DNA of 64,000 nucleotides from Neorhizobium sp. JUb45. Lineage in GTDB: Bacteria > Pseudomonadota > Alphaproteobacteria > Rhizobiales > Rhizobiaceae. Position numbers and translations under genes: made by a program. The stretch lies in contig NZ_SLYW01000003.1 of NCBI RefSeq assembly GCF_004343585.1, positions 124,001 to 188,000 of the forward strand. Direction: 5' to 3'. Of the stretch, positions 1 to 64,000 are shown piece after piece. Numbering within the stretch: the stretch's first letter is position 1; each line of letters starts with the position of its first letter. The notes under the pieces were generated by a model. The model was not told the origin of the DNA, did not search any database, and saw nothing but the letters and a program-made list of their open reading frames with translations.

Positions 1-1088
1 AGCACTTTCAGCGGCCCAAAGCTTTTGGAAACGCCATGGATCGTCACCTCGCCGCCATTGGCATGCAGCGGGTTGCGGCCGACAGGTTTTGTTGCTGCCC
101 GTACCACCGGTTCGTCGCTGGCCGTTACGGCAGCGCGTGCCGGGATGAAGCGGCGGGACAGCGCCGAAAAAATCGATGGCGGTGGGTTGCGCAGCGCACC
201 GCGCGAATAATGCCGCTCGATATAATGCTGGATGATCGACAGGACTGTGAGGATCACCAGATACCAGACGGTGGCCACCATCAGCAGCGGAATGACTTCC
301 AGATTGCGGCGGTAGATGATCTGGATCGTATAGAACAGTTCCGGCAAAGCGAGGATGTAGACCTGCGACGTGCCCTTGGCGAGGCCGATGATATCGTTGA
401 AGGCGGTGGGCAGAATGGAGCGCATGGCCTGCGGCAGGATGATGCGCGATGCCTGCCGGTGGCGCGGCAGACCGAGCGCCGAGGCCGCCTCCAGTTGGCC
501 CTGATCCACCGACAGAATGCCGCCGCGGATGATTTCCGATGCGAATGCCGCCTGATTGAGCGTGAGGCCGAGAACAGCGGCGGCAAACGGCGTGATCAGC
601 TGCGTGGTGTTCCAGCTGATGAAGTTGATGCCGGTATAGGGCACGCCGACGGTGATCGTCTCGTAGAGATAACCGAGATTGTTGAGGATCAGCAGCAGCA
701 CGATCAGCGGGATCGAGCGAAAGATCCAGATATAGGTCCATGACACGCCGGCCAGAAGCGGCGAGCGCGAGACACGCGCCAGCGCCAGCCCGGTGCCGAG
801 CACGAAACCGAACAGGGCGCCCAGCGCCGTCAGCAGCAGCGTGCGGCCGAGGCCGACCAGAACCGGTTCGGCAAAAAACCACTCGGCAAACACGTCCCAG
901 CCCCAGCGCGGATTGCCGAGAACGGAATGCACGGTTGCGGCGATGACCAGAAGCGCAAAAACGGTTCCAATCGTGCGGGCCGGATAACGGGCAGGCACAA
1001 CGCGGTAATGGGAATAATCGCCGCGTTTGACCGCCGCCTTGCGGTTTTCATCCACCGGGATGTCGTTGAAATCCGTCGTGATCGTCAT
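1..1088 (-). CDS. Amino-acid ABC transporter, fused permease/ATPase (partial, 3' end outside window)
   Basis: Inner-membrane permease of a polar amino-acid importer (HisM/GlnP type), cut by the left edge. The ATG at 1088 follows AAGGAAA. About 310 residues carry several hydrophobic segments and the EAA loop that contacts the ATPase (EAASALG...RIILPQ). After a linker, residues from about 345 read GEVTIHGVSKSFGPLKVL, which is the first strand of a GlnQ-type ATPase. No stop separates the two, so permease and ATPase are one polypeptide, a layout known in some proteobacterial transporters. The gene starts 11 bp after the GNAT stop and is last in the monooxygenase/deacetylase operon, so a sulfur-containing amino acid or N-acyl derivative is a likely substrate (inference). 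Its binding protein is not in view. Confidence 0.88.
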   Translation of the reverse strand, partial: MTITTDFNDIPVDENRKAAVKRGDYSHYRVVPARYPARTIGTVFALLVIAATVHSVLGNPRWGWDVFAEWFFAEPVLVGLGRTLLLTALGALFGFVLGTGLALARVSRSPLLAGVSWTYIWIFRSIPLIVLLLILNNLGYLYETITVGVPYTGINFISWNTTQLITPFAAAVLGLTLNQAAFASEIIRGGILSVDQGQLEAASALGLPRHRQASRIILPQAMRSILPTAFNDIIGLAKGTSQVYILALPELFYTIQIIYRRNLEVIPLLMVATVWYLVILTVLSIIQHYIERHYSRGALRNPPPSIFSALSRRFIPARAAVTASDEPVVRAATKPVGRNPLHANGGEVTIHGVSKSFGPLKV

Positions 1089-1099
1089 CGTGGGTTTCC

Positions 1100-1654
1100 T
1101 TAAGCGCCGTGCAGGGCGGATACCCGGCCGGTCGGCGCGGCGGCAAAATTGCCGGCTGTCAGATGCTTTTCGAAAGGAAGCTGGCGAACTGTCTCGGGAT
1201 CGGCGGTGGTGTCGTAGAGCGCCGTGTAGCCATTGGTGAGATAGAGGCCGACCGCTTCCGGTTGGCGAAAGCCGGTCGTCAGGTAGATGCGGTTATAGCC
1301 TTGCCGAGCAGCCTGCTCTTCCAGTTCCACCAGCACGCGTTTGGCCAGCCCCTGGCGACGAAAACCGGAATGGGTCCAGACACGTTTGACCTCAGTCGTG
1401 CCCTCATCCTGGTGGCGCATGAAGGCACCACCGGCGATCGCCTGACCATCGCGCAGCAGCAGCACGAAATTACCGTGCGGTGGCGCAAAAACCTCCGGTC
1501 CGTAACGGTTCATCTCCTTGGTCGCGCCTTCGGCATGGAAGAACGTGCCGTAACGGCTGTCATATTCGAAGGTCAGTTCCTCGATCAGCGGCCGCGCCAG
1601 CGGATCGATCAGCGTCGTGTAATAAAAGCGATCACTCACAGGTCGCACTCCCAT
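1100..1654 (-). CDS. GNAT family N-acetyltransferase
   Basis: A 184-residue acetyl-CoA-dependent acetyltransferase of the GNAT fold, cytoplasmic. Motif A, the pyrophosphate-binding loop, is visible at residues 89-104 (VKRVWTHSGFRRQGLA, with the R/Q-x-x-G-x-A core RRQGLA). The C-terminal LYLTNGY segment is the usual last strand and helix. It sits 24 bp downstream of an M20 deacetylase and 11 bp upstream of an amino-acid transporter. In the Bacillus yxe and ytm operons the equivalent acetyltransferase N-acetylates an S-substituted cysteine before oxidative C-S cleavage. I infer the same role here from gene order, and the substrate is unproven. Confidence 0.85.
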   Translation of the reverse strand: MGVRPVSDRFYYTTLIDPLARPLIEELTFEYDSRYGTFFHAEGATKEMNRYGPEVFAPPHGNFVLLLRDGQAIAGGAFMRHQDEGTTEVKRVWTHSGFRRQGLAKRVLVELEEQAARQGYNRIYLTTGFRQPEAVGLYLTNGYTALYDTTADPETVRQLPFEKHLTAGNFAAAPTGRVSALHGA

Positions 1655-1678
1655 GTTTCGAGCGATGGTTTCGGGCGC

Positions 1679-2866
1679 TCACGCCAGAAAGGTCTCGGCC
1701 AGCCGCGCCCAGTAGCGGGCGGCGGGCGCGATGATGTCGTCGTTGAAATCGTAAAGCGGGCTGTGCAGCGGCGCGCTGTCGCCATTGCCGACGAAGAGAT
1801 AGGAGCCAGGGCGCGCCTGCAGCATGTAGGCAAAGTCTTCGCTCGCCGTGCGCGGCCGGAAATCGACCGCCACCTGATCCGCCGGAAACGCATCCTCTGC
1901 GACGCGGCGGGCGAACCGGGTTTCCTCGACATGGTTGATCACGGGCGGAAAACCCCGGCGGTATTTGACATCCGCCTCCGCCCCAAAACTTTCGGCCTGG
2001 GCGCGGGCAAGCGCAGGCACCCGCTCTTCCAGCCGGTCACGAACGGCCGGCGAATAGGCGCGCGCCGTCAGCTTCAGCTCGACGCTGTCGGGAATGACAT
2101 TGGAGGCCGATCCGCCATGGATCGATCCGACCGTCAGCACCGCCATTTCCAGCGGATCGACATTGCGGGCGACGATGCTCTGCAGGGCGGTGATGAAGGA
2201 GGCCGAGGCGAGAACCGGGTCCACCGTTTCATGCGGCGAAGCGCCGTGGCCGCCTTTGCCGATGATACGGATCAGCGCCTGATCGACCGATGCCATGGCC
2301 GGGCCCTCGACAAATCCGAACTGCCCTGCCGTCACGCCCGGCCAGTTGTGCAGTCCGAAGACTGCATCGACCGGAAACCGCTCGAACAGCCGGTCCTCGA
2401 TCATCTTTTTCGCGCCGGCTCCCACCTCTTCCGCCGGCTGAAAGATCAGCGTCAGCGTGCCGGAAAAACGGCCGTGTTCGGCAAGGTAGCGGGCAGCCCC
2501 CAGCAGGATGGTCGTATGACCGTCGTGTCCACAGGCATGCATGACGCGCGGATTGTGACTGGCATAGGGAAGATCCGTCGCCTCTTCGATCGGCAGCGCG
2601 TCGATATCGGCGCGAATGCCAAGCCGCTTGTCGCCATTGCCGCGCCGCAGCGTGGCGACGACACCGTAACCGCCCACACCCTCCGTCACCTCGTAGCCGT
2701 AGGAGAGCAGATATTTGGCGATGACCTTTGCAGTGCGCCCCTCGTGAAAGGAGAGTTCCGGGTACTGGTGCAGATCACGCCGGATCGCCACCAGTTCATC
2801 GATGAAGGCAAGGATCGACCGTTCGGCGTCGTCGCTATGACGCGCGCCGTCAATATGGATATTCAT
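1679..2866 (-). CDS. M20D family amidohydrolase (N-acyl amino acid deacetylase)
   Basis: A 395-residue dinuclear metallohydrolase of the hippurate hydrolase/aminoacylase group, which cleaves N-acyl amino acids. The metal-binding ACGHDGH motif is at residues 111-117 (C112, H114). The Glu pair in FQPAEEVGAGA is E146/E147. The GLHNWPG segment and the C-terminal SEDFAYMLQ ligand motif are all present, and the length is normal for the family. It lies between a flavin monooxygenase and a GNAT enzyme in one operon, which suggests removal of the acetyl group after oxidation of an N-acetylated S-substituted cysteine, as proposed for YxeP/YtnL. Substrate assignment is inference; family assignment is firm. 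Confidence 0.9.
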   Translation of the reverse strand: MNIHIDGARHSDDAERSILAFIDELVAIRRDLHQYPELSFHEGRTAKVIAKYLLSYGYEVTEGVGGYGVVATLRRGNGDKRLGIRADIDALPIEEATDLPYASHNPRVMHACGHDGHTTILLGAARYLAEHGRFSGTLTLIFQPAEEVGAGAKKMIEDRLFERFPVDAVFGLHNWPGVTAGQFGFVEGPAMASVDQALIRIIGKGGHGASPHETVDPVLASASFITALQSIVARNVDPLEMAVLTVGSIHGGSASNVIPDSVELKLTARAYSPAVRDRLEERVPALARAQAESFGAEADVKYRRGFPPVINHVEETRFARRVAEDAFPADQVAVDFRPRTASEDFAYMLQARPGSYLFVGNGDSAPLHSPLYDFNDDIIAPAARYWARLAETFLA

Positions 2867-2930
2867 GATTTTCGCTTTCCGAAGGTTGGTGCCGACGGTT
2901 TGCCGCCGGCTGGTTCACCTTTTCAGAGTG

Positions 2931-4268
2931 TTATGCGCGGGCTTTTTCGACCTCGCCGCCGGCTCCCGCATAGACGCTCTGGCGGTATGGAAGGCCGAGG
3001 TTTTCACGCAGCGTGCTGCCCTTCAGTTGTGGGTCGAAATAACCGCGCTCCTCCAGGATCGGCAGAACGAAACGGGCAAAATCGTCGAGCCCCTCGGCAA
3101 TCACCGGGAAACCGAGGATGAAGCCATCGGCCGCGCCGTTTTCGAACCATTCGATGAGTTTCGAGGCGACCGCATCCGGCGTGCCGACAAAACCTTCGCG
3201 CGGCGTGGCGGCTGCCAGCGCGGCTTCCCGCAGCGTTTGCCCCTGCTCTTTCGCCACCTGCTTGATGCGGTCGGTCGTCGAGCGAAAGCTGTTTTTGCCG
3301 ATATCACCGAGTTCCGGGAACGGCGCATCGAGATCGTAGACGCTGAAATCGTGGTGATCGAAGAAACGGCCAAGATAGGCGAGTGCCTCGTCGATCGAGA
3401 TCAGGTTGCGGATGACCTCGTATTTTTCTTCCGCCTCGGCCTGCGTCCGGCCGATGATCGGGCCTATGCCAGGGAAAATCTTGACGTCATCGGCAGAGCG
3501 CCCCTGCGCCACCGCCGACTGTTTGACCCGGCGTGAAAAACTTTGGTTGTCTTCCAGCGAAACGCCGTTGGTGAACACCGCATCGGCGTGTTTGCCGGCA
3601 AGTCCCACACCTGCATCCGAAGACCCGGCCTGAAAGATGACCGGCTGGCCCTGCGGCGAACGCTGGATATTGAGCGGGCCTTCCACCTGGAAGAACCGGC
3701 CCTTGTGACCCAGTGTGTGCAGTTTCTCCCGGTCGAAGAACTTTCCGCTGTCGCGGTCACGGGTAAAGGCATCGTCATCCCAACTGTCCCACAGGCCACG
3801 AACGACTTCCAGATATTCGTCGGCGATCTCGTAACGCAACGCATGTTCCGGGTGGTTGCGGCTGTAGTTTTTCGCGGTCCCTTCCAGCGGCGTCGTCACC
3901 GCGTTCCAGCCGCCGCGTCCGCCGCTGATCAAATCCAGAGAGGCGAACTGTCGGGCGATGGTGAAAGGGTCGCTATAGGAGGTGGAGACCGTGCCGGCGA
4001 GGCCGATCCTGCTTGTCACTGTTGCCAGCGCCGAGAGGATGGTGAGCGGCTCGAAACGGTTGAGGAAATGCGGGATCGACTTTTCGTTGATGTAGAGCCC
4101 ATCGGCAACGAATGCAAAGGCAATACCCGCCGCTTCCGCCTTCAGGGCGTTCGTCTTGAAGAAATCGAGGTTGACGCTGGCATCGACCGGGCTTTTGGGG
4201 TGACGCCACGCATTCATATGGCCGCCCGCGCCCTGCAGCATGATGCCGAAAGTGATCTTCTTGGTCAT
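2931..4268 (-). CDS. NtaA/SnaA/DszA family FMN-dependent monooxygenase
   Basis: A 445-residue luciferase-like flavin monooxygenase of the NtaA/DszA class, which uses reduced FMN from a partner reductase to oxidise carbon next to N or S. Class hallmarks are the N-terminal GIMLQGAGGHMNAWRHP stretch, the GRGGWNAVTT region, and QAGSSDAGVGLAGKHADAVF in the middle of the protein. YxeK and YtnJ of Bacillus belong here and act on N-acetylated S-substituted cysteines. The gene starts 20 bp after a second luciferase-like gene and precedes the M20 deacetylase by 64 bp, giving a monooxygenase-deacetylase-acetyltransferase-transporter operon. Nitrilotriacetate- or sulfone-type substrates remain possible. 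Confidence 0.9.
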   Translation of the reverse strand: MTKKITFGIMLQGAGGHMNAWRHPKSPVDASVNLDFFKTNALKAEAAGIAFAFVADGLYINEKSIPHFLNRFEPLTILSALATVTSRIGLAGTVSTSYSDPFTIARQFASLDLISGGRGGWNAVTTPLEGTAKNYSRNHPEHALRYEIADEYLEVVRGLWDSWDDDAFTRDRDSGKFFDREKLHTLGHKGRFFQVEGPLNIQRSPQGQPVIFQAGSSDAGVGLAGKHADAVFTNGVSLEDNQSFSRRVKQSAVAQGRSADDVKIFPGIGPIIGRTQAEAEEKYEVIRNLISIDEALAYLGRFFDHHDFSVYDLDAPFPELGDIGKNSFRSTTDRIKQVAKEQGQTLREAALAAATPREGFVGTPDAVASKLIEWFENGAADGFILGFPVIAEGLDDFARFVLPILEERGYFDPQLKGSTLRENLGLPYRQSVYAGAGGEVEKARA

Positions 4269-4288
4269 CAGATGTCTCCTTTTGGAAG

Positions 4289-5284
4289 TCAGGCTGCAGC
4301 AGACAGAGGCTTGCGCGCCAGAAGCTCGATGGATGCCAGTCGCCGGTCGGTGCCGACGGCCGGCGGTTCGAGGATGAATTCCTTGATGCCGTGGAGTGAG
4401 GAAAGGCGTGAAAGTTCGGCGTGGATGCTGTCCGGCGTGCCGTGCAGCACGCTCGGCTTGCGCTCCTCGATGCGGAAATCCTTGGCTCCGGCCTGCCGCG
4501 CAAACTCTTCCGCCTGCTCACGACGGCCGAGGCTGACCGATTGGCCGTTGTCGAGAAACACCTTGAAGATTTTCAGTTCCGACACCCGCGCTGCCGCATC
4601 CTCGGCACTTTCTGAGGCGTAGGCCGCCAAAGCCAGGATCGGCGACCTGCCGCCGCTCTGTTCACGGTAGGTCTTGAGGCTGAGCGCCAGATTTTCCGGG
4701 TCGCCATTAAGGTGCCCGGCAAAAACGAAATCCCAGCCATGCGTCGCTGCCAGTCGTGCGCTGTCCGGGCTGGCACCCAGCAGAAAACGCTCGGCCGCCA
4801 CCAGCGGCTGCGGGCCGGAAAAGGCACGCTCTGCCGACCGCTGCGCATCCAGCGCATGCGCGAGATATGCCTGCAACTCGGCAAGCTGCGCCGCGAAATC
4901 CGGTTTTTCGGCGCGATAGGCCTGCAGCGCCGAGGTCGATTGCGGCAGCCCTCCGGGCGCCTTGCCGACACCGAGATCGACGCGCCCCGGCGCCAGCGAA
5001 GACAGCACGTTAAAAACCTCGGCCACCTTGTAGGGACTGTAATGTTGCAGCATGACGCCGCCGGAACCGACGCGGATGCGCGAGGTGTGCGACAGGATCC
5101 AGGCGATCAGCACTTCCGGCGCGGAGCTGGCCAGTTCGGTACTACCGTGATGCTCGGCCACCCAGAAACGGTGATAACCGAGTTCTTCCGCCCGCTTTGC
5201 CAGCTTGACCGTGTTGGCCAATGCCACGACCGCGCTTTCTCCGGAAAATATCGGGCTCTTGTCGAGCAGGCTCAATGCATACAT
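4289..5284 (-). CDS. LLM class flavin-dependent oxidoreductase (MsnO8-like)
   Basis: A luciferase-like single-domain oxidoreductase of about 331 residues. MYALSLLDKSPIFSGE at the start, FWVAEHHGS, LASSAPEVLIAW and SGGVMLQHYSPYKVAEVF are typical of the bacterial-luciferase alpha-like/MsnO8 branch. An ATG at 5311 is also in frame, but it lacks a ribosome-binding site. The ATG at 5284 follows GAGG with a 5-nt spacer, so I prefer it. It is the first gene of the operon and is followed 20 bp later by a second, more distant luciferase-family monooxygenase. Two flavin monooxygenases side by side are common in sulfonate and S-alkylcysteine operons. The exact substrate cannot be read from the sequence. 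Confidence 0.82.
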   Translation of the reverse strand: MYALSLLDKSPIFSGESAVVALANTVKLAKRAEELGYHRFWVAEHHGSTELASSAPEVLIAWILSHTSRIRVGSGGVMLQHYSPYKVAEVFNVLSSLAPGRVDLGVGKAPGGLPQSTSALQAYRAEKPDFAAQLAELQAYLAHALDAQRSAERAFSGPQPLVAAERFLLGASPDSARLAATHGWDFVFAGHLNGDPENLALSLKTYREQSGGRSPILALAAYASESAEDAAARVSELKIFKVFLDNGQSVSLGRREQAEEFARQAGAKDFRIEERKPSVLHGTPDSIHAELSRLSSLHGIKEFILEPPAVGTDRRLASIELLARKPLSAAA

Positions 5285-5508
5285 CGTCGCCTCGTTGGCA
5301 GTTTCGATCATGCATCTATTTGTCTACTGATTTAGTGTAATATGAAGGGCGTTAATTCCGATTGACGCGGCAAGGAGAGAAAATCCTTTTCTCCATGTCG
5401 GATTGAACGAGCAATTTGGAACCGGCAAAACGGAACAGCGGACGAAAGCCGCTTCTCGCTGTGACGCCTGGACACGCCATGGCACAGCAGGAAGCGGCCT
5501 CCCTGCTT

Positions 5509-7593
5509 TTATGGGCGCTTAGTGGCTCCCGAGAGATCCGCCTGATCCGCAACGATGGCAACCGCCTCATTGCGAAGCACGTCCTTGGCGTTCTTGCGCG
5601 CATTTTCCATCGCCAGATCCGCACTCAAGCTGCGCTCGTTCGACTGCAGGCCGTCATCGTCCTGCGGCGGCGTGCCATCGGCCTGCTGGCGCGCCTTGAG
5701 ACGCTCCGTCAGGGCAGCCATTTCCTTGCGGCGCTCCGTCTCATTGAGCGAGACGGTGCGCTTTTCGCGCTGGACCTTGAGTTCGTTGGCATCCTCGACA
5801 AAGCGCTGGAAATCAGCGTCCGATTTAACGCGTGCGTCATGGCGTTCCTGCAATTGCGGCACCAGCGCCTTCAAATCGCCTGAGGCCTTGTGCTTTGCGG
5901 GCTTGATCTGCGTCCATGGCAGAGCATTGTCATAGCTCGCCTCACCAAACGCCTTCGGGTCTGCCAGCGCCGGCAGATTGATATCGGGGGTCACGCCGCG
6001 CAACTGCGTCGTGCCACCATTCACGCGGAAAAACTGCGCGATGGTCAGCTTCAGTTCACCGAGATCAGCATCGCTGTTCTTGACCATGCGGTCCAGATTG
6101 ACGACGGTCTGAACGCTGCCCTTGCCGAAGCTCGGATCACCGATGACCACGCCACGACCGTAATCCTGTATCGCCGCTGCAAAAATCTCGGAGGCGGATG
6201 CAGAGCCACGGTTGATCAGAACGCCGACCGGGCCGGTCCAGGCGGGCTTTGGCAGATCGTCACTTTCGATCCTGATTTCGCCTTCGGCATTGCGCTGCTG
6301 GACCACCGGCCCCTTGCCGACGAACAGGCCCGTCATTTCGACGGCCTCGGAGAGCGAGCCGCCGCCATTGTCACGCAGATCGATCAGAACGCCATCGACA
6401 TTTTCCTGCTTCAGCTCCTCAAGCAGCTTGGCAACATCACGGCTGGCGCCGCGATAGTTCTTGTCGCCTTTCTGCCGTGCCTCAAAATCCTCGTAGAAAG
6501 CAGGAAGCGTGATCACGCCGATCTTGCGCGCGACACCATTGTCTTCGACAGGCAAAACGGCCTTGCTGGCCGCCTGTTTTTCGAGGCTGATCTTTTCACG
6601 CACCAGGCTGATGACACGGTGCGTGCCGCTTTCACCAGCGTCGGCCGGCAGAACATCCAGCCGGACAACGGAATCTTCCTTGCCGCGGATCAACTGCACG
6701 ACTTCATCGAGGCGGGTGCCGACGACCTCTTCGATCGCGCCCTCTTCGCCCTGGCCGACACCGATGATGCGATCACCGACCGCAATCTTGCCGGACAGCT
6801 GCGCCGGACCACCTGCAACAAGCTCGCGGATCGTCGTGTAACCATCGCGGTCCTGCAACACCGCACCGATACCAACCAGCGAAAGCTTCATCGAGATATC
6901 GAATTCGGCAGCCGCCCGCGCGCCGAAATAGTCGGTGTGCGGATCGACGGACGTCGTATAGGCCGCCATGAACGACTGAAAGACGTCGTCGCTCTTATAG
7001 GTGTAAATGCGGTCGAGAATGTTCTGGTAGCGCTTGTTGAGCGTCTTGCGAATTGTTTCTTCGTTCTGGCCGGCAATTTTCAGCCGCAGCCAGTCGCTCT
7101 TGACGCGTTTGCGCCACAGCTCATGGCTTTCCTCCTCGGAACCGGCCCAGGCAGCATCTTCGCGCAATATCGAAAACTCTTCCTGCACGGTGAAATCAAA
7201 ATCCTGTTTCAGCAGGTTCTGCGCATAGGTCATGCGATCGACGACACGCTGGGAATAGGTTTTGAAGATCGAAAACGGGATCGACAGATCTTCGCCGAGA
7301 ATGGCGTCATCCATCTTCGTGCTGTCGGCCATGAACGCATCGATGTCAGCCTTGGCGAACAGCATCCTGTCCGGATCGAGCGACTTGATGAACTGGTTCA
7401 TGATCTTGCCCGACAAGGCATCGTCGAGCGGAACCGATTTATAGGCATAACGCGTCAGGAATTGCGCGCTCAGATGGGCCGCCTGCGCCTGTCGCTCCAC
7501 CGGCGCCAGTTCCGGCAGCTGCTTCGGTTCCAACGAATAGGCGGGCGTTGCAAGCGAAAGAATTAAGCCGATAAGACCGTATCGTATTTGCAT
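5509..7593 (-). CDS. prc: Carboxy-terminal (tail-specific) processing protease Prc
   Basis: A 694-residue periplasmic serine protease of family S41A that degrades or trims proteins with nonpolar C-termini and acts in cell-envelope maintenance. An N-terminal signal peptide (about residues 1-20, ending ATPAYS) is followed by the Tsp N-terminal domain. A PDZ domain lies around residues 236-330. The catalytic core has NRGSASASEIFAAA and GDPSFGKGSVQ; by spacing to E. coli Prc the Ser-Lys dyad is S466/K491. The C-terminal coiled, charged DUF3340-like region is present, and the length matches E. coli Prc. It is probably monocistronic, with 197 bp to the oxidoreductase ORF downstream and 134 bp to the regulator upstream. 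Confidence 0.95.
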   Translation of the reverse strand: MQIRYGLIGLILSLATPAYSLEPKQLPELAPVERQAQAAHLSAQFLTRYAYKSVPLDDALSGKIMNQFIKSLDPDRMLFAKADIDAFMADSTKMDDAILGEDLSIPFSIFKTYSQRVVDRMTYAQNLLKQDFDFTVQEEFSILREDAAWAGSEEESHELWRKRVKSDWLRLKIAGQNEETIRKTLNKRYQNILDRIYTYKSDDVFQSFMAAYTTSVDPHTDYFGARAAAEFDISMKLSLVGIGAVLQDRDGYTTIRELVAGGPAQLSGKIAVGDRIIGVGQGEEGAIEEVVGTRLDEVVQLIRGKEDSVVRLDVLPADAGESGTHRVISLVREKISLEKQAASKAVLPVEDNGVARKIGVITLPAFYEDFEARQKGDKNYRGASRDVAKLLEELKQENVDGVLIDLRDNGGGSLSEAVEMTGLFVGKGPVVQQRNAEGEIRIESDDLPKPAWTGPVGVLINRGSASASEIFAAAIQDYGRGVVIGDPSFGKGSVQTVVNLDRMVKNSDADLGELKLTIAQFFRVNGGTTQLRGVTPDINLPALADPKAFGEASYDNALPWTQIKPAKHKASGDLKALVPQLQERHDARVKSDADFQRFVEDANELKVQREKRTVSLNETERRKEMAALTERLKARQQADGTPPQDDDGLQSNERSLSADLAMENARKNAKDVLRNEAVAIVADQADLSGATKRP

Positions 7594-7727
7594 TCAGCTA
7601 TGACCTCGTTTGCAATATCGGGATTGTCCTTGAGGTGTAGGTGGAGCAATTGGGGCGTTTTGGCAACTCACGAAAGGGAGCGCACGCAGGCTATCCATGA
7701 CGAGATCCGATGAAATCACCTTGAAAA

Positions 7728-8249
7728 TCAGAGCGAGGCGGCAGCACGGGCGGCCTGATCATAATGACCGGAGAGTGCACGCAGCCGTGCCGCAACTTCC
7801 GAAAGCGCCTCGGCAGACACTTCCGTCGCCAGCAATGACTTGACCAAAAGGCTTTCTCGCGTCGACTTGTAGCGGGCACAGGCCTGCGATCCGGCTTCCG
7901 TCACCATCACCAGCTTTTCCTTGCCGCGACGACCGGATTTGATCAGCTTCAGCCGCTCCAGCTTTTTCAGCGCATAGGTCACGACATGCGTATCCTCGAT
8001 GTTGAGGACGAGCGCGATGTCGGCCAGCGTTTTTGGCTTGTTGCGGCTATTGATGTTGTGCAGGACGAGAATATCGACCGGTGACAGATCAGGCACGCCC
8101 GCCGCCGCCATACAGCGCACCATCCAGCGGCTGAAAGCATGGTTGAGCATGGTGAGGCCGAACTCGATCTCGGAAAGGGCTGGAAGCGCACCGCTCGCCA
8201 GATGCTCCGAAGAGACGATCGGGCCGAGTGTGTCGATAGGTTTGGACAT
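7728..8249 (-). CDS. MarR-like winged-helix transcriptional regulator
   Basis: A 173-residue winged-helix DNA-binding protein of MarR type. The helix-turn-helix runs through KPKTLADIALVLNIEDTHVV, and a basic wing follows (KSGRRGKEKLVMVTEAG). The start at 8249 is chosen because a strong ribosome-binding site, GGAGGAG, lies just upstream; the in-frame codon 33 bp earlier has none. It lies 53 bp behind the TRAP binding-protein gene and is probably cotranscribed with that transporter. I infer that it controls the divergent TRAP and 5-oxoprolinase-like genes, perhaps through the dyad at 11330-11346. The ligand is unknown. Confidence 0.8.
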   Translation of the reverse strand: MSKPIDTLGPIVSSEHLASGALPALSEIEFGLTMLNHAFSRWMVRCMAAAGVPDLSPVDILVLHNINSRNKPKTLADIALVLNIEDTHVVTYALKKLERLKLIKSGRRGKEKLVMVTEAGSQACARYKSTRESLLVKSLLATEVSAEALSEVAARLRALSGHYDQAARAAASL

Positions 8250-8302
8250 GATCTCCTCCGGAAAAAACGGAAGCGCCGCCACTATAGCAGCGGCGCCCCG
8301 GC

Positions 8303-9283
8303 TTACTTCTTGTATGCGTCGAGAATGGCCTGACCTTCGGCACCGGCCTTCTTCGACCAGTCTTCCGTCAGCTTGGCGCCCACGCCCGACAGGCCGGTCT
8401 TCAGCTCAGTGCTCGGCTCCAGAACCTGCATGCCGTTTTTCTTCAGCGTCTCCATGTAGGACGCGGTCCGTTCGACGGCGAGCGCCCAACCGCGGGTTTC
8501 GGCGGCAGCCGCAGCATCCGTCACAGCCTTCTGCGTGGCTTCATCGAGCGCGGTGAAAGCTGCCTTGTTGACGAAGATGACGTTCTTCGGGATCCAGGCC
8601 TGGGTGTCGTAATAGTGGGTAAGCGATTCCCAGATCTTGGAATCGACGCCAGTCGCCGACGAAGTCATCAGTCCGTCGACGACACCAGTCGCCAGTGCCT
8701 GCGGCAGTTCTGCCGCCTGGACGGTGACCGGTTGGGCACCAACCAGCTCGGCGATGCGAGACGTGCCGACGTTATAGGCGCGCCATTTCAGGCCCTTAAG
8801 GTCGGCAACGCTGTTCACGTCCTTCTTGGTGAAAATACCCTGCGGTGGCCATGGTGTCGTATAAAGGAGTTTCAGTCCCTGCTTGTCGAGCGCCTGTTCG
8901 ATGGCAGGCTTGGAAGCGTCCCAGAGCTTCTTCGACTGGTCGAAGCTGGTGGCAAGAAAGGGGACGACGTCGAGGCCGAAGATCGGGTTCTCGTTCTCGT
9001 GCAGCGACAACAGCACTTCGCCGGCCTGCGCCTGGCCTGTCTGCACCGCGCGCTTGATATCCGGTGCCTTGAACAGCGAGGCGTTGGGATGAACCGTGAT
9101 CTTCAGCTCGCCCTTGGTCGCCGCATCGACGTCCTTGGCGAACTGGTTGAGGTTTTCGACGTGATAGTTTGCCGGCGGATAGGCGGACGGCAGGACCCAG
9201 TTGGCTGCAAACGACGACGCCGTCGTCGACAGAAGCGCTGCCGCGGCGAAGCCGAGACGGGCAATTTTCCCAGTTACGTTCAT
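8303..9283 (-). CDS. TRAP transporter solute-binding protein (DctP family)
   Basis: A 326-residue periplasmic receptor of a tripartite ATP-independent (TRAP) importer. A clean signal peptide (residues 1-27, ending SSFAA) is followed by the DctP fold. Characteristic stretches are KAPDIKRAVQTGQAQAGEVL, LKGLKWRAYNVGTSRIAELV (ligand-binding helix region with the conserved Arg) and ATGVVDGLMTS. A GAGAGGGAAC ribosome-binding site precedes the ATG. It is the third gene of a DctQ-DctM-DctP operon facing a hydantoinase/5-oxoprolinase, so the ligand may be a hydantoin, 5-oxoproline or similar cyclic amide (inference). Confidence 0.92.
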   Translation of the reverse strand: MNVTGKIARLGFAAAALLSTTASSFAANWVLPSAYPPANYHVENLNQFAKDVDAATKGELKITVHPNASLFKAPDIKRAVQTGQAQAGEVLLSLHENENPIFGLDVVPFLATSFDQSKKLWDASKPAIEQALDKQGLKLLYTTPWPPQGIFTKKDVNSVADLKGLKWRAYNVGTSRIAELVGAQPVTVQAAELPQALATGVVDGLMTSSATGVDSKIWESLTHYYDTQAWIPKNVIFVNKAAFTALDEATQKAVTDAAAAAETRGWALAVERTASYMETLKKNGMQVLEPSTELKTGLSGVGAKLTEDWSKKAGAEGQAILDAYKK

Positions 9284-9303
9284 GTGTTCAGTTCCCTCTC
9301 TTG

Positions 9304-10617
9304 TTATCCCGGAAACGCCATTCTCGGCAGTACCATCACGATATCCGGGAAAACCGTGATGATGGCGACTGTCGCCACAAGCAGGAAGAAAAACGGCAGC
9401 GAGGCCTTCGCTACCGTCAGGCTGTCGCGCCCGCTCATCGTCTGCAGGACGAAGAGGTTGAAACCGACCGGCGGCGAAACCTCCGCCATCTCGACGATCA
9501 GCACCAGGAAGATGCCGAACCAGACGAGATCGAAACCCGCCTGCTGGATCATCGGCAGCACGACGACGGTCGTCAACACGATCATCGACAGGCCATCGAG
9601 GGCTGCACCGAGCAGGATATACATGACGGTCAGCACGGCGATCAGCGCGAAGGGGCTGAGGTTAAAACTGTCGACCCAGGCCGCGAGCGCGTTCGGGATG
9701 CCGGTATAACCCATGGCGATCGACATGAAGCCGGCGCCGGTGAGGATCAGCATGATCATGCAGGTGAGACGGGTGGCGCCCATCACGCTGTCCCAGAAGG
9801 ATTTCCAGGTGAGCGAGCGCGACCAGGCGGCAATGCCGAGCGAGCCGAGCACGCCCCATGCTGCGCATTCCGTCGCCGTTGCCCAGCCGAGCAGCAGCGT
9901 TGCGAAGACGAGGATGATCAGCAGCGTCACCGGGATGAGGTTGGCGGATTCCTTCAGCTTCTCCTTGAAGGTCATCTTCGGCGGTGCGGGCGGCGTCTTG
10001 TCGGGGTTGAGCAGCGACCAGACGGCGATATAACCGCAGTAGAGCACCATGACGATCAGGCTCGGCAGAAAGCCGGCGAGAAAGATCTGGATGATCGAGA
10101 CGTTTGCCGCCACCGCATAAACGACCATGGTGATCGACGGCGGAATGAGGATGCCGAGCGTACCGGCGCCGGCCAGAGAACCGAGGCTGACCATTTCGTC
10201 ATAACCGCGCTTCTTCAGTTCCGGCAGGGCGATCTTGGCGATCATCGCCGTCGTGGCGGCCGACGATCCGGAAATCGAGCCGAACAGGCCGCAACCCAGC
10301 ACGTTGACATGCATCAGCCGGCCCGGAAGCCAGCCGAGCCATGGCGCCAGACCGCGAAACATCTCTTCCGACAGTTTGGTCCGAAACAGGATCTCGCCCA
10401 TCCAGACGAAGAGCGGCAGGGCCGCGAGCGACCACGAGGCGCCGTTGCTCCACGAATTGGTGGCGAGCACGGCGCCGATCGGGATGCCGGGCATGAAAAG
10501 CATGGCGATAAAGCCGCAGATCAGCAGCGAAATGCCGATCCAGACACCGGCGGCAAGCAGGCCCAGAAGGGCCACGAGAATGATGCCGGAGATTTCGACG
10601 AGTTCAATCGTTCCCAT
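9304..10617 (-). CDS. TRAP transporter large permease (DctM family)
   Basis: A 437-residue inner-membrane subunit that carries the sodium-coupled transport pathway of the TRAP system. About twelve hydrophobic segments are seen. Family landmarks include FGSISGSSAATTAMIAKIAL, the GTLGILIPPSITMVVYAV element and the C-terminal VEMAEVSPPVGFNLFVLQ element; the two halves are the expected inverted repeat. The ATG at 10617 is separated from the DctQ stop by a single base, so translation is probably coupled. The binding protein follows after 20 bp. Confidence 0.94.
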   Translation of the reverse strand: MGTIELVEISGIILVALLGLLAAGVWIGISLLICGFIAMLFMPGIPIGAVLATNSWSNGASWSLAALPLFVWMGEILFRTKLSEEMFRGLAPWLGWLPGRLMHVNVLGCGLFGSISGSSAATTAMIAKIALPELKKRGYDEMVSLGSLAGAGTLGILIPPSITMVVYAVAANVSIIQIFLAGFLPSLIVMVLYCGYIAVWSLLNPDKTPPAPPKMTFKEKLKESANLIPVTLLIILVFATLLLGWATATECAAWGVLGSLGIAAWSRSLTWKSFWDSVMGATRLTCMIMLILTGAGFMSIAMGYTGIPNALAAWVDSFNLSPFALIAVLTVMYILLGAALDGLSMIVLTTVVVLPMIQQAGFDLVWFGIFLVLIVEMAEVSPPVGFNLFVLQTMSGRDSLTVAKASLPFFFLLVATVAIITVFPDIVMVLPRMAFPG

Positions 10618-10618
10618 A

Positions 10619-11203
10619 TCAAGCCCCGCTCTGCATGGCGCGTTCGATGACTTCTTCCGCAGTCTCCGGCGCCGGCTTTTCGTAGCGCGGCATCCCTCCG
10701 AAGATCACATGAATAAGCTCGTCGGCCATGGCGATTGCGAGGATGATGAGCCCGCCGGAAAAGCCGATCTGCGGGATCCACAGCGGCATGGCGACGACGC
10801 CCTGTGCGAGATCGTTGAACTGCCAGGAGGTGCGGTTCATGTCGAAGGCGTACCAGGCGAAATAAACCGCAGCAGCAGTACCGATGAAAAGCGCCACCGC
10901 CTCGAAACTCTGGCGGGTGCGACCGTTAAATCGCTCGATCAGCAGGCCGACGCGGATCATCTCGCCGGAGCGGAATGTGTGGGCCAGACCGAGGAATGCG
11001 GACGCGGCCATGCACCAGGAGGCGAAATCGTCGCCGGCCGGAACGTCGATGCCCAGAGGCCTGCCGGCCGACAACGCCAGCATGATGACGAAGATCGCGA
11101 TGAGAAAACCACCGGCCAGCCAGCCGGATACGAGATACAACCCATCCAGCCCCTTGCGGAGCCATTCGGGGAAAATGCTATGGTGCGGATCAGCGGCGGA
11201 CAT
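10619..11203 (-). CDS. TRAP transporter small permease (DctQ family)
   Basis: A 194-residue small membrane subunit with four hydrophobic segments, as expected for DctQ. The GDDFASWCMAASAFLGLAH segment and the following charged EMIRVGLLIERF helix are typical of this poorly conserved family. It is the promoter-proximal gene of the TRAP operon. The 198-bp region upstream is shared with the divergent 5-oxoprolinase-like gene. Assignment rests on size, topology and position next to DctM and DctP. Confidence 0.9.
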   Translation of the reverse strand: MSAADPHHSIFPEWLRKGLDGLYLVSGWLAGGFLIAIFVIMLALSAGRPLGIDVPAGDDFASWCMAASAFLGLAHTFRSGEMIRVGLLIERFNGRTRQSFEAVALFIGTAAAVYFAWYAFDMNRTSWQFNDLAQGVVAMPLWIPQIGFSGGLIILAIAMADELIHVIFGGMPRYEKPAPETAEEVIERAMQSGA

Positions 11204-11329
11204 GGCTTGTCCTCCGCTCGTTCGTGCGGAAATCGCTCATGTGGCTTCCCCTCGGTTGCCGTTGCGGGCGCGGCTCTGTCGGCCACTTTGCCCTTTCGAT
11301 AGGCATGATGATGCAATAGGCAATTTCTT

Positions 11330-11346
11330 GTCAATCAATCATTGAC
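11330..11346. promoter_or_regulatory. 17-bp perfect dyad in divergent promoter (candidate regulator operator)
   Basis: GTCAAT-CAATC-ATTGAC is a perfect inverted repeat with 6-bp arms and a 5-bp spacer. It lies in the 198-bp region between the TRAP operon (starting at 11203, leftward) and the 5-oxoprolinase-like gene (starting at 11402, rightward). Size and symmetry suit a MarR-type dimer, and a MarR-like gene closes the TRAP operon. The link between site and protein is inference. Confidence 0.5.
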
Positions 11347-11401
11347 GTTTTATCGACGAACTGTTTTCGTTGGGTCAGATCGACTGTTACGGGGGCATGA
11401 C

Positions 11402-14400
11402 ATGGCGAACGGCAAATGGGATTTCTGGATCGATCGTGGCGGCACGTTCACCGACGTTGTGGGCAGAAAACCGGATGGAACGCTCGTTGCGCACAAGGTC
11501 CTGTCGGAGAATCCGGAGGCGTATAGGGACGCCGCAGTCCAGGGCATCCGTGAGCTTCTCGGCGTCTCTGCCGGCGCGCCAATCCCATCCGGAATGATCG
11601 GCGCGGTGAAGATGGGCACGACGGTTGCCACCAATGCGCTGCTCGAGCGCAAGGGCGAACAGACGCTGCTCGTCACCACACGGGGTTTTCGCGATGCGCT
11701 GGCGATCGGCTATCAGGCTCGCGCTGACATTTTTGCCAAGAAGATTATCAAACCCGAATTGCTCTACAGCGCCGTCATCGAAGTCGATGAACGCGTGCGC
11801 GCCGACGGCACTGTCGAGGCGGAGCCCGACGAAACGGCAATACGCGCTGACCTGCAGGCGCAGTTCGATGCCGGCATCCGCGCCGTCGCGATCGTTTTCA
11901 TGCATGCCTATCGTTACCCGGCCCATGAACAGCGCGTTGCCCTTATCGCCCGCGAGATCGGCTTCACCCAAGTCTCTGTCAGCCATGAGGTTTCGCCGCT
12001 GATCAAGCTGGTCGGCCGTGGCGATACCACCGTCGTCGATGCCTATCTGTCGCCGATCCTGCGCCGTTATGTCGAGCAGGTGGCGAGCGAACTCGGCGCT
12101 GACGCGAATAACGCCGGAGAAGACGGCCCGCAGCTGATGTTCATGCAGTCTTCCGGCGGACTGACGGCGGCGCGGCTGTTCCAGGGCAAGGATGCAATCC
12201 TGTCCGGCCCGGCCGGCGGCGTGGTTGGTGCGGTGGAAACCTCGCGGCTTGCCGGTTTCGACCGGATGGTCGGCTTCGACATGGGCGGCACGTCCACCGA
12301 CGTCTCCCATTATGACGGCGAACTGGAGCGTTCCTTCGAGACGGAAGTGGCCGGTGTGCGCATGCGCGCCCCGATGATGTCGATCCACACGGTGGCCGCT
12401 GGCGGCGGCTCGATCCTGCATTTCGAGAACAGCCGTTTTCGCGTCGGACCCGATTCCGCCGGTGCCAATCCCGGCCCCAAGGCCTATCGCCGCGGCGGAC
12501 CTCTGACCGTTACCGACGCCAATGTCATGCTCGGCAAGCTGTCGCCCGATCTCTTCCCGAGGATTTTTGGACCCAACCGTGACCAGCCGCTCGATGCCGA
12601 TGCCGTGCGTACCGCTTTCGAGGACATGGCCAGGGTGGTCGGTGACGGCCGCACGCCGGAACAGGTGGCCGACGGTTTTCTCGCCATCGCGGTGGAAAAC
12701 ATGGCCAATGCGGTGAAGAAGATCAGCGTCCAGCGCGGTTATGACGTCACCCATTATGCCCTCACCTGCTTCGGCGGCGCCGGCGGCCAGCATGCCTGCC
12801 TTACCGCCGATGCGCTCGGCATCTCGACCGTGTTGATCCATCCTTTCTCGGGCATTCTTTCCGCCTATGGCATGGGGCTTGCCGATATCCGCGCCACCCG
12901 CCAGCGCACGGTGTCGGAGGGGCTGGAAACCGCCCTCGCCGCACTTGGCCCCGTTCGCGACGAGTTGACGGCAAGCGTGCTGGACGAGATGGCGAGCCAG
13001 GGCGTCGCCAAGGCCGATACCGACGTCGCTCACCGTGCGCATCTACGCTATCAGGGCACGGACACAACCCTGTCCGTCACCGTCACCGATGCGGCCGAGA
13101 TGACCGCCGCTTTCGAGACGGCACATAAAAAGCAGTTCGGCTTCATCTTCGAAAACCGCGAGATCATCTTCGAAGCCTATGAGGTCGAGGCGATCGGCGG
13201 TGGCGCGGATTCCTCCGAGCCCGAATTTGCGCTCGACGCCGCCGCGCCGAAATCCGCGGAAAGCTCGAAATTTTTCTCCGGCGGTGCATGGCGCCAAGCG
13301 CCGATCTACCGCCGGGCGGAGATCACGCCGGGCGCCCGTGCCGTTGGCCCCTGCCTGATCGTCGAACCACATCAGACGATCATCGTCGAAGACGGCTGGG
13401 CTTTCGAGATCACCAAACTGAACCATGTCGTGTTGAAGCGCGTCACCGAGCTTTCCCGCATAAATGCCGTCGGCACGCAGGCCGATCCGGTTCTGCTCGA
13501 AGTGTTCAACAACCTGTTCATGTCGATCGCCGAGCAGATGGGCGTGACGCTGCAGAATACGGCATCCTCCGTCAACATCAAGGAACGCCTCGACTTTTCC
13601 TGCGCCGTGTTCGACGAGAACGGCGCGCTTGTCGCCAATGCCCCGCATATGCCGGTGCATCTCGGTTCGATGGACAGGTCGGTCGAAAGCGTGATCGCCC
13701 AGAACCAGGGGAAAATCCGGCCCGGTGACGTGTTCGCACTCAACGCGCCCTATAACGGCGGCACGCATCTGCCCGATATTACTGTGGTTACCCCGGTCTT
13801 CGACGATGCAGGCCAGAAGATACTATTTTACGTCGCCTCGCGCGGCCATCATGCCGATGTCGGCGGTACGGCGCCGGGGTCGATGACGCCACTGGCCACC
13901 ACCGTCGACGAGGAAGGCGTACTGTTCGACAACGTGCTGCTGGTCGATCGCGGCCGGTTCGACGAGGCAGGCATTACCAGCCTGCTCTCCAACCATCCCC
14001 ACCCGGCCCGCAACGTGCCCCAGAACGTCGCAGACCTTCGCGCCCAGATCGCCGCCAACGAAAAGGGCGTGCACGAGATGCGCAAGATGATCGCGCAGTT
14101 CGGGCTTCCCGTGGTGCAGGGCTATATGGGCCATGTGCAGGACAACGCGGAAGAAAGCGTGCGCCGGGTTCTGGAAAAGCTTGGAGACGCCGAGTTTGCC
14201 TACACCACCGATCAGGGCAGCACGATCCAGGTGAAGATCACAATCGACAAGGAAAGCCGCGAGGCCACCGTCGATTTCACCGGCACCAGCGAGCAGCAAA
14301 AGAACAATTTTAACGCTCCGGAACCGGTGACGCGCGCCGCCGTGCTCTATGTCTTCCGCGTCATGGTGGAAAGCTCGATCCCGATGAATGCCGGCTGCCT

Positions 14401-15037
14401 CAAGCCGATCCGCATCATCGTGCCGGAAGGCTCGATGCTGAAGCCGCAATATCCGGCGGCGGTCGTTGCTGGCAATGTCGAGACCTCGCAGCATGTCACC
14501 AATGCGCTGTTCGGCGCGCTTGGTGCGATCGCCGCGAGCCAGGGAACGATGAACAATCTCACCTTCGGCAATGCGACCTACCAGTATTACGAGACGCTGT
14601 GCTCCGGCTCACCTGCTGGCCGGTTCAACGACGGCAGCGGTTTTGCCGGCACGGATGCGGTGCATGTCCATATGACCAATTCGCGCCTAACCGACCCGGA
14701 AATCCTGGAGACGCGCTATCCGGTGCTGCTGGAGGATTTCCACATCCGCGAAAACTCCGGCGGGACGGGCACATTTCCGGCCGGTGACGGCACGAAAAGA
14801 ACGATCCGCTTTCTTGAAAAGATGGATTGCGCCATCCTTTCCTCGCACCGGACGATCCGCCCGCATGGATTGGACGACGGCGGCGAAGGCGAACTCGGCC
14901 TCACCACCGTTCGACGTCTCGACGGCACTTTGGAAGAACTCGCAGGTTGCGCCCAGACACTGATCGAAGCCGGCGAAGCGGTCACGGTCGTCACACCGAC
15001 GGCCGGCGGTTACGGCAAGCGGGTTGATGTATCCTGA
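11402..15037 (+). CDS. Fused HyuA-HyuB hydantoinase / 5-oxoprolinase
   Basis: A 1211-residue ATP-dependent cyclic-amide hydrolase with both halves in one chain, as in eukaryotic-type 5-oxoprolinase. The N-terminal HyuA half has the actin-like phosphate motifs [10 protein letters not shown] (residue 11 on) and [11 protein letters not shown]. The C-terminal HyuB half has [29 protein letters not shown] and [16 protein letters not shown]. An earlier in-frame start at 11342 exists, but the [14 protein letters not shown] start at 11402 fits the family N-terminus. It is divergent from a TRAP importer that probably supplies its substrate (5-oxoproline, a hydantoin or a related lactam). Transcription ends at the strong hairpin at 15081-15123. 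Confidence 0.92.
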
Positions 15038-15080
15038 GACCCACCGGTGATGCCCCGGAGAAATTGAACGCCTGAGACAG

Positions 15081-15123
15081 AAACGGCCCGAAAATCGCAA
15101 TGGATTTTCGGGCCGTTTTTTTT
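15081..15123 (+). terminator. Rho-independent terminator
   Basis: Perfect 16-bp inverted arms (AAACGGCCCGAAAATC at 15081-15096 and its complement at 15103-15118) enclose a 6-nt loop, and the run of T extends to 15123. It lies 44 bp after the 5-oxoprolinase-like stop and 37 bp before the aconitase stop on the other strand. The T run makes it strong for the plus strand; the three A at its left end could give weak function on the minus strand. Confidence 0.95.
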
Positions 15124-15159
15124 AAATCTCAGGGCGTTAGAGCGCCCGGAAACCTGTTT

Positions 15160-17949
15160 TTAGTACTGAACCGACAGGGCGTCGATCTTCGGCGTCTGCG
15201 GCGGTGCGAACTTGGTCAGGTCGATACCGACGACAGCGGCCTTATATTCTTCCGCACTTGGTGTGCGGCCAAGGATCGCCGACAGCACCACGACAGGGGT
15301 CGAAGCCAGCAGCGATTCACCCTTCTTCTCGGCCGTGTCTTCCACGACGCGGCCCTGGAACAGGCGTGTCGAAGTCGCGAGAACGGTATCGCCCTTCTCG
15401 GCCTTTTCCTGGTTGCCCATGCATAGGTTGCAGCCCGGACGCTCGAGATAGAGAATGTTCTCGTATTCGGTACGGTTGGCCGTCTTCGGCTTCAGGTCGT
15501 CGAATTCGAAGCCGGAATACTTCTGGAGAATCTCCCAGTCGCCTTCGGCCTTGAGTTCATCGATGATGTTGTAGGTCGGAGCAGCGACGACGAGCGGCGC
15601 CTTGAACTCGACCTTGCCCTCGGCCTTTTCGATGTTCTTGAGCATCTGCGCGACGATTTTCATGTCGCCCTTATGCACCATGCAGGAACCCACGAAGCCA
15701 AGATCCACCTTCTTGGTGCCGCCGTAATAGGAAACCGGGCGGATCGTGTCATGGGTATAGCGCCTCGACACATCGGCATTGTTGACGTCGGGGTCGGCGA
15801 TCATCGGCTCGTCGATGATATCCAGATCGACGACGACTTCAGCGAAGTATTTCGCATTGGCATCCGGCGTCAGCGCCGGCTTTTCGCCGGAACGGATCTC
15901 GGCGATGCGGGCATCGGCCTTGGCGATCAGGCCCTTCAGCGTCTGGGCAGCGTTGTCCATGCCCTTGTCGATCATGATCTGGATGCGCGACTTGGCGATT
16001 TCCAGAGACTCGATCAGGGTCGCGTCCTCGGAGATACAGATCGACGCCTTGGCCTTCATTTCGGCCGTCCAGTCGGTGAAGGTGAAGGCCTGGTCGGCAA
16101 GCAGCGTGCCGATATGGACTTCGATGATACGGCCCTGGAAGACGTTATCGCCGTGCTGCTTGAGCATCTGCGCCTGCGTCGCGTGGACCACGTCGCGGAA
16201 GTCCATATGCGACTGCATCTTGCCCTTGAAGGTGACCTTGACCGATTGCGGGATCGGCATGGTCGCTTCGCCGGTGGCAAGCGCCAGCGCCACGGTGCCA
16301 CTGTCGGCACCAAAGGCAACGCCCTTGGACATACGGGTATGGCTGTCGCCGCCGATGATGATCGCCCAGTCATCCACGGTGATATCGTTCAGCACCTTGT
16401 GGATGACGTCCGTCATCGAATGATAGGCGCCCTTCGGGTCACGCGCGGTGATGACGCCAAAATTGTTCATGAAGGACATCAGCTTGGGAATATTGGCCTG
16501 AGCCTTCTTGTCCCAGACGGATGCCGTGTGACAACCCGACTGATAGGCGCCATCGACCAGAGGCGAAATGACGGTTGCCGCCATCGCTTCCAGTTCCTGC
16601 GCGGTCATCAGACCGGTCGTGTCCTGGCTGCCGACGATGTTGACCGTCACACGAACGTCGGAGCCGGCGTGCAGCACCTTGCCCGGCGCGACGCCAACGG
16701 CGTTGCGGTTAAAGATCTTTTCGACCGCGGTCAGGCCCTGGCCTTCGACCGAGATTTCCTTGTTCGGAGCGAAAACCGGCGTTGCCTCGACGCCCAGCGT
16801 CTGCGCGGCAAACGTCTGCAGCTTCTTGCCGAATACGATCGCGTAGGACGAGCCGGCCTTCATGAACTCCATTTTCTGGGGCGTGAAGGCAGACGCGACA
16901 TCGACCAGTTCCTCACCGTTCTCGTCGCAGAGCTTCTTGTTCTTGGCGTCGATCTTCAGAACGGTACCGGTCGCAACCGAGTATTTCTGCTCGAGGATCG
17001 GGTTGCCTTCGTTGTTGAGGATCGGCTTGCCGTCTTCACCGGTCTTCTTGACCCAGTTCTTCAGGTTGACGCCGATGCCGCCGGTCACGTCGACCGTCGT
17101 GGCAAAAATCGGCGAGATGCCGTTGGTGCCTGCAACGACGGGGGCAAAATTGACGAAGGGAACATAGGGGCTGGACTGCTTGCCGGTCCAAAGCGCCACG
17201 TTGTTGACGCCGGACATGCGCGACGAGCCGACGCCCATCGTGCCCTTTTCGGCAATCATCATCACCCGCTTGTCGGGATGCTGCTTCTGCAGCGCGACGA
17301 TTTCCGCCTGCGCTTCGGGCGTGATCATACACTGGCCGTGCAATTCGCGGTCGGAACGCGAATGCGCCTGATTGCCGGGGGAAAGAAGATCGGTCGAGAT
17401 ATCGCCTTCGGCGGCGATGAAGGTCACGACCTTGATCTCGTCTTCTACGTCCGGCAGCTTGGTGAAGAACTCGGCCTTGGCATAGCTTTCCAGCACGCCC
17501 TTCGCGACCGTGTTGCCGGCCTTGTAGGCGTCGCGCAACCGGAACATGTCGGCATCATACAGGAAGACCTGGGTCTTCAGCACGTCGCCCGCCTGTTCGG
17601 CGATCACCGCATCATCGCCAAGCGCGATGTCGAGCAGCACGACGATCGAAGGACCGCCCTTCATATGAGACAGAAGCTCGAGTGCGAAAGTGGGCGTGAT
17701 CTCCGGGACGATTGTTTCGCCGAGGATGATCTGCTTCAGGAAGGCCGCCTTGACACCCGCGGCGCTGGTTGTGCCTGGCAGGGTGTTGTAGATGAAGAAT
17801 TTGAGGGCATCAGCCCGGTGCTCGCTACCGGTATCCCGGATCAGGGCGATGATGTCGCCGACAAGCGCGCCATCGTCAATCGGTTTGGGAGCAAGTCCCT
17901 GGTTTTCTCTGCTTTTGATCTCGGCCAGGTAATCCAAGTAAAGGTTCAT
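15160..17949 (-). CDS. acnB: Aconitate hydratase B
   Basis: A 929-residue 4Fe-4S enzyme of the TCA cycle that interconverts citrate and isocitrate; the family can also act on 2-methylisocitrate. Cluster cysteines are recognisable in GFVGSCMVHKGDM and ERPGCNLCMGNQEKAEKG near the C-terminus. HEAT-like and swivel domains precede them in the AcnB order. MNLYLDYLAEI at 17949 is taken as the start over longer in-frame options because it matches the family N-terminus. The chain is about 60 residues longer than E. coli AcnB. Its wording, such as ALKFFIYNTLPGTTSAAGVK and ELLSHMKGGPSIVVLLDIAL, resembles the Bacteroidetes form as I recall it. It is probably monocistronic. Confidence 0.96.
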   Translation of the reverse strand: MNLYLDYLAEIKSRENQGLAPKPIDDGALVGDIIALIRDTGSEHRADALKFFIYNTLPGTTSAAGVKAAFLKQIILGETIVPEITPTFALELLSHMKGGPSIVVLLDIALGDDAVIAEQAGDVLKTQVFLYDADMFRLRDAYKAGNTVAKGVLESYAKAEFFTKLPDVEDEIKVVTFIAAEGDISTDLLSPGNQAHSRSDRELHGQCMITPEAQAEIVALQKQHPDKRVMMIAEKGTMGVGSSRMSGVNNVALWTGKQSSPYVPFVNFAPVVAGTNGISPIFATTVDVTGGIGVNLKNWVKKTGEDGKPILNNEGNPILEQKYSVATGTVLKIDAKNKKLCDENGEELVDVASAFTPQKMEFMKAGSSYAIVFGKKLQTFAAQTLGVEATPVFAPNKEISVEGQGLTAVEKIFNRNAVGVAPGKVLHAGSDVRVTVNIVGSQDTTGLMTAQELEAMAATVISPLVDGAYQSGCHTASVWDKKAQANIPKLMSFMNNFGVITARDPKGAYHSMTDVIHKVLNDITVDDWAIIIGGDSHTRMSKGVAFGADSGTVALALATGEATMPIPQSVKVTFKGKMQSHMDFRDVVHATQAQMLKQHGDNVFQGRIIEVHIGTLLADQAFTFTDWTAEMKAKASICISEDATLIESLEIAKSRIQIMIDKGMDNAAQTLKGLIAKADARIAEIRSGEKPALTPDANAKYFAEVVVDLDIIDEPMIADPDVNNADVSRRYTHDTIRPVSYYGGTKKVDLGFVGSCMVHKGDMKIVAQMLKNIEKAEGKVEFKAPLVVAAPTYNIIDELKAEGDWEILQKYSGFEFDDLKPKTANRTEYENILYLERPGCNLCMGNQEKAEKGDTVLATSTRLFQGRVVEDTAEKKGESLLASTPVVVLSAILGRTPSAEEYKAAVVGIDLTKFAPPQTPKIDALSVQY

Positions 17950-18673
17950 TGCAGTCCCAACGTCATGATGATTATGGCGCTGAAACGCAGCACCATCGAA
18001 CGATATGATAATAGGCCGCAAGGCCTGTCGGTCTGGAGTACGTCAACCAGGACCGTGTGACAAGATACCGCATTCCAGTAAAAAAGTGGTATTCTTTATT
18101 CAGGTATCGAGGCTGAGAACGCCGATTTGCGTGCCCACGCAATCGCATGCCGCACTCAATCGATTTACCCCGCCTGTCCGATCCAATCAGGCCAAGACAA
18201 AAACTTTTCCGTGTCCCTGTCTCTGCGGCCGGCAATCCGGCGACAGGACTTGCGAAATGCTAAAATAGACTGGTGGAAAATCCGAAAAAACGATCGGAAG
18301 CGTCGAGACCGCCCGAATCGTATCGATCCTTCCGGGGAAATTTCCGGTCAGCTCGACCGGGAGGCAAAAGCCATGCGGACGGCCGGCCGAAAGATTGGCC
18401 CAGCGGCAACCACCATGCCTCCATCACCAGAAATGATTGAACCCCTTGGTGCAAAGGGGAAGCGCACCACCATACGGTCAGCAATCCTGTCGTGATCGCC
18501 GCCGCGCCCAAAGCGAAATCTGTGTGCTCTCGATTTATTTATTTTAGCACTTCATTATTTTAGTACTTTCTTATCGAATGTTCCGTCTTCTCGGAGCTGT
18601 CGAAAAATCGGCGCGGCACGGAAGACGACAGCCTTTCGAGCAATGACAAAAAAATGCGAGGAGACGTATTGAG
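17950..18673. other. 724-bp intergenic region between acnB and the adhesin gene
   Basis: No convincing gene: the short open frames here lack ribosome-binding sites and family resemblance. The left end must hold the leftward acnB promoter. The right end, from about 18530, turns distinctly AT-rich and holds the tandem repeat at 18539-18568 and presumably the adhesin promoter. I see no tRNA or terminator in it. Confidence 0.6.
18539..18568 (+). repeat. Tandem 14-bp direct repeat upstream of adhesin gene
   Basis: TTATTTTAGCACTT (18539-18552) and TTATTTTAGTACTT (18555-18568) differ at one base and lie 16 bp apart start to start. They sit about 105 bp before the adhesin start codon in an AT-rich patch of otherwise GC-rich DNA. 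Tandem spacing suggests a regulator binding in series, or a duplicated promoter element. No matching regulator can be named. Confidence 0.55.
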
Positions 18674-21600
18674 ATGGTTGCAGTTGTATCGGACAAAGTC
18701 AGTGGTGAAACATCTACAGTCGCCACAAACGAAATTTCCATAACCCGCCCCAGCACGATCAAGCTTAAGCTTTCCCCGAAAGACATATCCGCAACGTCGC
18801 GCTCCGGATCAGACCTCATCATCAACCTGACCAATGGTGAGCAGATCCGTATCGATGGCTTTTTCACTGGAGAAGGCGACAAGCGGAGCGAACTCATTCT
18901 CGAGGACGAGTTCGGTAATCTCTGGAATGGCGAATACACCGATGCATTTGCCGATCTGCAGTTCGAGCCGCTTTCAGCCGTCGATCAGATGGTCGGAGGT
19001 GCAGCGGCAGCCGGTGCCGGCTCGGCGTTCAGTATTCTTGGCCCCTTGGCTCTGGCTGGCGCCGCCCTTGCAGCTGTCGGCGCAGGCGGCGGCGGTGGTG
19101 GCGGCAACAATGGCGGCGAACCCGGCACACCTGCCCCCGGCGCCCCGGCGGTCAGCCTCGGCAACGGCGATGGCTTTCTGAATGCACAGGAAACGGCCGG
19201 CGGCTCCGTGGTCGTAAGCATCAATCTGGCAGGCACAGGAGCGGTTGCAGGCAACACGCTGACGGTCAATGGCACGACGGTGACACTGACCGACGCCCAG
19301 ATCGCAGCGGGCGTCGTCGAAATCAATGTCCCCGCGCCAGCTGACGGTCAGACGCTGACCGTGACCGCATCCTTGACCGACGCAAACGGCAATACATCGC
19401 CGGTGACAACGATATCGGCCGTCGTGGACACCACGGCTCCGGGTCTTCCGAGCGTATCGGTGGGGAATGGCGACAACGTCATTTCAGGCGGTGAAGTCAC
19501 GAACGGGCAGGTCAAGGTGACGGTCAATCTTGCCGGTAGTGGCGCCGTTGCCGGCGACACACTGGTCGTCAACGGAACTGCAACCGTGCTGACGGCGGCG
19601 CAAATCGCAGCGGGTGTCGCGGAAACGACCGTGCCGGTGCCGGCCGACGGCCAGACACTGACGGTAACGGCGTCGTTGACAGATGCCGCCGGAAACTCCT
19701 CGCCGGCCGCAACCATATCCGCGCAGGTGGACACGACAGCACCAACCGCTCCTGTACTGACGGTCGGCAATGGCGACAACATCATCACAGGGGCTGAAAT
19801 TTCGAATGGCGCGGTAACCGTCAGGATCGACATTGTCGGGACCGGTGCCGTCGCCGGTGACACCGTCACCGTCAATGGTAGCGCAATCGTTCTGACCGGC
19901 GCGCAGATCGCTGCCGGTTTCGTCACCACGACGGTGACAGCTCCGGCGAGAGGAGAGACGCTCAACATTTCGGCGTCCCTTACCGATGCCGCCGGCAATG
20001 TCTCGCCGCCTGCAACACTGTCTGCAGTGGTGGACCCCAATCTCCCAGGCACACCAACCGTCACCGTCGGGAATGGCGACGCCTATATCAATGCCGCTGA
20101 AGCCGTCGGCGGGGTGGTATCGGTTTCCATCAGCCTCGCCAATACTGGCGCTGTTGCCGGCAACACCCTGACTGTCAACGGCAACACGATCGTATTGACG
20201 GGCGCGCAGATTGCGGCCGGCCTTGCCCAGACGACTTTGCCCGTCCCGGCGGACGGCGAGACACTGACGGTGACGGCATCGTTCACCGATAGCTCCGGCA
20301 ATACGTCACCAGCGACCACGATCAGCGCGTTGGTCGACACGATCGCCCCTAACCTGCCCGGCTTGACGCTCGGCGATGGCAACGGCCCGATCGGAAGCGG
20401 CGAAATCTCTGGCGGATCCGTTACGGTTTCCGTAAACCTTGCCGGCACGGGAGCCGTGGCCGGCGACACGCTGATCGTCGGTGGCATACCTGTCACGTTG
20501 ACGGCGGCGCAAATTCAAGCAGGCACCGTGACGGTAGCGGTGACCGCTCCGGCTGACGGCCAGCCACTGTTCGTTTCGGCGACGCTCACCGATCCAGCCG
20601 GGAACAGTTCACCCATTGCGACGGCTTCAGCTCTTGTCGACACGACAGCTCCCGGTCTGCCCACAGTCACGCTTGGTAGTGGTGGACCCTTTCTGGGACC
20701 GAATGACATCACAGGTGGCGTCGTTGACGTTACGATCGGCCTTGCCGGCACAGGTGCCGCAGCAGGAGACATACTGGCTATCAACGGCGATACGTTCGTA
20801 TTATCGGCTGCCGATATCAATGCTGGCACAGTCACGAAACCGATCCCGGCACCGGCCGAAGGCCAGACCCTCACGGTCACGGCAACCCTGACGGACACGG
20901 CCGGCAATCCTTCCCCGGCGGCAACGGTTACAGCGATTGTCGACACGACGCCTCCGGGGACACCCGGCATCATCCTTGGCAATGGCGATGGTGTCATTGA
21001 AGCTGGCGAACTGGTCAACGGCTCCGTTCCTGTCAGGATCAGTCTTGCGGGCACCAACGCTGCGGCCGGCGACACGCTGACCGTCGGGAGTGTATCGATT
21101 GTACTGACTGCCGCACAGGTCGCTGCAGGTGTGGTGGACACGAGTGTGCCTGCCCTCGCCCAAGGCGCCCAACTGACCGTTTCAGCCTCGCTGCAGGATG
21201 CCGCCGGCAACAGTTCAGGCACCGCAAATGCTTTGGCGGTAATGGACACAAACCTGCTCGGCACGCCCAGCATGACGCTGGGTGACGGCGATGCCTATCT
21301 CAATGCTGCGGAGGTCATCAATAATCTGGTGACAGTAACATTCAACATTACAGGCACCGGCGCTGCGGCAGGCGATACTCTGACCGTGAATGGCACTCCG
21401 ATCACACTGACCGCCGGCAACATTTCCACCGGCACCGTTTCAACCCAGGTGACGGCGCCGGCGGATGGCTTGACCTTGTCGGTGACGGCGCAACTCACCA
21501 GCACCGGTGGCTACACCTCGCCAACGGTCACAGCCTCGGCACTGGTCGACATCAGCCCACCCGGCACCCCCGTCCTGACCTTGGGCGATGGCGACGCTTA

Positions 21601-24600
21601 CATCAAGGCGAGCGAGGTCACCAACGGAACGGTAAACCTTCGCATCACCATCACGGGCACCGGCGCCGCTGAAGGCGATACCCTGATGGTCAACGGCAGC
21701 CCGATCGTATTGACTGCCGCCAATATAACAGACGGCTTTGTGGCAATGACGGTGCCGGCACCGGCCACGGGACAAGCGCTGACAGCCCATGCTTCGCTGG
21801 TTGATATCGCCGGCAACAGTTCGCCGATTGCGACCGCATCGGCAGACGTCGATACGGTGACGCCAGGCCAGCCAGCTGTGACAATCGGCAACGGCGACGG
21901 CTTCATCAACGGTAGCGAGATCACCAACAACCAGGTTGAGGTTTTCGTCGATCTCGCCAATACCGGCGCGGCTGTGGGAGACAGGCTGACGGTCGCCGGC
22001 ACAACCATCGTGCTGACGTCTTCGATGATCAGCAACGGCGTCTTCGTCAATGTAAACGCCGTTCCGGATGGACAGGCGCTGTCGGTTTCGGCCTCAATAA
22101 CCGACATTGCCGGCAACACCTCGCCGGTCACGACAGTCACTGCTAACGTCGATACCACAGCACCTAACCAGCCGGCCGTGACGCTTGGTGATGGCAACGC
22201 CTATATCAATGCCGCAGATGTTGTTAATGGCGCGGTTTCCGTCAACGTCAGCCTTGCCGGCACCGGTGCTGCTATCGGCGACAAGGTGAACATCGACGGC
22301 ACCATCATCACATTGACGGCTGCGCATATCAGCGCAAACGCCGTATTGACGACGGTGCCCGTGCCGGCAACAGGCGGCACATTGACTGTCAACGTTTTCA
22401 TCACCGATGCGGCAGGTAATAACTCGCCGACGGCAACCGTGTCGGCGCCGGTCGATACGGATCAATTCGGCACGCCCGTGATTACCATCGGCAACGGCGA
22501 CCCCTTCGTTATCGCCAACGAGGTAACCGGCGGCAATGTCGCGGTGTCAATCAACATCAGTGGCACAGGCGCACTCGCAGGTGACAGCCTGATCGTCAAT
22601 GGACAGACCATCGTTCTGAATGCTCAGCAAATAGCGCTGGGGCATGTCGACACCAGCGTCCTCGTTCCCACAGACGGTTCGCCGCTGACGGTTACGGCAA
22701 ACCTCACCGATACCGCAGGCAACACCTCTCCTGTCGCAACTGCGTCCGCCGCTGTGGACCTCGACGTTCCAACAGCTCCGGGGGTTATCCTTGGCACGAA
22801 TGGCGACCTTTATATCAACGCGGCAGAAGCGGCCGGCGGTGTGGTTTCCGTCAGGATCAGCATTCTCGGAACCGGTGCGGTTGCAGGCGACAGTCTGATC
22901 GTTAACGGGGCCAGGATCGTGTTGACCAGCCAAGAGGTCATTGCGGGTGTGGTAACGACGACGGTATCGGCCGCGGCAAATGGTCAATCCCTGATCGTAA
23001 CAGCCCAGTTGCAGGACGTTGCCGGCAACGAGTCGGTGGTGACCACCGTCACTGCCTTGACCGACACGATAGCGCCGACCGCACCCGTCCTGACCCTGGG
23101 CAATGGCGACGGATTCATCAGCATCGTCGAAGTCAGCAATAATGCGGTTGCTCTCAGAATAGACATCAGTGCGACCGATGCCATTGCTGGCGATACACTG
23201 ACCGTCAACGGCAACGCCTACGTCCTCACCGCCACCGACATTACCAATCGCTATGTCGATACGACCGTTGGCCTTCCCGCTGTCGGCAACACTCTGGAGG
23301 TCGACGCATTCCTGACTGACATTGCCGGTAACACATCAGCGGTCGTCGAGGTCAACGCAACGGTCGATATAACTGCGCCGACGTCGCCGATAGTGACGAT
23401 TGGCAGCGGCAACGGCTTGCTTGGGATAGCCGACGTGACGGGCGGAGTGGCGCAGGTATCCGTCGATATCCGAAGCACGGGCGCCGTTGCAGGCGACATT
23501 CTGACGGTCGGCGGGCAGTCTATCGTCCTGACAGCATCGCAAATCAGCAATGGCATCATCACGACAACGGTTCCCATCCTCAATTATGGTCAACCGCTGC
23601 AGGTGACCGCAGTTCTCACCGATGCAGTCGGCAACGCATCGGCACCGACGACGGCTTCCGCAACAATCGACATCACAGCGCCCGGAATTCCTCTCGTCAC
23701 GCTTGGTGATGGCGATGCCTTCATCAATGCGAGCGAGGTGACTGCCGGCAGAGTCGAAGTCAGGATTTCTCTTGCCGGCACAGGTGCCGTGGCAGGCGAT
23801 ACCCTGCTCATCGATGGACAGGCCACCATCCTCACCGCCCAGGACATCACCGACGGCCTGACCACAGGCATCGTCAGAACGGTTCCGGTTGTGCCCGATG
23901 GCGACCCCTTTGCGGTCGCCGTGTCACTGCGGGACCAGGCCGGCAACGGATCGCCGACAGCGACGGTCACAGCATCAGTAGACACGCAGGCTCCGCTGGC
24001 ACCCACGGTTCAGCTTGGTGACGGCAATAATTTTATCATCGCCAGCGAACTGGTCGGCGGGGCCGTTCCTGTCTCGATCAGTCTTGCGGGCACCGGTGCC
24101 GCGATCGGTGATACACTGACGGTGAATGGCACGACTATTGTTCTCGACGCGACGCAGATCGCCACGCAACTCGTTACATTGACGCTACCGGCACCTGGCG
24201 ACGGCCAGACGCTGAACGTCACCACAACGATCACGGATGCCGCCGGCAACACGTCTATTCCTGTTACGGAACAGGCCGTGATGGATACCGACATTCTCGG
24301 CGCGCCCACACTGACGATCGGCAACGGAGACGGCTTCATCACGGCAACCGAAATCATCGGCGGTAACGTTACGGTACGCGTTGGCCTTGCCGGCACAGGT
24401 GCGGCTGCCGGTGATACCGTGACGGTCGACGGCCAGCTGTTCGTTTTGACGCCGGGCGACATCACTGCCGGCTACATAAACGCGCCAGTGCTCGCGCCCC
24501 TGGAAGGTCAGTCGCTGACAGTGACGGCATCGCTTACCGGTTTTGGCGGCAACCCGTCGCCGGATGGCACCGTGACGGCCGTGGTCGACACAGTTGCGCC

Positions 24601-27547
24601 GCCCCCCGTCACTGTGACAATCGGCAATGGTGACGGCTATATCGTCTCCGGTGAGATTTCCGGCGGGACGGTCGCGGTCGCAATCAACATTACTGGTGCC
24701 GCAGCCGGTGATACCTTGACGATCAATGGAACGAGCCGGGTTCTGACGGCTGCCGATATCACTGCCGGCACCGTACAGACCAACCTGTCTGCGCCTGCAA
24801 GCGGCCAGTCGCTGACGGTCGAAGCTTCACTCACCGATCCGGCTGGCAACATCTCGACGCCGACGACTGTGTCCGCACTGGTCGATACGATCGCTCCTGA
24901 CCTGCCTGTCATCACCATCGGCAATGGCGACGGCTTCATCCTCCCTGCGGAAATAGTGGGCAACAATGTTTCCGTTGCCATCAATATTCGCAATACGGGT
25001 GCAGTCGCAGGCGATACGCTGATCATCAACGGTGTTGCAAATGTGCTGACGACACAAAACATCATTGACGGCGTTGTAAACAGAACCATCCTCGCGCCGG
25101 CCAACAACTCCACGCTGACCATCAACGCCTCTCTTGTCGACGCAGCCGGAAACAGTTCCGGAAACGCCTCGGCAAATGCGCTTGTCGATACGACGGTGCC
25201 GACGGCACCAACCATCACGCTCGGCAATGGCGACGCCTATATCAATGCCGCCGAGGTGAGCGCCGGGCGCGTTGCCGTGTCCATCAATATCGGCACGAGT
25301 GGCGCGGCTGTCGGTGACACGCTCAACGTCAACGGCACGACGATCGTCCTGACGGCGGCGCACATATCTTCCGGTACCGTCGCCACCACGGTTGCGGTGC
25401 CGGTCAGCGGACAGACGCTGGCCGTGACCGCCTTCATCACGGATACATCCGGCAATATTTCCTTGCCGGCAACCGCCAACGCCCTTGTGGACACAATAGT
25501 GCCATTGGCCCCGTCCCTCAGCCTCGGCAGCAATGGCGATGCCTATATCGGCATTGCCGAGGTCAATTCCGGATTGGTCAACGTCTCCGTCAGCCTGGCC
25601 GGTACGGGTGCCGTCGCGGGCGACCGGCTGAACGTCAACGGCACATTCATCACCCTGACCTCGGCGCAGGTTCTTGCCGGAACGGTCACGACGAGCGTGG
25701 CTGCGCCTGCGAATGGCTCGCTGCTGACGGTCAATGCGTCGCTGATCGACATTGCCGGCAACACGTCACCGATCGTGACGGCAACCGCCACCGTCGATTT
25801 GGTCGCGCCGACCGCTCCGATTGTAACGCTCGGCACCAATGGCGATGCCTATATCAACCTCAGCGAGGTGACTGCCGGGTCCGTGGCCGTTTCGGTCAAC
25901 CTTGCCGGAACGGGTGCCGTTGCCGGCGACCGGCTGACGATCAATGGCACAACCACCGTGCTTAGCGCAGCGCAGGCAGCGGGCATATTCACCACCACTG
26001 TCCCCGCACCGGGAAGCGGCTCGACCCTGACTGTCAATGCAATCCTGACGGATGCCGCAGGCAATGCCGCGCCGCTGACCACCGCGATCGCCACCGTCGA
26101 CACCACTCCGCCTGTTGCTCCAACCGTGGGTTTCGTGGTCGATAGCGGCACGATCGGCGACGGCATTTCGACAAACGGCGCGATCAGTGTCAGCGGCATC
26201 GAGCCGGGTGCGCGCTGGGAATACAGCACGAATGGCGGCACCAACTGGTTGACGGGTTCCGGCACGGGGTTCACGCTCGGTGTCGGATCGCATAACGTTC
26301 TCGTGCGTCAGATCGATGTGGCCGGCAATGCGACAACGCGGACCCTGGGGCCGGTGACGATCATCAACCTCGTCGCCAACGATGATGCGTCAACCATAAA
26401 CCTCAACATCACGCCCTCGACCGTGACCCAGCCGAAACAGACCGGCGCCGTCGGCGGCGTCCTCAACCTCGGCCTGTTGGGCAATGCGGTTGACGTCTCG
26501 CTTCTCTCCGGCCAGAGCCCATTGAAGTTTACCGTTGCCAACAACACGACGCAGCAGGTGAGCGTGAAGGGCACGGGCGCCGCACTTGCAGCGCTGACGC
26601 TGGTCGGAGAACAGAACTACGATCTGATCGTCTACCGCGTCGAGAATGGACAGACGCAAGCCCAGCAGGTCCATGTGATCACTGACTGGCTGACCTTTAA
26701 TCCCGGCATTCTGGGATTGCTGCTGCCAAGCTGGTCCGCCTCGTCCACGACACTGCCGCAATTCGAAGGCGGCGGCACCTATTATCTGGTTCTGGCCAAT
26801 CCCGGCGGCCTTCTCAATCTTTCGGCGCTTGCCAACATGACAGTCGAGACGACTTCCAATGTCGTCACGGATTATCGCAACGTCAACGGATCGGTGGCCG
26901 GCAATGTGCTGACGGGTGATGCCACGGTTACGGGAACGATCGTCTCGAGCGTCGATCAGGCCGCAGTCGGCCCCACCGGTCTGGTGATCCATGGCGATCA
27001 TGGAACGCTGACGATCAGCAGAGGCGGAGCCTACAGCTATGTCGCCGATCCACTGTTCACCGGTGCGGATGGCAGCACGGACGTCTTCACCTACACGATT
27101 ACCTCACCGGATGGATCGACCTCGACCGCCAACCTGACGATTACGGCGGATTATGCGCATGGTCCGCAGGCTCTGATGAGCGCCTCCATCGAGGAATTGA
27201 ACACGGACGACATGTTCTCGATGGCGATGTCCTTCGATAGCGACGCGCTTGATCCAGACAGCGCAAGTATCGATCTCGACAGCATAAATGCGCCGGACAC
27301 GGATGGGACGGACTTTGCACCTGACCAACCTGTTTTCGCAGAGTTGCAGCTTGATCAGGGAGGGCAGGAGGTGGATCTCGCCGCTCTTGGCCTGTCGGCG
27401 GATATCGACCCGTCACAGACGCCCGACGCGCCATTCGACGATGCCGCGTTCCTGACTGCACGGATCGAGATCACCGAAGACCTGCCCATGGATCCATTTC
27501 CAGTCAGCCTACTTCCGGAGGATCAGTTGCATACGTCGGTCATATGA
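18674..27547 (+). CDS. Giant BapA-like surface adhesin with 23 Ig-like repeats
   Basis: A 2957-residue secreted or surface protein likely to act in biofilm formation and attachment. Residues about 20-110 form a BapA/LapF-type prefix domain (RPSTIKLKLSPKDISAT, ILEDEFGNLWNGEY). An Ala/Gly-rich hydrophobic segment and a Gly tract follow up to about residue 150. Residues 156-2479 hold 23 bacterial Ig-like repeats. A divergent Ig-like unit follows, then a BapA-type C-terminal block and a VCBS/cadherin-like domain (HGTLTISRGGAYSYV, STDVFTYTITSPDGS). The tail is acidic. There is no Sec signal, as expected for type I secretion, but no type I secretion genes are in the window. GAGGAG lies 10 nt before the ATG. 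Confidence 0.9.
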   Translation: MVAVVSDKVSGETSTVATNEISITRPSTIKLKLSPKDISATSRSGSDLIINLTNGEQIRIDGFFTGEGDKRSELILEDEFGNLWNGEYTDAFADLQFEPLSAVDQMVGGAAAAGAGSAFSILGPLALAGAALAAVGAGGGGGGGNNGGEPGTPAPGAPAVSLGNGDGFLNAQETAGGSVVVSINLAGTGAVAGNTLTVNGTTVTLTDAQIAAGVVEINVPAPADGQTLTVTASLTDANGNTSPVTTISAVVDTTAPGLPSVSVGNGDNVISGGEVTNGQVKVTVNLAGSGAVAGDTLVVNGTATVLTAAQIAAGVAETTVPVPADGQTLTVTASLTDAAGNSSPAATISAQVDTTAPTAPVLTVGNGDNIITGAEISNGAVTVRIDIVGTGAVAGDTVTVNGSAIVLTGAQIAAGFVTTTVTAPARGETLNISASLTDAAGNVSPPATLSAVVDPNLPGTPTVTVGNGDAYINAAEAVGGVVSVSISLANTGAVAGNTLTVNGNTIVLTGAQIAAGLAQTTLPVPADGETLTVTASFTDSSGNTSPATTISALVDTIAPNLPGLTLGDGNGPIGSGEISGGSVTVSVNLAGTGAVAGDTLIVGGIPVTLTAAQIQAGTVTVAVTAPADGQPLFVSATLTDPAGNSSPIATASALVDTTAPGLPTVTLGSGGPFLGPNDITGGVVDVTIGLAGTGAAAGDILAINGDTFVLSAADINAGTVTKPIPAPAEGQTLTVTATLTDTAGNPSPAATVTAIVDTTPPGTPGIILGNGDGVIEAGELVNGSVPVRISLAGTNAAAGDTLTVGSVSIVLTAAQVAAGVVDTSVPALAQGAQLTVSASLQDAAGNSSGTANALAVMDTNLLGTPSMTLGDGDAYLNAAEVINNLVTVTFNITGTGAAAGDTLTVNGTPITLTAGNISTGTVSTQVTAPADGLTLSVTAQLTSTGGYTSPTVTASALVDISPPGTPVLTLGDGDAYIKASEVTNGTVNLRITITGTGAAEGDTLMVNGSPIVLTAANITDGFVAMTVPAPATGQALTAHASLVDIAGNSSPIATASADVDTVTPGQPAVTIGNGDGFINGSEITNNQVEVFVDLANTGAAVGDRLTVAGTTIVLTSSMISNGVFVNVNAVPDGQALSVSASITDIAGNTSPVTTVTANVDTTAPNQPAVTLGDGNAYINAADVVNGAVSVNVSLAGTGAAIGDKVNIDGTIITLTAAHISANAVLTTVPVPATGGTLTVNVFITDAAGNNSPTATVSAPVDTDQFGTPVITIGNGDPFVIANEVTGGNVAVSINISGTGALAGDSLIVNGQTIVLNAQQIALGHVDTSVLVPTDGSPLTVTANLTDTAGNTSPVATASAAVDLDVPTAPGVILGTNGDLYINAAEAAGGVVSVRISILGTGAVAGDSLIVNGARIVLTSQEVIAGVVTTTVSAAANGQSLIVTAQLQDVAGNESVVTTVTALTDTIAPTAPVLTLGNGDGFISIVEVSNNAVALRIDISATDAIAGDTLTVNGNAYVLTATDITNRYVDTTVGLPAVGNTLEVDAFLTDIAGNTSAVVEVNATVDITAPTSPIVTIGSGNGLLGIADVTGGVAQVSVDIRSTGAVAGDILTVGGQSIVLTASQISNGIITTTVPILNYGQPLQVTAVLTDAVGNASAPTTASATIDITAPGIPLVTLGDGDAFINASEVTAGRVEVRISLAGTGAVAGDTLLIDGQATILTAQDITDGLTTGIVRTVPVVPDGDPFAVAVSLRDQAGNGSPTATVTASVDTQAPLAPTVQLGDGNNFIIASELVGGAVPVSISLAGTGAAIGDTLTVNGTTIVLDATQIATQLVTLTLPAPGDGQTLNVTTTITDAAGNTSIPVTEQAVMDTDILGAPTLTIGNGDGFITATEIIGGNVTVRVGLAGTGAAAGDTVTVDGQLFVLTPGDITAGYINAPVLAPLEGQSLTVTASLTGFGGNPSPDGTVTAVVDTVAPPPVTVTIGNGDGYIVSGEISGGTVAVAINITGAAAGDTLTINGTSRVLTAADITAGTVQTNLSAPASGQSLTVEASLTDPAGNISTPTTVSALVDTIAPDLPVITIGNGDGFILPAEIVGNNVSVAINIRNTGAVAGDTLIINGVANVLTTQNIIDGVVNRTILAPANNSTLTINASLVDAAGNSSGNASANALVDTTVPTAPTITLGNGDAYINAAEVSAGRVAVSINIGTSGAAVGDTLNVNGTTIVLTAAHISSGTVATTVAVPVSGQTLAVTAFITDTSGNISLPATANALVDTIVPLAPSLSLGSNGDAYIGIAEVNSGLVNVSVSLAGTGAVAGDRLNVNGTFITLTSAQVLAGTVTTSVAAPANGSLLTVNASLIDIAGNTSPIVTATATVDLVAPTAPIVTLGTNGDAYINLSEVTAGSVAVSVNLAGTGAVAGDRLTINGTTTVLSAAQAAGIFTTTVPAPGSGSTLTVNAILTDAAGNAAPLTTAIATVDTTPPVAPTVGFVVDSGTIGDGISTNGAISVSGIEPGARWEYSTNGGTNWLTGSGTGFTLGVGSHNVLVRQIDVAGNATTRTLGPVTIINLVANDDASTINLNITPSTVTQPKQTGAVGGVLNLGLLGNAVDVSLLSGQSPLKFTVANNTTQQVSVKGTGAALAALTLVGEQNYDLIVYRVENGQTQAQQVHVITDWLTFNPGILGLLLPSWSASSTTLPQFEGGGTYYLVLANPGGLLNLSALANMTVETTSNVVTDYRNVNGSVAGNVLTGDATVTGTIVSSVDQAAVGPTGLVIHGDHGTLTISRGGAYSYVADPLFTGADGSTDVFTYTITSPDGSTSTANLTITADYAHGPQALMSASIEELNTDDMFSMAMSFDSDALDPDSASIDLDSINAPDTDGTDFAPDQPVFAELQLDQGGQEVDLAALGLSADIDPSQTPDAPFDDAAFLTARIEITEDLPMDPFPVSLLPEDQLHTSVI
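19139..26110 (+). repeat. 23 tandem Ig-like protein repeats of 101 residues (303 bp)
   Basis: The repeats are 101 residues apart where I measured them (residues 156, 257, 358). Each opens with a form of L/I-G-N-G-D-G-F-I-N-x-x-E, continues with SINLAGTGAVAGDTLTVNG and TASLTDAAGNTSP, and ends in a VDT-x-AP linker. Sequence varies between copies, so this is an old protein-level array rather than a recent DNA duplication. Twenty-two of the 23 openings keep the N/D-x-D/N-x-x-I/L/V-x-x-x-E/D pattern; copy 6 (near 20690) is degenerate. Confidence 0.9.
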
Positions 27548-27579
27548 CGCCGACGGGGCAATCCGAAACGATGGACTAT

Positions 27580-27613
27580 CGCTTGCCGGCCATTTGATGA
27601 TGGCCGGCAAGCG
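27580..27613 (+). terminator. GC-rich hairpin after adhesin gene (possible terminator)
   Basis: CGCTTGCCGGCCAT (27580-27593) and its exact complement (27600-27613) form a 14-bp stem with a TTGATG loop, 33 bp after the adhesin stop. There is no T run behind it, so it may stall polymerase only weakly or protect the mRNA 3' end. Confidence 0.5.
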
Positions 27614-27618
27614 AAGGC

Positions 27619-27658
27619 TTGACAAAAAGAGACAGAAATAATTTATAACCATCTGGTT
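27619..27658 (+). promoter_or_regulatory. Promoter and palindromic operator of the TetR gene
   Basis: TTGACA (27619-27624) and TTTATA (27642-27647) are spaced by 17 bp and look like a housekeeping promoter. Overlapping its downstream edge is AACCA-TC-TGGTT (27647-27658), a perfect palindrome placed where a bound TetR-type dimer would block transcription. The TetR gene begins at 27680, so autorepression is likely (inference). Confidence 0.6.
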
Positions 27659-27679
27659 GGAAATAAATCGGATGAGTTC

Positions 27680-28264
27680 ATGGGCAGGAAACGTGTCATC
27701 GATCAGCAAGCCGTGCTCGATGCGGCCGAGCGTGTCGTCGGGCGCGACGGCGCGGCAAACCTGACACTCGACGCCGTTGCCAGGGAAGCCGGCATCAACA
27801 AGGCGAGCGTGATCTACGACCACAAGACCAAACAGGCTTTGGTCGAGGCTGTCGTCGATCGCGCGTTCGAGCGCGACAACGCGCATCATGCCCGCATCGA
27901 AGACGGGATAGGCGAGCCGGAAGACCGACCTATCCGGGCTCGGATCACGGCTGCGGCCGAACCGCCGCCGGAGGAGTTTCGTGCCGTGGCCTTGAACCTC
28001 AGCGCGGCCCTGGCACTCGATGCCGGATTACGCCGGAAAATGCAGACGAACCAGGCCTCCACGATCACCCGCATTGTGGAAGCCTCACCATCCCCGCGGG
28101 GCGCGCTTCTCGCCTATCTCGCGCTCGAGGGGCTGAAATTTCTCGAACATCTCGATTTCCACCATTTCACCCGCGAGGAACGCGACAGGCTTCTTCGCGA
28201 GATCAACTGGCTCGTCACCGCCTCCCCGCGGGAGATCGACCTGCCGGACAGGCCGGCAAACTGA
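27680..28264 (+). CDS. TetR family transcriptional regulator
   Basis: A 194-residue one-component repressor. The N-terminal helix-turn-helix is clear: MGRKRVIDQQAVLDAAERVV, then LTLDAVAREAGINKASVIYD at about residues 34-53. The C-terminal ligand domain is variable and contains no recognisable signature. It precedes an extended short-chain dehydrogenase by 27 bp and is probably cotranscribed with it, so that enzyme is the likely regulated target. A palindrome overlaps its promoter. The inducer is unknown. Confidence 0.88.
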   Translation: MGRKRVIDQQAVLDAAERVVGRDGAANLTLDAVAREAGINKASVIYDHKTKQALVEAVVDRAFERDNAHHARIEDGIGEPEDRPIRARITAAAEPPPEEFRAVALNLSAALALDAGLRRKMQTNQASTITRIVEASPSPRGALLAYLALEGLKFLEHLDFHHFTREERDRLLREINWLVTASPREIDLPDRPAN

Positions 28265-28291
28265 ATAGCCAAACTTTTTAGGTAACATCAC

Positions 28292-29323
28292 ATGACCAAT
28301 ACCAGCATTGCCGCACCCGCCGCGGCCACGGACGAACACGTCCCATCGAAGCGGATATTTCTGACCGGAGGCAGTGGTTATGTCGGCCGCAACCTGATCC
28401 GGCATTTTGTCGCGCGTGGCGCAGACGTCGTCGCACTCGTTCGCAGCCAGCAGTCCGAGGAGAGTGTCCGGGCGCTGGGCGCAATTCCATGCCGGGGCGA
28501 TATTCTTGTTGACGACCTCGCAACGGCAATGTCGGGTTGCGATAGCCTGATCCATGCGGCAGCCGATACCGGCCACGGACCGGCCACCGCCAGCCAGCAG
28601 CGTGTGAACGAGGATGGCACGCGGGCCGTCATGCAGGCCGCCCGTGCCGCGGGCATCCGCCGGGCGATCCATATCAGCACCGAATCCGTTCTGGCCACCG
28701 GCAGACCGCTGGTCGATGTGGATGAGAGCACGCCTCTGCCCGCGCGACCGGCGGGTGGTTACTCACGCAGCAAGGCCGCGGCCGAACGTATCGCTCTTGC
28801 ATCCAACTCTGCGCAATTCGCCGTCGTCGTCTTGCGGCCCCGTTTCGTCTGGGGCCGTGATGATACGACAGCGCTTCCTGCCCTGACCGAAGCCGCCCGC
28901 TCGGGCAAGCTTGCCTGGATCGGCGGCGGTACATACCTTACCTCCACCACCCATATCGCCAACCTGTGCAGTGCCGTCGAACTGGCGCTCGCCAAAGGGC
29001 GCGGTGGCGAGGTCTATTTCATCTCGGATGGAGCACCCGTTGCATTCCGGACTTTCGTCTCGGCTCTACTGGAAACGCAGGGATTGGTGGCGCCGGAAAA
29101 ATCCATTCCGCGCCCAGTGGTGAGGGCCATCGCGGCGATCGGCGATCTGCTTGCGGCAATCTCGATGGGACGCATCCACCCTCCCCTGACGCTGCAGTCC
29201 TATGCGACATCGGCCGTCGAAATTTCCCTGAACATCAGCAAGGCAGAACGGCAGCTCGGGTACAAACCGCTGATCTCGAGAGAACAGGGACTGAAAGAAC
29301 TTCGCGCCGGTCAGCACTGGTAA
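28292..29323 (+). CDS. NAD-dependent epimerase/dehydratase family protein (extended SDR)
   Basis: A 343-residue Rossmann-fold oxidoreductase of the atypical or extended SDR type. The nucleotide-binding motif FLTGGSGYVGRNL is at residues 23-35. The catalytic YSRSK (YxxxK) is preceded by HISTESVLATG, which supplies the active-site Ser/Thr region. HAAADTGHGPAT and RPRFVWGRDD resemble 3-beta-HSD-like and flavonol-reductase-like enzymes. A start with AGGTAA upstream fits. It follows a TetR gene and its last 13 bases overlap the end of a convergent MerR gene. The substrate is not identifiable. Confidence 0.88.
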   Translation: MTNTSIAAPAAATDEHVPSKRIFLTGGSGYVGRNLIRHFVARGADVVALVRSQQSEESVRALGAIPCRGDILVDDLATAMSGCDSLIHAAADTGHGPATASQQRVNEDGTRAVMQAARAAGIRRAIHISTESVLATGRPLVDVDESTPLPARPAGGYSRSKAAAERIALASNSAQFAVVVLRPRFVWGRDDTTALPALTEAARSGKLAWIGGGTYLTSTTHIANLCSAVELALAKGRGGEVYFISDGAPVAFRTFVSALLETQGLVAPEKSIPRPVVRAIAAIGDLLAAISMGRIHPPLTLQSYATSAVEISLNISKAERQLGYKPLISREQGLKELRAGQHW

Positions 29324-29706
29324 TCTTCAAGGCGGGGCGCATCATCGGGCTTTCCGACCTTGATCCAGCTGACCTTGCCGCGCAGGAAGGACAGCGCCGC
29401 ATTCACGGCGGCCTGTCGTTCTTCCAGCCTTTTGATCTGCATCTGCAGAACATCGATCGTGCGTTCCGGCGAATGGGCGCCGGCGCGGTATTCCTCGTTG
29501 AGCGCCAGTATCTGCGCCAGCGAATATCCCAGTGTTTGCTGGAGACGGATCATACGCGCCGTCGTCACGTCGTCGGGACTGAACATCTGATACGGGTTCG
29601 AGCCGCCCTTGCTGCTGCGCTTAGGCTTCAGCAGCCCTTTGGTGATGTAGAAGCGGATCGTATCGATCGGAAGTTCGGTGGCTTTGGCAAATTCCGAAAT
29701 CAGCAT
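29311..29706 (-). CDS. MerR family transcriptional regulator
   Basis: A 131-residue dimeric regulator with an N-terminal winged helix (MLISEFAKATELPIDTIRFY) and a C-terminal coiled-coil helix (RTIDVLQMQIKRLEERQAAV). It lacks the cysteine sets of metal-sensing MerR proteins, so a small organic or redox signal is more likely. I prefer the ATG at 29706, which follows AAGGA and gives the standard MerR N-terminus. The in-frame ATG at 29724 lies inside the operator dyad and has no ribosome-binding site. It is divergent from an aldo/keto reductase gene whose promoter has the MerR-type 19-bp spacer. Confidence 0.87.
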   Translation of the reverse strand: MLISEFAKATELPIDTIRFYITKGLLKPKRSSKGGSNPYQMFSPDDVTTARMIRLQQTLGYSLAQILALNEEYRAGAHSPERTIDVLQMQIKRLEERQAAVNAALSFLRGKVSWIKVGKPDDAPRLEDYQC

Positions 29707-29716
29707 TTTTTGATCC

Positions 29717-29747
29717 TTGACCATGGAGTATGGTCAATACTTATAAG
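29717..29747 (+). promoter_or_regulatory. MerR-type promoter with 19-bp spacer and operator dyad
   Basis: A -35 box TTGACC (29717-29722) and a -10 box TATAAG (29742-29747) are separated by 19 bp, the unusual spacing that MerR proteins correct by bending DNA. The dyad TTGACCAT-N5-ATGGTCAA (29717-29737) covers the -35 box and part of the spacer, as in classical MerR operators. It reads toward the aldo/keto reductase at 29777 and lies just upstream of the MerR start at 29706. Confidence 0.85.
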
Positions 29748-29776
29748 GCGTGCTTGTCGAAATATGGAGACCCGAC

Positions 29777-30760
29777 ATGACAAGCCAGATGATCACCATG
29801 CCCAAAGTTCAACTCGGCCATGATGGCCCGATGATCGGTGCCCAGGGACTGGGCTGCATGGGCATGAGCGAATTTTACGGACAGACGGACGAGGCCGAAT
29901 CCCGCGCAACGCTTGAGCGGGCCGTTGAGCTTGGCATAAGCCTGTTCGATACCGCCGATATGTACGGGCTCGGTGCGAACGAGGAGTTTCTGGCGCCCTT
30001 CATCGCCAAGAATCGCGACAATATCGTCATTGCCACCAAATTTGGCTACACCCGCAGCCCGGAAAATCCGAACGACTGGAGCATCGACAATCGCCCCGAA
30101 TTCATTCGCGCGGCCGTTGATCGCTCACTGAAACGACTCGGGGTCGATGTGATCGACCTCTATTATATGCACCGGCGGATCGACGCCGTTCCTCTGGAAG
30201 AGTCCATCGGAGCCATGGCCGAACTGGTGACAGCGGGAAAGGTGAGATGGCTCGGCCTTTCAGCGGTCAGCGCATCGGAATTGCGGGCGGCACACGCAAT
30301 TCATCCAATCGCGGCGCTGCAATCCGAGTGGTCGATCTTCACCCGCGACATAGAAAAGGACGTGATACCGGCGGCGTCCGAACTTGGTGTGACGATCGTG
30401 CCCTATTCGCCGCTCGGTCGTGGCATGCTGACCGGCCAGACATTCGCCGGCGCATTGACGGATGACGACGCACGCCAGAACTTTCCGCGTTTCTCAGCCG
30501 AAAACCGCGAAGCAAACATGCAACTGGTCGCAAGGATCGAGGATATCGCATCCGCGAGGGGCATCACGCCGGCACAGGTGGCGCTTGCCTGGCTTTACGC
30601 GCAGTCCCGAAAGCTGAATGCGAAAACCGTCCCCATTCCCGGCACGCGAAAACGGAACCGCCTGCAGGAGAATGCAAGCGCTGCCACGATCATATTGTCT
30701 GACGAGGAGATGGCCGCACTGGAACCGCTGGCCGATGCGGTGCGCGGCATCGCGGTGTGA
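29777..30760 (+). CDS. Aldo/keto reductase
   Basis: A 327-residue NADPH-dependent oxidoreductase with the (beta/alpha)8 barrel of the AKR superfamily. Catalytic residues appear in order: Asp and Tyr in LFDTADMYGLGANEEFL, Lys in VIATKFGY and His in LYYMHRRID. The C-terminal cofactor-binding IPGTRKRNRLQENASA is intact. ATG 29777 is preferred over the frame opening at 29750 because GGAGA lies 6 nt upstream. It is controlled by a MerR-type promoter and is probably a detoxifying or aldehyde-reducing enzyme (inference). Confidence 0.93.
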   Translation: MTSQMITMPKVQLGHDGPMIGAQGLGCMGMSEFYGQTDEAESRATLERAVELGISLFDTADMYGLGANEEFLAPFIAKNRDNIVIATKFGYTRSPENPNDWSIDNRPEFIRAAVDRSLKRLGVDVIDLYYMHRRIDAVPLEESIGAMAELVTAGKVRWLGLSAVSASELRAAHAIHPIAALQSEWSIFTRDIEKDVIPAASELGVTIVPYSPLGRGMLTGQTFAGALTDDDARQNFPRFSAENREANMQLVARIEDIASARGITPAQVALAWLYAQSRKLNAKTVPIPGTRKRNRLQENASAATIILSDEEMAALEPLADAVRGIAV

Positions 30761-30787
30761 TCTCCGCCTTGCGTCTGGGCATGCAGC

Positions 30788-31666
30788 CTATGTTTCGCCG
30801 GTGATCCAGACGCGAACCGTATCGAGCGCGTCCGACTTTCGATAACGTGGCCACACGAGATAGAAGTCGGACGGCCCGCGCAATGATCCGTCGAGGGCGC
30901 GCACGAGGCGCCCCTCGGCAATGTCGCGCGCGACGAAATCGCTGTTGGCGAGAACGATCCCCTGCCCGGCGATCGCCGCCTCGATGGCATGCGAGGTCTG
31001 ACTGAAACTGATGCCCTTGAATGTCGTCTGCTCCCGGTGGCCGAACTGCAAATCGACGAATTCGGGCCAGAAATTGTGTGCATCGTGGAGCAGCATGTAA
31101 TGGGCGAGCTGCTCGGCGTTTCCGGGCGTGCCGAGGTCGGAAAGCAGATGAGGGCTGCAGACCGCGATAATCTCCTGTTCGAAGAGAAGCTGATGCGCCA
31201 GTCCGGGTCCGAACGGTGGACGGCCGTATCGGACAGCAAGATCGACGCCATCCAGCTGAAAATTCGACATGCGCTCGGTCGCCAGAATATGAAGGTCGAG
31301 CTTGGGATGCCGAGCCGTGAAATCCTGCAGTCTCGGGATCAGCCATTTGGAGGCGAAGGTCGGCGTCGTGCTGATCGTCAGCTTCACCGGCTGCGGCCGA
31401 AGCTCGGTCGTCGCCTGCGAGATGATTTCGAGCGCGCGTCTGATGTCGGCGATATAACGCCTTCCCTCGCCGGTCAACACCAGCGTCCGCGGCAGGCGTT
31501 CGAACAAAGACACGCCGAGTTCGGCTTCCAATCCGCGAACCTGCTGGGCGACCGCGCCCTGCGTTACGCCGAGTTCCTCGGCCGCCAGCCGGAAATTGAG
31601 ATGCCGCGCCGCCACTTCGAAGGCCTTGAGGCCATTGAGCGATGGGAGTTTTCCTAAAACGTCCAT
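30788..31666 (-). CDS. LysR family transcriptional regulator (GcvA-like)
   Basis: A 292-residue regulator. The N-terminal helix-turn-helix (LNGLKAFEVAARHLNFRLAA, then ELGVTQGAVAQQVRGLEAEL) is typical of the GcvA/AmpR subgroup. A type 2 periplasmic-binding-like effector domain (VKLTISTTPTFASKWLIPRL) follows. It is divergent from an SDR gene with about 120 bp between starts, the usual LysR-target layout, so it probably controls that enzyme. The effector is unknown. Its stop is 27 bp from that of the convergent aldo/keto reductase. Confidence 0.9.
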   Translation of the reverse strand: MDVLGKLPSLNGLKAFEVAARHLNFRLAAEELGVTQGAVAQQVRGLEAELGVSLFERLPRTLVLTGEGRRYIADIRRALEIISQATTELRPQPVKLTISTTPTFASKWLIPRLQDFTARHPKLDLHILATERMSNFQLDGVDLAVRYGRPPFGPGLAHQLLFEQEIIAVCSPHLLSDLGTPGNAEQLAHYMLLHDAHNFWPEFVDLQFGHREQTTFKGISFSQTSHAIEAAIAGQGIVLANSDFVARDIAEGRLVRALDGSLRGPSDFYLVWPRYRKSDALDTVRVWITGET

Positions 31667-31786
31667 TTGTCGATAGTTTTTCTACTGATTGAGGCGCGGA
31701 GAACTCTCTCGTTTATGCGCAAAAACAAGGATATCCTGTTGTGGAAAATTCGGCAATCGAATGCCGCGGTAGAAAGGGATAGGAAA

Positions 31787-32491
31787 ATGGCAGTAGAAAA
31801 AGTCGCAATCATCACGGCAGGCGGCAGTGGCATGGGGGCTGCGGCCGCAAAACGTCTGGCCGCCGATGGCTTCAAGGTCGCCATCCTGTCCTCTTCCGGA
31901 AAAGGCGAAGCCCTTGCCGAGGAACTGGGCGGCATCGGCATCACCGGCTCCAACCAGTCCAATGACGATCTCAAGCGACTGGTCGACACCACGATGGAGA
32001 AATGGGGCCGCATCGATGCGCTGGTCAACAGTGCCGGCCACGGCCCTCGCGCCCAGATCGTCGAGATCACCGACGAACAGTGGCATACCGGTCTCGATGT
32101 CTATCTGATGAATGTCATTCGCCCGGTGCGGCTGGTCACGCCGATCATGCAGGCGCAGAAATCTGGAGCGATCGTCAACATCTCCACCGCATGGGCATTC
32201 GAACCATCATCGATGTTCCCGACCTCGGCCGTGTTCCGCGCCGGTCTTGCCGCCTATTCCAAGATTTATGCCGACACCTATGCCGGTGACGGCATCCGCC
32301 TCAACAACGTGCTGCCCGGCTGGATCGACAGCCTGCCCGCCACCGAGGAACGTCGCGACAGCGTGCCGATGAAGCGCTACGGCACCAGTGCGGAAGTGGC
32401 GGCCACCATCTCCTTCCTCGTCTCGGAAGGGGCAGGTTACATCACCGGCCAGAACCTGCGCGTCGATGGCGGCATTACCCGGTCGATATGA
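31787..32491 (+). CDS. SDR family protein with altered active site
   Basis: A 234-residue classical-length short-chain dehydrogenase fold. ATG 31787 follows AAGGGAT. The glycine motif is IITAGGSGMG near the N-terminus and the NSAGHGPRA strand is present. NIST supplies the catalytic Ser region. However, the position normally occupied by YxxxK reads SAVFR (in PTSAVFRAGLAAYSK), so the catalytic Tyr and Lys appear to be Ser and Arg. The C-terminal YITGQNLRVDGG is normal. Either the enzyme uses another mechanism or it is a non-catalytic or binding member. It is divergent from a LysR regulator. Confidence 0.85.
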   Translation: MAVEKVAIITAGGSGMGAAAAKRLAADGFKVAILSSSGKGEALAEELGGIGITGSNQSNDDLKRLVDTTMEKWGRIDALVNSAGHGPRAQIVEITDEQWHTGLDVYLMNVIRPVRLVTPIMQAQKSGAIVNISTAWAFEPSSMFPTSAVFRAGLAAYSKIYADTYAGDGIRLNNVLPGWIDSLPATEERRDSVPMKRYGTSAEVAATISFLVSEGAGYITGQNLRVDGGITRSI

Positions 32492-32559
32492 TCCGAAAGC
32501 GACACCGTGCGGCTCCATCCGATTGAAGAGCTGCACGGGTCGGTGGCAATAATGACCGG

Positions 32560-33039
32560 CTACTCGGCCGTTTCGGCCTCGCGCGCCAAAAGGTCGGCAT
32601 ATTCGTTTGCGGCGATGCCGGAATGGCCCTTGCACCAGCGCACAGAGACATCCGAATTGCGCTCCAGCAAATCATCGAGCTTCTGCCAGAGCAGCATGTC
32701 GGGGATGGCACGCCGCCTGGCGCGTGGATTGGGATTGACGCGTTTCCACCCGTTGTGGCGCCAGATTGCCCGCCAATGCCGGCAGCCCTCGACTACATGA
32801 TGGGAATCGGTCCAGACCGTGACGTCGGCGCCGCGCACCTGGGCATCGACGAAGGACAGCGCCTGCAGCACCGCCAGAACCTCGAATGTGTTGTTGGTTT
32901 CCCCGGAGGCGACACCGTGGTGAGCGTGAAGCTGCTGTTCAGCCCGCATGACCACATAGGCCCATCCGCCCGATCGTGTCGCCGGGGTGAATGATCCATC
33001 CGTGTAGATATGCAATTCGCCAGCGATGTCGGATGCCAT
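32560..33039 (-). CDS. Ribonuclease HI
   Basis: A 159-residue RNase H that cuts the RNA strand of RNA-DNA hybrids. With the start at 33039 the carboxylates are D14 (YTDGSF), E53 (NNTFEVLAVLQAL), D78 (WTDSHH) and D149 (ANEYADLLA). H139 lies in the flexible loop (KGHSG). The start is chosen because AGGCAG lies 6 nt upstream and the domain begins within ten residues. Longer in-frame starts at 33069 and 33147 have no clear ribosome-binding site. The arginine-rich loop after WRHNGWKRVNPNPRARRR is the basic protrusion seen in bacterial type 1 enzymes. Rhizobial genomes usually have another rnhA, so this may be a second copy. Confidence 0.85.
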   Translation of the reverse strand: MASDIAGELHIYTDGSFTPATRSGGWAYVVMRAEQQLHAHHGVASGETNNTFEVLAVLQALSFVDAQVRGADVTVWTDSHHVVEGCRHWRAIWRHNGWKRVNPNPRARRRAIPDMLLWQKLDDLLERNSDVSVRWCKGHSGIAANEYADLLAREAETAE

Positions 33040-33209
33040 GAATTCTGCCTGTTTGATCAGGCTGGGCATAGCATGGTTGGCCAGGAATTTTTTTGAAATT
33101 TGCGGGAGGCCGCGGTCGGCGGCAATCGCCGAGTTTCCATTGCGCATGTCGCGCGTAGGGCATGCTTGCGGTCGGCCCGATCCATAACGGCCGGGCCGAC
33201 CAGTATCAA

Positions 33210-33413
33210 TTACAGAACAGTGACGTTTTCTGCTTTGGACTTGCCCGTCTTGCGGTCCTGGCCCACTTCGTAGCTGACCTTCTGGCCGTCCTGGAGCGAA
33301 CCGCCGTATCCAACGGCCGAGATGTGAACAAAAACGTCCTGGCCGCCATCATCCGGAGTGATGAAGCCAAAGCCCTTGTCCTGAGCGAAAAATTTTACCG
33401 TACCAGTTGCCAT
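33210..33413 (-). CDS. Cold-shock protein, CspA family
   Basis: A 67-residue single OB-fold nucleic-acid-binding protein acting as an RNA chaperone. RNP1 (KGFGFI) and RNP2 (VFVHIS) are intact ([20 protein letters not shown]). A strong ribosome-binding site, GAGGACC, precedes the ATG at 33413. The 237 bp upstream to the siderophore-binding-protein stop hold no other gene and would give room for the long 5' leader typical of csp genes. Confidence 0.93.
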
Positions 33414-33650
33414 AAGGTCCTCGTTGAGTGCTAGCGTACACCAAAGCATTAGCGTCCAAATCGGGACACGGCAACTTGCAGTGCAGATATCCCAGACCAA
33501 TGCAGCAAAAATCGACACAAGTCGACTATATTTTCGCTTCGCCGCATCGGTATTTGCCCGCAGCATTCCAATCGACCGGCATGCCGCGCATATCAACCTG
33601 TTAAGATAGCTGTCTGACCTGGGTGATTCCTCTGATTTTCGACAGCGGTT

Positions 33651-34577
33651 CTAGAGCTGGTCCAGCAGGATATCCGCACCGCGAAAGCTTGGCGGATAAA
33701 CTTCATAACGGGAGAAGCTGAAAATGCGCTTCGTTTCGTATGCGCGCAGAAAACCTTCATAACCCGGCGCGATGCGGGCGAGGTCGGTAAAGACGCTGCT
33801 TTCATTTTCTCCGTTTTCAGGAAGAAACGACGTGACGATGAGATCCGCATCGATTTCGCCGATGAGTTCGGCGCCGATCGTCATGCGGCTCTGACCGGTG
33901 GAAACAGCCTCGCTCAGGGCGATGCGCTTCATGCCAAGGTCATCGAGGACAGTGGTCAGCACGCCGTATTCCTTCAGAAGGGTGAGCGTGCCATCGCGAC
34001 CATTGGTGAGAATGGCGGAATAGGTGCCAGACACGAAGGTTGCCGGCAGTTTTGATCGCGTCATGGCAATGCGCTTGTCGTAAGCAGCTTTCAGGGTTTC
34101 GAACTGTTCCGAGCGACCGATCCAGCCGGCATATTCGCGGTAGAGTTCGAACGGTGGCCGGCCATTCTCGGCGTCGAACATCAGGGTCGGCGCGATGCTC
34201 GACAACTGTTCCTGCAGAGCGTCGTAATCCCCGGCATTGGCGACGATGAGATCGGGCTTCAGGGAACGAATACGCTCGAGATCGGGCTTGCCATGGATCG
34301 ACGCAAGCTCGATCTGGCTGAAATCCAGCCCGAACAGTTCGCGACCGCCACGGATGAATGTACTGCCATCCGGCGCAAGCCGACCACTGCTGGCAATCAG
34401 CGGCGCGCCGAGCTCCCGCGTCATCACCGTCAAGGTCCAGTCATGCAGCGAGAGTATCCGTTGCGGCGCATCCGGCACCTCCACCACATGCCCTGAATGA
34501 TCGGTGACCGTGCGTGCGGTGGCAGCGGTGGCGGCAAAACCAAGGACGGCCGCCAGAACGAAGGTGGCGAAGCGCAT
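33651..34577 (-). CDS. Periplasmic iron-siderophore binding protein
   Basis: A 308-residue TroA-fold receptor that delivers a ferric chelate to the FecCD permeases upstream. A signal peptide (residues 1 to about 22, ending ATAATA) has no lipobox, so the protein is free in the periplasm. Fold markers are TVTDHSGHVVEVPDAPQRIL and LKPDLIVANAGDYDAL. ATG 34577 follows AGGAG and lies 10 bp behind the permease stop. It is the last gene of the uptake operon that begins with a TonB receptor. Confidence 0.92.
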   Translation of the reverse strand: MRFATFVLAAVLGFAATAATARTVTDHSGHVVEVPDAPQRILSLHDWTLTVMTRELGAPLIASSGRLAPDGSTFIRGGRELFGLDFSQIELASIHGKPDLERIRSLKPDLIVANAGDYDALQEQLSSIAPTLMFDAENGRPPFELYREYAGWIGRSEQFETLKAAYDKRIAMTRSKLPATFVSGTYSAILTNGRDGTLTLLKEYGVLTTVLDDLGMKRIALSEAVSTGQSRMTIGAELIGEIDADLIVTSFLPENGENESSVFTDLARIAPGYEGFLRAYETKRIFSFSRYEVYPPSFRGADILLDQL

Positions 34578-34587
34578 GTGGGAACTC

Positions 34588-35640
34588 CTAATATCGTGTG
34601 CGGGAAAGGCGGGCGGCAACGAGGAAGGTCAGCACCCCGGCAATGGAAACGAGAATGCCGGCCGGCACGATAACCGGCAGAAAAAGCGTGCGGCCGACGG
34701 TATCGGCGGTGAGCAGGATGAGGGCACCGCACAGCATGGCGACCGGCACGACCGCAGTCGGGCGTTCACCGACAAGCCTGCGGGAGATATGGCCGGCGAT
34801 CAGGCCGAGAAACGATATGGGACCGACGGCCGCCACCACCGGCGCCACCAGCGCCGCGGCAAGCAGGGTGAGACCGAGCGACAGCCGCCGCGGTGACGCG
34901 CCAAGGCCAGCCGCCTGCTCATGCCCGAGCAGAAGCGGCATCATTCGCCCCGAAACCAGCAGGCAGAGCGGCAGCAATATCGCCGCCCACAGAGCCATCA
35001 TGCCCGTACTGGCAGGAGATGCAGCCGTCAGCGAGCCGTGTGACCACGCCAGCAGCCGGGCAAATTGCAGCATGCCGCCCTGCACCATGACGATCTCTAT
35101 CGCGGCGCCAAGCACGATACCGACGGCGAGGCCGACCAGAATAAGTCCGGTTGCGGAAGCGAGGCGATAGGCGAGCGTCAGAACGATCGCGGCGGTCAGA
35201 AACCCGCCCAGCAGACCGACCCAGGCAAGCCATGCCGGCGACAGGCCGAACAACGCACCACCAAGGATGATCGCCGCCATGCTGCCCTGCGATATGCCGA
35301 GCAGGCCGGGATCGGCCAGACCATTGCGGGCAACCACCTGCAACAGATAACCCGAGACCGAAACCATGGCACCGCCAAGAATGGCCACGGCAATGCGCGG
35401 CCAGCGCAACCGCATGATCGAGGCGGTTTCCGGCTCCGTGGTTGTGAATGGGGCAAGCCAGTGCAGTACCTGCCCCAGGCTGATCGCGGTGGAACCGAGC
35501 TGGAGCGATATCAATGCGGCGAGAGCCAGGACAAGGCCGAGACCGAGGATAACGGCTGAAGATCTCAGCGCGATGGGCAGGTGCACGACACGGCCGATGC
35601 GGATGACGAATGCTGCTTTACGTATCGAAGGAAGCCGCAT
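34588..35640 (-). CDS. FecCD family iron-siderophore ABC permease
   Basis: A 350-residue inner-membrane permease with about nine to ten hydrophobic segments, half of the BtuC-type channel. Family markers are LRWPRIAVAILGGAMVSVSG, NGLADPGLLGISQGS and VGPISFLGLIAGHISRRLVG. The start at 35640 overlaps the stop of the upstream permease by one base (TGATG), so translation is coupled. The second permease and the ATPase are encoded just upstream. Confidence 0.94.
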   Translation of the reverse strand: MRLPSIRKAAFVIRIGRVVHLPIALRSSAVILGLGLVLALAALISLQLGSTAISLGQVLHWLAPFTTTEPETASIMRLRWPRIAVAILGGAMVSVSGYLLQVVARNGLADPGLLGISQGSMAAIILGGALFGLSPAWLAWVGLLGGFLTAAIVLTLAYRLASATGLILVGLAVGIVLGAAIEIVMVQGGMLQFARLLAWSHGSLTAASPASTGMMALWAAILLPLCLLVSGRMMPLLLGHEQAAGLGASPRRLSLGLTLLAAALVAPVVAAVGPISFLGLIAGHISRRLVGERPTAVVPVAMLCGALILLTADTVGRTLFLPVIVPAGILVSIAGVLTFLVAARLSRTRY

Positions 35641-36631
35641 CAGGCCGCCCGCCGCCGCAAGGTGGTGAGGATGATGGCAAGGAATGCGACGCCGCCGCAC
35701 AGCGCCATCACCGTTCCGACCTGCAGGAGTTGCGGGGCAAGCAGCGTGCGCGCGGCCATATCGGCCGCAATGACGATGACGGCACCGGTCAGAGCGCAAA
35801 ACACCATCGTGCTCCGGCCCGTTTCACCAAGCAGAAGGCGCGCGACATGCGGCGCGATCAGCCCCACGAAACCGATCGGTCCGACAACACAGACGGCGGA
35901 GATGGCAAGCGGAATGGCGAGCGCCAATGCCCCGCCGCGCACGAAGCGTGGATCGGCGCCCAGTGTCGCGGCCTGTTCGGTGCCGAGCGTCAGCAGGTCG
36001 ATCGGCCGGCATAACGCGAGCGCCATACCGATGCCCAGCAAACCGACGGGCCACAGATAGATAAGCGGCTGATAGTCGAAATTGCCGATGTCACCGACCA
36101 GCCAGCCCAGCAGTTTTCCAAACCGATCCGGATCGATCGAGATCACGAAGGTTGTGGCCGACGAAAACAATGTGGCGGTCATGGCGCCACCAAGAATGAG
36201 CGACAACGGATCCCGCGCGCCCTGGCGAACCAGACCCGCGGCGAGAAATGTTACCGCGACGGCAAAAACACCGCCCAGCAGGGCCGGCCAGAACAGCGCC
36301 GCGCCATCGAGGCCGAACGCATAGATGCCGAGCACGACAAACGTGACCGCGCCGCTATTGATGCCGAGTGTGGACGGAGAAACGAGATCGTTGCGCAACA
36401 CCTTTTGCAGCAGCATGCCCGAAACGGCCAGAACCGCACCGGAATAACCGGCGACCAGCAGCCGTGTCAGCCGTTGCTTGACCACGACGACGTGCTGGTA
36501 GTTGCGCGGATCGTGGTTCAACAATGCATCCAGCACCACGCCCGGCGAGGCAAGGCGGGCGCCGGCCATCAGATGCAGGAGAGCAAGGGCGACCACCGCA
36601 ACAGACAGCAAGGCAAGGCCGGAACCCGCCT

Positions 36632-36635
<4 letters not shown>
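35640..36635 (-). CDS. FecCD family iron-siderophore ABC permease
   Basis: A 331-residue second channel subunit of the same importer. It shows VVVKQRLTRLLVAGYSGAVL, LRNDLVSPSTLGINSGA and VGPIGFVGLIAPHVARLLLG, the last being the loop that contacts the ATPase. The ATG overlaps the ATPase stop (ATGA). The two permeases are clearly different in sequence, so a heterodimeric FecC/FecD-like channel is likely. Confidence 0.94.
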
Positions 36636-37471
<836 letters not shown>

Positions 37472-37473
37472 AG

Positions 37474-39849
37474 TCAGAACGACGCCTTGAGCGCCGCCAT
37501 GAAATTGATCGGCGCGCCGGCATGGTTTTCTGTACGGCTGGCGGTGCTTTCGATATAGCGCTGGTCGGTCAGATTGCGGCCGATAAGCGAGAAATCCAGA
37601 TTGTCGTTGATCTTGTAGGAAACCGACGCATCGACGCGGTAATATCCGTCGACATAGAAACTGTTGTCCAAGTCGCCGGTGCGCTTGCCGACGGCGGTCA
37701 CGCCGGTGCCGAGCTTCAGGCCTTCCAATGTTCCCGTCTGGAACTCGTAGGTCGTCCACAGGCTGCCGCTCCACCGAGGTGCGCCGACCAGCCGGTTGCC
37801 GACCTGATAGTTATCATCCTTGGTAATTTCCGCATCCACATAACCAAGCGAGGCAATGACCTGCCAGCCGTCAGTGATCTCGCCGGTAATATCGAGTTCG
37901 GCGCCGCGCGACCGCTGCTCACCTGTCAATATGGAGTAATCCTCGCCGGCGACATCGACAGCGACATTGCTCTTTGTGATCTGGAAGACGGAGAATGTCG
38001 CGGAAATCCTGTCGGTGAGGTCAGCCTTGATGCCCGCCTCGATCTGCCATCCTTCCTGAGCGTCAAGCGCCGTATTTCCGACACCGAATCCATTCTGCGG
38101 CATGAAGCTGGTCGAGTAGCTCGTGTATAGCGATGTCGTGTTGGTCGGCTGATAGACGAGACCGATGCGGCCTGTCATGGCAGAGTCATTTGTTGCAGGT
38201 TCACCTGAGCCAACGCGGACACCCATTTCGCTTTCAAAGGTATCGTAGCGCAAGCCGCCGAGCAGTTTCCACTGGTCGCTGATATCGATCTGGTCCTGAA
38301 GGTATACGGAGGTTGCCACGATGTCCTGGATGTATTCCAGCGCGCCGGAGGTCGCCGGCAGCATGGGCGCACCATAGACCGGGTCATAGATGTTGATGGG
38401 AGCGACACTCGCGCGTCGACGCCAGAAATCCATCCGTGAATGCACACGCTCGACACCAGCCAGAACAGTGTGCCCGATATTGCCGGTGTCGAAGGTCATG
38501 ATGCCCTCGAACTGGCCATTGAAGTTCTGCATGTCCTCGATGCGGTCGGTATAACGCCGGGTCATCAGGCTGCTGTCGTCTTCGTCCAGCCCCTCAAAAT
38601 CGATGCCGGTATCGTGGGTAAGAGCAGCATCATAACGCACACTGCCTCGAAACTTCAGCCAGTCCAGCGCTTGGTGTTCGGCCGTCAGAGCGACGCGGGT
38701 CTTGTGGCTATCCACCATTGACCAACGTTCGCCGAGGAAACGTTCCGCCGGCCAATTGATCTCGTTGTCTTCCGTGACGATCAGACCTCGGTCGTAAGGC
38801 TGCTCCTGACGCGTATGATCAACGCTGAGCGAGACCTTCGTGTCCTCGTCCGGCGCCCATTCCAGCACCCCACCAATATACTGACGTTCGCTGTCGCGCC
38901 GCTCGTCGACAAATCCCTCTTCCCGCTGAGCTGCACCGGTAACACGGCCGGTCAACGTGCCATCTTCATTGAGGGCACCGCTGGCAGTGGCTTCGGCGCG
39001 ACGAAAACCAAAACTGCCGACCTGGGTTTTCACTTCCGCTGTCGGAGTGGGTGTGGGGCGGCGGGTGACGAGGTTGATCAGGCCGCCGGGCTCGCCGCGA
39101 CCGTAAAGAACCGAGGCAGGGCCCTTCAGCACCTCGACGCGCTCGATGCCGGCGAGATCAGGATTGACCTCTGGACGGCTGCCGGTGGCATTGAGGACCG
39201 AGCCGTCGATGGCATACGTGTTGGAGGCAAAGCCACGGGTAATATAGGTGGCGGCGCGGTTGCCGGCGGTGGAGCTTTCACGCACGTTGGACACATTTTC
39301 GAGCGCTTGCGTCAGCGACGTCGCCTGCTGGTCCTCGATCACGCTGCGCTTGACCACCTGGATGGACTGCGGCACGTCGCGCAATGGCGTATCGGTCTTG
39401 GTGCCGACGCTGCTGTCGCCGGCCACATAGCTGCGACCGGATTCGCCTTCGACAACGATGGCACCGAGCACGGTAGTGCCGTCTGCCGAAACGGCGCCGG
39501 TTACTGCCGGCGGTGCGATGATGGTGACGGTATCGTTTGCACCAAAACGGAAGGTCAGTCCGGTGCCGGACAGCAATTGCTGCAAGGCCTGCTGCTCCGA
39601 CAGACGGCCGGCAACGGCCTTGCTGCGGGCATTGCCCGGCAATGTGCCATCATAAACGACGCTGAAGCCGGTCAGGGCAGAAAAGCGCACCAGAGCGGAG
39701 GCGACGTTTTGGGCGGGAATGCGAAACTCGTGGGTGCGAACCGTTTCCTGAGCCTGCGCCACAGCGACAACCGCAAACATGCTCGTCGTCGTCATCAGGG
39801 TAAAGCCAAGTCCGAGCCCGGCCAACCGGCCGCCGATTTTTTCCAACAT
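37474..39849 (-). CDS. TonB-dependent siderophore receptor with STN signalling domain
   Basis: A 791-residue outer-membrane receptor of the FpvA/FhuA class. A signal peptide ends around residue 33 (AVAQAQ). A secretin/TonB short N-terminal domain follows (FRIPAQNVASALVRFSALTG ... LLSGTGLTFRF, about residues 40-115). Then come a TonB-box-like stretch (GAIVVEG), the plug (PQSIQVVKRSVIEDQ, YITRGF, LKGPASVLYGRGEPGG) and a 22-strand barrel ending in KASF with terminal Phe. STN domains usually signal to a FecR anti-sigma factor, but no FecI/FecR pair is in the window. It is first in the receptor-ATPase-permease-permease-binding protein operon. GAGGGG precedes the ATG. Confidence 0.94.
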   Translation of the reverse strand: MLEKIGGRLAGLGLGFTLMTTTSMFAVVAVAQAQETVRTHEFRIPAQNVASALVRFSALTGFSVVYDGTLPGNARSKAVAGRLSEQQALQQLLSGTGLTFRFGANDTVTIIAPPAVTGAVSADGTTVLGAIVVEGESGRSYVAGDSSVGTKTDTPLRDVPQSIQVVKRSVIEDQQATSLTQALENVSNVRESSTAGNRAATYITRGFASNTYAIDGSVLNATGSRPEVNPDLAGIERVEVLKGPASVLYGRGEPGGLINLVTRRPTPTPTAEVKTQVGSFGFRRAEATASGALNEDGTLTGRVTGAAQREEGFVDERRDSERQYIGGVLEWAPDEDTKVSLSVDHTRQEQPYDRGLIVTEDNEINWPAERFLGERWSMVDSHKTRVALTAEHQALDWLKFRGSVRYDAALTHDTGIDFEGLDEDDSSLMTRRYTDRIEDMQNFNGQFEGIMTFDTGNIGHTVLAGVERVHSRMDFWRRRASVAPINIYDPVYGAPMLPATSGALEYIQDIVATSVYLQDQIDISDQWKLLGGLRYDTFESEMGVRVGSGEPATNDSAMTGRIGLVYQPTNTTSLYTSYSTSFMPQNGFGVGNTALDAQEGWQIEAGIKADLTDRISATFSVFQITKSNVAVDVAGEDYSILTGEQRSRGAELDITGEITDGWQVIASLGYVDAEITKDDNYQVGNRLVGAPRWSGSLWTTYEFQTGTLEGLKLGTGVTAVGKRTGDLDNSFYVDGYYRVDASVSYKINDNLDFSLIGRNLTDQRYIESTASRTENHAGAPINFMAALKASF

Positions 39850-39929
39850 ATCCCATGCCCCTCAAGATCGTTCATTGCGGGCCTGATCAGCGCCGCTCAG
39901 TCCCCATACGATCTGGAAACACGAAAACC

Positions 39930-39944
39930 TGAGTTCCTAAGACA
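39930..39944. promoter_or_regulatory. Imperfect iron-responsive motif upstream of STN receptor
   Basis: TGA-GTTCCTAAG-ACA differs by one base from the TGA-N9-TCA rhizobial iron-responsive operator. It lies about 80 bp upstream of the receptor start, next to an A/T tract (ATATTTTAAAAAAAT). A single mismatch in so short a motif makes this weak evidence. Confidence 0.3.
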
Positions 39945-40013
39945 AATATTTTAAAAAAATTCTGGCGGCGAGTTGCACGATTGCCGAACAGGCGATCGCC
40001 GCCGCCGGCAGGG

Positions 40014-40481
40014 CTAAATTCCGGCGCCTTCGGCCACACGCGACATCGCGGTCATGGAGGGCGCCACACGTTTCGGTTTGGCAATCGAAGCGTTTCCGGG
40101 ACAGTTCTCGACAAGATCCGCGATCGAATAACAGTCCAGAAAATCATGAACCGCCGTGCTGGCATCGACGAGAACGGAGACCAGAGATCTCTCCATTGTT
40201 TCAGATGCGCACGGCGCCGGCTGAAAACTGGCCGGCTGCATGGTCCTGACAATGTCGCCGAGCAGGAGTTGATCAGCATCCACTGCCAGGCTCAAACCGC
40301 CTCCCCGTCCGCGACGCGTCTCTATCCATCCAGCCCGCACCATGGCCTTCAGCACCTGCGCCGCGTGATCCTTCGTGGTGTGAGCCTCGGCGGCGGCAAA
40401 CTGTGTGTCGATCAGCCTGCCGCCTCTGGCACAGGAGATGAGGATGCTGATGGCAATTTCCGTCTGGCGGGTCAGCCGCAT
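40014..40481 (-). CDS. Rrf2 family transcriptional regulator
   Basis: A 155-residue regulator of the family that includes RirA, NsrR and IscR. The winged helix (MRLTRQTEIAISILISCARG ... HAAQVLKAMVRAGWIETRRG, then RGGGLSLAVDADQLLLGDIV) is normal. Cysteines are C17, C91, C117 and C127. Only C91 falls where NsrR/RirA carry a three-cysteine cluster, so a standard Fe-S site is doubtful. It lies between a siderophore receptor operon and a PchR-like AraC gene, 35 bp after the latter, which suggests a role in metal or siderophore regulation. It is not RirA itself. Confidence 0.88.
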   Translation of the reverse strand: MRLTRQTEIAISILISCARGGRLIDTQFAAAEAHTTKDHAAQVLKAMVRAGWIETRRGRGGGLSLAVDADQLLLGDIVRTMQPASFQPAPCASETMERSLVSVLVDASTAVHDFLDCYSIADLVENCPGNASIAKPKRVAPSMTAMSRVAEGAGI

Positions 40482-40516
40482 GTAAGCTCTCCTCTTTTCA
40501 AAATTGCGCAGGCGAC

Positions 40517-41494
40517 CTAAACGGCCGCCCCACCCAAAATTCCGCCATCCCTGACCGGTTTGCCGATCTGTATGCGCGATACTTTTTTCATCGCCTTCGG
40601 TGTCGTGCCGAACTGTTTGCGGAAGGCGGCGGCAAAGTGGCCGAGATTGGTGTATCCGACCTGGTTTGCGACCGTCGTCACCGACTGTTCACCCTTCATC
40701 AGGGCGCTGCGCGCGGCAATCATCCGGCGTTCCTTCAGATAACCGAACGGGGTGTTGTCAAAGAGCATTTTAAAGCCCTTTTTCAGCTTGAAGTCGTTGA
40801 TCCCGACCTCATGCGCCAATGCGATCAGTGACGGCGGATCACTGAGATTTTCGCTCAGAATGTCGCGCGCACGCTTCAGCCGCTCCACATCCGCCGGTGT
40901 CAGCCGGCAATCGCAGTTTTCGATGCTGAGGCGTTCCAGTCCAAGCGCCACCAGTTCATAGGTCTTGCTGGTGAGGAAAAGCGAGCGCAGGGAGATGCCG
41001 ACCGGTGCGGCCGACATCTGGTGCAATACCGACTGGATCGACGCGCAGGACGGGATCTCGCGATAGACCCTTTCCGAGGGATCGTTTTCGACAAACGACC
41101 GCAGCCCTTCCGGGCACAGCTCCGCAAAAACCTTGGTCATGTAGACGCGCGGCAATTCCACGAAGACCGCCGATAATTTCTCGGTGGCGGACAATATCGT
41201 GGGACCGAAGGCAAAACCTGCGGATAGCAGGCCCGCATCTCCCGCTCCGAGAACGACGCGGCCCTGCGGCACCTTGGCGGCAAGACTGACCGTGCCGGCC
41301 GCAACGAAAACCATGGTCAGCGCATGACGGCGCAATGGCAGAGGAAACTTGCAATCCTCGGCAACCTCGCCTTTGACCACCGTGAGCTTGATCCCATGAT
41401 CGAGTTGCATGATTTCGGCGCTCAGGCCGTCTTCCGTCTCGTTATCAAGACCCGCGACATGAATGTCGTCAAACTGTCTGATCTGTTGTTTCAT
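40517..41494 (-). CDS. AraC family regulator, PchR/YbtA-like
   Basis: A 325-residue activator with a C-terminal pair of helix-turn-helix motifs (SLIALAHEVGINDFKLKKGF and TTVANQVGYTNLGHFAAAFR, then KQFGTTPKAMKK). PchR and YbtA, which respond to ferric pyochelin or yersiniabactin, show the same LKKGFK and FGYLKERRM style. ATG 41494 (MKQQIRQFDD) is preferred; the longer in-frame options run into the MFS gene. It follows an RhtX/FptX-like importer by 67 bp and is probably in its operon. Confidence 0.88.
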   Translation of the reverse strand: MKQQIRQFDDIHVAGLDNETEDGLSAEIMQLDHGIKLTVVKGEVAEDCKFPLPLRRHALTMVFVAAGTVSLAAKVPQGRVVLGAGDAGLLSAGFAFGPTILSATEKLSAVFVELPRVYMTKVFAELCPEGLRSFVENDPSERVYREIPSCASIQSVLHQMSAAPVGISLRSLFLTSKTYELVALGLERLSIENCDCRLTPADVERLKRARDILSENLSDPPSLIALAHEVGINDFKLKKGFKMLFDNTPFGYLKERRMIAARSALMKGEQSVTTVANQVGYTNLGHFAAAFRKQFGTTPKAMKKVSRIQIGKPVRDGGILGGAAV

Positions 41495-41561
41495 GAAACA
41501 CCCGATGCTGGCTGGAAACCTTGGACAGTGACTTTCCTCTTGCATTGAAATCTGCACGCGA

Positions 41562-42824
41562 TCAGCCGCGTGCCTGTACGGCTGCCTGATGTACGGCTGT
41601 TTGAAAGGTGTTGACGGCAACATCATCGCACGGCGCGGACTGCGGGCTTGCGCGATAAAGCCGGATGGCGAGCAACCCGGCGACCACGGCCAGCACGGCA
41701 GCGATTGCCACCATTACCGGATAGCCGGCAGCCCCTGCCACCTGAAGAGCAACCGTGCCCGACAGGAAACCCATAAAACTGTAGAGACTGTACTGGACGG
41801 TAAAATCCGTTCCCTCACTGCCGGTGGCGGTGCGGTCCATCATGATCGTCAGCATGACGGTGGCGACCGGATTGTAGATGAGGAAAACCAGCACCACGCC
41901 GGGCAGGATGACAGGCATTGTCGTTGCGCCGTAGGCCAGCGGCAATACGCTGAGAATGATGGCGGCCTGGATGAAGGCGGCGGCGACAAGGATCGGCCGG
42001 CGACCGAATTTCCGGATCAGGACGCCGGTTGCGGCGACCGCCGCAAGACCGACCAGCGACCCAACGATATTGAGTGTGAAGCCCACCGCCTCCAGAGACC
42101 AGCCGATATCGACCAGCATCGGGCTGAGCATGGCAAAGATCATGCCCACGCCGAGCGGAACGATCATCATCAACAATGCCCAGGTGCCCATGCCCGGCTC
42201 GCGCCAGATGCGCCAGATACGGGAATACGGCACGCGCTGCTGCGTGATTTTCTCTGTAGATGGTTCACGGAAAAACAGGATCTGGGCGAGGCATATGCCA
42301 ACCACTGCGGCCATCAGAAGGAAGCAGCCGGCCCAGCCGATGTGGGCGTAAAGCGCAAGCGTTGCGCCGCCACCGAGCATGATGCCGACCAGGCCGCCTG
42401 CGACCTGAATACTGTTGCCGATGCCGCGATTTTCAGGCGTCAGCAGGCGGCATGTGATGGCATCCGTGGCGATATCCTGCGTGGCAGAAAACACGGTCAG
42501 GATAAGGCCGAGGATGACGAGCAGCGGAAAGTTGGCCAGACCATCGATCTGGCTGACAAGCAGCAGCATGCCGACCATTGCCGTCTGCATGGCAATCAGC
42601 CAGCCGCGATAGTGGCCGAGACGTCCGAAGGACACACGATCGACAAGCGGCGCCCAGAGGATTTTGAACACCCAGACGAAGCCCAGCAGATAAAGCGCGC
42701 CGATTTCCTCGAGCGTCTTGCCCTGCGCCCGCAGAATTGCCGGCAAGCCCATGAAGAAGAACGAGACCGGAAGGAACTGGGTCACGTACAGGCTGGCAAT
42801 CAGTATCCAATGGGCTGGCTTCAT
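41562..42824 (-). CDS. RhtX/FptX-like siderophore MFS transporter
   Basis: A 420-residue inner-membrane carrier with twelve predicted helices. The N-terminus (FFFMGLPAILRAQGKTLEEI) and ALYLLGFVWVFKILWAPLVD followed by the ATQDIATDAITCRLL loop match the RhtX/FptX single-protein importers for rhizobactin 1021 and ferric pyochelin. It is placed directly behind a TonB receptor (69 bp) and before a PchR-like regulator, the same trio as fptA-fptX-pchR. Cytoplasmic import of the ferric chelate is the predicted role. Confidence 0.92.
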   Translation of the reverse strand: MKPAHWILIASLYVTQFLPVSFFFMGLPAILRAQGKTLEEIGALYLLGFVWVFKILWAPLVDRVSFGRLGHYRGWLIAMQTAMVGMLLLVSQIDGLANFPLLVILGLILTVFSATQDIATDAITCRLLTPENRGIGNSIQVAGGLVGIMLGGGATLALYAHIGWAGCFLLMAAVVGICLAQILFFREPSTEKITQQRVPYSRIWRIWREPGMGTWALLMMIVPLGVGMIFAMLSPMLVDIGWSLEAVGFTLNIVGSLVGLAAVAATGVLIRKFGRRPILVAAAFIQAAIILSVLPLAYGATTMPVILPGVVLVFLIYNPVATVMLTIMMDRTATGSEGTDFTVQYSLYSFMGFLSGTVALQVAGAAGYPVMVAIAAVLAVVAGLLAIRLYRASPQSAPCDDVAVNTFQTAVHQAAVQARG

Positions 42825-42893
42825 GGGGTATGCTTCTCCTTGGGAGTGGCCGGCAATTCGCTGCCGGCCATTTTTCGACGGTTCGCAGCGCGA

Positions 42894-45170
42894 TCAGAAC
42901 TTGGCGGTCATGCCGATACCGATGGTGCGTCCGCGCGAGACGAGGACCGAATTGATGGAACCGGTCATGTTGGCGCCCTGCTGCTCGAGCCTTTCGCCGA
43001 CCAGATTTTCACCGAACACATAGAATTCCGTCTGATCGATCGTCAGACCGATACGCGCATCGACGACGTGCTGTGCATCCAGCTCGAAATTGTTGCCGGT
43101 ATCGCCGGCGCGCTTGCCAACGTAGCGATAGCCGAGATAACCGGAGAGTTCCGGGTCGCTCGACATCTGCAGGAAATCGGCAGGCCCGCGATAGGCGATG
43201 CCGAGATTGCCCGACCAGCGCGGCACGTTCGGCGTTTCGTTGCCGACGGCAGCCGCCAGTACACCATTTTCCGGAATGCCGGTGATTTCCGAATGCGTGT
43301 AGGTGACCCCACCGACAAGACTGAAGCCGTTGTCGAATTCCTTGCGGGCTTCGAGTTCGAAACCGTAGTTTTCGAGATCGAAATTCTCGATCGGGAAGGT
43401 GGTGGTCATCGGATCATAGCCGAAGATCGCCTCGTCCTTCACGTCGTTGTAGAAACCGGCCAGCGAGACGGTGGTGCCGGCATCCGGGAACTGCGCCTTC
43501 CAGCCAAGCTCATACGCCCAGATGGAGGTGTCATCGTAACCGTCTTCCGGCAGGCCGATGGCGGCGTTACCGGTGAAGCGCGGATAACCGCCCGCCTTGT
43601 TGCCGCGGCTGATGCTGCCATAGACCAGGCTATCTTCCGTCAGCTTGTAGCTGAGCGACATGCGGCCCGACAGCATATCGAAATTGCGCGAGCTGTCCTG
43701 CGCATAACTTGCGACCGTCAATGGCGAGGTACCGGTAAAGAGCGCATCGATGCCCTTGCGCTCGTGGGTGTAGCGCAGGCCACCGCCTATCTCGAATTTT
43801 TCGCCGAGCGGCTGGGCAATATCGAAGAACACGGCAGAGGAAGAGGAGGTCAGGTTGACATCGCGCGTACCGTTGATCGACGCGGACATGCTGGAGGTGC
43901 CGTAGGTGCTTTCGTTGAAGTCGTTATAGGAAAACACTCCGCCGACGACCCACTTGGTATCCGCGCCTTCCAGCGACTGCAGGCGGACTTCCTGGTAGAA
44001 CTGGTTTTCCCGCTGGTCGGTGATGTTGACGTCACCGTCATAGGTATAGGCGGAGACCGGAACCGGCATGCCGTAAGCGCCGAACGTGGCGCTGTTGATG
44101 TAACCGTCCGAATTGTCGGTCCAGTTGTAGATGTCGTAATGGGTGAAGCCGGTCGTCGTCTTCAGCGCAAAGTTTTCGAATTCATGCGACACATTGAGCG
44201 TGGTGTAGGCAAGGCTGCGGCGAAATTCCGGCGTTTCCTGCCAGGCGTTTCCGTCACGCAGCAAATAGGGATAACCCGTCTCGCCGACGTAACGCTCGTA
44301 ACCGAGGCTGAGCTTGACTTCGGTGGCATCGCCGGGCGTCAGCAGGAAAGTACCCTTTACCGCGCCGAGATCGAACCCGCCGATATCTTCCTGACCGGGG
44401 TGGTCGTTGGTGACATAGGCGCCGCGGCTGAGATAACGCATCGAGAAGCGCCCCATCAGCTCCTCGTTGATGGCGCCACCCAGCAGAAATTCACCCTTGC
44501 GATACCCTTCAGTACCGATTTCCGCGGTCACCTGACGGATCGTTTCGTCCGTGGGCGTGACGCTGAATACGTTGATGGCACCGCCGGTGGAATTGCGGCC
44601 GAACAAGGTGCCCTGCGGCCCGCGCAGGACCTCGACCTGGCCGACATCCAGCAGCTGGCCATTGGCCGCAAAGGCTGGCATCGGCACGCCGTCGACGATT
44701 GTCGGCGCCGTGCTGTTGTCGGGCGACAGCATGGTCGACAGCGTGCCGACACCGCGCACGATGGGCTGAACGGTACGGGGATCATCACCATAGTTCGGCA
44801 TCTGCAGGCCGACGGCCTTGTTGGCGAGATCCTGGATCTCGTTCAGCCGCTCTTCCTGGATCTTTTCCTCTCCGACGACGGAAACGCTGACAGGCACGTC
44901 GATCGGATTTTCTCCGTAGCGACGGGCTTCGACGGTGACGACATCGAGCACCGTGGTGCCATCCGAAGACTGTTCCGATGCGGCAACCCGATTGACCTTG
45001 TCTTCCTCTCTCACATCCTGCGCATACACCGCACCGGCAGCCGCCATCGACAGGGAGAAAGCAACACTCGCCATCAGGCGGGTGCGCCGCGAAACCGTTT
45101 CGCAAGCCGCGGATTTCGACAGGGTACGGACCGGGGCAAGGCTCTGCGGGTCATGGTATGCGGACGACAT
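42894..45170 (-). CDS. TonB-dependent siderophore receptor (FyuA-like)
   Basis: A 758-residue outer-membrane receptor. A long N-terminus ends in a signal segment (LMASVAFSLSMAAAGAVYAQ). It is followed by a TonB box (LDVVTVEA), the plug (DVPVSVSVVGEEKIQEE, VLRGPQGTLFGRNSTGGAIN) and a barrel ending GIGMTAKF with terminal Phe. There is no STN domain. The plug wording and the Ybt-like neighbours suggest a FyuA-type receptor for the metallophore made by the megasynthases to the right. The ATG at 45170 follows GGAG with a 6-nt spacer. The MFS importer is 69 bp downstream. Confidence 0.93.
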   Translation of the reverse strand: MSSAYHDPQSLAPVRTLSKSAACETVSRRTRLMASVAFSLSMAAAGAVYAQDVREEDKVNRVAASEQSSDGTTVLDVVTVEARRYGENPIDVPVSVSVVGEEKIQEERLNEIQDLANKAVGLQMPNYGDDPRTVQPIVRGVGTLSTMLSPDNSTAPTIVDGVPMPAFAANGQLLDVGQVEVLRGPQGTLFGRNSTGGAINVFSVTPTDETIRQVTAEIGTEGYRKGEFLLGGAINEELMGRFSMRYLSRGAYVTNDHPGQEDIGGFDLGAVKGTFLLTPGDATEVKLSLGYERYVGETGYPYLLRDGNAWQETPEFRRSLAYTTLNVSHEFENFALKTTTGFTHYDIYNWTDNSDGYINSATFGAYGMPVPVSAYTYDGDVNITDQRENQFYQEVRLQSLEGADTKWVVGGVFSYNDFNESTYGTSSMSASINGTRDVNLTSSSSAVFFDIAQPLGEKFEIGGGLRYTHERKGIDALFTGTSPLTVASYAQDSSRNFDMLSGRMSLSYKLTEDSLVYGSISRGNKAGGYPRFTGNAAIGLPEDGYDDTSIWAYELGWKAQFPDAGTTVSLAGFYNDVKDEAIFGYDPMTTTFPIENFDLENYGFELEARKEFDNGFSLVGGVTYTHSEITGIPENGVLAAAVGNETPNVPRWSGNLGIAYRGPADFLQMSSDPELSGYLGYRYVGKRAGDTGNNFELDAQHVVDARIGLTIDQTEFYVFGENLVGERLEQQGANMTGSINSVLVSRGRTIGIGMTAKF

Positions 45171-45328
45171 TCGATACTCCAGTCGAACGGGCGAGCAAAG
45201 CCATTGCGGGCCGAGAGGCCCACAGTGACAATCACCAGCGGTTTGAAATCAAAGAGAGATTATTGTTTCAGTGCGGTCGCGGCCATAGGGCGGGCCTATG
45301 CGAGCGGACAGATTGCTTATGCGGGGAG

Positions 45329-46315
45329 CTAAATCTCTCCCCGCGCCAGATGGCCCGGAGAATAACCGAAATAGCGATGAAAGGCGGTCGAGAAATTGCT
45401 GCCATGGCGATAGCCTGTGAAATGCGCCGCCTGGCTGACCGTCCAGCCTTCCCGTTCGATGCCCTGCCGCGCCCGGTCCATGCGGACGTCATGCAGAAAG
45501 GCGAATACGGACTGGCCATAGATTTCGCGGAACTTGTTTTTCAGGCTGGAAACACTGACGCCCGCCTCGCGCGCCAGAGACGAAAGGCTGTGCTCCGTAC
45601 CCGGCTCCGCCAGCATGAGTTCCCGGATGCGCGCCATGCGCATACGGTCATTTCCCTTGACGCTCGCAGCATGGTCAGGGCTGCGGCGCCCGGCCGCCTC
45701 GATCGCCCGCGCCACCAGTTCCAGCGTGTAGCTCTCCATCAGGAGGCAGCCGACCGTTCCACAAAGACCGGGATCGAAAAGCTGCCCGCACAACGCATTC
45801 ATCCGCACATCGGCGGCAAAGCTCAGGATTTCGCTGCTGCGCGTGCGCGTCTCGACGAAATCGGCCAGATTGATTTCGGAGATCAGGTCGGGCCGCAACT
45901 GGATCAGCATCGACTTGCAGCGATGGCCGCAACTGTAGCGTCCGGTGGTGTGCGCATCGTCGGAAAAGCTGAAAAAGGCGGCCTCGCCGGGCTGCAGCGT
46001 CATCGTCCGGCAACCGTTGCCGGCATTGAATTCCGACGGCCGCCCCTCGAGAGACAGGACGATGCTCAGCGAGCGGGGGAAAATGGCGGAATGGTCGCTG
46101 TCGCTCAGCGCCGTCATCTGCGCCGTGCTGACATTGATACCGGTGCTGAGCCGACGGAAGCCGAGCGTGCCTTCGAAAAGCGGATTTTCCTCGTCACCGC
46201 CAGCCTTCGAGGTGAGCAGCGAATAGTCATCGCAAAACACCATGGATGCCTGTGAAAAGTCCCTTGCCGACACCGCCGAAGAGCGTGCCTGAGAATGGTC
46301 CGGCAACTGCGTCAT
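45329..46315 (-). CDS. AraC family transcriptional regulator, YbtA/PchR-like
   Basis: About 328 residues. The C-terminal AraC domain has SSLAREAGVSVSSLKNKFRE and VSQAAHFTGYRHGSNFSTAF, then HRYFGYSPGHLA. The N-terminal half has the PchR-style cupin-like layout (LQPGEAAFFSFSDDAH). The ATG at 46315 is taken as the start; the frame also opens at a GTG at 46372 without a better ribosome-binding site. It lies just upstream of the FyuA-like receptor, with 158 bp between, and downstream of two YbtP/Q-like ABC proteins. A perfect TGA-N9-TCA iron box is 138 bp upstream. Confidence 0.88.
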   Translation of the reverse strand: MTQLPDHSQARSSAVSARDFSQASMVFCDDYSLLTSKAGGDEENPLFEGTLGFRRLSTGINVSTAQMTALSDSDHSAIFPRSLSIVLSLEGRPSEFNAGNGCRTMTLQPGEAAFFSFSDDAHTTGRYSCGHRCKSMLIQLRPDLISEINLADFVETRTRSSEILSFAADVRMNALCGQLFDPGLCGTVGCLLMESYTLELVARAIEAAGRRSPDHAASVKGNDRMRMARIRELMLAEPGTEHSLSSLAREAGVSVSSLKNKFREIYGQSVFAFLHDVRMDRARQGIEREGWTVSQAAHFTGYRHGSNFSTAFHRYFGYSPGHLARGEI

Positions 46316-46452
46316 CGCAACAACCCCATCAATGAAGACCCCACCAATGCAGACGCAACATATTGCGGACACGCGCTATGCGGCATCCGACACTGAAGCA
46401 CCATGCTTTCGACGCGAACACTAAGTGATGTTTCTCAAATTGGCAACAAACA

Positions 46453-46467
46453 TGACAAAAAAAGTCA
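46453..46467. promoter_or_regulatory. Iron-responsive operator (TGA-N9-TCA) upstream of AraC regulator
   Basis: The palindrome CATGAC-A7-GTCATG (46451-46469) contains TGA-N9-TCA exactly. That pattern is the iron-responsive operator recognised in rhizobial RirA regulons. It lies 138 bp upstream of the AraC start and between that gene and the ABC operon. Iron repression of the regulator is the simplest reading. Confidence 0.6.
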
Positions 46468-46520
46468 TGATTATGCAGTCCGCCGCAATTTTCTGCCTTA
46501 GAACTAGCAGATCTGCAGGT

Positions 46521-48320
46521 TCACGCATCCTCTTGGACGCGGCCTATCTGCCAGCATGAAGCCTGACTGCGCAGGTTCCAGAGATGCGCATACAGCCCAT
46601 CGCCGGCCAACAGGTCTTCATGCCGTCCCTGTTCGGCAACGCGGCCATGATCCAGAACGACGATCTGATCGGCATTTCTGATCGTCGACAGGCGATGGGC
46701 GACAACCACAAGCGTCCTGTTTTCCACCAACCGTGCCAAGGCCAGCTGGATCGCTCGCTCGTTGGTGGGATCGACGGCGGCGGTCGCCTCGTCCAGAAGC
46801 ACGATCGGTGCATCCTTCAGCATGGCGCGTGCAATCGAGATCCGTTGTCGCTCGCCGCCGGAAAGCGTGGCACCGGCCTCCCCTACGCGGCTGGAATAGC
46901 CATTCGGCAAAGCCATGATGAAATCATGCGCCTGCGCCTGACGCGCAGCGTTCTCGATTTCCCCAAGGGTAGCACCGGGCTTTCCGGCTGCGATGTTATC
47001 GGCAATCGTACCGGAAAAAAGATATACGTCCTGAAAGACGACAGCGATTTTTTCAGCCAGATTTTCGAAACGCATGTGGCGCAGATCCGCCCCGCCGATC
47101 GTGATACGGCCTTCCTCGACGTCCCAGAACCGCGACAACAGGTTCAGGAGGGTGCTTTTGCCGGAGCCGGACGGCCCGACGATTGCCGTCATCGACCGCT
47201 GCGGCACGGCAAAACTGACATCCCGCAAAACCGGCTTTCCCTGCACATATGAAAATCCGACATTCTCGAACCGGATATCGAAGCCGTCAGGCGTCGCAGG
47301 CACTGCCGGTTCCGCAAGAGGGGCGGCGTCGAAAATGCGATCGATACGGTCGAGCGCGCTTTCGGCAGAACGCGCCGTTTCCATCACGCCAGCGATCGAG
47401 AGGATCGGGAAATACAGGGATGTCATCAGGCCGAGCGCAACAACCACCGAGCCGCTTGAGACACTGCCGCCGAAATGGCGATAACCGACAAATGCCATCA
47501 GCAAGGGCAGGCCGAGCATCACGACCGCCGAAAAGCCGATCATCGGCACGGCGAGTGCGGTGATCATTCGCACCGAAATGGCATGGAAACGATCAAGCGC
47601 GCCGCGAAACCCCGTCCAGCCGTCGGCGACACGGTTGAAGGCGTGGATGACCTTCATTCCCTGCACGAATTCGATCATCCGCGTGGCGGCATCCGCCTGC
47701 ATGGTGCTTCGGCTGGCGGAGAGTGCGGCGAGACGGCGGCTCGACCAGAGAAAGAACGGCCGACCGCAGGCGATGGACACCACGCTCACAAGCGCGGCCG
47801 GCCAATCCGTCACGACGAGCAGACAGAATGCGGCAAGCGGCAGGCCCAGCGCATGGGCAATGCGCGGAAATCCATCGGCAAAAAAGGCCTCAAGCATCTG
47901 GATGTCGGCCGTCACGGCGGTCACGGTCTCACCCTTGTCGCGGCACAGGTGAAAACCCATGGGCAGATGACGAAGACGTTCCAGCATGGAAAGCCGGAGA
48001 TCGCCGCCGAGATGATGGCTGGCAAGCCAGCAGGTCTGCATAGACAGGATGCCGAAACCGACCTGCCCGACAAGCGACAATGTCATCAGCAGGGCGGCCT
48101 GCCAGATCATCCGAGACGAAACGGCAGGCTCTTCTGCCAAGGTCGCCAGCGCCCATAAAACGACGGCAAAGGCTGCACCGAGACAGATGGATTGCAGCAG
48201 GCGAAGGGCAAGGCCGAACAGAAGGCGACCGCGCCATCGCCCGGCAAGGGTCAGCAATCGCCTGACGGCATCGATATCGGAGCGGATGGTAACGTTTGCC
48301 GTCTGGATATCACTGCTCAC
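46521..48320 (-). CDS. ABC transporter, fused TMD-ATPase (YbtQ-like)
   Basis: A 599-residue half transporter with six N-terminal helices and a C-terminal ATPase. Visible motifs are Walker A VGPSGSGKSTLL, signature TLSGGERQR and Walker B IVLLDEATAAVDPTN. The GTG at 48320 overlaps the stop of the upstream partner (GTGA) and follows GGAG, so the pair is translationally coupled. The exporter fold used for siderophore import or processing is the hallmark of YbtP/YbtQ in yersiniabactin systems. The partner and the divergent megasynthase support the same role, but export of the product cannot be excluded. Confidence 0.9.
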   Translation of the reverse strand: MSSDIQTANVTIRSDIDAVRRLLTLAGRWRGRLLFGLALRLLQSICLGAAFAVVLWALATLAEEPAVSSRMIWQAALLMTLSLVGQVGFGILSMQTCWLASHHLGGDLRLSMLERLRHLPMGFHLCRDKGETVTAVTADIQMLEAFFADGFPRIAHALGLPLAAFCLLVVTDWPAALVSVVSIACGRPFFLWSSRRLAALSASRSTMQADAATRMIEFVQGMKVIHAFNRVADGWTGFRGALDRFHAISVRMITALAVPMIGFSAVVMLGLPLLMAFVGYRHFGGSVSSGSVVVALGLMTSLYFPILSIAGVMETARSAESALDRIDRIFDAAPLAEPAVPATPDGFDIRFENVGFSYVQGKPVLRDVSFAVPQRSMTAIVGPSGSGKSTLLNLLSRFWDVEEGRITIGGADLRHMRFENLAEKIAVVFQDVYLFSGTIADNIAAGKPGATLGEIENAARQAQAHDFIMALPNGYSSRVGEAGATLSGGERQRISIARAMLKDAPIVLLDEATAAVDPTNERAIQLALARLVENRTLVVVAHRLSTIRNADQIVVLDHGRVAEQGRHEDLLAGDGLYAHLWNLRSQASCWQIGRVQEDA

Positions 48321-50158
48321 GACGCCTGCTCCATCGCCGCTCGCCCCGACACAGGCCTGACGGCCGTCGTGCGCACAGCCTGCCAATCCTGCCACAATCG
48401 CCCATAAACACCCTGCGGGGACACCAGTGCCTGATGATCACCCCGTTCGACAATTCTACCACCGGACAGGATGAGGATCTGATCGGCGGTCGCGATCGTG
48501 TGAAGCCGGTGAGCGACGACGATCAGGGTTCGCCCCTTTGCTAGGGCGGCAATCGCCTTCTGGATCAGCGCCTCACTGTCGGGATCGCAGAAAGCGGTCG
48601 CCTCATCGAGAACGATGACTGGTGCATCCTTTAGGATGGCGCGGGCGATCGCGATTCTCTGACGCTCCCCACCTGACAGGTTTATGCCGGATGCCCCGAT
48701 GCGCGACTGATACCCTTGCGGCAGGTCCGAAATGAAATCATCGGCCTGCGCAGCGCGCGCGGCGGCCTGTATCTCTTCCTCGCTTGCACCGGGTTTCCCG
48801 AAGCCGATATTGGCGGCAATCGTATCATCGAACAGAAACACATCCTGAAAAACGAAGGATATTTCCCGCATCAACTGTTCGCGGCCGATGTCGCGAATAT
48901 CCACCCCGCCGAACAGGATACGCCCCGAGGCGATATCGCTGAAACGGGCAACGAGCGACGCCGCCGTGCTTTTGCCGGAGCCCGAAGGCCCGACCAGAGC
49001 GGTCACCGTGCCCGTGCGGGCGGTGAAGGAAAGATCATGCAATACGGCACGGCTGTCATATTCGAACGACACATTTTCGAAGCTGATATCGTGGTTTGCA
49101 AGCTGCACCTCCCTGCCCGTATCCGGTTGAGCAGCGGTGCTAAGCACCTCCTCGACAGATCTCGACGCCACGGAAATATGGGCGATGTTCTGGAAAAGAT
49201 TGAAGAGTTTGGTGAGGGGCAGGCTATAGCCCGAGCCGAGGATGACGAAAAAAGCCAAGGTGGCGATATCGATTTCACCGGCCTGCAGCAAAAGCAGGCC
49301 GACCGGCAGGATGATGGTGACATTGGCGAGGACGAGCGCGCTGAAGGCGCCGCCGAGCGGCACATAGGAGCGAGCGATGTCGAGTTCTATATCGACATAG
49401 TCGCGCACGGCGCGGGAAGCGCCGGAGACGCTTTCACTGCTGCTATTGAAGATTTTCACCACCGGCATGCCCGCCACATATTCAAGCACGGCTGCATTCA
49501 TGCGCTGGTTGGCCACCTGAAATGCACCGACCTTGCGGCTGGAACGCACCGTCGCCATCACGATCAGCAGAAAAGCGACCGGCGTCAGCACGATCGATGC
49601 AAACGCCATGCGCCAATCGACGACGAACAGCCAGACCGAAACCACGGCCCATGTGGTCAGCGCGCTGCTGCCTTCCGGAATGCCGTGTGCCGCAACCATT
49701 TCCAGCCGCTCCGGCTCGTCGATCACGAGCGTCTTGGCCTCACCAAGCGTCCGGTCTGAAAACCAGCCGAGCGGCAGCCGCATGAGGTGGGCGGCAATCG
49801 CCAGCCGCAAGTCGTGAATGATGCCGAATGCCGCGATATGCGCCTTCGCCACCGAAGCGGCCTGCAACCCATAACCGCCGAGAATGGCGACAACGGCCAG
49901 CCCGGAGGAGATCAGAAAACCGGAAAATGTCGCTTCTGCCGCAATGACGTCGACGACCAGACGCCAGACCAGCCACAGCGGAACAAGTTCCAGCGCGGCG
50001 GCACAGCAAGCAAGGAAAACAGACACTGCGATGGTGAGCCGCTTTTTGCCGGCATGGAGCCAAAGCAGGCGCAGGCTGGCGAAATAGTCGATTTTGGGTC
50101 CGACGGCCGTGGGACAGTTTTCATGTCCGTTTTTCTTTTCGGCATCGGCATTGCTCAT
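48317..50158 (-). CDS. ABC transporter, fused TMD-ATPase (YbtP-like)
   Basis: A 613-residue partner of the half transporter downstream. Six helices (GKKRLTIAVSVFLACCAAAL ... onward) precede an ATPase with Walker A VGPSGSGKST, signature NLSGGERQRIAIARAIL and Walker B VIVLDEATAFCDPDSE. ATG 50158 (MSNADAEKK) is preferred to the GTG at 50176. It is transcribed away from the PKS/NRPS operon, with 270 bp between starts, and shares an iron box with it. The likely function is inner-membrane transport of the ferric metallophore as a heterodimer. Confidence 0.9.
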   Translation of the reverse strand: MSNADAEKKNGHENCPTAVGPKIDYFASLRLLWLHAGKKRLTIAVSVFLACCAAALELVPLWLVWRLVVDVIAAEATFSGFLISSGLAVVAILGGYGLQAASVAKAHIAAFGIIHDLRLAIAAHLMRLPLGWFSDRTLGEAKTLVIDEPERLEMVAAHGIPEGSSALTTWAVVSVWLFVVDWRMAFASIVLTPVAFLLIVMATVRSSRKVGAFQVANQRMNAAVLEYVAGMPVVKIFNSSSESVSGASRAVRDYVDIELDIARSYVPLGGAFSALVLANVTIILPVGLLLLQAGEIDIATLAFFVILGSGYSLPLTKLFNLFQNIAHISVASRSVEEVLSTAAQPDTGREVQLANHDISFENVSFEYDSRAVLHDLSFTARTGTVTALVGPSGSGKSTAASLVARFSDIASGRILFGGVDIRDIGREQLMREISFVFQDVFLFDDTIAANIGFGKPGASEEEIQAAARAAQADDFISDLPQGYQSRIGASGINLSGGERQRIAIARAILKDAPVIVLDEATAFCDPDSEALIQKAIAALAKGRTLIVVAHRLHTIATADQILILSGGRIVERGDHQALVSPQGVYGRLWQDWQAVRTTAVRPVSGRAAMEQAS

Positions 50159-50312
50159 CTCAGTCACTACGCACACCCGGTTCTACACGGCAACATTCCA
50201 GCCGATCGCATTGCTCGCGAGCGCCCCTGCCCGCGTTCTCCATCTGCATCCTTCTCGCCAGACAATGGGCACGGTGGGCAAGCCGCGCCTGCCGCTAAAC
50301 TCCGCATTCGGC

Positions 50313-50327
50313 TGAATTGGCTCCTCA
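50313..50327. promoter_or_regulatory. Iron-responsive operator (TGA-N9-TCA) in divergent siderophore promoter
   Basis: GCTGA-N9-TCAGC has perfect 5-bp arms and contains TGA-N9-TCA exactly (50313-50327). It sits between the megasynthase start (50429) and the YbtP-like start (50158), so one bound regulator could control both directions. The pattern matches the RirA-type iron-responsive operator of rhizobia. Confidence 0.6.
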
Positions 50328-50418
50328 GCGGAGCGGTCACCAACGGATGGTTCGGTGTCTAAGGGAGAAGACAATGCCGCCATCGCCATGATGGTGCGCA
50401 GACGAGTGCCGTAATGCT

Positions 50419-50423
50419 GGAGG
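50419..50423 (+). promoter_or_regulatory. Ribosome-binding site deciding the megasynthase start
   Basis: GGAGG lies 5 nt before the GTG at 50429. An in-frame ATG at 50414 precedes this site and has no comparable ribosome-binding sequence. The GTG start gives MTAEPIAIIGM, which places the ketosynthase domain at the very N-terminus. Confidence 0.75.
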
Positions 50424-50428
50424 TTGCC

Positions 50429-53400
50429 GTGACTGCTGAACCCATCGCGATCATAGGAATGACCTGCCGCTTTCCCGATGCGCCGGATATCGCCACCTTC
50501 TGGCGCAACCTGACCGGCGACCACGAGGCAGTGCGACCGCTCGAACCTGCCGAGATGGAACGGCAGGGCATAGATCCCTCGCTTCTCGAAAACCCGGACT
50601 ACGTGAATGCCGGTACGGTGGTTGCGGATGCAGACAGGTTCGATCACGCCTTTTTCGGTTATTCGCCACGCGAAGCCGAGCTGATGGACCCGCAGCACCG
50701 ACTGTTTCTGGAGGAATGCCGGAAACTGATGGATATTGCCAACCTGACGCGCAGCGATCTCAAGATCGGTGCGTTTGCCGGTTGCCGCCAGAGCACATAC
50801 CAGTCGCTGCTGCCGCCCATCCGCGCCGAGGAAATCACCCGCACCGACAGTTTTCAGCAGCTGATGGGCAATGACAAGGATTACCTCGTCACCCGCGCCG
50901 CCTACAAACTCAACCTGACCGGCCCGGCCATGACGGTGCAGACAGCTTGCTCCAGTTCGCTTGTTGCCGTGCATCAGGCCATCGAAAGCCTGCTGAGACG
51001 CGAATGCGACGCAGCCCTTGCCGGTGGCGTGGCGATCTCCTTCCCGCAGGGCAGCGGGTATTTTCGCCAGCAGGGCATGATCTTTTCAGAAGACGGTCAT
51101 TGCCGGCCGTTCAGCGCCGAAGGCACCGGCATCGTGGCCGGCAATGGGCTGGGCCTTGTTGCGCTGAAAAGACTGGCGGAGGCGCAACGGGGCGGTGATG
51201 TCGTGCATGCCGTCATCCTCGGCTCGGCCGTCTCCAATGACGGCAGCGCCAAGATCGGTTACACCGCGCCCGGTCGTGCCGGCCAGCAGCGCGCCATCCG
51301 CGAAGCGCTATCCCGCAGCGGCGTTTCGCCGATCGAAATCGGAATGCTGGAGGCGCATGGCACCGGCACTCCCCTTGGTGATCCGGTAGAGATCGACGCA
51401 ATTTCCGAAATCTATCGCGCCGCCGAGGTGAAGCCGCAGACCATTGCGATCGGTTCGGTGAAGGGCAATGTCGGACATCTCGATACCGCCGCCGGCATCG
51501 CGAGCCTGATCAAGACGGTGCTTGCGGTCAAATCCGCGGCCATTCCGACAAGCCTCCACAGCACTCCTCATAATCCGCGTATCGGCTTTCCCAATACGCC
51601 GTTTCAGCCTGCCGAAGAAACGACAGCGTGGCCGGATCGCTTCGAGCGCCGTATCGCCGCCGTCAGTTCCTTCGGTATCGGCGGCACCAATTGCCACATG
51701 ATTGTCGCCGAGCCGGGCGTTTCAGAAGGCGCGACGGACCGATCGGATTGCGAAGACCATATCCTCGTCTGGTCCGCCCACAGCGAAGCAGCGCTTCAGC
51801 ATGGATTGCCGGCACTTGTGCAAACGCTTGACGACAGCGGACTTGCTGCGCAATGCGCGACTGCGGCGCTGCGCCGCCAGCATTATCCTTATCGAGCCGC
51901 CGTCACTGGCCGCACTGCGGAAGAACTGAAGGCCGCAATGTCCGCCATCAAGCCGATGCGCGCATCGGCGGGCGGTCGCGTCGCATGGATGTTCAGCGGT
52001 CAGGGCAGCCAGTTCACGGCGATGGGCAAGCGGTTGCGGGACGAAAACCCGTCCTTCCGGGAGGCTTTCGATACCTGCGTTGCCGGTTTTGCTGCAAACG
52101 GCATCGAAGACCTAGATGACGTGATCAATGATCCGGCAAGGGCCGCCGACCTCGACCGCACGCTCTATACCCAGCCTGCCCTGTTTTCCTGGCATTATGC
52201 CTTCTCACAGATGCTGATCGACTGGGATCTGCGACCCGATCTCGTCTTTGGCCATTCCGTCGGCGAATTTGCCGCCGCCGTCACGGCCGGCATGCTGGCA
52301 CTCCATGATGCCATAAGGCTGGTGGCGATGCGCGCTCGCCTGATGGAAAATGCAACCGAAGCCGGCGCCATGCTGGCTCTCTCGCTCCCGCAAGCGGAGC
52401 TTGAGGCGGTTTTGCAGAACCATCCGGGCATCGGCATTGCCGCCATCAACGGCCCGGATCGTTTCAGCCTCAGTGGCCGTATTGCAGAGATCGACACGCT
52501 GTCGATCGAATTGACGGAACGCAAGGTCGCGCATCGCCGGCTTGGTGTGAACCGGGCGTTTCACTCGGCAACCATGGAAGCGATCGAAATGCCGTTCAAG
52601 GCGGCATGCCCGGTTGCGGATTTCGGCGCGCCCGAATGCGACATGCTTTCTACGCTGACGGCGGACCTGCTAAATCCCGGCTCGCTTGATGCCGATTACT
52701 GGTATCGCCAGCTGCGCGAACCTGTCCGTTTCCTTGATGCCGCCCAGCGTCTTGCCGATCTCGATATCGATCAGGTGATCGAGATCGGCCCGGATGCCAG
52801 TTTCTCCAGGCTGCTGACCGCTTGCGATATCCCCGCGTCGGCGGCAGCGCTCACCGCAAAAAGCGCTGACGATCCGGCATCCGTGATCGCTGCGCTTTAC
52901 CGGCTGGGGCATGAAGCACCGCTCGAAAATCACTACCGTTCGCGCAATTTCGGTCTGGCCAGCCTGCCGCCGGTCAGCCTGATGGGAACGCGCATCTGGC
53001 CGGAGACATTGCCGAAAACAGCCCGGCCGACAGAGAACAAATCGGCTCTGGAAACCCTGTTCGCTCCCCTCAGGGCACCATTCTCAGCGCGCAAAGCCGC
53101 TGTTCAATTCGGTTTCGAACGGCCACTGCCGATCACGGCAAGGCCTTTGGCCGGGACGGATCACCGCGGCTTCCTCGGGCATGGCAAGCTGGCGCTCGCA
53201 TTGGCAGCCGGCGCGGTAGAGGCCGAATATCGTCCGGCCGCCGCCCCGGCATTGCCGACTGCCGCAACGACACCGCTAGCGGACTGGCTGGCGGCGGCGA
53301 CCGCAGCGGGCAACACCATAGCGACAGCATGGCTTTCCGCTGACTGGCGTCAGGCCAGCGACGTCCGTGAGGTTGAGGGCCGCGTATTTCTGTCGGACGG

Positions 53401-56400
53401 CAGACGCTGCGTCGCCTGGCTGGACATGGGTGAGCCGGAAATCGCTGCCGAACAGATGCCGGTGCAGCTGTGGCAGTGGCGCTGGAACGAGGTGGCGCGC
53501 CTTTACCAGCAGAAACTCAGCGCATCCTCCATCGCCACGCGCGAAGAATGGCTGATCGTCGGAGACGGCGCGGTCGCCGATGAAATCGCGGCCATGGGCA
53601 GGTGGATCGGCCATAATGTCCTGCAGAGCGGCCAGCCACTCGACGGAGCGTTCAGCCAGATCATCGATTGCCGCGCGCTTGGCGATGCGACGGAATTCAC
53701 TGTCGGCACAACGGCGGTAACCGCTGCGCTTAACCGCGCCCTCGGTTGGCTGCGTCATGGACTGGCGCATCCTGCGTGCCGCATCACCACGCTTGTCGCC
53801 AATGCCTGCGATCCGCAGACCGGAAATCCGGCCGGCCCGAACTGGGCCACCATGCAGCTTTGGCGCAGCCTTCGCAATGAACACCCGCATCTGCCGATGA
53901 CCTGCGTGGACATTGCCGATGGCAAGGATATCGAAGCGCTGACCGGTCATCTCGATCATCTCCATGATCTTGGCACCACATTGGCATTGCGTGGCGGCAA
54001 ACTTTACGAGCCGGCCATCGAGGCCGCCATCGCGCGCGAAGATCACAGCCCTATCGACTGGGGCAGCCGTCCGGCCACATTGATCGCCGGTTTCGGGGCT
54101 GTCGGGCGGGAACTCGCTTTCTGGCTGGCCAATCAGGGATGCCGGCATCTTGTCATCATCCTGCACCGCGCACCGGATGCCGCGCAGGAAGCCTGCATTG
54201 CTGAACTGAAGGCTCGCGGCACGACTGTCGACATGCTTCATGCCAGCCTGACCGATGCAGCAGATCTGCGCGCCGCCGTCACAAATCTCGGCGTGTCGAT
54301 CGGGCAGGTTTTTCATACCGCCCATGCCGGGGGAAGTGCACTTCTCTCGGAAGAAACGTTGGAACGCTTTGCCACCGGCGTCACCGTGAAAATCGAAGGC
54401 AGCCTTGCTCTCTATCAGGCAGTTTCCGACCAGCCGCTGGCGCTATTTTGCCTGTTCAGCTCAGCCGCCTCGCTGCTGGCCATGCCGGGCGCGGCCTATA
54501 ATGTCGCCAATGCCTGGCAGGATGCCTTTGCCCAGCACCTGCGCGATCAGGGCGTGCCGGCACTCTCGATTGCCTGGGGCCAGTTCGCCATGGACCGCCG
54601 CGCGGAAAAACTGGAACAGCTGGGCAAGACCAGCCTCAAGCCCATCCCGGCGGCAACCGGCTTTGCCATCATGAATGGTCTTCTGAAGGACGGCGTCACC
54701 GGCCTCGTACCGATCTCGGTCGATGCCGTAGCGCTTGCCGCGGCGACCGGCGGCATGCCGGCCACCCGCAGCCTGCTGCGCCCGCTTCTCGATACCCGCA
54801 ATGAAGCCAGGGAAGAGGTGGAATTCGAACTCACGCTCGATGGCCTTTCCGAATCCGAACGGTCGGAAAAAATCGCCGCCTATCTGCGCGCGATCATCGG
54901 CAAGCGGCTGAAATTCGACAGCGATGCTCTCGACATCGACCGACCGCTGACCGAACAAGGCGTCGACTCACTGGTCTTCCTCGAACTCGTTCACATCATC
55001 AACGGCCGCTTCAACCTGTCACTGCCACCGACTGCCGGTTACGAGTATGGCACCATCGCCGCACTCTCCGCGCATATTGCCGGCCTCACGGAAAAAACCA
55101 CCGACGACATCGATTTCTCGCGTCAGTTGGCTAAGGGCAATATCGAGATCATCGACCGGCCGGAGGAACGTTTCGAACCCTTCCCGCTGACCGATCTGCA
55201 GCAGGCCTTCTGGGTCGGCCGCAAGGGCGGCATGCGGCTCGGAGCCGTTTCCTGCCATGAATATCTGGAAATCGAACTCGACGATCTGAACGTCTCAGCC
55301 CTCGAAACCGCGTGGAACCGGCTGATCGCTCGCCACGAAATGATGCGCTGCGTGATCACGCCCGCCGGTCAGCAGCAGATCCTGAAAAAGGCACCGCACT
55401 ACGAGATCACGCAACGCGATCTGACAGTACTTTGCGAACAGGAGCGTGAGGAGACCCTGAACGGGATCCGCGAGCGGATGTCCTATCAGGTGTTCGATCC
55501 GCAGGTCTGGCCGTTGTTCGAACTGACCACCAGCCATCTTCCGGGTGGCGCGACACGCATCCATCTCGACATGGATCTGCTCGTCTTCGACATCCAGAGT
55601 TTTCGCGTCGTGTTTGGCGAACTGGCAACGCTGCTGGCAAACCCGGAAGCTTCACTGCCCGACCTCTCGCTGTCTTTCCGCGACTATGTGCTGGCCGAAG
55701 ATGCCGCGCGTCAGGGACCGGCATGGGACAAGGCCCGCGATTTCTGGCTGGAAAAACTCGAAACATTCCCGCTGGCGCCGGAACTGCCGCTGCGTCGCAA
55801 GCCGGAAGAGGTTGCCCGCCCGACTTTCCGCACGCTTGATCATCGGCTTTCGTCCTCCCACTGGAAGCAATTCCAGGCGAAGGCGTCCGAGTGCGGCCTG
55901 ACCGCCAGTGGTGCGCTTCTGACCGCCTTCAGCCAGGTGCTTGCGACCTATAGCAAGGCGCCGGAATTCACCCTCAACGTCACCTATTTCAACCGCAAGA
56001 ACGTGCATCGGCAGGTGATGGACATTTGCGGCGATTTTACCTCGCTGATGCTTCTGCCGGTCGAGGCACGCGGCCAGGAAAACTTCATCGACGCGGCCAA
56101 GCGCACCCAGAACGACCTCTGGCAGGCATTGGCCCACCGCGAATTCAACGGCATCCGCCTGATGCGAGAACTCGGCCGCCAGCGCAATGGGGGCGCCGAT
56201 GGCATCGACATGCCGGTCGTTTTTACCAGCATGATCGGCATGGACTTTGACGATCCGAACCGCGCCGACTGGCCACTGACCAGTCGTCAGGTGTTTCAGA
56301 TCAACCAGACGCCGCAGGTCTGGCTCGATTATCAGGCAACCGAATATGGCGGTGCGCTGGTCACCCGTTGGTTCATTGCCGACGACCTTTTTGAACCACG

Positions 56401-59400
56401 CATGATCGACGGCATGTTCCGCGCCTACACGGATTTCCTGCAGAAGCTGGCTGTGGATGACACGCTCTGGGGGGCGCTCGTGCCCGACATGCGCCCCGAG
56501 ACGGATCGCCTTCTGGCGGCAAGCACCCAGACGATTGCGGAGCGGCCGCAAGGCGTGTTGATGCCGGATCTGCTGCAGCACTCGGCGAGTGCCATGGCCG
56601 CCAACACCGCCATCTTCAGCCCACAAGGTGATCGCACCTACGCCTCTCTGCGGACGGATGCGAACCGCCTTGCCAACCACCTGATCGCCCTCGGTCTTCA
56701 GCCATCGCAGCCGGTCGCGGTCGTCATGCCCCGCCAGCCGGATGCGGTTCTGTCGGCGCTCGCCATTCAGGCTGCCGGCGGCTGCTATGTACCCGTCAAC
56801 GGCGATTACGAAAACGAGCGGCTGATCGCCATCCTGCAGGATCTTTCGCCCTTTGCCGTGCTGACCCATGGCCCGGCACCTACCCTTCCGGCAGAATTTT
56901 TGCGTATCGATCTGGCCAGTCTTTCGGTCACGGATCTGCCCGATACGACGCCGGAACAGCGCCAGACCGAAAAAGACCTCGCCTATATCATCTACACATC
57001 CGGAACGACCGGCCAGCCCAAGGGCGCCATGCTCGATCACCGCGGCCCGCTCAACACGATCTCCGCGCTGATCCGCCGACTTGGCGTCACCGAACGCGAC
57101 CGCACGCTGTCGCTATCGGCCTTCCACCACGACATGTCGGTGTTCGACATCTACGCGATGATGGCAACCGGAGGCGCGATCGTGCTTCCGGATCAGGACC
57201 GCTCCAAGGATGCCATGCATTGGCTCGATCTCGTTTGCGAGCACCGGCCGACCATCATCAACGCCGTTCCGGCCTTCGTCTCCATGCTGCTCGATGCGCA
57301 GGCGCTGCGCCAGATCGATCTTCCAGCCCCGCGCCATGTGATGATGGGCGGCGACTGGATCCCGCTGGAGCTGGTGCGCCGCCTGAAAGCGTTGTGGCCG
57401 ACATGCGAGATCCACAGCATCGGCGGGCCAACCGAAACCGCCATCGTCTCGGCCTACTACCACCTGAAGCAGATCGATCCGGCCTGGACAAAAATCCCTT
57501 ACGGCCGTCCGCTCGAAAACCAGACATGCCGCATCCTCAACACCGCGGGGCAGGATTGCCCGATCAGTGTGGTCGGCGAAATCTGCACCGGCGGTCTGGC
57601 CATGTCGCTCGGTTATTGGGGCGACGAGGTTCGCACGGCGGAACGCTACCGCATCCACGCGTCCAGCAGCGAAAAACTGTTCCATACCGGCGACCTCGGC
57701 AGGCTGAACCCGGATGGCGAAATCGAGATCGTCGGGCGCATCGACAGCCAGCTGAAGATCAGCGGCATGCGCATCGAGCCGAGCGAGATCGAGGCCGTAC
57801 TGGGCGAACATTCTCACATCGCCGATGCCGCCGTCATCTATGGCGGGTCGCCGCTGAAGCAGTTGCATGGGTACTTCACCCCTTCCAGCGACGCACCGGC
57901 GAACGGTTCGCATAGTGACGGCGACAATGGCTGGCACCGTGCGCTGACGGTGGGAGACTGGGCCTGCAACGACCTGTCGGAGGATTTCAATCTCGACGAC
58001 TACGGCAGCCATTTCGACAATATGGAACAGCTCAGCACCTGGGTGATGCTGGCGACCATGCAGGCGGCGGGACATTTCTGCACTGCCGGTGATACGGCCA
58101 CGACTGGCGATCTCATCGCCTCGCTGAAGGTGATCGAGAAATACAAAAAGCTGTTCGTCAGCTGGCTCGATGTGCTTGAAAGCGATGGCTATCTGCAACG
58201 GAGCGGCGCCACCTATCGCGCCACCGATCGTATTGCCCTTGCCGAACGGCTGCCATCCCTGAAGGCCCGTATCGCCGCCCGCGCCACGCAGGGTGCCGAT
58301 TATGACCGCCGCATCTGGTCGCTTTACGAGCGCTGCATCGCCGAGCCGCAGGCGCTGTTGCAAGGCCGGCTCAATCCGCTGGAACTGATGTTCGAAGGTG
58401 GCCGCACCGATTTCGTCGAAAGCTGGTACCGCGAAAACCCCGTTTCGAAACATTTCAACATCGTCGCTGGCGAAACGGTGCGCGGCCTGTTCGAAGATGC
58501 CGACCCCGACCGCACGATCCGCATTCTCGAATTCGGTGCGGGTATCGGCAGCGTCACGCATGATATCCTCAAGGCCCTGCCGCACGAAAACTTCACCTAC
58601 GCCTTCACCGACCTGTCGCGCTACTTCCTCGACAATGCGCAAAAGATGTTCGCTGACTGGCCGCAGATGCATTTCGGCCTGTTCGACATCAACCAGGATC
58701 CGGCCCTGCAGGGGTTTGACCTCGGTTCCTACGACCTCATCATCGGCGCCAACGTTCTGCACGATGCGGCGGACGTCAATCGCAGCAGCCGGCTGGTGCG
58801 TTCTCTTTTGAAACCATCGGGTCATCTGCTTCTCGTCGAAGGCACCCGCAATCCGCGCTTCCAGCTGGTCAGCCTCGGTTTTGTCGAGGGGCTGAGCCAT
58901 TACGAGGACGAGCGGCTGGAAACCAACCTGCCTATGCTTGATGCAAGCCGCTGGCAGACGGTGCTCGGCGGCGCAGGCTTTGCCCTGCAGGCCGCCTTGC
59001 CGAAACCCGGCAATCCGGTCGAGCGCATGAACTATCACGTAATCCTCGCCCAGAATGCAGCGACAGTGACCGTGATCGACCATGCCGAACTCGATATCTG
59101 GCTGAAGGCAAAGCTACCGGATTACATGGTGCCGCAGCGCTGGCACCAGCTTTCCGCCATGCCGCTGACGCTGAACGGCAAGGTGGATCGCACACGCCTG
59201 CAACAGGCCGTCGAGCTGGAAGTGCAGCCGCCCGAGCAGAGCGAGGATCCGCTGGCCGAAGGTTTGCAGACCCGGCTTGCCGGTCTCTGGCAGGAAATTC
59301 TGGGTCAGCAAATCATCTCGGCATCGGCAAATTTCTTCGTGCTTGGCGGGGATTCACTGCTGATGACGCGGCTTTCGAGCCTGCTGCAGCATCATTTTGG

Positions 59401-59530
59401 CACCGCACCTGATCTCGCCTCTCTGCTGCGCAACCCACTCCTGAAGGATCAGGCCCGTCTGATTGCCGAAATCGCCGGTAAAGAGGGGGCGCTGGAAGAC
59501 GACGAAGCCTTCGAAAGCGGAGTTATCTGA
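50429..59530 (+). CDS. Hybrid PKS/NRPS megasynthase, KS-AT-KR-ACP-Cy-A(MT)-PCP (HMWP1-like)
   Basis: A 3033-residue assembly-line enzyme. Ketosynthase: Cys174 in QTACSSS, then EAHGTGT and KGNVGH. Acyltransferase: Ser610 in GHSVGE, with AFHS near 710 favouring malonyl-CoA. Ketoreductase: AGFGAVG near 1220 and Tyr1357 in YNVAN. ACP: Ser1514 in GVDSL. Cyclisation domain: D1716-x4-D1721-x2-S1724. Adenylation domain: YTSGTTGQPKG near 2188 and NGKVDR near 2915. A methyltransferase is inserted between A8 and A9 (EFGAGIG at 2701). PCP: Ser2976 in GGDSL. The C-terminal tail is acidic (EDDEAFES). The module extends an incoming acyl chain by a reduced malonyl unit and adds a methylated thiazoline or oxazoline. 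Unlike HMWP1 it has no methyltransferase in the PKS module, has its own A domain and lacks a thioesterase. Confidence 0.93.
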   Translation: MTAEPIAIIGMTCRFPDAPDIATFWRNLTGDHEAVRPLEPAEMERQGIDPSLLENPDYVNAGTVVADADRFDHAFFGYSPREAELMDPQHRLFLEECRKLMDIANLTRSDLKIGAFAGCRQSTYQSLLPPIRAEEITRTDSFQQLMGNDKDYLVTRAAYKLNLTGPAMTVQTACSSSLVAVHQAIESLLRRECDAALAGGVAISFPQGSGYFRQQGMIFSEDGHCRPFSAEGTGIVAGNGLGLVALKRLAEAQRGGDVVHAVILGSAVSNDGSAKIGYTAPGRAGQQRAIREALSRSGVSPIEIGMLEAHGTGTPLGDPVEIDAISEIYRAAEVKPQTIAIGSVKGNVGHLDTAAGIASLIKTVLAVKSAAIPTSLHSTPHNPRIGFPNTPFQPAEETTAWPDRFERRIAAVSSFGIGGTNCHMIVAEPGVSEGATDRSDCEDHILVWSAHSEAALQHGLPALVQTLDDSGLAAQCATAALRRQHYPYRAAVTGRTAEELKAAMSAIKPMRASAGGRVAWMFSGQGSQFTAMGKRLRDENPSFREAFDTCVAGFAANGIEDLDDVINDPARAADLDRTLYTQPALFSWHYAFSQMLIDWDLRPDLVFGHSVGEFAAAVTAGMLALHDAIRLVAMRARLMENATEAGAMLALSLPQAELEAVLQNHPGIGIAAINGPDRFSLSGRIAEIDTLSIELTERKVAHRRLGVNRAFHSATMEAIEMPFKAACPVADFGAPECDMLSTLTADLLNPGSLDADYWYRQLREPVRFLDAAQRLADLDIDQVIEIGPDASFSRLLTACDIPASAAALTAKSADDPASVIAALYRLGHEAPLENHYRSRNFGLASLPPVSLMGTRIWPETLPKTARPTENKSALETLFAPLRAPFSARKAAVQFGFERPLPITARPLAGTDHRGFLGHGKLALALAAGAVEAEYRPAAAPALPTAATTPLADWLAAATAAGNTIATAWLSADWRQASDVREVEGRVFLSDGRRCVAWLDMGEPEIAAEQMPVQLWQWRWNEVARLYQQKLSASSIATREEWLIVGDGAVADEIAAMGRWIGHNVLQSGQPLDGAFSQIIDCRALGDATEFTVGTTAVTAALNRALGWLRHGLAHPACRITTLVANACDPQTGNPAGPNWATMQLWRSLRNEHPHLPMTCVDIADGKDIEALTGHLDHLHDLGTTLALRGGKLYEPAIEAAIAREDHSPIDWGSRPATLIAGFGAVGRELAFWLANQGCRHLVIILHRAPDAAQEACIAELKARGTTVDMLHASLTDAADLRAAVTNLGVSIGQVFHTAHAGGSALLSEETLERFATGVTVKIEGSLALYQAVSDQPLALFCLFSSAASLLAMPGAAYNVANAWQDAFAQHLRDQGVPALSIAWGQFAMDRRAEKLEQLGKTSLKPIPAATGFAIMNGLLKDGVTGLVPISVDAVALAAATGGMPATRSLLRPLLDTRNEAREEVEFELTLDGLSESERSEKIAAYLRAIIGKRLKFDSDALDIDRPLTEQGVDSLVFLELVHIINGRFNLSLPPTAGYEYGTIAALSAHIAGLTEKTTDDIDFSRQLAKGNIEIIDRPEERFEPFPLTDLQQAFWVGRKGGMRLGAVSCHEYLEIELDDLNVSALETAWNRLIARHEMMRCVITPAGQQQILKKAPHYEITQRDLTVLCEQEREETLNGIRERMSYQVFDPQVWPLFELTTSHLPGGATRIHLDMDLLVFDIQSFRVVFGELATLLANPEASLPDLSLSFRDYVLAEDAARQGPAWDKARDFWLEKLETFPLAPELPLRRKPEEVARPTFRTLDHRLSSSHWKQFQAKASECGLTASGALLTAFSQVLATYSKAPEFTLNVTYFNRKNVHRQVMDICGDFTSLMLLPVEARGQENFIDAAKRTQNDLWQALAHREFNGIRLMRELGRQRNGGADGIDMPVVFTSMIGMDFDDPNRADWPLTSRQVFQINQTPQVWLDYQATEYGGALVTRWFIADDLFEPRMIDGMFRAYTDFLQKLAVDDTLWGALVPDMRPETDRLLAASTQTIAERPQGVLMPDLLQHSASAMAANTAIFSPQGDRTYASLRTDANRLANHLIALGLQPSQPVAVVMPRQPDAVLSALAIQAAGGCYVPVNGDYENERLIAILQDLSPFAVLTHGPAPTLPAEFLRIDLASLSVTDLPDTTPEQRQTEKDLAYIIYTSGTTGQPKGAMLDHRGPLNTISALIRRLGVTERDRTLSLSAFHHDMSVFDIYAMMATGGAIVLPDQDRSKDAMHWLDLVCEHRPTIINAVPAFVSMLLDAQALRQIDLPAPRHVMMGGDWIPLELVRRLKALWPTCEIHSIGGPTETAIVSAYYHLKQIDPAWTKIPYGRPLENQTCRILNTAGQDCPISVVGEICTGGLAMSLGYWGDEVRTAERYRIHASSSEKLFHTGDLGRLNPDGEIEIVGRIDSQLKISGMRIEPSEIEAVLGEHSHIADAAVIYGGSPLKQLHGYFTPSSDAPANGSHSDGDNGWHRALTVGDWACNDLSEDFNLDDYGSHFDNMEQLSTWVMLATMQAAGHFCTAGDTATTGDLIASLKVIEKYKKLFVSWLDVLESDGYLQRSGATYRATDRIALAERLPSLKARIAARATQGADYDRRIWSLYERCIAEPQALLQGRLNPLELMFEGGRTDFVESWYRENPVSKHFNIVAGETVRGLFEDADPDRTIRILEFGAGIGSVTHDILKALPHENFTYAFTDLSRYFLDNAQKMFADWPQMHFGLFDINQDPALQGFDLGSYDLIIGANVLHDAADVNRSSRLVRSLLKPSGHLLLVEGTRNPRFQLVSLGFVEGLSHYEDERLETNLPMLDASRWQTVLGGAGFALQAALPKPGNPVERMNYHVILAQNAATVTVIDHAELDIWLKAKLPDYMVPQRWHQLSAMPLTLNGKVDRTRLQQAVELEVQPPEQSEDPLAEGLQTRLAGLWQEILGQQIISASANFFVLGGDSLLMTRLSSLLQHHFGTAPDLASLLRNPLLKDQARLIAEIAGKEGALEDDEAFESGVI

Positions 59531-62500
59531 TGGAAGCTGTAGCCCCGATGACGCTCGCCGAATTGCAGCGGCAGATGCAGGAAAACCGCATCCGCCTGTG
59601 GGTGGCGGATGGAGAACTGCGGTATGCCGCCCCGCAGGGCAAGATGACGGCAGCGCTGCGTTCCGCGCTCGGTCATCACAAGACTGTGCTGATCAGCGAG
59701 CTTTCTCGCGAAGCGGCGACAATCACCGCGCAGCCGGACGCCCGCCACCAGCCCTATCCGATGACGGATCTGCAGCAGGCCTATTGGGTCGGCGAGCATG
59801 GCGGTTATGCGCAATCCGCCATCCCCTGCTTCTTCCATCATTGCCGTTTCGAACACATTGAGCCGGACGTTGTTCAGCAGGCATTGTTTCGCCTACAGAC
59901 CCGCCACGAAGTGATGACCGCGCGCTTTCTTGCGAACGGAACGCAGGTCATACCGAAGCCGGGCGATAACCCCTGCCTGTTGGCCGTCGAGGATTTTCGC
60001 GCACTTTCCGCAGACGAGGCCGAAAAGCGTCTCGAAATCCTCTGCGAAACCTATCCCGAAACACTGCCGTCACTGGAACAGGGCCCGCCGCTTGCCGCAA
60101 CGCTGGTGCGGCTGGCCGGCAGCGACCGCCTTCTGATCGCTTTCCGCCTGATCGCCATCGACGGGCCTTCACTCTCGATGATTTTTCGCGATCTGCTGCG
60201 CTACCTGTTCGAGCCAGATGGCGCGCAGGAGACGCCACCGCTTCTCAGCCATCGCGATTATGTGCTGGCGCTCAAGGCGGCATCGGCGCCCGAAAGTGTG
60301 AAATATTGGGATCGTACGCTACCGGCCCTGCCGCCACCGCCGCAACTGCCACTGACCGGTCATTCGCCACGCTGGTCGAGTTTTCGCCGACTGGCCGGAA
60401 AACTGGATGGCGAACGCTGGCAAAAATTGAAGGCGCGTGCCGCCGAACATGGCGTCACCGCAAACGCCGCCATGCTGGCGCTTTACGCTGCAATGCTGCG
60501 TCCGTTTTCGGCTCAACCGGATTTCACCCTGAACGTGCTTGCCAACTACCGGCCGTTCTCGTATCCGCAGATCGGCGAGATGACCGGCAATTGCTCCAAT
60601 ACCTCGCTGATCGACTGCGTTGACGGCGGCAGTTTTGCCGAACAGGCGCGCCGCATTCAGGCATTGATGGCCGAACGGCTGGCCCATGCTTCGGTCAGCG
60701 GCGTCTCCTTGATCCGTCGGTTACAGCTTGCCGCAGACACCGACGCGCCGGCTGCACCCTTCGTGTTCACCAGCGGTATCAGCAGCGGTCGCCCCAGCCT
60801 GCCGGCCGAACACACCAGCCGTTTCGAACTGCTGGGCAGCCATCTGCGCACGCCGCAGGTGTGGATGGACCATCAGGTGATCGAGAACCATGAGGGGCTG
60901 ATCTATTACTGGGATTATGTCGAACAGGTTTTCGCCGATGGCGTGCCGGAAGCAGTGTTTCAGCACTATCAAATGGCGTTGGACAGACTGGTCGAAAACC
61001 CGGCGGCATGGATAGACAGTAATCCTGCCGGCAGCGATACGACGCTTCCCCCTCTCGTCCCCGGCCATGCTCAGGACAGGGCAGAAACGCTGCCTCAGGT
61101 GTTCCTTTCCACAGCCGCCCGCACGCCGGATGCGATCGCCCTGCTTTCGAACGACGAAACGCTGACCTACGACGATTTACGCCTCCGGGCTGAGCGAATT
61201 GCTGCGACCCTCACCAATCGCGTTGCAAAACCTGGCGATATCGTCGCGATTGCCTTGCCGAAAGGTGCCGACCAGATCGCCGCCGTGATCGGCGTCAGTT
61301 TGGCCGGGCTCGTGTGGTTGCCGATCGACAGCCGCATGCCGGCCGAGCGTCGTGATGCCATTCTGCGCCATAGCGGCTGCCGCTGGCTGATTGCCGAAAC
61401 GGCGAATGTACTGCCGGACGGCGTCTGCAATCTGTCGCCGCAGGTTTTTGCTGAACTGCCAAACCCGGCCTTTGCGTCCGCGTTCGCGCGTCCTACCGAT
61501 CGCGCCTACATTATCTACACATCCGGTTCGACCGGCCTGCCCAAGGGCGTGGTTATCACCCATGGCGCGGCGCTTAACACCATCCGCGACATCAACCGGC
61601 GTTTCGACATCACCGCGGATGATCGCATTCTGGCGCTATCGGCGCTCAGCTTCGACCTGTCCGTCTTCGATATCTGGGGCGCGCTGGCCGCAGGCGCCGC
61701 CATCGTCGTGCCGCCCGACAGCGAGTTCCCGGATCCGGCAGCAACCCTTGCCGCCTGCGCCCGCCACGGCGTGACCGTGTGGAATTCGGTACCGGCGCTG
61801 CTCGACATGGCGCTGTCTGCGTCCACCGACGCACCGGTCAGCGCACTAAAAACGCTGCGCACGATCATGCTGAGCGGTGACTGGATTCCGCTGGCGCTTG
61901 CACAAAAGGTTCTGGTCGATTTTCCGGATGCAAAATTGTTCAGCCTCGGCGGCGCCACCGAAGCGTCGATCTGGTCGAATTTTTATCCGGTCACGGCAAT
62001 CGACCCGGCGTGGAAATCGATCCCCTACGGTTTCGGGCTATCCGGCCAGCAATTGCATGTGCTTGACGCCCATGGCCGCACCTGCCCGATCGGCGTAACC
62101 GGCGAGATCCATATCGAAGGGTTTGGGCTGGCCGAAGGTTACCTCAACGACGCCGAAAAGACTGCCGCCAGCTTTGTGGTTCATGAGAGCGGTCGCCGCC
62201 TGTATCGTACTGGCGATCTTGGGCGCATGCTGCCGGATGGCGCGATCGAATTTCTGGGCCGCAAGGATTTTCAGCTCAAAATCGGCGGGCATCGTATCGA
62301 GGCAGGCGATGTGGAAGCCAACCTCACGCGGCATCCGGATATCGATCAGGCTCTGGTCTTTGCAATGCCGACGCCGGGCGGCCATCCGATATTGGTCGCC
62401 TGCTATACCGGCCGGTCGATGCCATCCTCAGAACTGGGTGCGTGGTTGGGCGAGCGTCTGCCGCGATACATGGTGCCGGATCGCATCGTTCATCTGGACA

Positions 62501-62871
62501 CCCTGCCACTGAGCGCCAATGGCAAGCGCGACCGCAAGGCGGCAGTTGCACGTGTTGCTGCCATCCTGCCGGCTGGCGGAGACGGTAAATCCTCCGCCAC
62601 CGCGATTGCGCATGACCTGGCACCGCTTGCCGATCTCTGGGCAGAGGTCACCGGGCGCAAGCCTGTCTCTCCGGAAGAGGATTTTTTCCAGAGCGGCGGC
62701 AATTCACTGCTGGCCGTGCATCTGTCGCGGGCCATTTCGAAAACGTTCGGAGTCGAGGTCGGCCTTGTCACGATTTTCCGCGCACCGACGCTGGCCGCAA
62801 TGCGCCAGGCCATCGCCGCGCAGATGCCGGCCGACACTTCCTCATCACAGACCAGCGGAGCCGCTTCATGA
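59530..62871 (+). CDS. NRPS: docking-Cy(variant)-A-PCP, predicted cysteine-activating
   Basis: A 1113-residue single-module NRPS. Residues about 6-57 resemble a TubC-type docking domain (MTLAELQRQMQENRIRLW ... YAAPQGKMTAAL). The cyclisation-type domain has R206-x4-D211-x2-S214 where DxxxxDxxS is expected. The A domain (IYTSGSTGLPKG near 660) gives, by eye, pocket residues D-L-F-N-M-S-L-I-W, close to the cysteine code of HMWP2 and PchE/F. PCP Ser1059 lies in GGNSL. No thioesterase or condensation domain follows. The start overlaps the end of the megasynthase by one base (TGATG), so the two are coupled. It probably adds the final cysteine. Confidence 0.92.
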   Translation: MEAVAPMTLAELQRQMQENRIRLWVADGELRYAAPQGKMTAALRSALGHHKTVLISELSREAATITAQPDARHQPYPMTDLQQAYWVGEHGGYAQSAIPCFFHHCRFEHIEPDVVQQALFRLQTRHEVMTARFLANGTQVIPKPGDNPCLLAVEDFRALSADEAEKRLEILCETYPETLPSLEQGPPLAATLVRLAGSDRLLIAFRLIAIDGPSLSMIFRDLLRYLFEPDGAQETPPLLSHRDYVLALKAASAPESVKYWDRTLPALPPPPQLPLTGHSPRWSSFRRLAGKLDGERWQKLKARAAEHGVTANAAMLALYAAMLRPFSAQPDFTLNVLANYRPFSYPQIGEMTGNCSNTSLIDCVDGGSFAEQARRIQALMAERLAHASVSGVSLIRRLQLAADTDAPAAPFVFTSGISSGRPSLPAEHTSRFELLGSHLRTPQVWMDHQVIENHEGLIYYWDYVEQVFADGVPEAVFQHYQMALDRLVENPAAWIDSNPAGSDTTLPPLVPGHAQDRAETLPQVFLSTAARTPDAIALLSNDETLTYDDLRLRAERIAATLTNRVAKPGDIVAIALPKGADQIAAVIGVSLAGLVWLPIDSRMPAERRDAILRHSGCRWLIAETANVLPDGVCNLSPQVFAELPNPAFASAFARPTDRAYIIYTSGSTGLPKGVVITHGAALNTIRDINRRFDITADDRILALSALSFDLSVFDIWGALAAGAAIVVPPDSEFPDPAATLAACARHGVTVWNSVPALLDMALSASTDAPVSALKTLRTIMLSGDWIPLALAQKVLVDFPDAKLFSLGGATEASIWSNFYPVTAIDPAWKSIPYGFGLSGQQLHVLDAHGRTCPIGVTGEIHIEGFGLAEGYLNDAEKTAASFVVHESGRRLYRTGDLGRMLPDGAIEFLGRKDFQLKIGGHRIEAGDVEANLTRHPDIDQALVFAMPTPGGHPILVACYTGRSMPSSELGAWLGERLPRYMVPDRIVHLDTLPLSANGKRDRKAAVARVAAILPAGGDGKSSATAIAHDLAPLADLWAEVTGRKPVSPEEDFFQSGGNSLLAVHLSRAISKTFGVEVGLVTIFRAPTLAAMRQAIAAQMPADTSSSQTSGAAS

Positions 62872-63638
62872 CCTGCCTCCCCTTCAAGGACACAAAGCCT
62901 CACGCGAGCATCGATCTGTTCTGCCTGACCTATGCCGGCGGCAGCTCGGCGGTCTATCGCGACTGGGATCGCCTGTTTCCATCGTGGATCTCGGTGCGAC
63001 CGATCGAATATCCGGGGCGCGGCACGCGCATGGGCGAGCGGCTGGAAAACGATCCCGACCGTCTGGCGGGCGATATCGTCGAAGGATTGAAGCCGCACAT
63101 GAAGCGCCCCTTTGCCATTTTCGGCCACAGCCTCGGTGCGGCACTGGGTTACCGCATGACCCTGCTGCTGCAGGAAAAAACGCCGCCGCTTGCCTTCTTC
63201 GCTTCCGGCCGACACAGCCCGGCTTGCGCGGATCCGGCGCCGCAGCGGGCGCATCTCTGCGACGACGACCTGCTGGCCGAGGTGCGCTCGCTCAACGGAT
63301 CGCCCTCGGAAGTGCTGGAAAACCGCGAGTTGATGGCGCTGCTTCTGCCGATCATCCGCAACGACTTTCACATGAGCGAAGCGATCCGCGCCGAACGTGA
63401 TGCGCGGCGTATCACCTGCCCCCTGCATGTCTTCGGAGGTGTTGATGACCCGGAAGTGCCACCGCGGGGCATCGCCCAGTGGCGCAACGTGTCCGCCGAT
63501 GCGTTTTCGACCACGATGCTCGATGGCGACCATTTCTTCCTCCACCACGCCCAGCATGTGCAGGCGATCTCGGCGCGCATTGCGGATGTCCTGATGCCGC
63601 ACGCATCCGGGCAGACCGAAACGCGACGCCGCGCCTGA
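62868..63638 (+). CDS. Type II thioesterase (YbtT/PchC-like)
   Basis: A 256-residue alpha/beta hydrolase that removes misprimed acyl or aminoacyl groups from carrier domains. The nucleophile is Ser88 in GHSLGAALGYR. The acid and base are in FGGVDDPEVP and DGDHFFLHH. The N-terminal LFCLTYAGGSSAVYRDW and IEYPGRGTRMGE are classical for type II enzymes. The ATG overlaps the NRPS stop (ATGA). As no integrated terminal thioesterase is seen, it might also assist release, but its sequence fits the editing class. Confidence 0.93.
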   Translation: MTCLPFKDTKPHASIDLFCLTYAGGSSAVYRDWDRLFPSWISVRPIEYPGRGTRMGERLENDPDRLAGDIVEGLKPHMKRPFAIFGHSLGAALGYRMTLLLQEKTPPLAFFASGRHSPACADPAPQRAHLCDDDLLAEVRSLNGSPSEVLENRELMALLLPIIRNDFHMSEAIRAERDARRITCPLHVFGGVDDPEVPPRGIAQWRNVSADAFSTTMLDGDHFFLHHAQHVQAISARIADVLMPHASGQTETRRRA

Positions 63639-63652
63639 AAAGAGGAGAGACC

Positions 63653-64000
63653 ATGTCCCGCACCTTTTGCCAGATTGTCGGTTTCGGCCCCGCCTGTACG
63701 AGTTTTCTCGTCAGCGCCGACCGCAATGGCCTCCTGACTGACCTGCTGCAACGCGGCCTCGTCATTCACGAGCGGCGCCCGAGCGTCGAGCAGCTGCTGT
63801 TTTCCGGCATCAACTACGATATCCCGTCCAACTCCGACGCCAGCGATTTCCTCGACGGCATTTCGCCGGATGGCATTTTTGCGCCGGTTCTGGACAGCAT
63901 GCCGGCACGCCTCATTCGTGCGCGCGGCAGCCAATCGGCGCCATTGCAACTGGTGGCCATGCTTTCGGCCGAACTGCGTCGGGTCTTTCTCACTGCAGCC
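63653..64000 (+). CDS. Probable nucleotide-binding tailoring enzyme (partial, 5' part only)
   Basis: The first 116 residues are present and the gene leaves the window. A strong AGAGGAGAG precedes the ATG, 14 bp after the thioesterase stop. The N-terminus CQIVGFGPACTSFLVSA looks like the beta-alpha-beta dinucleotide fold of FAD- or NAD(P)-dependent enzymes, with HERRP at the end of the second strand. It does not resemble the YbtU/PchG imide reductase N-terminus I would expect in this place. Its role in tailoring the metallophore, such as oxidation or hydroxylation, is inferred only from position. Confidence 0.55.
   Translation, partial: MSRTFCQIVGFGPACTSFLVSADRNGLLTDLLQRGLVIHERRPSVEQLLFSGINYDIPSNSDASDFLDGISPDGIFAPVLDSMPARLIRARGSQSAPLQLVAMLSAELRRVFLTAA

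Follow-up and report, generated by a model that had tools for sequence, protein, structure and literature searches.

An arginine at the first aspartate of a cyclization-domain motif in Neorhizobium sp. JUb45 looks like half of a charge swap shared across its lineage

The DNA analyzed here, referred to as the window, is a stretch of 64,000 nucleotides from contig NZ_SLYW01000003.1 of Neorhizobium sp. JUb45 (positions 124,001 to 188,000). It contains two neighboring genes in the same orientation that are predicted to encode a multidomain synthetase, P0002, and a single NRPS module, P0001, followed by a gene for a separate thioesterase (Table 1). Upstream of these within the window, Pfam matches point to two ABC-transporter genes adjoining the synthetase, a TonB-dependent receptor, an AraC regulator, and an MFS protein. 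The cluster continues past the window with genes predicted to encode a Lys/Orn-monooxygenase-like protein, a cystathionine gamma-lyase/methionine gamma-lyase-like PLP enzyme, an OsmC protein, a PKS, a Cy-A-nitroreductase, a dock-Cy-A-PCP enzyme, an enzyme with two carrier stretches and Cy-A, an HlyD protein, an isochorismate synthase-like protein, an aryl-AMP ligase, and a small CM_2 protein. The cluster brings together a carrier-Cy-A-PCP enzyme, additional Cy modules, and PKS modules, and it looks like a siderophore line of the yersiniabactin/piscibactin type. The best NCBIfam match of the aryl-AMP ligase is a DHB ligase model, at a score below the cut-off of that model. The small CM_2 protein is probably isochorismate pyruvate-lyase-like, which would make salicylate rather than DHB the candidate starter. 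Elsewhere in the window (18674-27547) is a gene, apparently outside the NRPS cluster, whose 2957-aa product has a BapA prefix-like domain followed in this description by Ig-like repeats.

Table 1. Features of the synthetase region, with positions numbered from the first letter of the window
Feature	Position	Strand	Basis
TonB-dependent receptor	42894..45170	-	Pfam
Two ABC-transporter genes adjoining the synthetase	46521..50176	-	Pfam
P0002, KS-AT-KR-ACP-Cy-A(MT)-PCP, 3038 aa, upstream enzyme	50414..59530	+	translation, Pfam
Canonical Cy of P0002 (R1603, D1721, D1726, S1729)	55166..56485	+	profile extraction
P0001, NRPS module, TubC_N dock-Cy-A-PCP, 1113 aa	59530..62871	+	ORF, translation, Pfam
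Cy domain of P0001 with variant motif	59740..61026	+	Condensation PF00668, profile extraction, AlphaFold model, Foldseek
Glu89 (GAG), helix alpha1, site of conserved Arg (HMWP2-Cy2 R1509)	59794..59796	+	alignment, codon
Arg206 (CGC), first Asp of DxxxxDxxS (HMWP2-Cy2 D1620)	60145..60147	+	alignment, codon
Asp211 (GAC), second Asp of motif, retained	60160..60162	+	codon
Ser214 (TCA), Ser of motif, retained	60169..60171	+	codon
Leu337, at HMWP2-Cy2 T1753	60538..60540	+	alignment columns, codon
Asn339, at gating Phe (HMWP2-Cy2 F1755, PchE F372)	60544..60546	+	equivalence counted from phmmer alignments, codon
Asn354, at floor-loop Asp (HMWP2-Cy2 D1770)	60589..60591	+	alignment, codon
Thr414, dyad Thr (HMWP2-Cy2 T1830), retained	60769..60771	+	columns, codon
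Leu439, at PchE S472 (Ser in HMWP2-Cy2)	60844..60846	+	segment LRTPQVWMDHQ starts at 439; alignment
Thr441, latch Thr (HMWP2-Cy2 T1856, PchE T474), retained	60850..60852	+	alignment
Asp447, catalytic Asp (HMWP2-Cy2 D1862, PchE D480), retained	60868..60870	+	columns, codon
Gln449 (HMWP2-Cy2 Q1864, PchE Q482), retained	60874..60876	+	columns, codon
A domain of P0001, Cys-like specificity residues	61111..62145	+	Pfam, motif segments
PCP attachment Ser1059 (GGNS) of P0001	62704..62706	+	Pfam, translation
Separate thioesterase, 256 aa	62868..63638	+	Pfam

A search of the JUb45 genome for Condensation domains returned five matches, all in the cluster stretch. Four of these five Cy domains are canonical at the alpha1 Arg, the first Asp, the gating Phe, and the Thr/Asp/Gln positions, and P0001 alone deviates. 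With A-domain specificity positions read by the GrsA scheme, the segments of P0001 are near those of three Cys-like modules downstream. All four of these modules have a Cys-like set of residues, which the P0002 A domain (window 56486-59530) does not share. Given these Cys-like residues, the Cys substrate proposed for P0001 in an earlier reading of the sequence alone (the sequence-only reading) is a fair guess.

The Cy domain of P0001 contains the motif R206-LIAI-D211-GP-S214 (local reading FRLIAIDGPS, with F205 to S214 encoded at 60142-60171). It therefore has RxxxxDxxS in place of the strict DxxxxDxxS, and the HHxxxDG of ordinary C domains is likewise absent. The sequence-only reading had noticed this variant and had called for alignment to known Cy domains. 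The translation and codons agree with it, and R206 aligned on the first Asp in all five phmmer alignments examined (EpoB, PchE, HMWP2-Cy2, FmoA3, and HMWP2-Cy1). That reading was also right that P0002 keeps the intact motif (DLLVFDIQS), with numbering that was five residues off, the residues being D1721, D1726, and S1729 rather than D1716, D1721, and S1724. The catalytic Thr-Asp dyad and nearby Gln of Cy domains are present in P0001 (T414, D447, Q449), and Tyr85 and Asn335 are also retained (columns, codons). The gating Phe is replaced by N339 and the floor loop reads GNCSN where GDFT/S is expected; both positions vary in other Cy domains too.

The P0001 domain is of the Cy type, with a fold closer to solved Cy domains than to solved C domains. 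Its AlphaFold model has a pLDDT of 88.0 and a pTM of 0.86. Chains of Cy-domain proteins occupied Foldseek ranks 1-18, ahead of the first ordinary C domain (rank 19); a Cy chain from the NMR model of HMWP2-Cy1 ranked only 34.

According to excerpts of PMC9547227, the first Asp is structural and in solved Cy domains can form a salt bridge with an Arg in helix alpha1, the pair in HMWP2-Cy2 being R1509-D1620. The same excerpts state that in the HMWP2-Cy2 structure the alpha1 Arg is directed away from the first Asp, so that the bridge is absent in some structures. In our phmmer alignments, Glu89 of P0001 falls on the alpha1 Arg of the solved Cy domains. In the predicted model, Glu89 (model residue 19) lies inside a helix spanning residues 10-20 and Arg206 (model residue 136) closes a strand spanning residues 129-136, a placement that agrees with the alpha1-loop geometry of solved Cy domains. 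By analogy with the homologous structures, Glu89 and Arg206 probably are in physical contact. Judged from the aligned sequences, R206 looks less like the mark of a broken enzyme than like the counterpart of Glu89 in a charge swap that runs through the lineage.

We examined this pair of positions in a census of Cy domains that is a non-random sample because its loci came mostly from the best matches of Cy queries. Only domain matches longer than 371 aa with a score above 60 bits were taken. A first set of 117 distinct domains gave 109 of the Cy type after eight with His at the motif were dropped. The enlarged set, which drew in further plasmid and genome loci, comprised 148 domains, from which 22 with His (ordinary C type) were dropped to leave 126. 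The pair test and tree used 125 rows, with one Cy row that has no letter at alpha1 dropped; the same row was dropped from the tree of the first set. The conservation of the first Asp claimed in the sequence-only reading holds in this sample, where it is present in 107 of the 126 domains and replaced by Glu in two more. An Arg at this site, which that reading had said would count against it if common in active Cy domains, occurs in all six orthologs (P0001 included) and in 0 of the 120 other domains. In the first set (n = 109), the alpha1/first-Asp pairs were RD 93, ER 6, QA 4, RE 2, and one each of SG, ED, AS, and gap-D. In the enlarged set (n = 126), they were RD 104, ER 6, QA 5, RE 2, QS 2, and one each of ED, HD, SG, gap-D, AS, SN, and FS.

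The two positions vary together. Arg at alpha1 was absent from 17 of 17 rows with a non-acidic residue at the first Asp and from two of 108 acidic rows (106 of the 108 having Arg), giving a Fisher p of 4e-19 that is uncorrected for kinship. In the first set, the pair ranked first of 4950 low-entropy column pairs by normalized mutual information and 33rd of 93096 by MIp, and the two columns were mutual best partners. Parsimony on a quick tree of the 125 rows gave seven changes at the first Asp and eight at alpha1. A tree-aware pairs test on these rows found four supported pairs, of which on average 3.9 pointed the same way (p 0.125, non-significant); the smaller first set gave three and three changes and two pairs (p 0.5). 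Among the sampled Cy domains, the Glu/Arg form was seen in one clade only. A same-charge pair that breaks the rule is found in the Cy of L091/L105, with Glu at alpha1, Asp at the motif, and Asn for the dyad Thr. A PKS-NRPS on a Serratia symbiotica plasmid (L102:19774-25803) contains a degenerate Cy domain with Phe at alpha1, Ser at the first Asp, and His at the catalytic Asp.

A scan of the genome contigs of close relatives gave nine loci, of which four were taken as orthologs and the other five were at 31-39% identity. The four are from Neorhizobium huautlense (L009) and a Rhizobiales isolate (L010) (82%), Shinella yambaruensis (L012; 69%), and Azospirillum agricola (L011; 59%). A Shinella plasmid contains a further ortholog (L071; 74% over the Cy domain), and a second Shinella plasmid record that matches at the same 74% was kept outside the counts, so that the six orthologs are P0001 itself and those at these five loci. 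Searches of 397 genomes from the same order, 297 from the same family, and 385 from the same class (partly overlapping sets that include JUb45) gave no further ortholog, the best non-self matches being at 34% identity or less. Identity of the Cy domain among the six is 0.64-0.97, and E89 and R206 are invariant. Against the four genome-locus orthologs, dN/dS of the P0001 Cy domain is 0.09-0.24, similar to that of the canonical Cy domain of P0002 (0.08-0.24). A variant common to six orthologs under purifying selection is neither an error nor a sign of decay. We rejected sequencing error because the R206 motif is common to all six. Several conserved residues are altered in the P0001 Cy domain, as they would be in an inactive domain that is decaying, but the dN/dS values in the four comparisons, the open frame, and the retained catalytic residues make a dead domain extremely improbable, and we rejected it on the dN/dS.

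The sequence-only reading had proposed that loss of the first Asp may leave a domain that only condenses. Its recognition of a Cy-type domain and of the Asp as conserved stands, but it missed the partner in helix alpha1, and the loss of the Asp is by itself insufficient for that conclusion. Excerpts of PMC9396620 report only a twofold drop in one product when the first Asp of PxbG Cy4 was changed to Ala. In seven of seven pairs of VibF-type tandem Cy domains in our sample (L028, L030, L047, L050-L053), both domains keep the first Asp and the alpha1 Arg. The first Cy domain of each pair has a Phe gate, a Glu floor, and the Gln, and the second has no gate stretch, an Asn floor, and Arg at the Gln position. 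In VibF, Cy2 condenses and Cy1 cyclizes (PMC5577590, excerpt), and the same division is predicted for BasD (PMC12005286, excerpt). We infer that the sampled tandems divide labor in this way. Since both partners keep the Asp in all seven, we rejected the first Asp as a marker of condensation-only domains. With Glu89 as a partner and the VibF-type second Cy domains keeping Asp and Arg, R206 alone is no evidence of lost cyclization. Division of labor as in VibF, also suggested in the sequence-only reading, does not apply to P0001, which has a single Condensation match (Pfam), and the tandem partners keep the Asp.

Other replacements bear on ring closure. In all six orthologs the gating Phe is Asn339, the floor-loop Asp is Asn354, and the tunnel Ser (equivalent to PchE S472) is Leu439. 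Excerpts of PMC9547227 report that mutating the gating Phe severely reduced cyclodehydration. In PchE, F372A retains 31.6% activity and S472A leaves 50.3% ring product, and N368A, Q482A, Y114A, and T474A leave 28.0, 9.8, 4.6, and 15.3%, respectively; Q482A and T474A also tripled the linear product, and with D480A hardly any peptide was formed (PMC8807600, excerpts). The counterparts of Q482, T474, and D480 are retained in P0001 (Gln449, Thr441, Asp447), which speaks for ring closure. With its gate, floor, and tunnel residues lost, P0001 may nevertheless only condense, for reasons other than the first Asp. Under that explanation, the domain forms the amide to Cys and leaves a linear terminal Cys, the gate and floor being rebuilt and the change at the first Asp incidental. 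The three replacements in 6/6 orthologs agree with it, as does the VibF-type second Cy, which likewise has no gate stretch and an Asn floor and which in VibF condenses. In the 126 Cy-type domains, a non-aromatic gate accompanies both Asn in the floor loop (23/26 rows versus 12/100 others) and a non-acidic residue at the first Asp (14/17 versus 21/109). However, P0001 retains Gln449, unlike the tandem second Cy. The gate is Phe in 81 and the floor Asp in 79 of the 126, and 35 have no aromatic gate, including one in a cluster that by its gene content looks pyochelin-like (L100). On the tree, three or four supported pairs stood behind each of the two associations, of the gate and of the floor (median p between 0.5 and 1), too few independent changes for gate and floor to serve as a firm marker of ring closure; we keep them as a lead. 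We regard condensation without ring closure by this route as a credible though less probable explanation. Taking all routes together, closure of the ring by the P0001 domain is about an even prospect, and failure to close it is a serious possibility, somewhat short of even.

Genes for the monooxygenase, the PLP enzyme, and the OsmC protein follow the module in six of six clusters (outside the window at L006:4653-8282 in JUb45, and in L009-L012 and L071); most other loci were too short to judge whether this cassette is absent from them. The PLP protein is 83-97% identical to those of the relatives, and in each cluster it is better conserved than the other two. Among solved structures its closest relatives are methionine gamma-lyases and cystathionine gamma-lyases, and it contains an SGTKY segment, presumably the PLP-lysine motif. 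The monooxygenase had no solved relative at E 0.001. A different outcome would be that the Cy domain stops at an S-acyl-cysteine thioester, which the PLP enzyme splits as a C-S lyase to a thiocarboxylate that the monooxygenase and OsmC protein process. The constancy of the cassette and the conservation of its PLP protein are in line with such a release. So is the proposal, in excerpts of PMC9396620, that inefficient Cy domains, the last one stalling at the thioester, leave thioester intermediates from which cysteine beta-lyase-like cleavage could give thiocarboxylates. Yet the PLP enzyme may have another role, such as making a precursor or supplying sulfur, and a thioesterase is also present; we consider this release unlikely. 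It is similarly doubtful that these domains form a separate Cy subtype, so far in Rhizobiaceae-like bacteria and Azospirillum, in which an inverted salt bridge and a rebuilt gate and floor accompany stalling at acyl-cysteine and transfer to a lyase. If true, this would provide the sort of C-S cleaving release enzyme that has been proposed for siderophores ending in a thiocarboxylate.

The best explanation in our view, which we hold at about even confidence, is a charge-swapped Cy domain that condenses with Cys and then closes the thiazoline. The P0001 domain would probably belong to the final module of an aryl-primed PKS-NRPS line resembling that of yersiniabactin, a position that, like the Cys substrate and the ring closure, we infer. 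In this module, the salt bridge between the DxxxxD loop and helix alpha1 would be rebuilt with its charges exchanged, Glu89-Arg206 standing for Arg-Asp, and we propose that the architecture of the active site is retained as a result. Most likely, the domain links the chain received from upstream to the Cys carried by its own PCP, and the thiazoline would then be closed by the intact set of Thr414, Thr441, Asp447, and Gln449. Closure is possibly slow because the gating Phe, floor-loop Asp, and tunnel Ser are replaced.

The clade would offer a natural charge-swap experiment on a contact that solved structures show in differing states, and checks of the first Asp alone can mislabel such Cy domains. 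The gate and floor positions are leads for predicting ring closure. By title or the start of the abstract, none of the matches listed was a publication on this cluster or its cassette, or on an Arg variant or charge swap at this motif, which does not prove that there are none.

P0001 resembles the Cy domains of HMWP2-Cy2, PchE, and EpoB in its fold, the second Asp and Ser of the motif, Tyr85, Asn335, Thr441, the catalytic Asp, and the Gln. It differs from them in having Arg for the first Asp, Glu for the alpha1 Arg, Asn for both the gate Phe and floor Asp, and Leu at the site of PchE S472. Like the VibF-type second Cy, it has no gating Phe and has Asn in the floor loop, but it keeps the Gln, its gate stretch is undeleted, and it is a single Cy domain, whereas in the tandems the second Cy has the Arg/Asp pair intact. 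By its published description, PxbG Cy4 from the photoxenobactin/piscibactin line is also a late, Cys-incorporating Cy domain of a yersiniabactin-like PKS-NRPS line for which incomplete cyclization has been proposed (PMC9396620, excerpts); unlike P0001, it keeps the first Asp. The Cy domains of the Gln/Ala type in Martelella mediterranea (L106) and in four genomes from the family of JUb45 (L045, L046, L048, L049) share with P0001 the replacement of both bridge positions, a non-aromatic gate, and an Asn floor. Their pair is neutral in contrast to the charge swap of P0001, and the annotated gene surroundings in Martelella differ.
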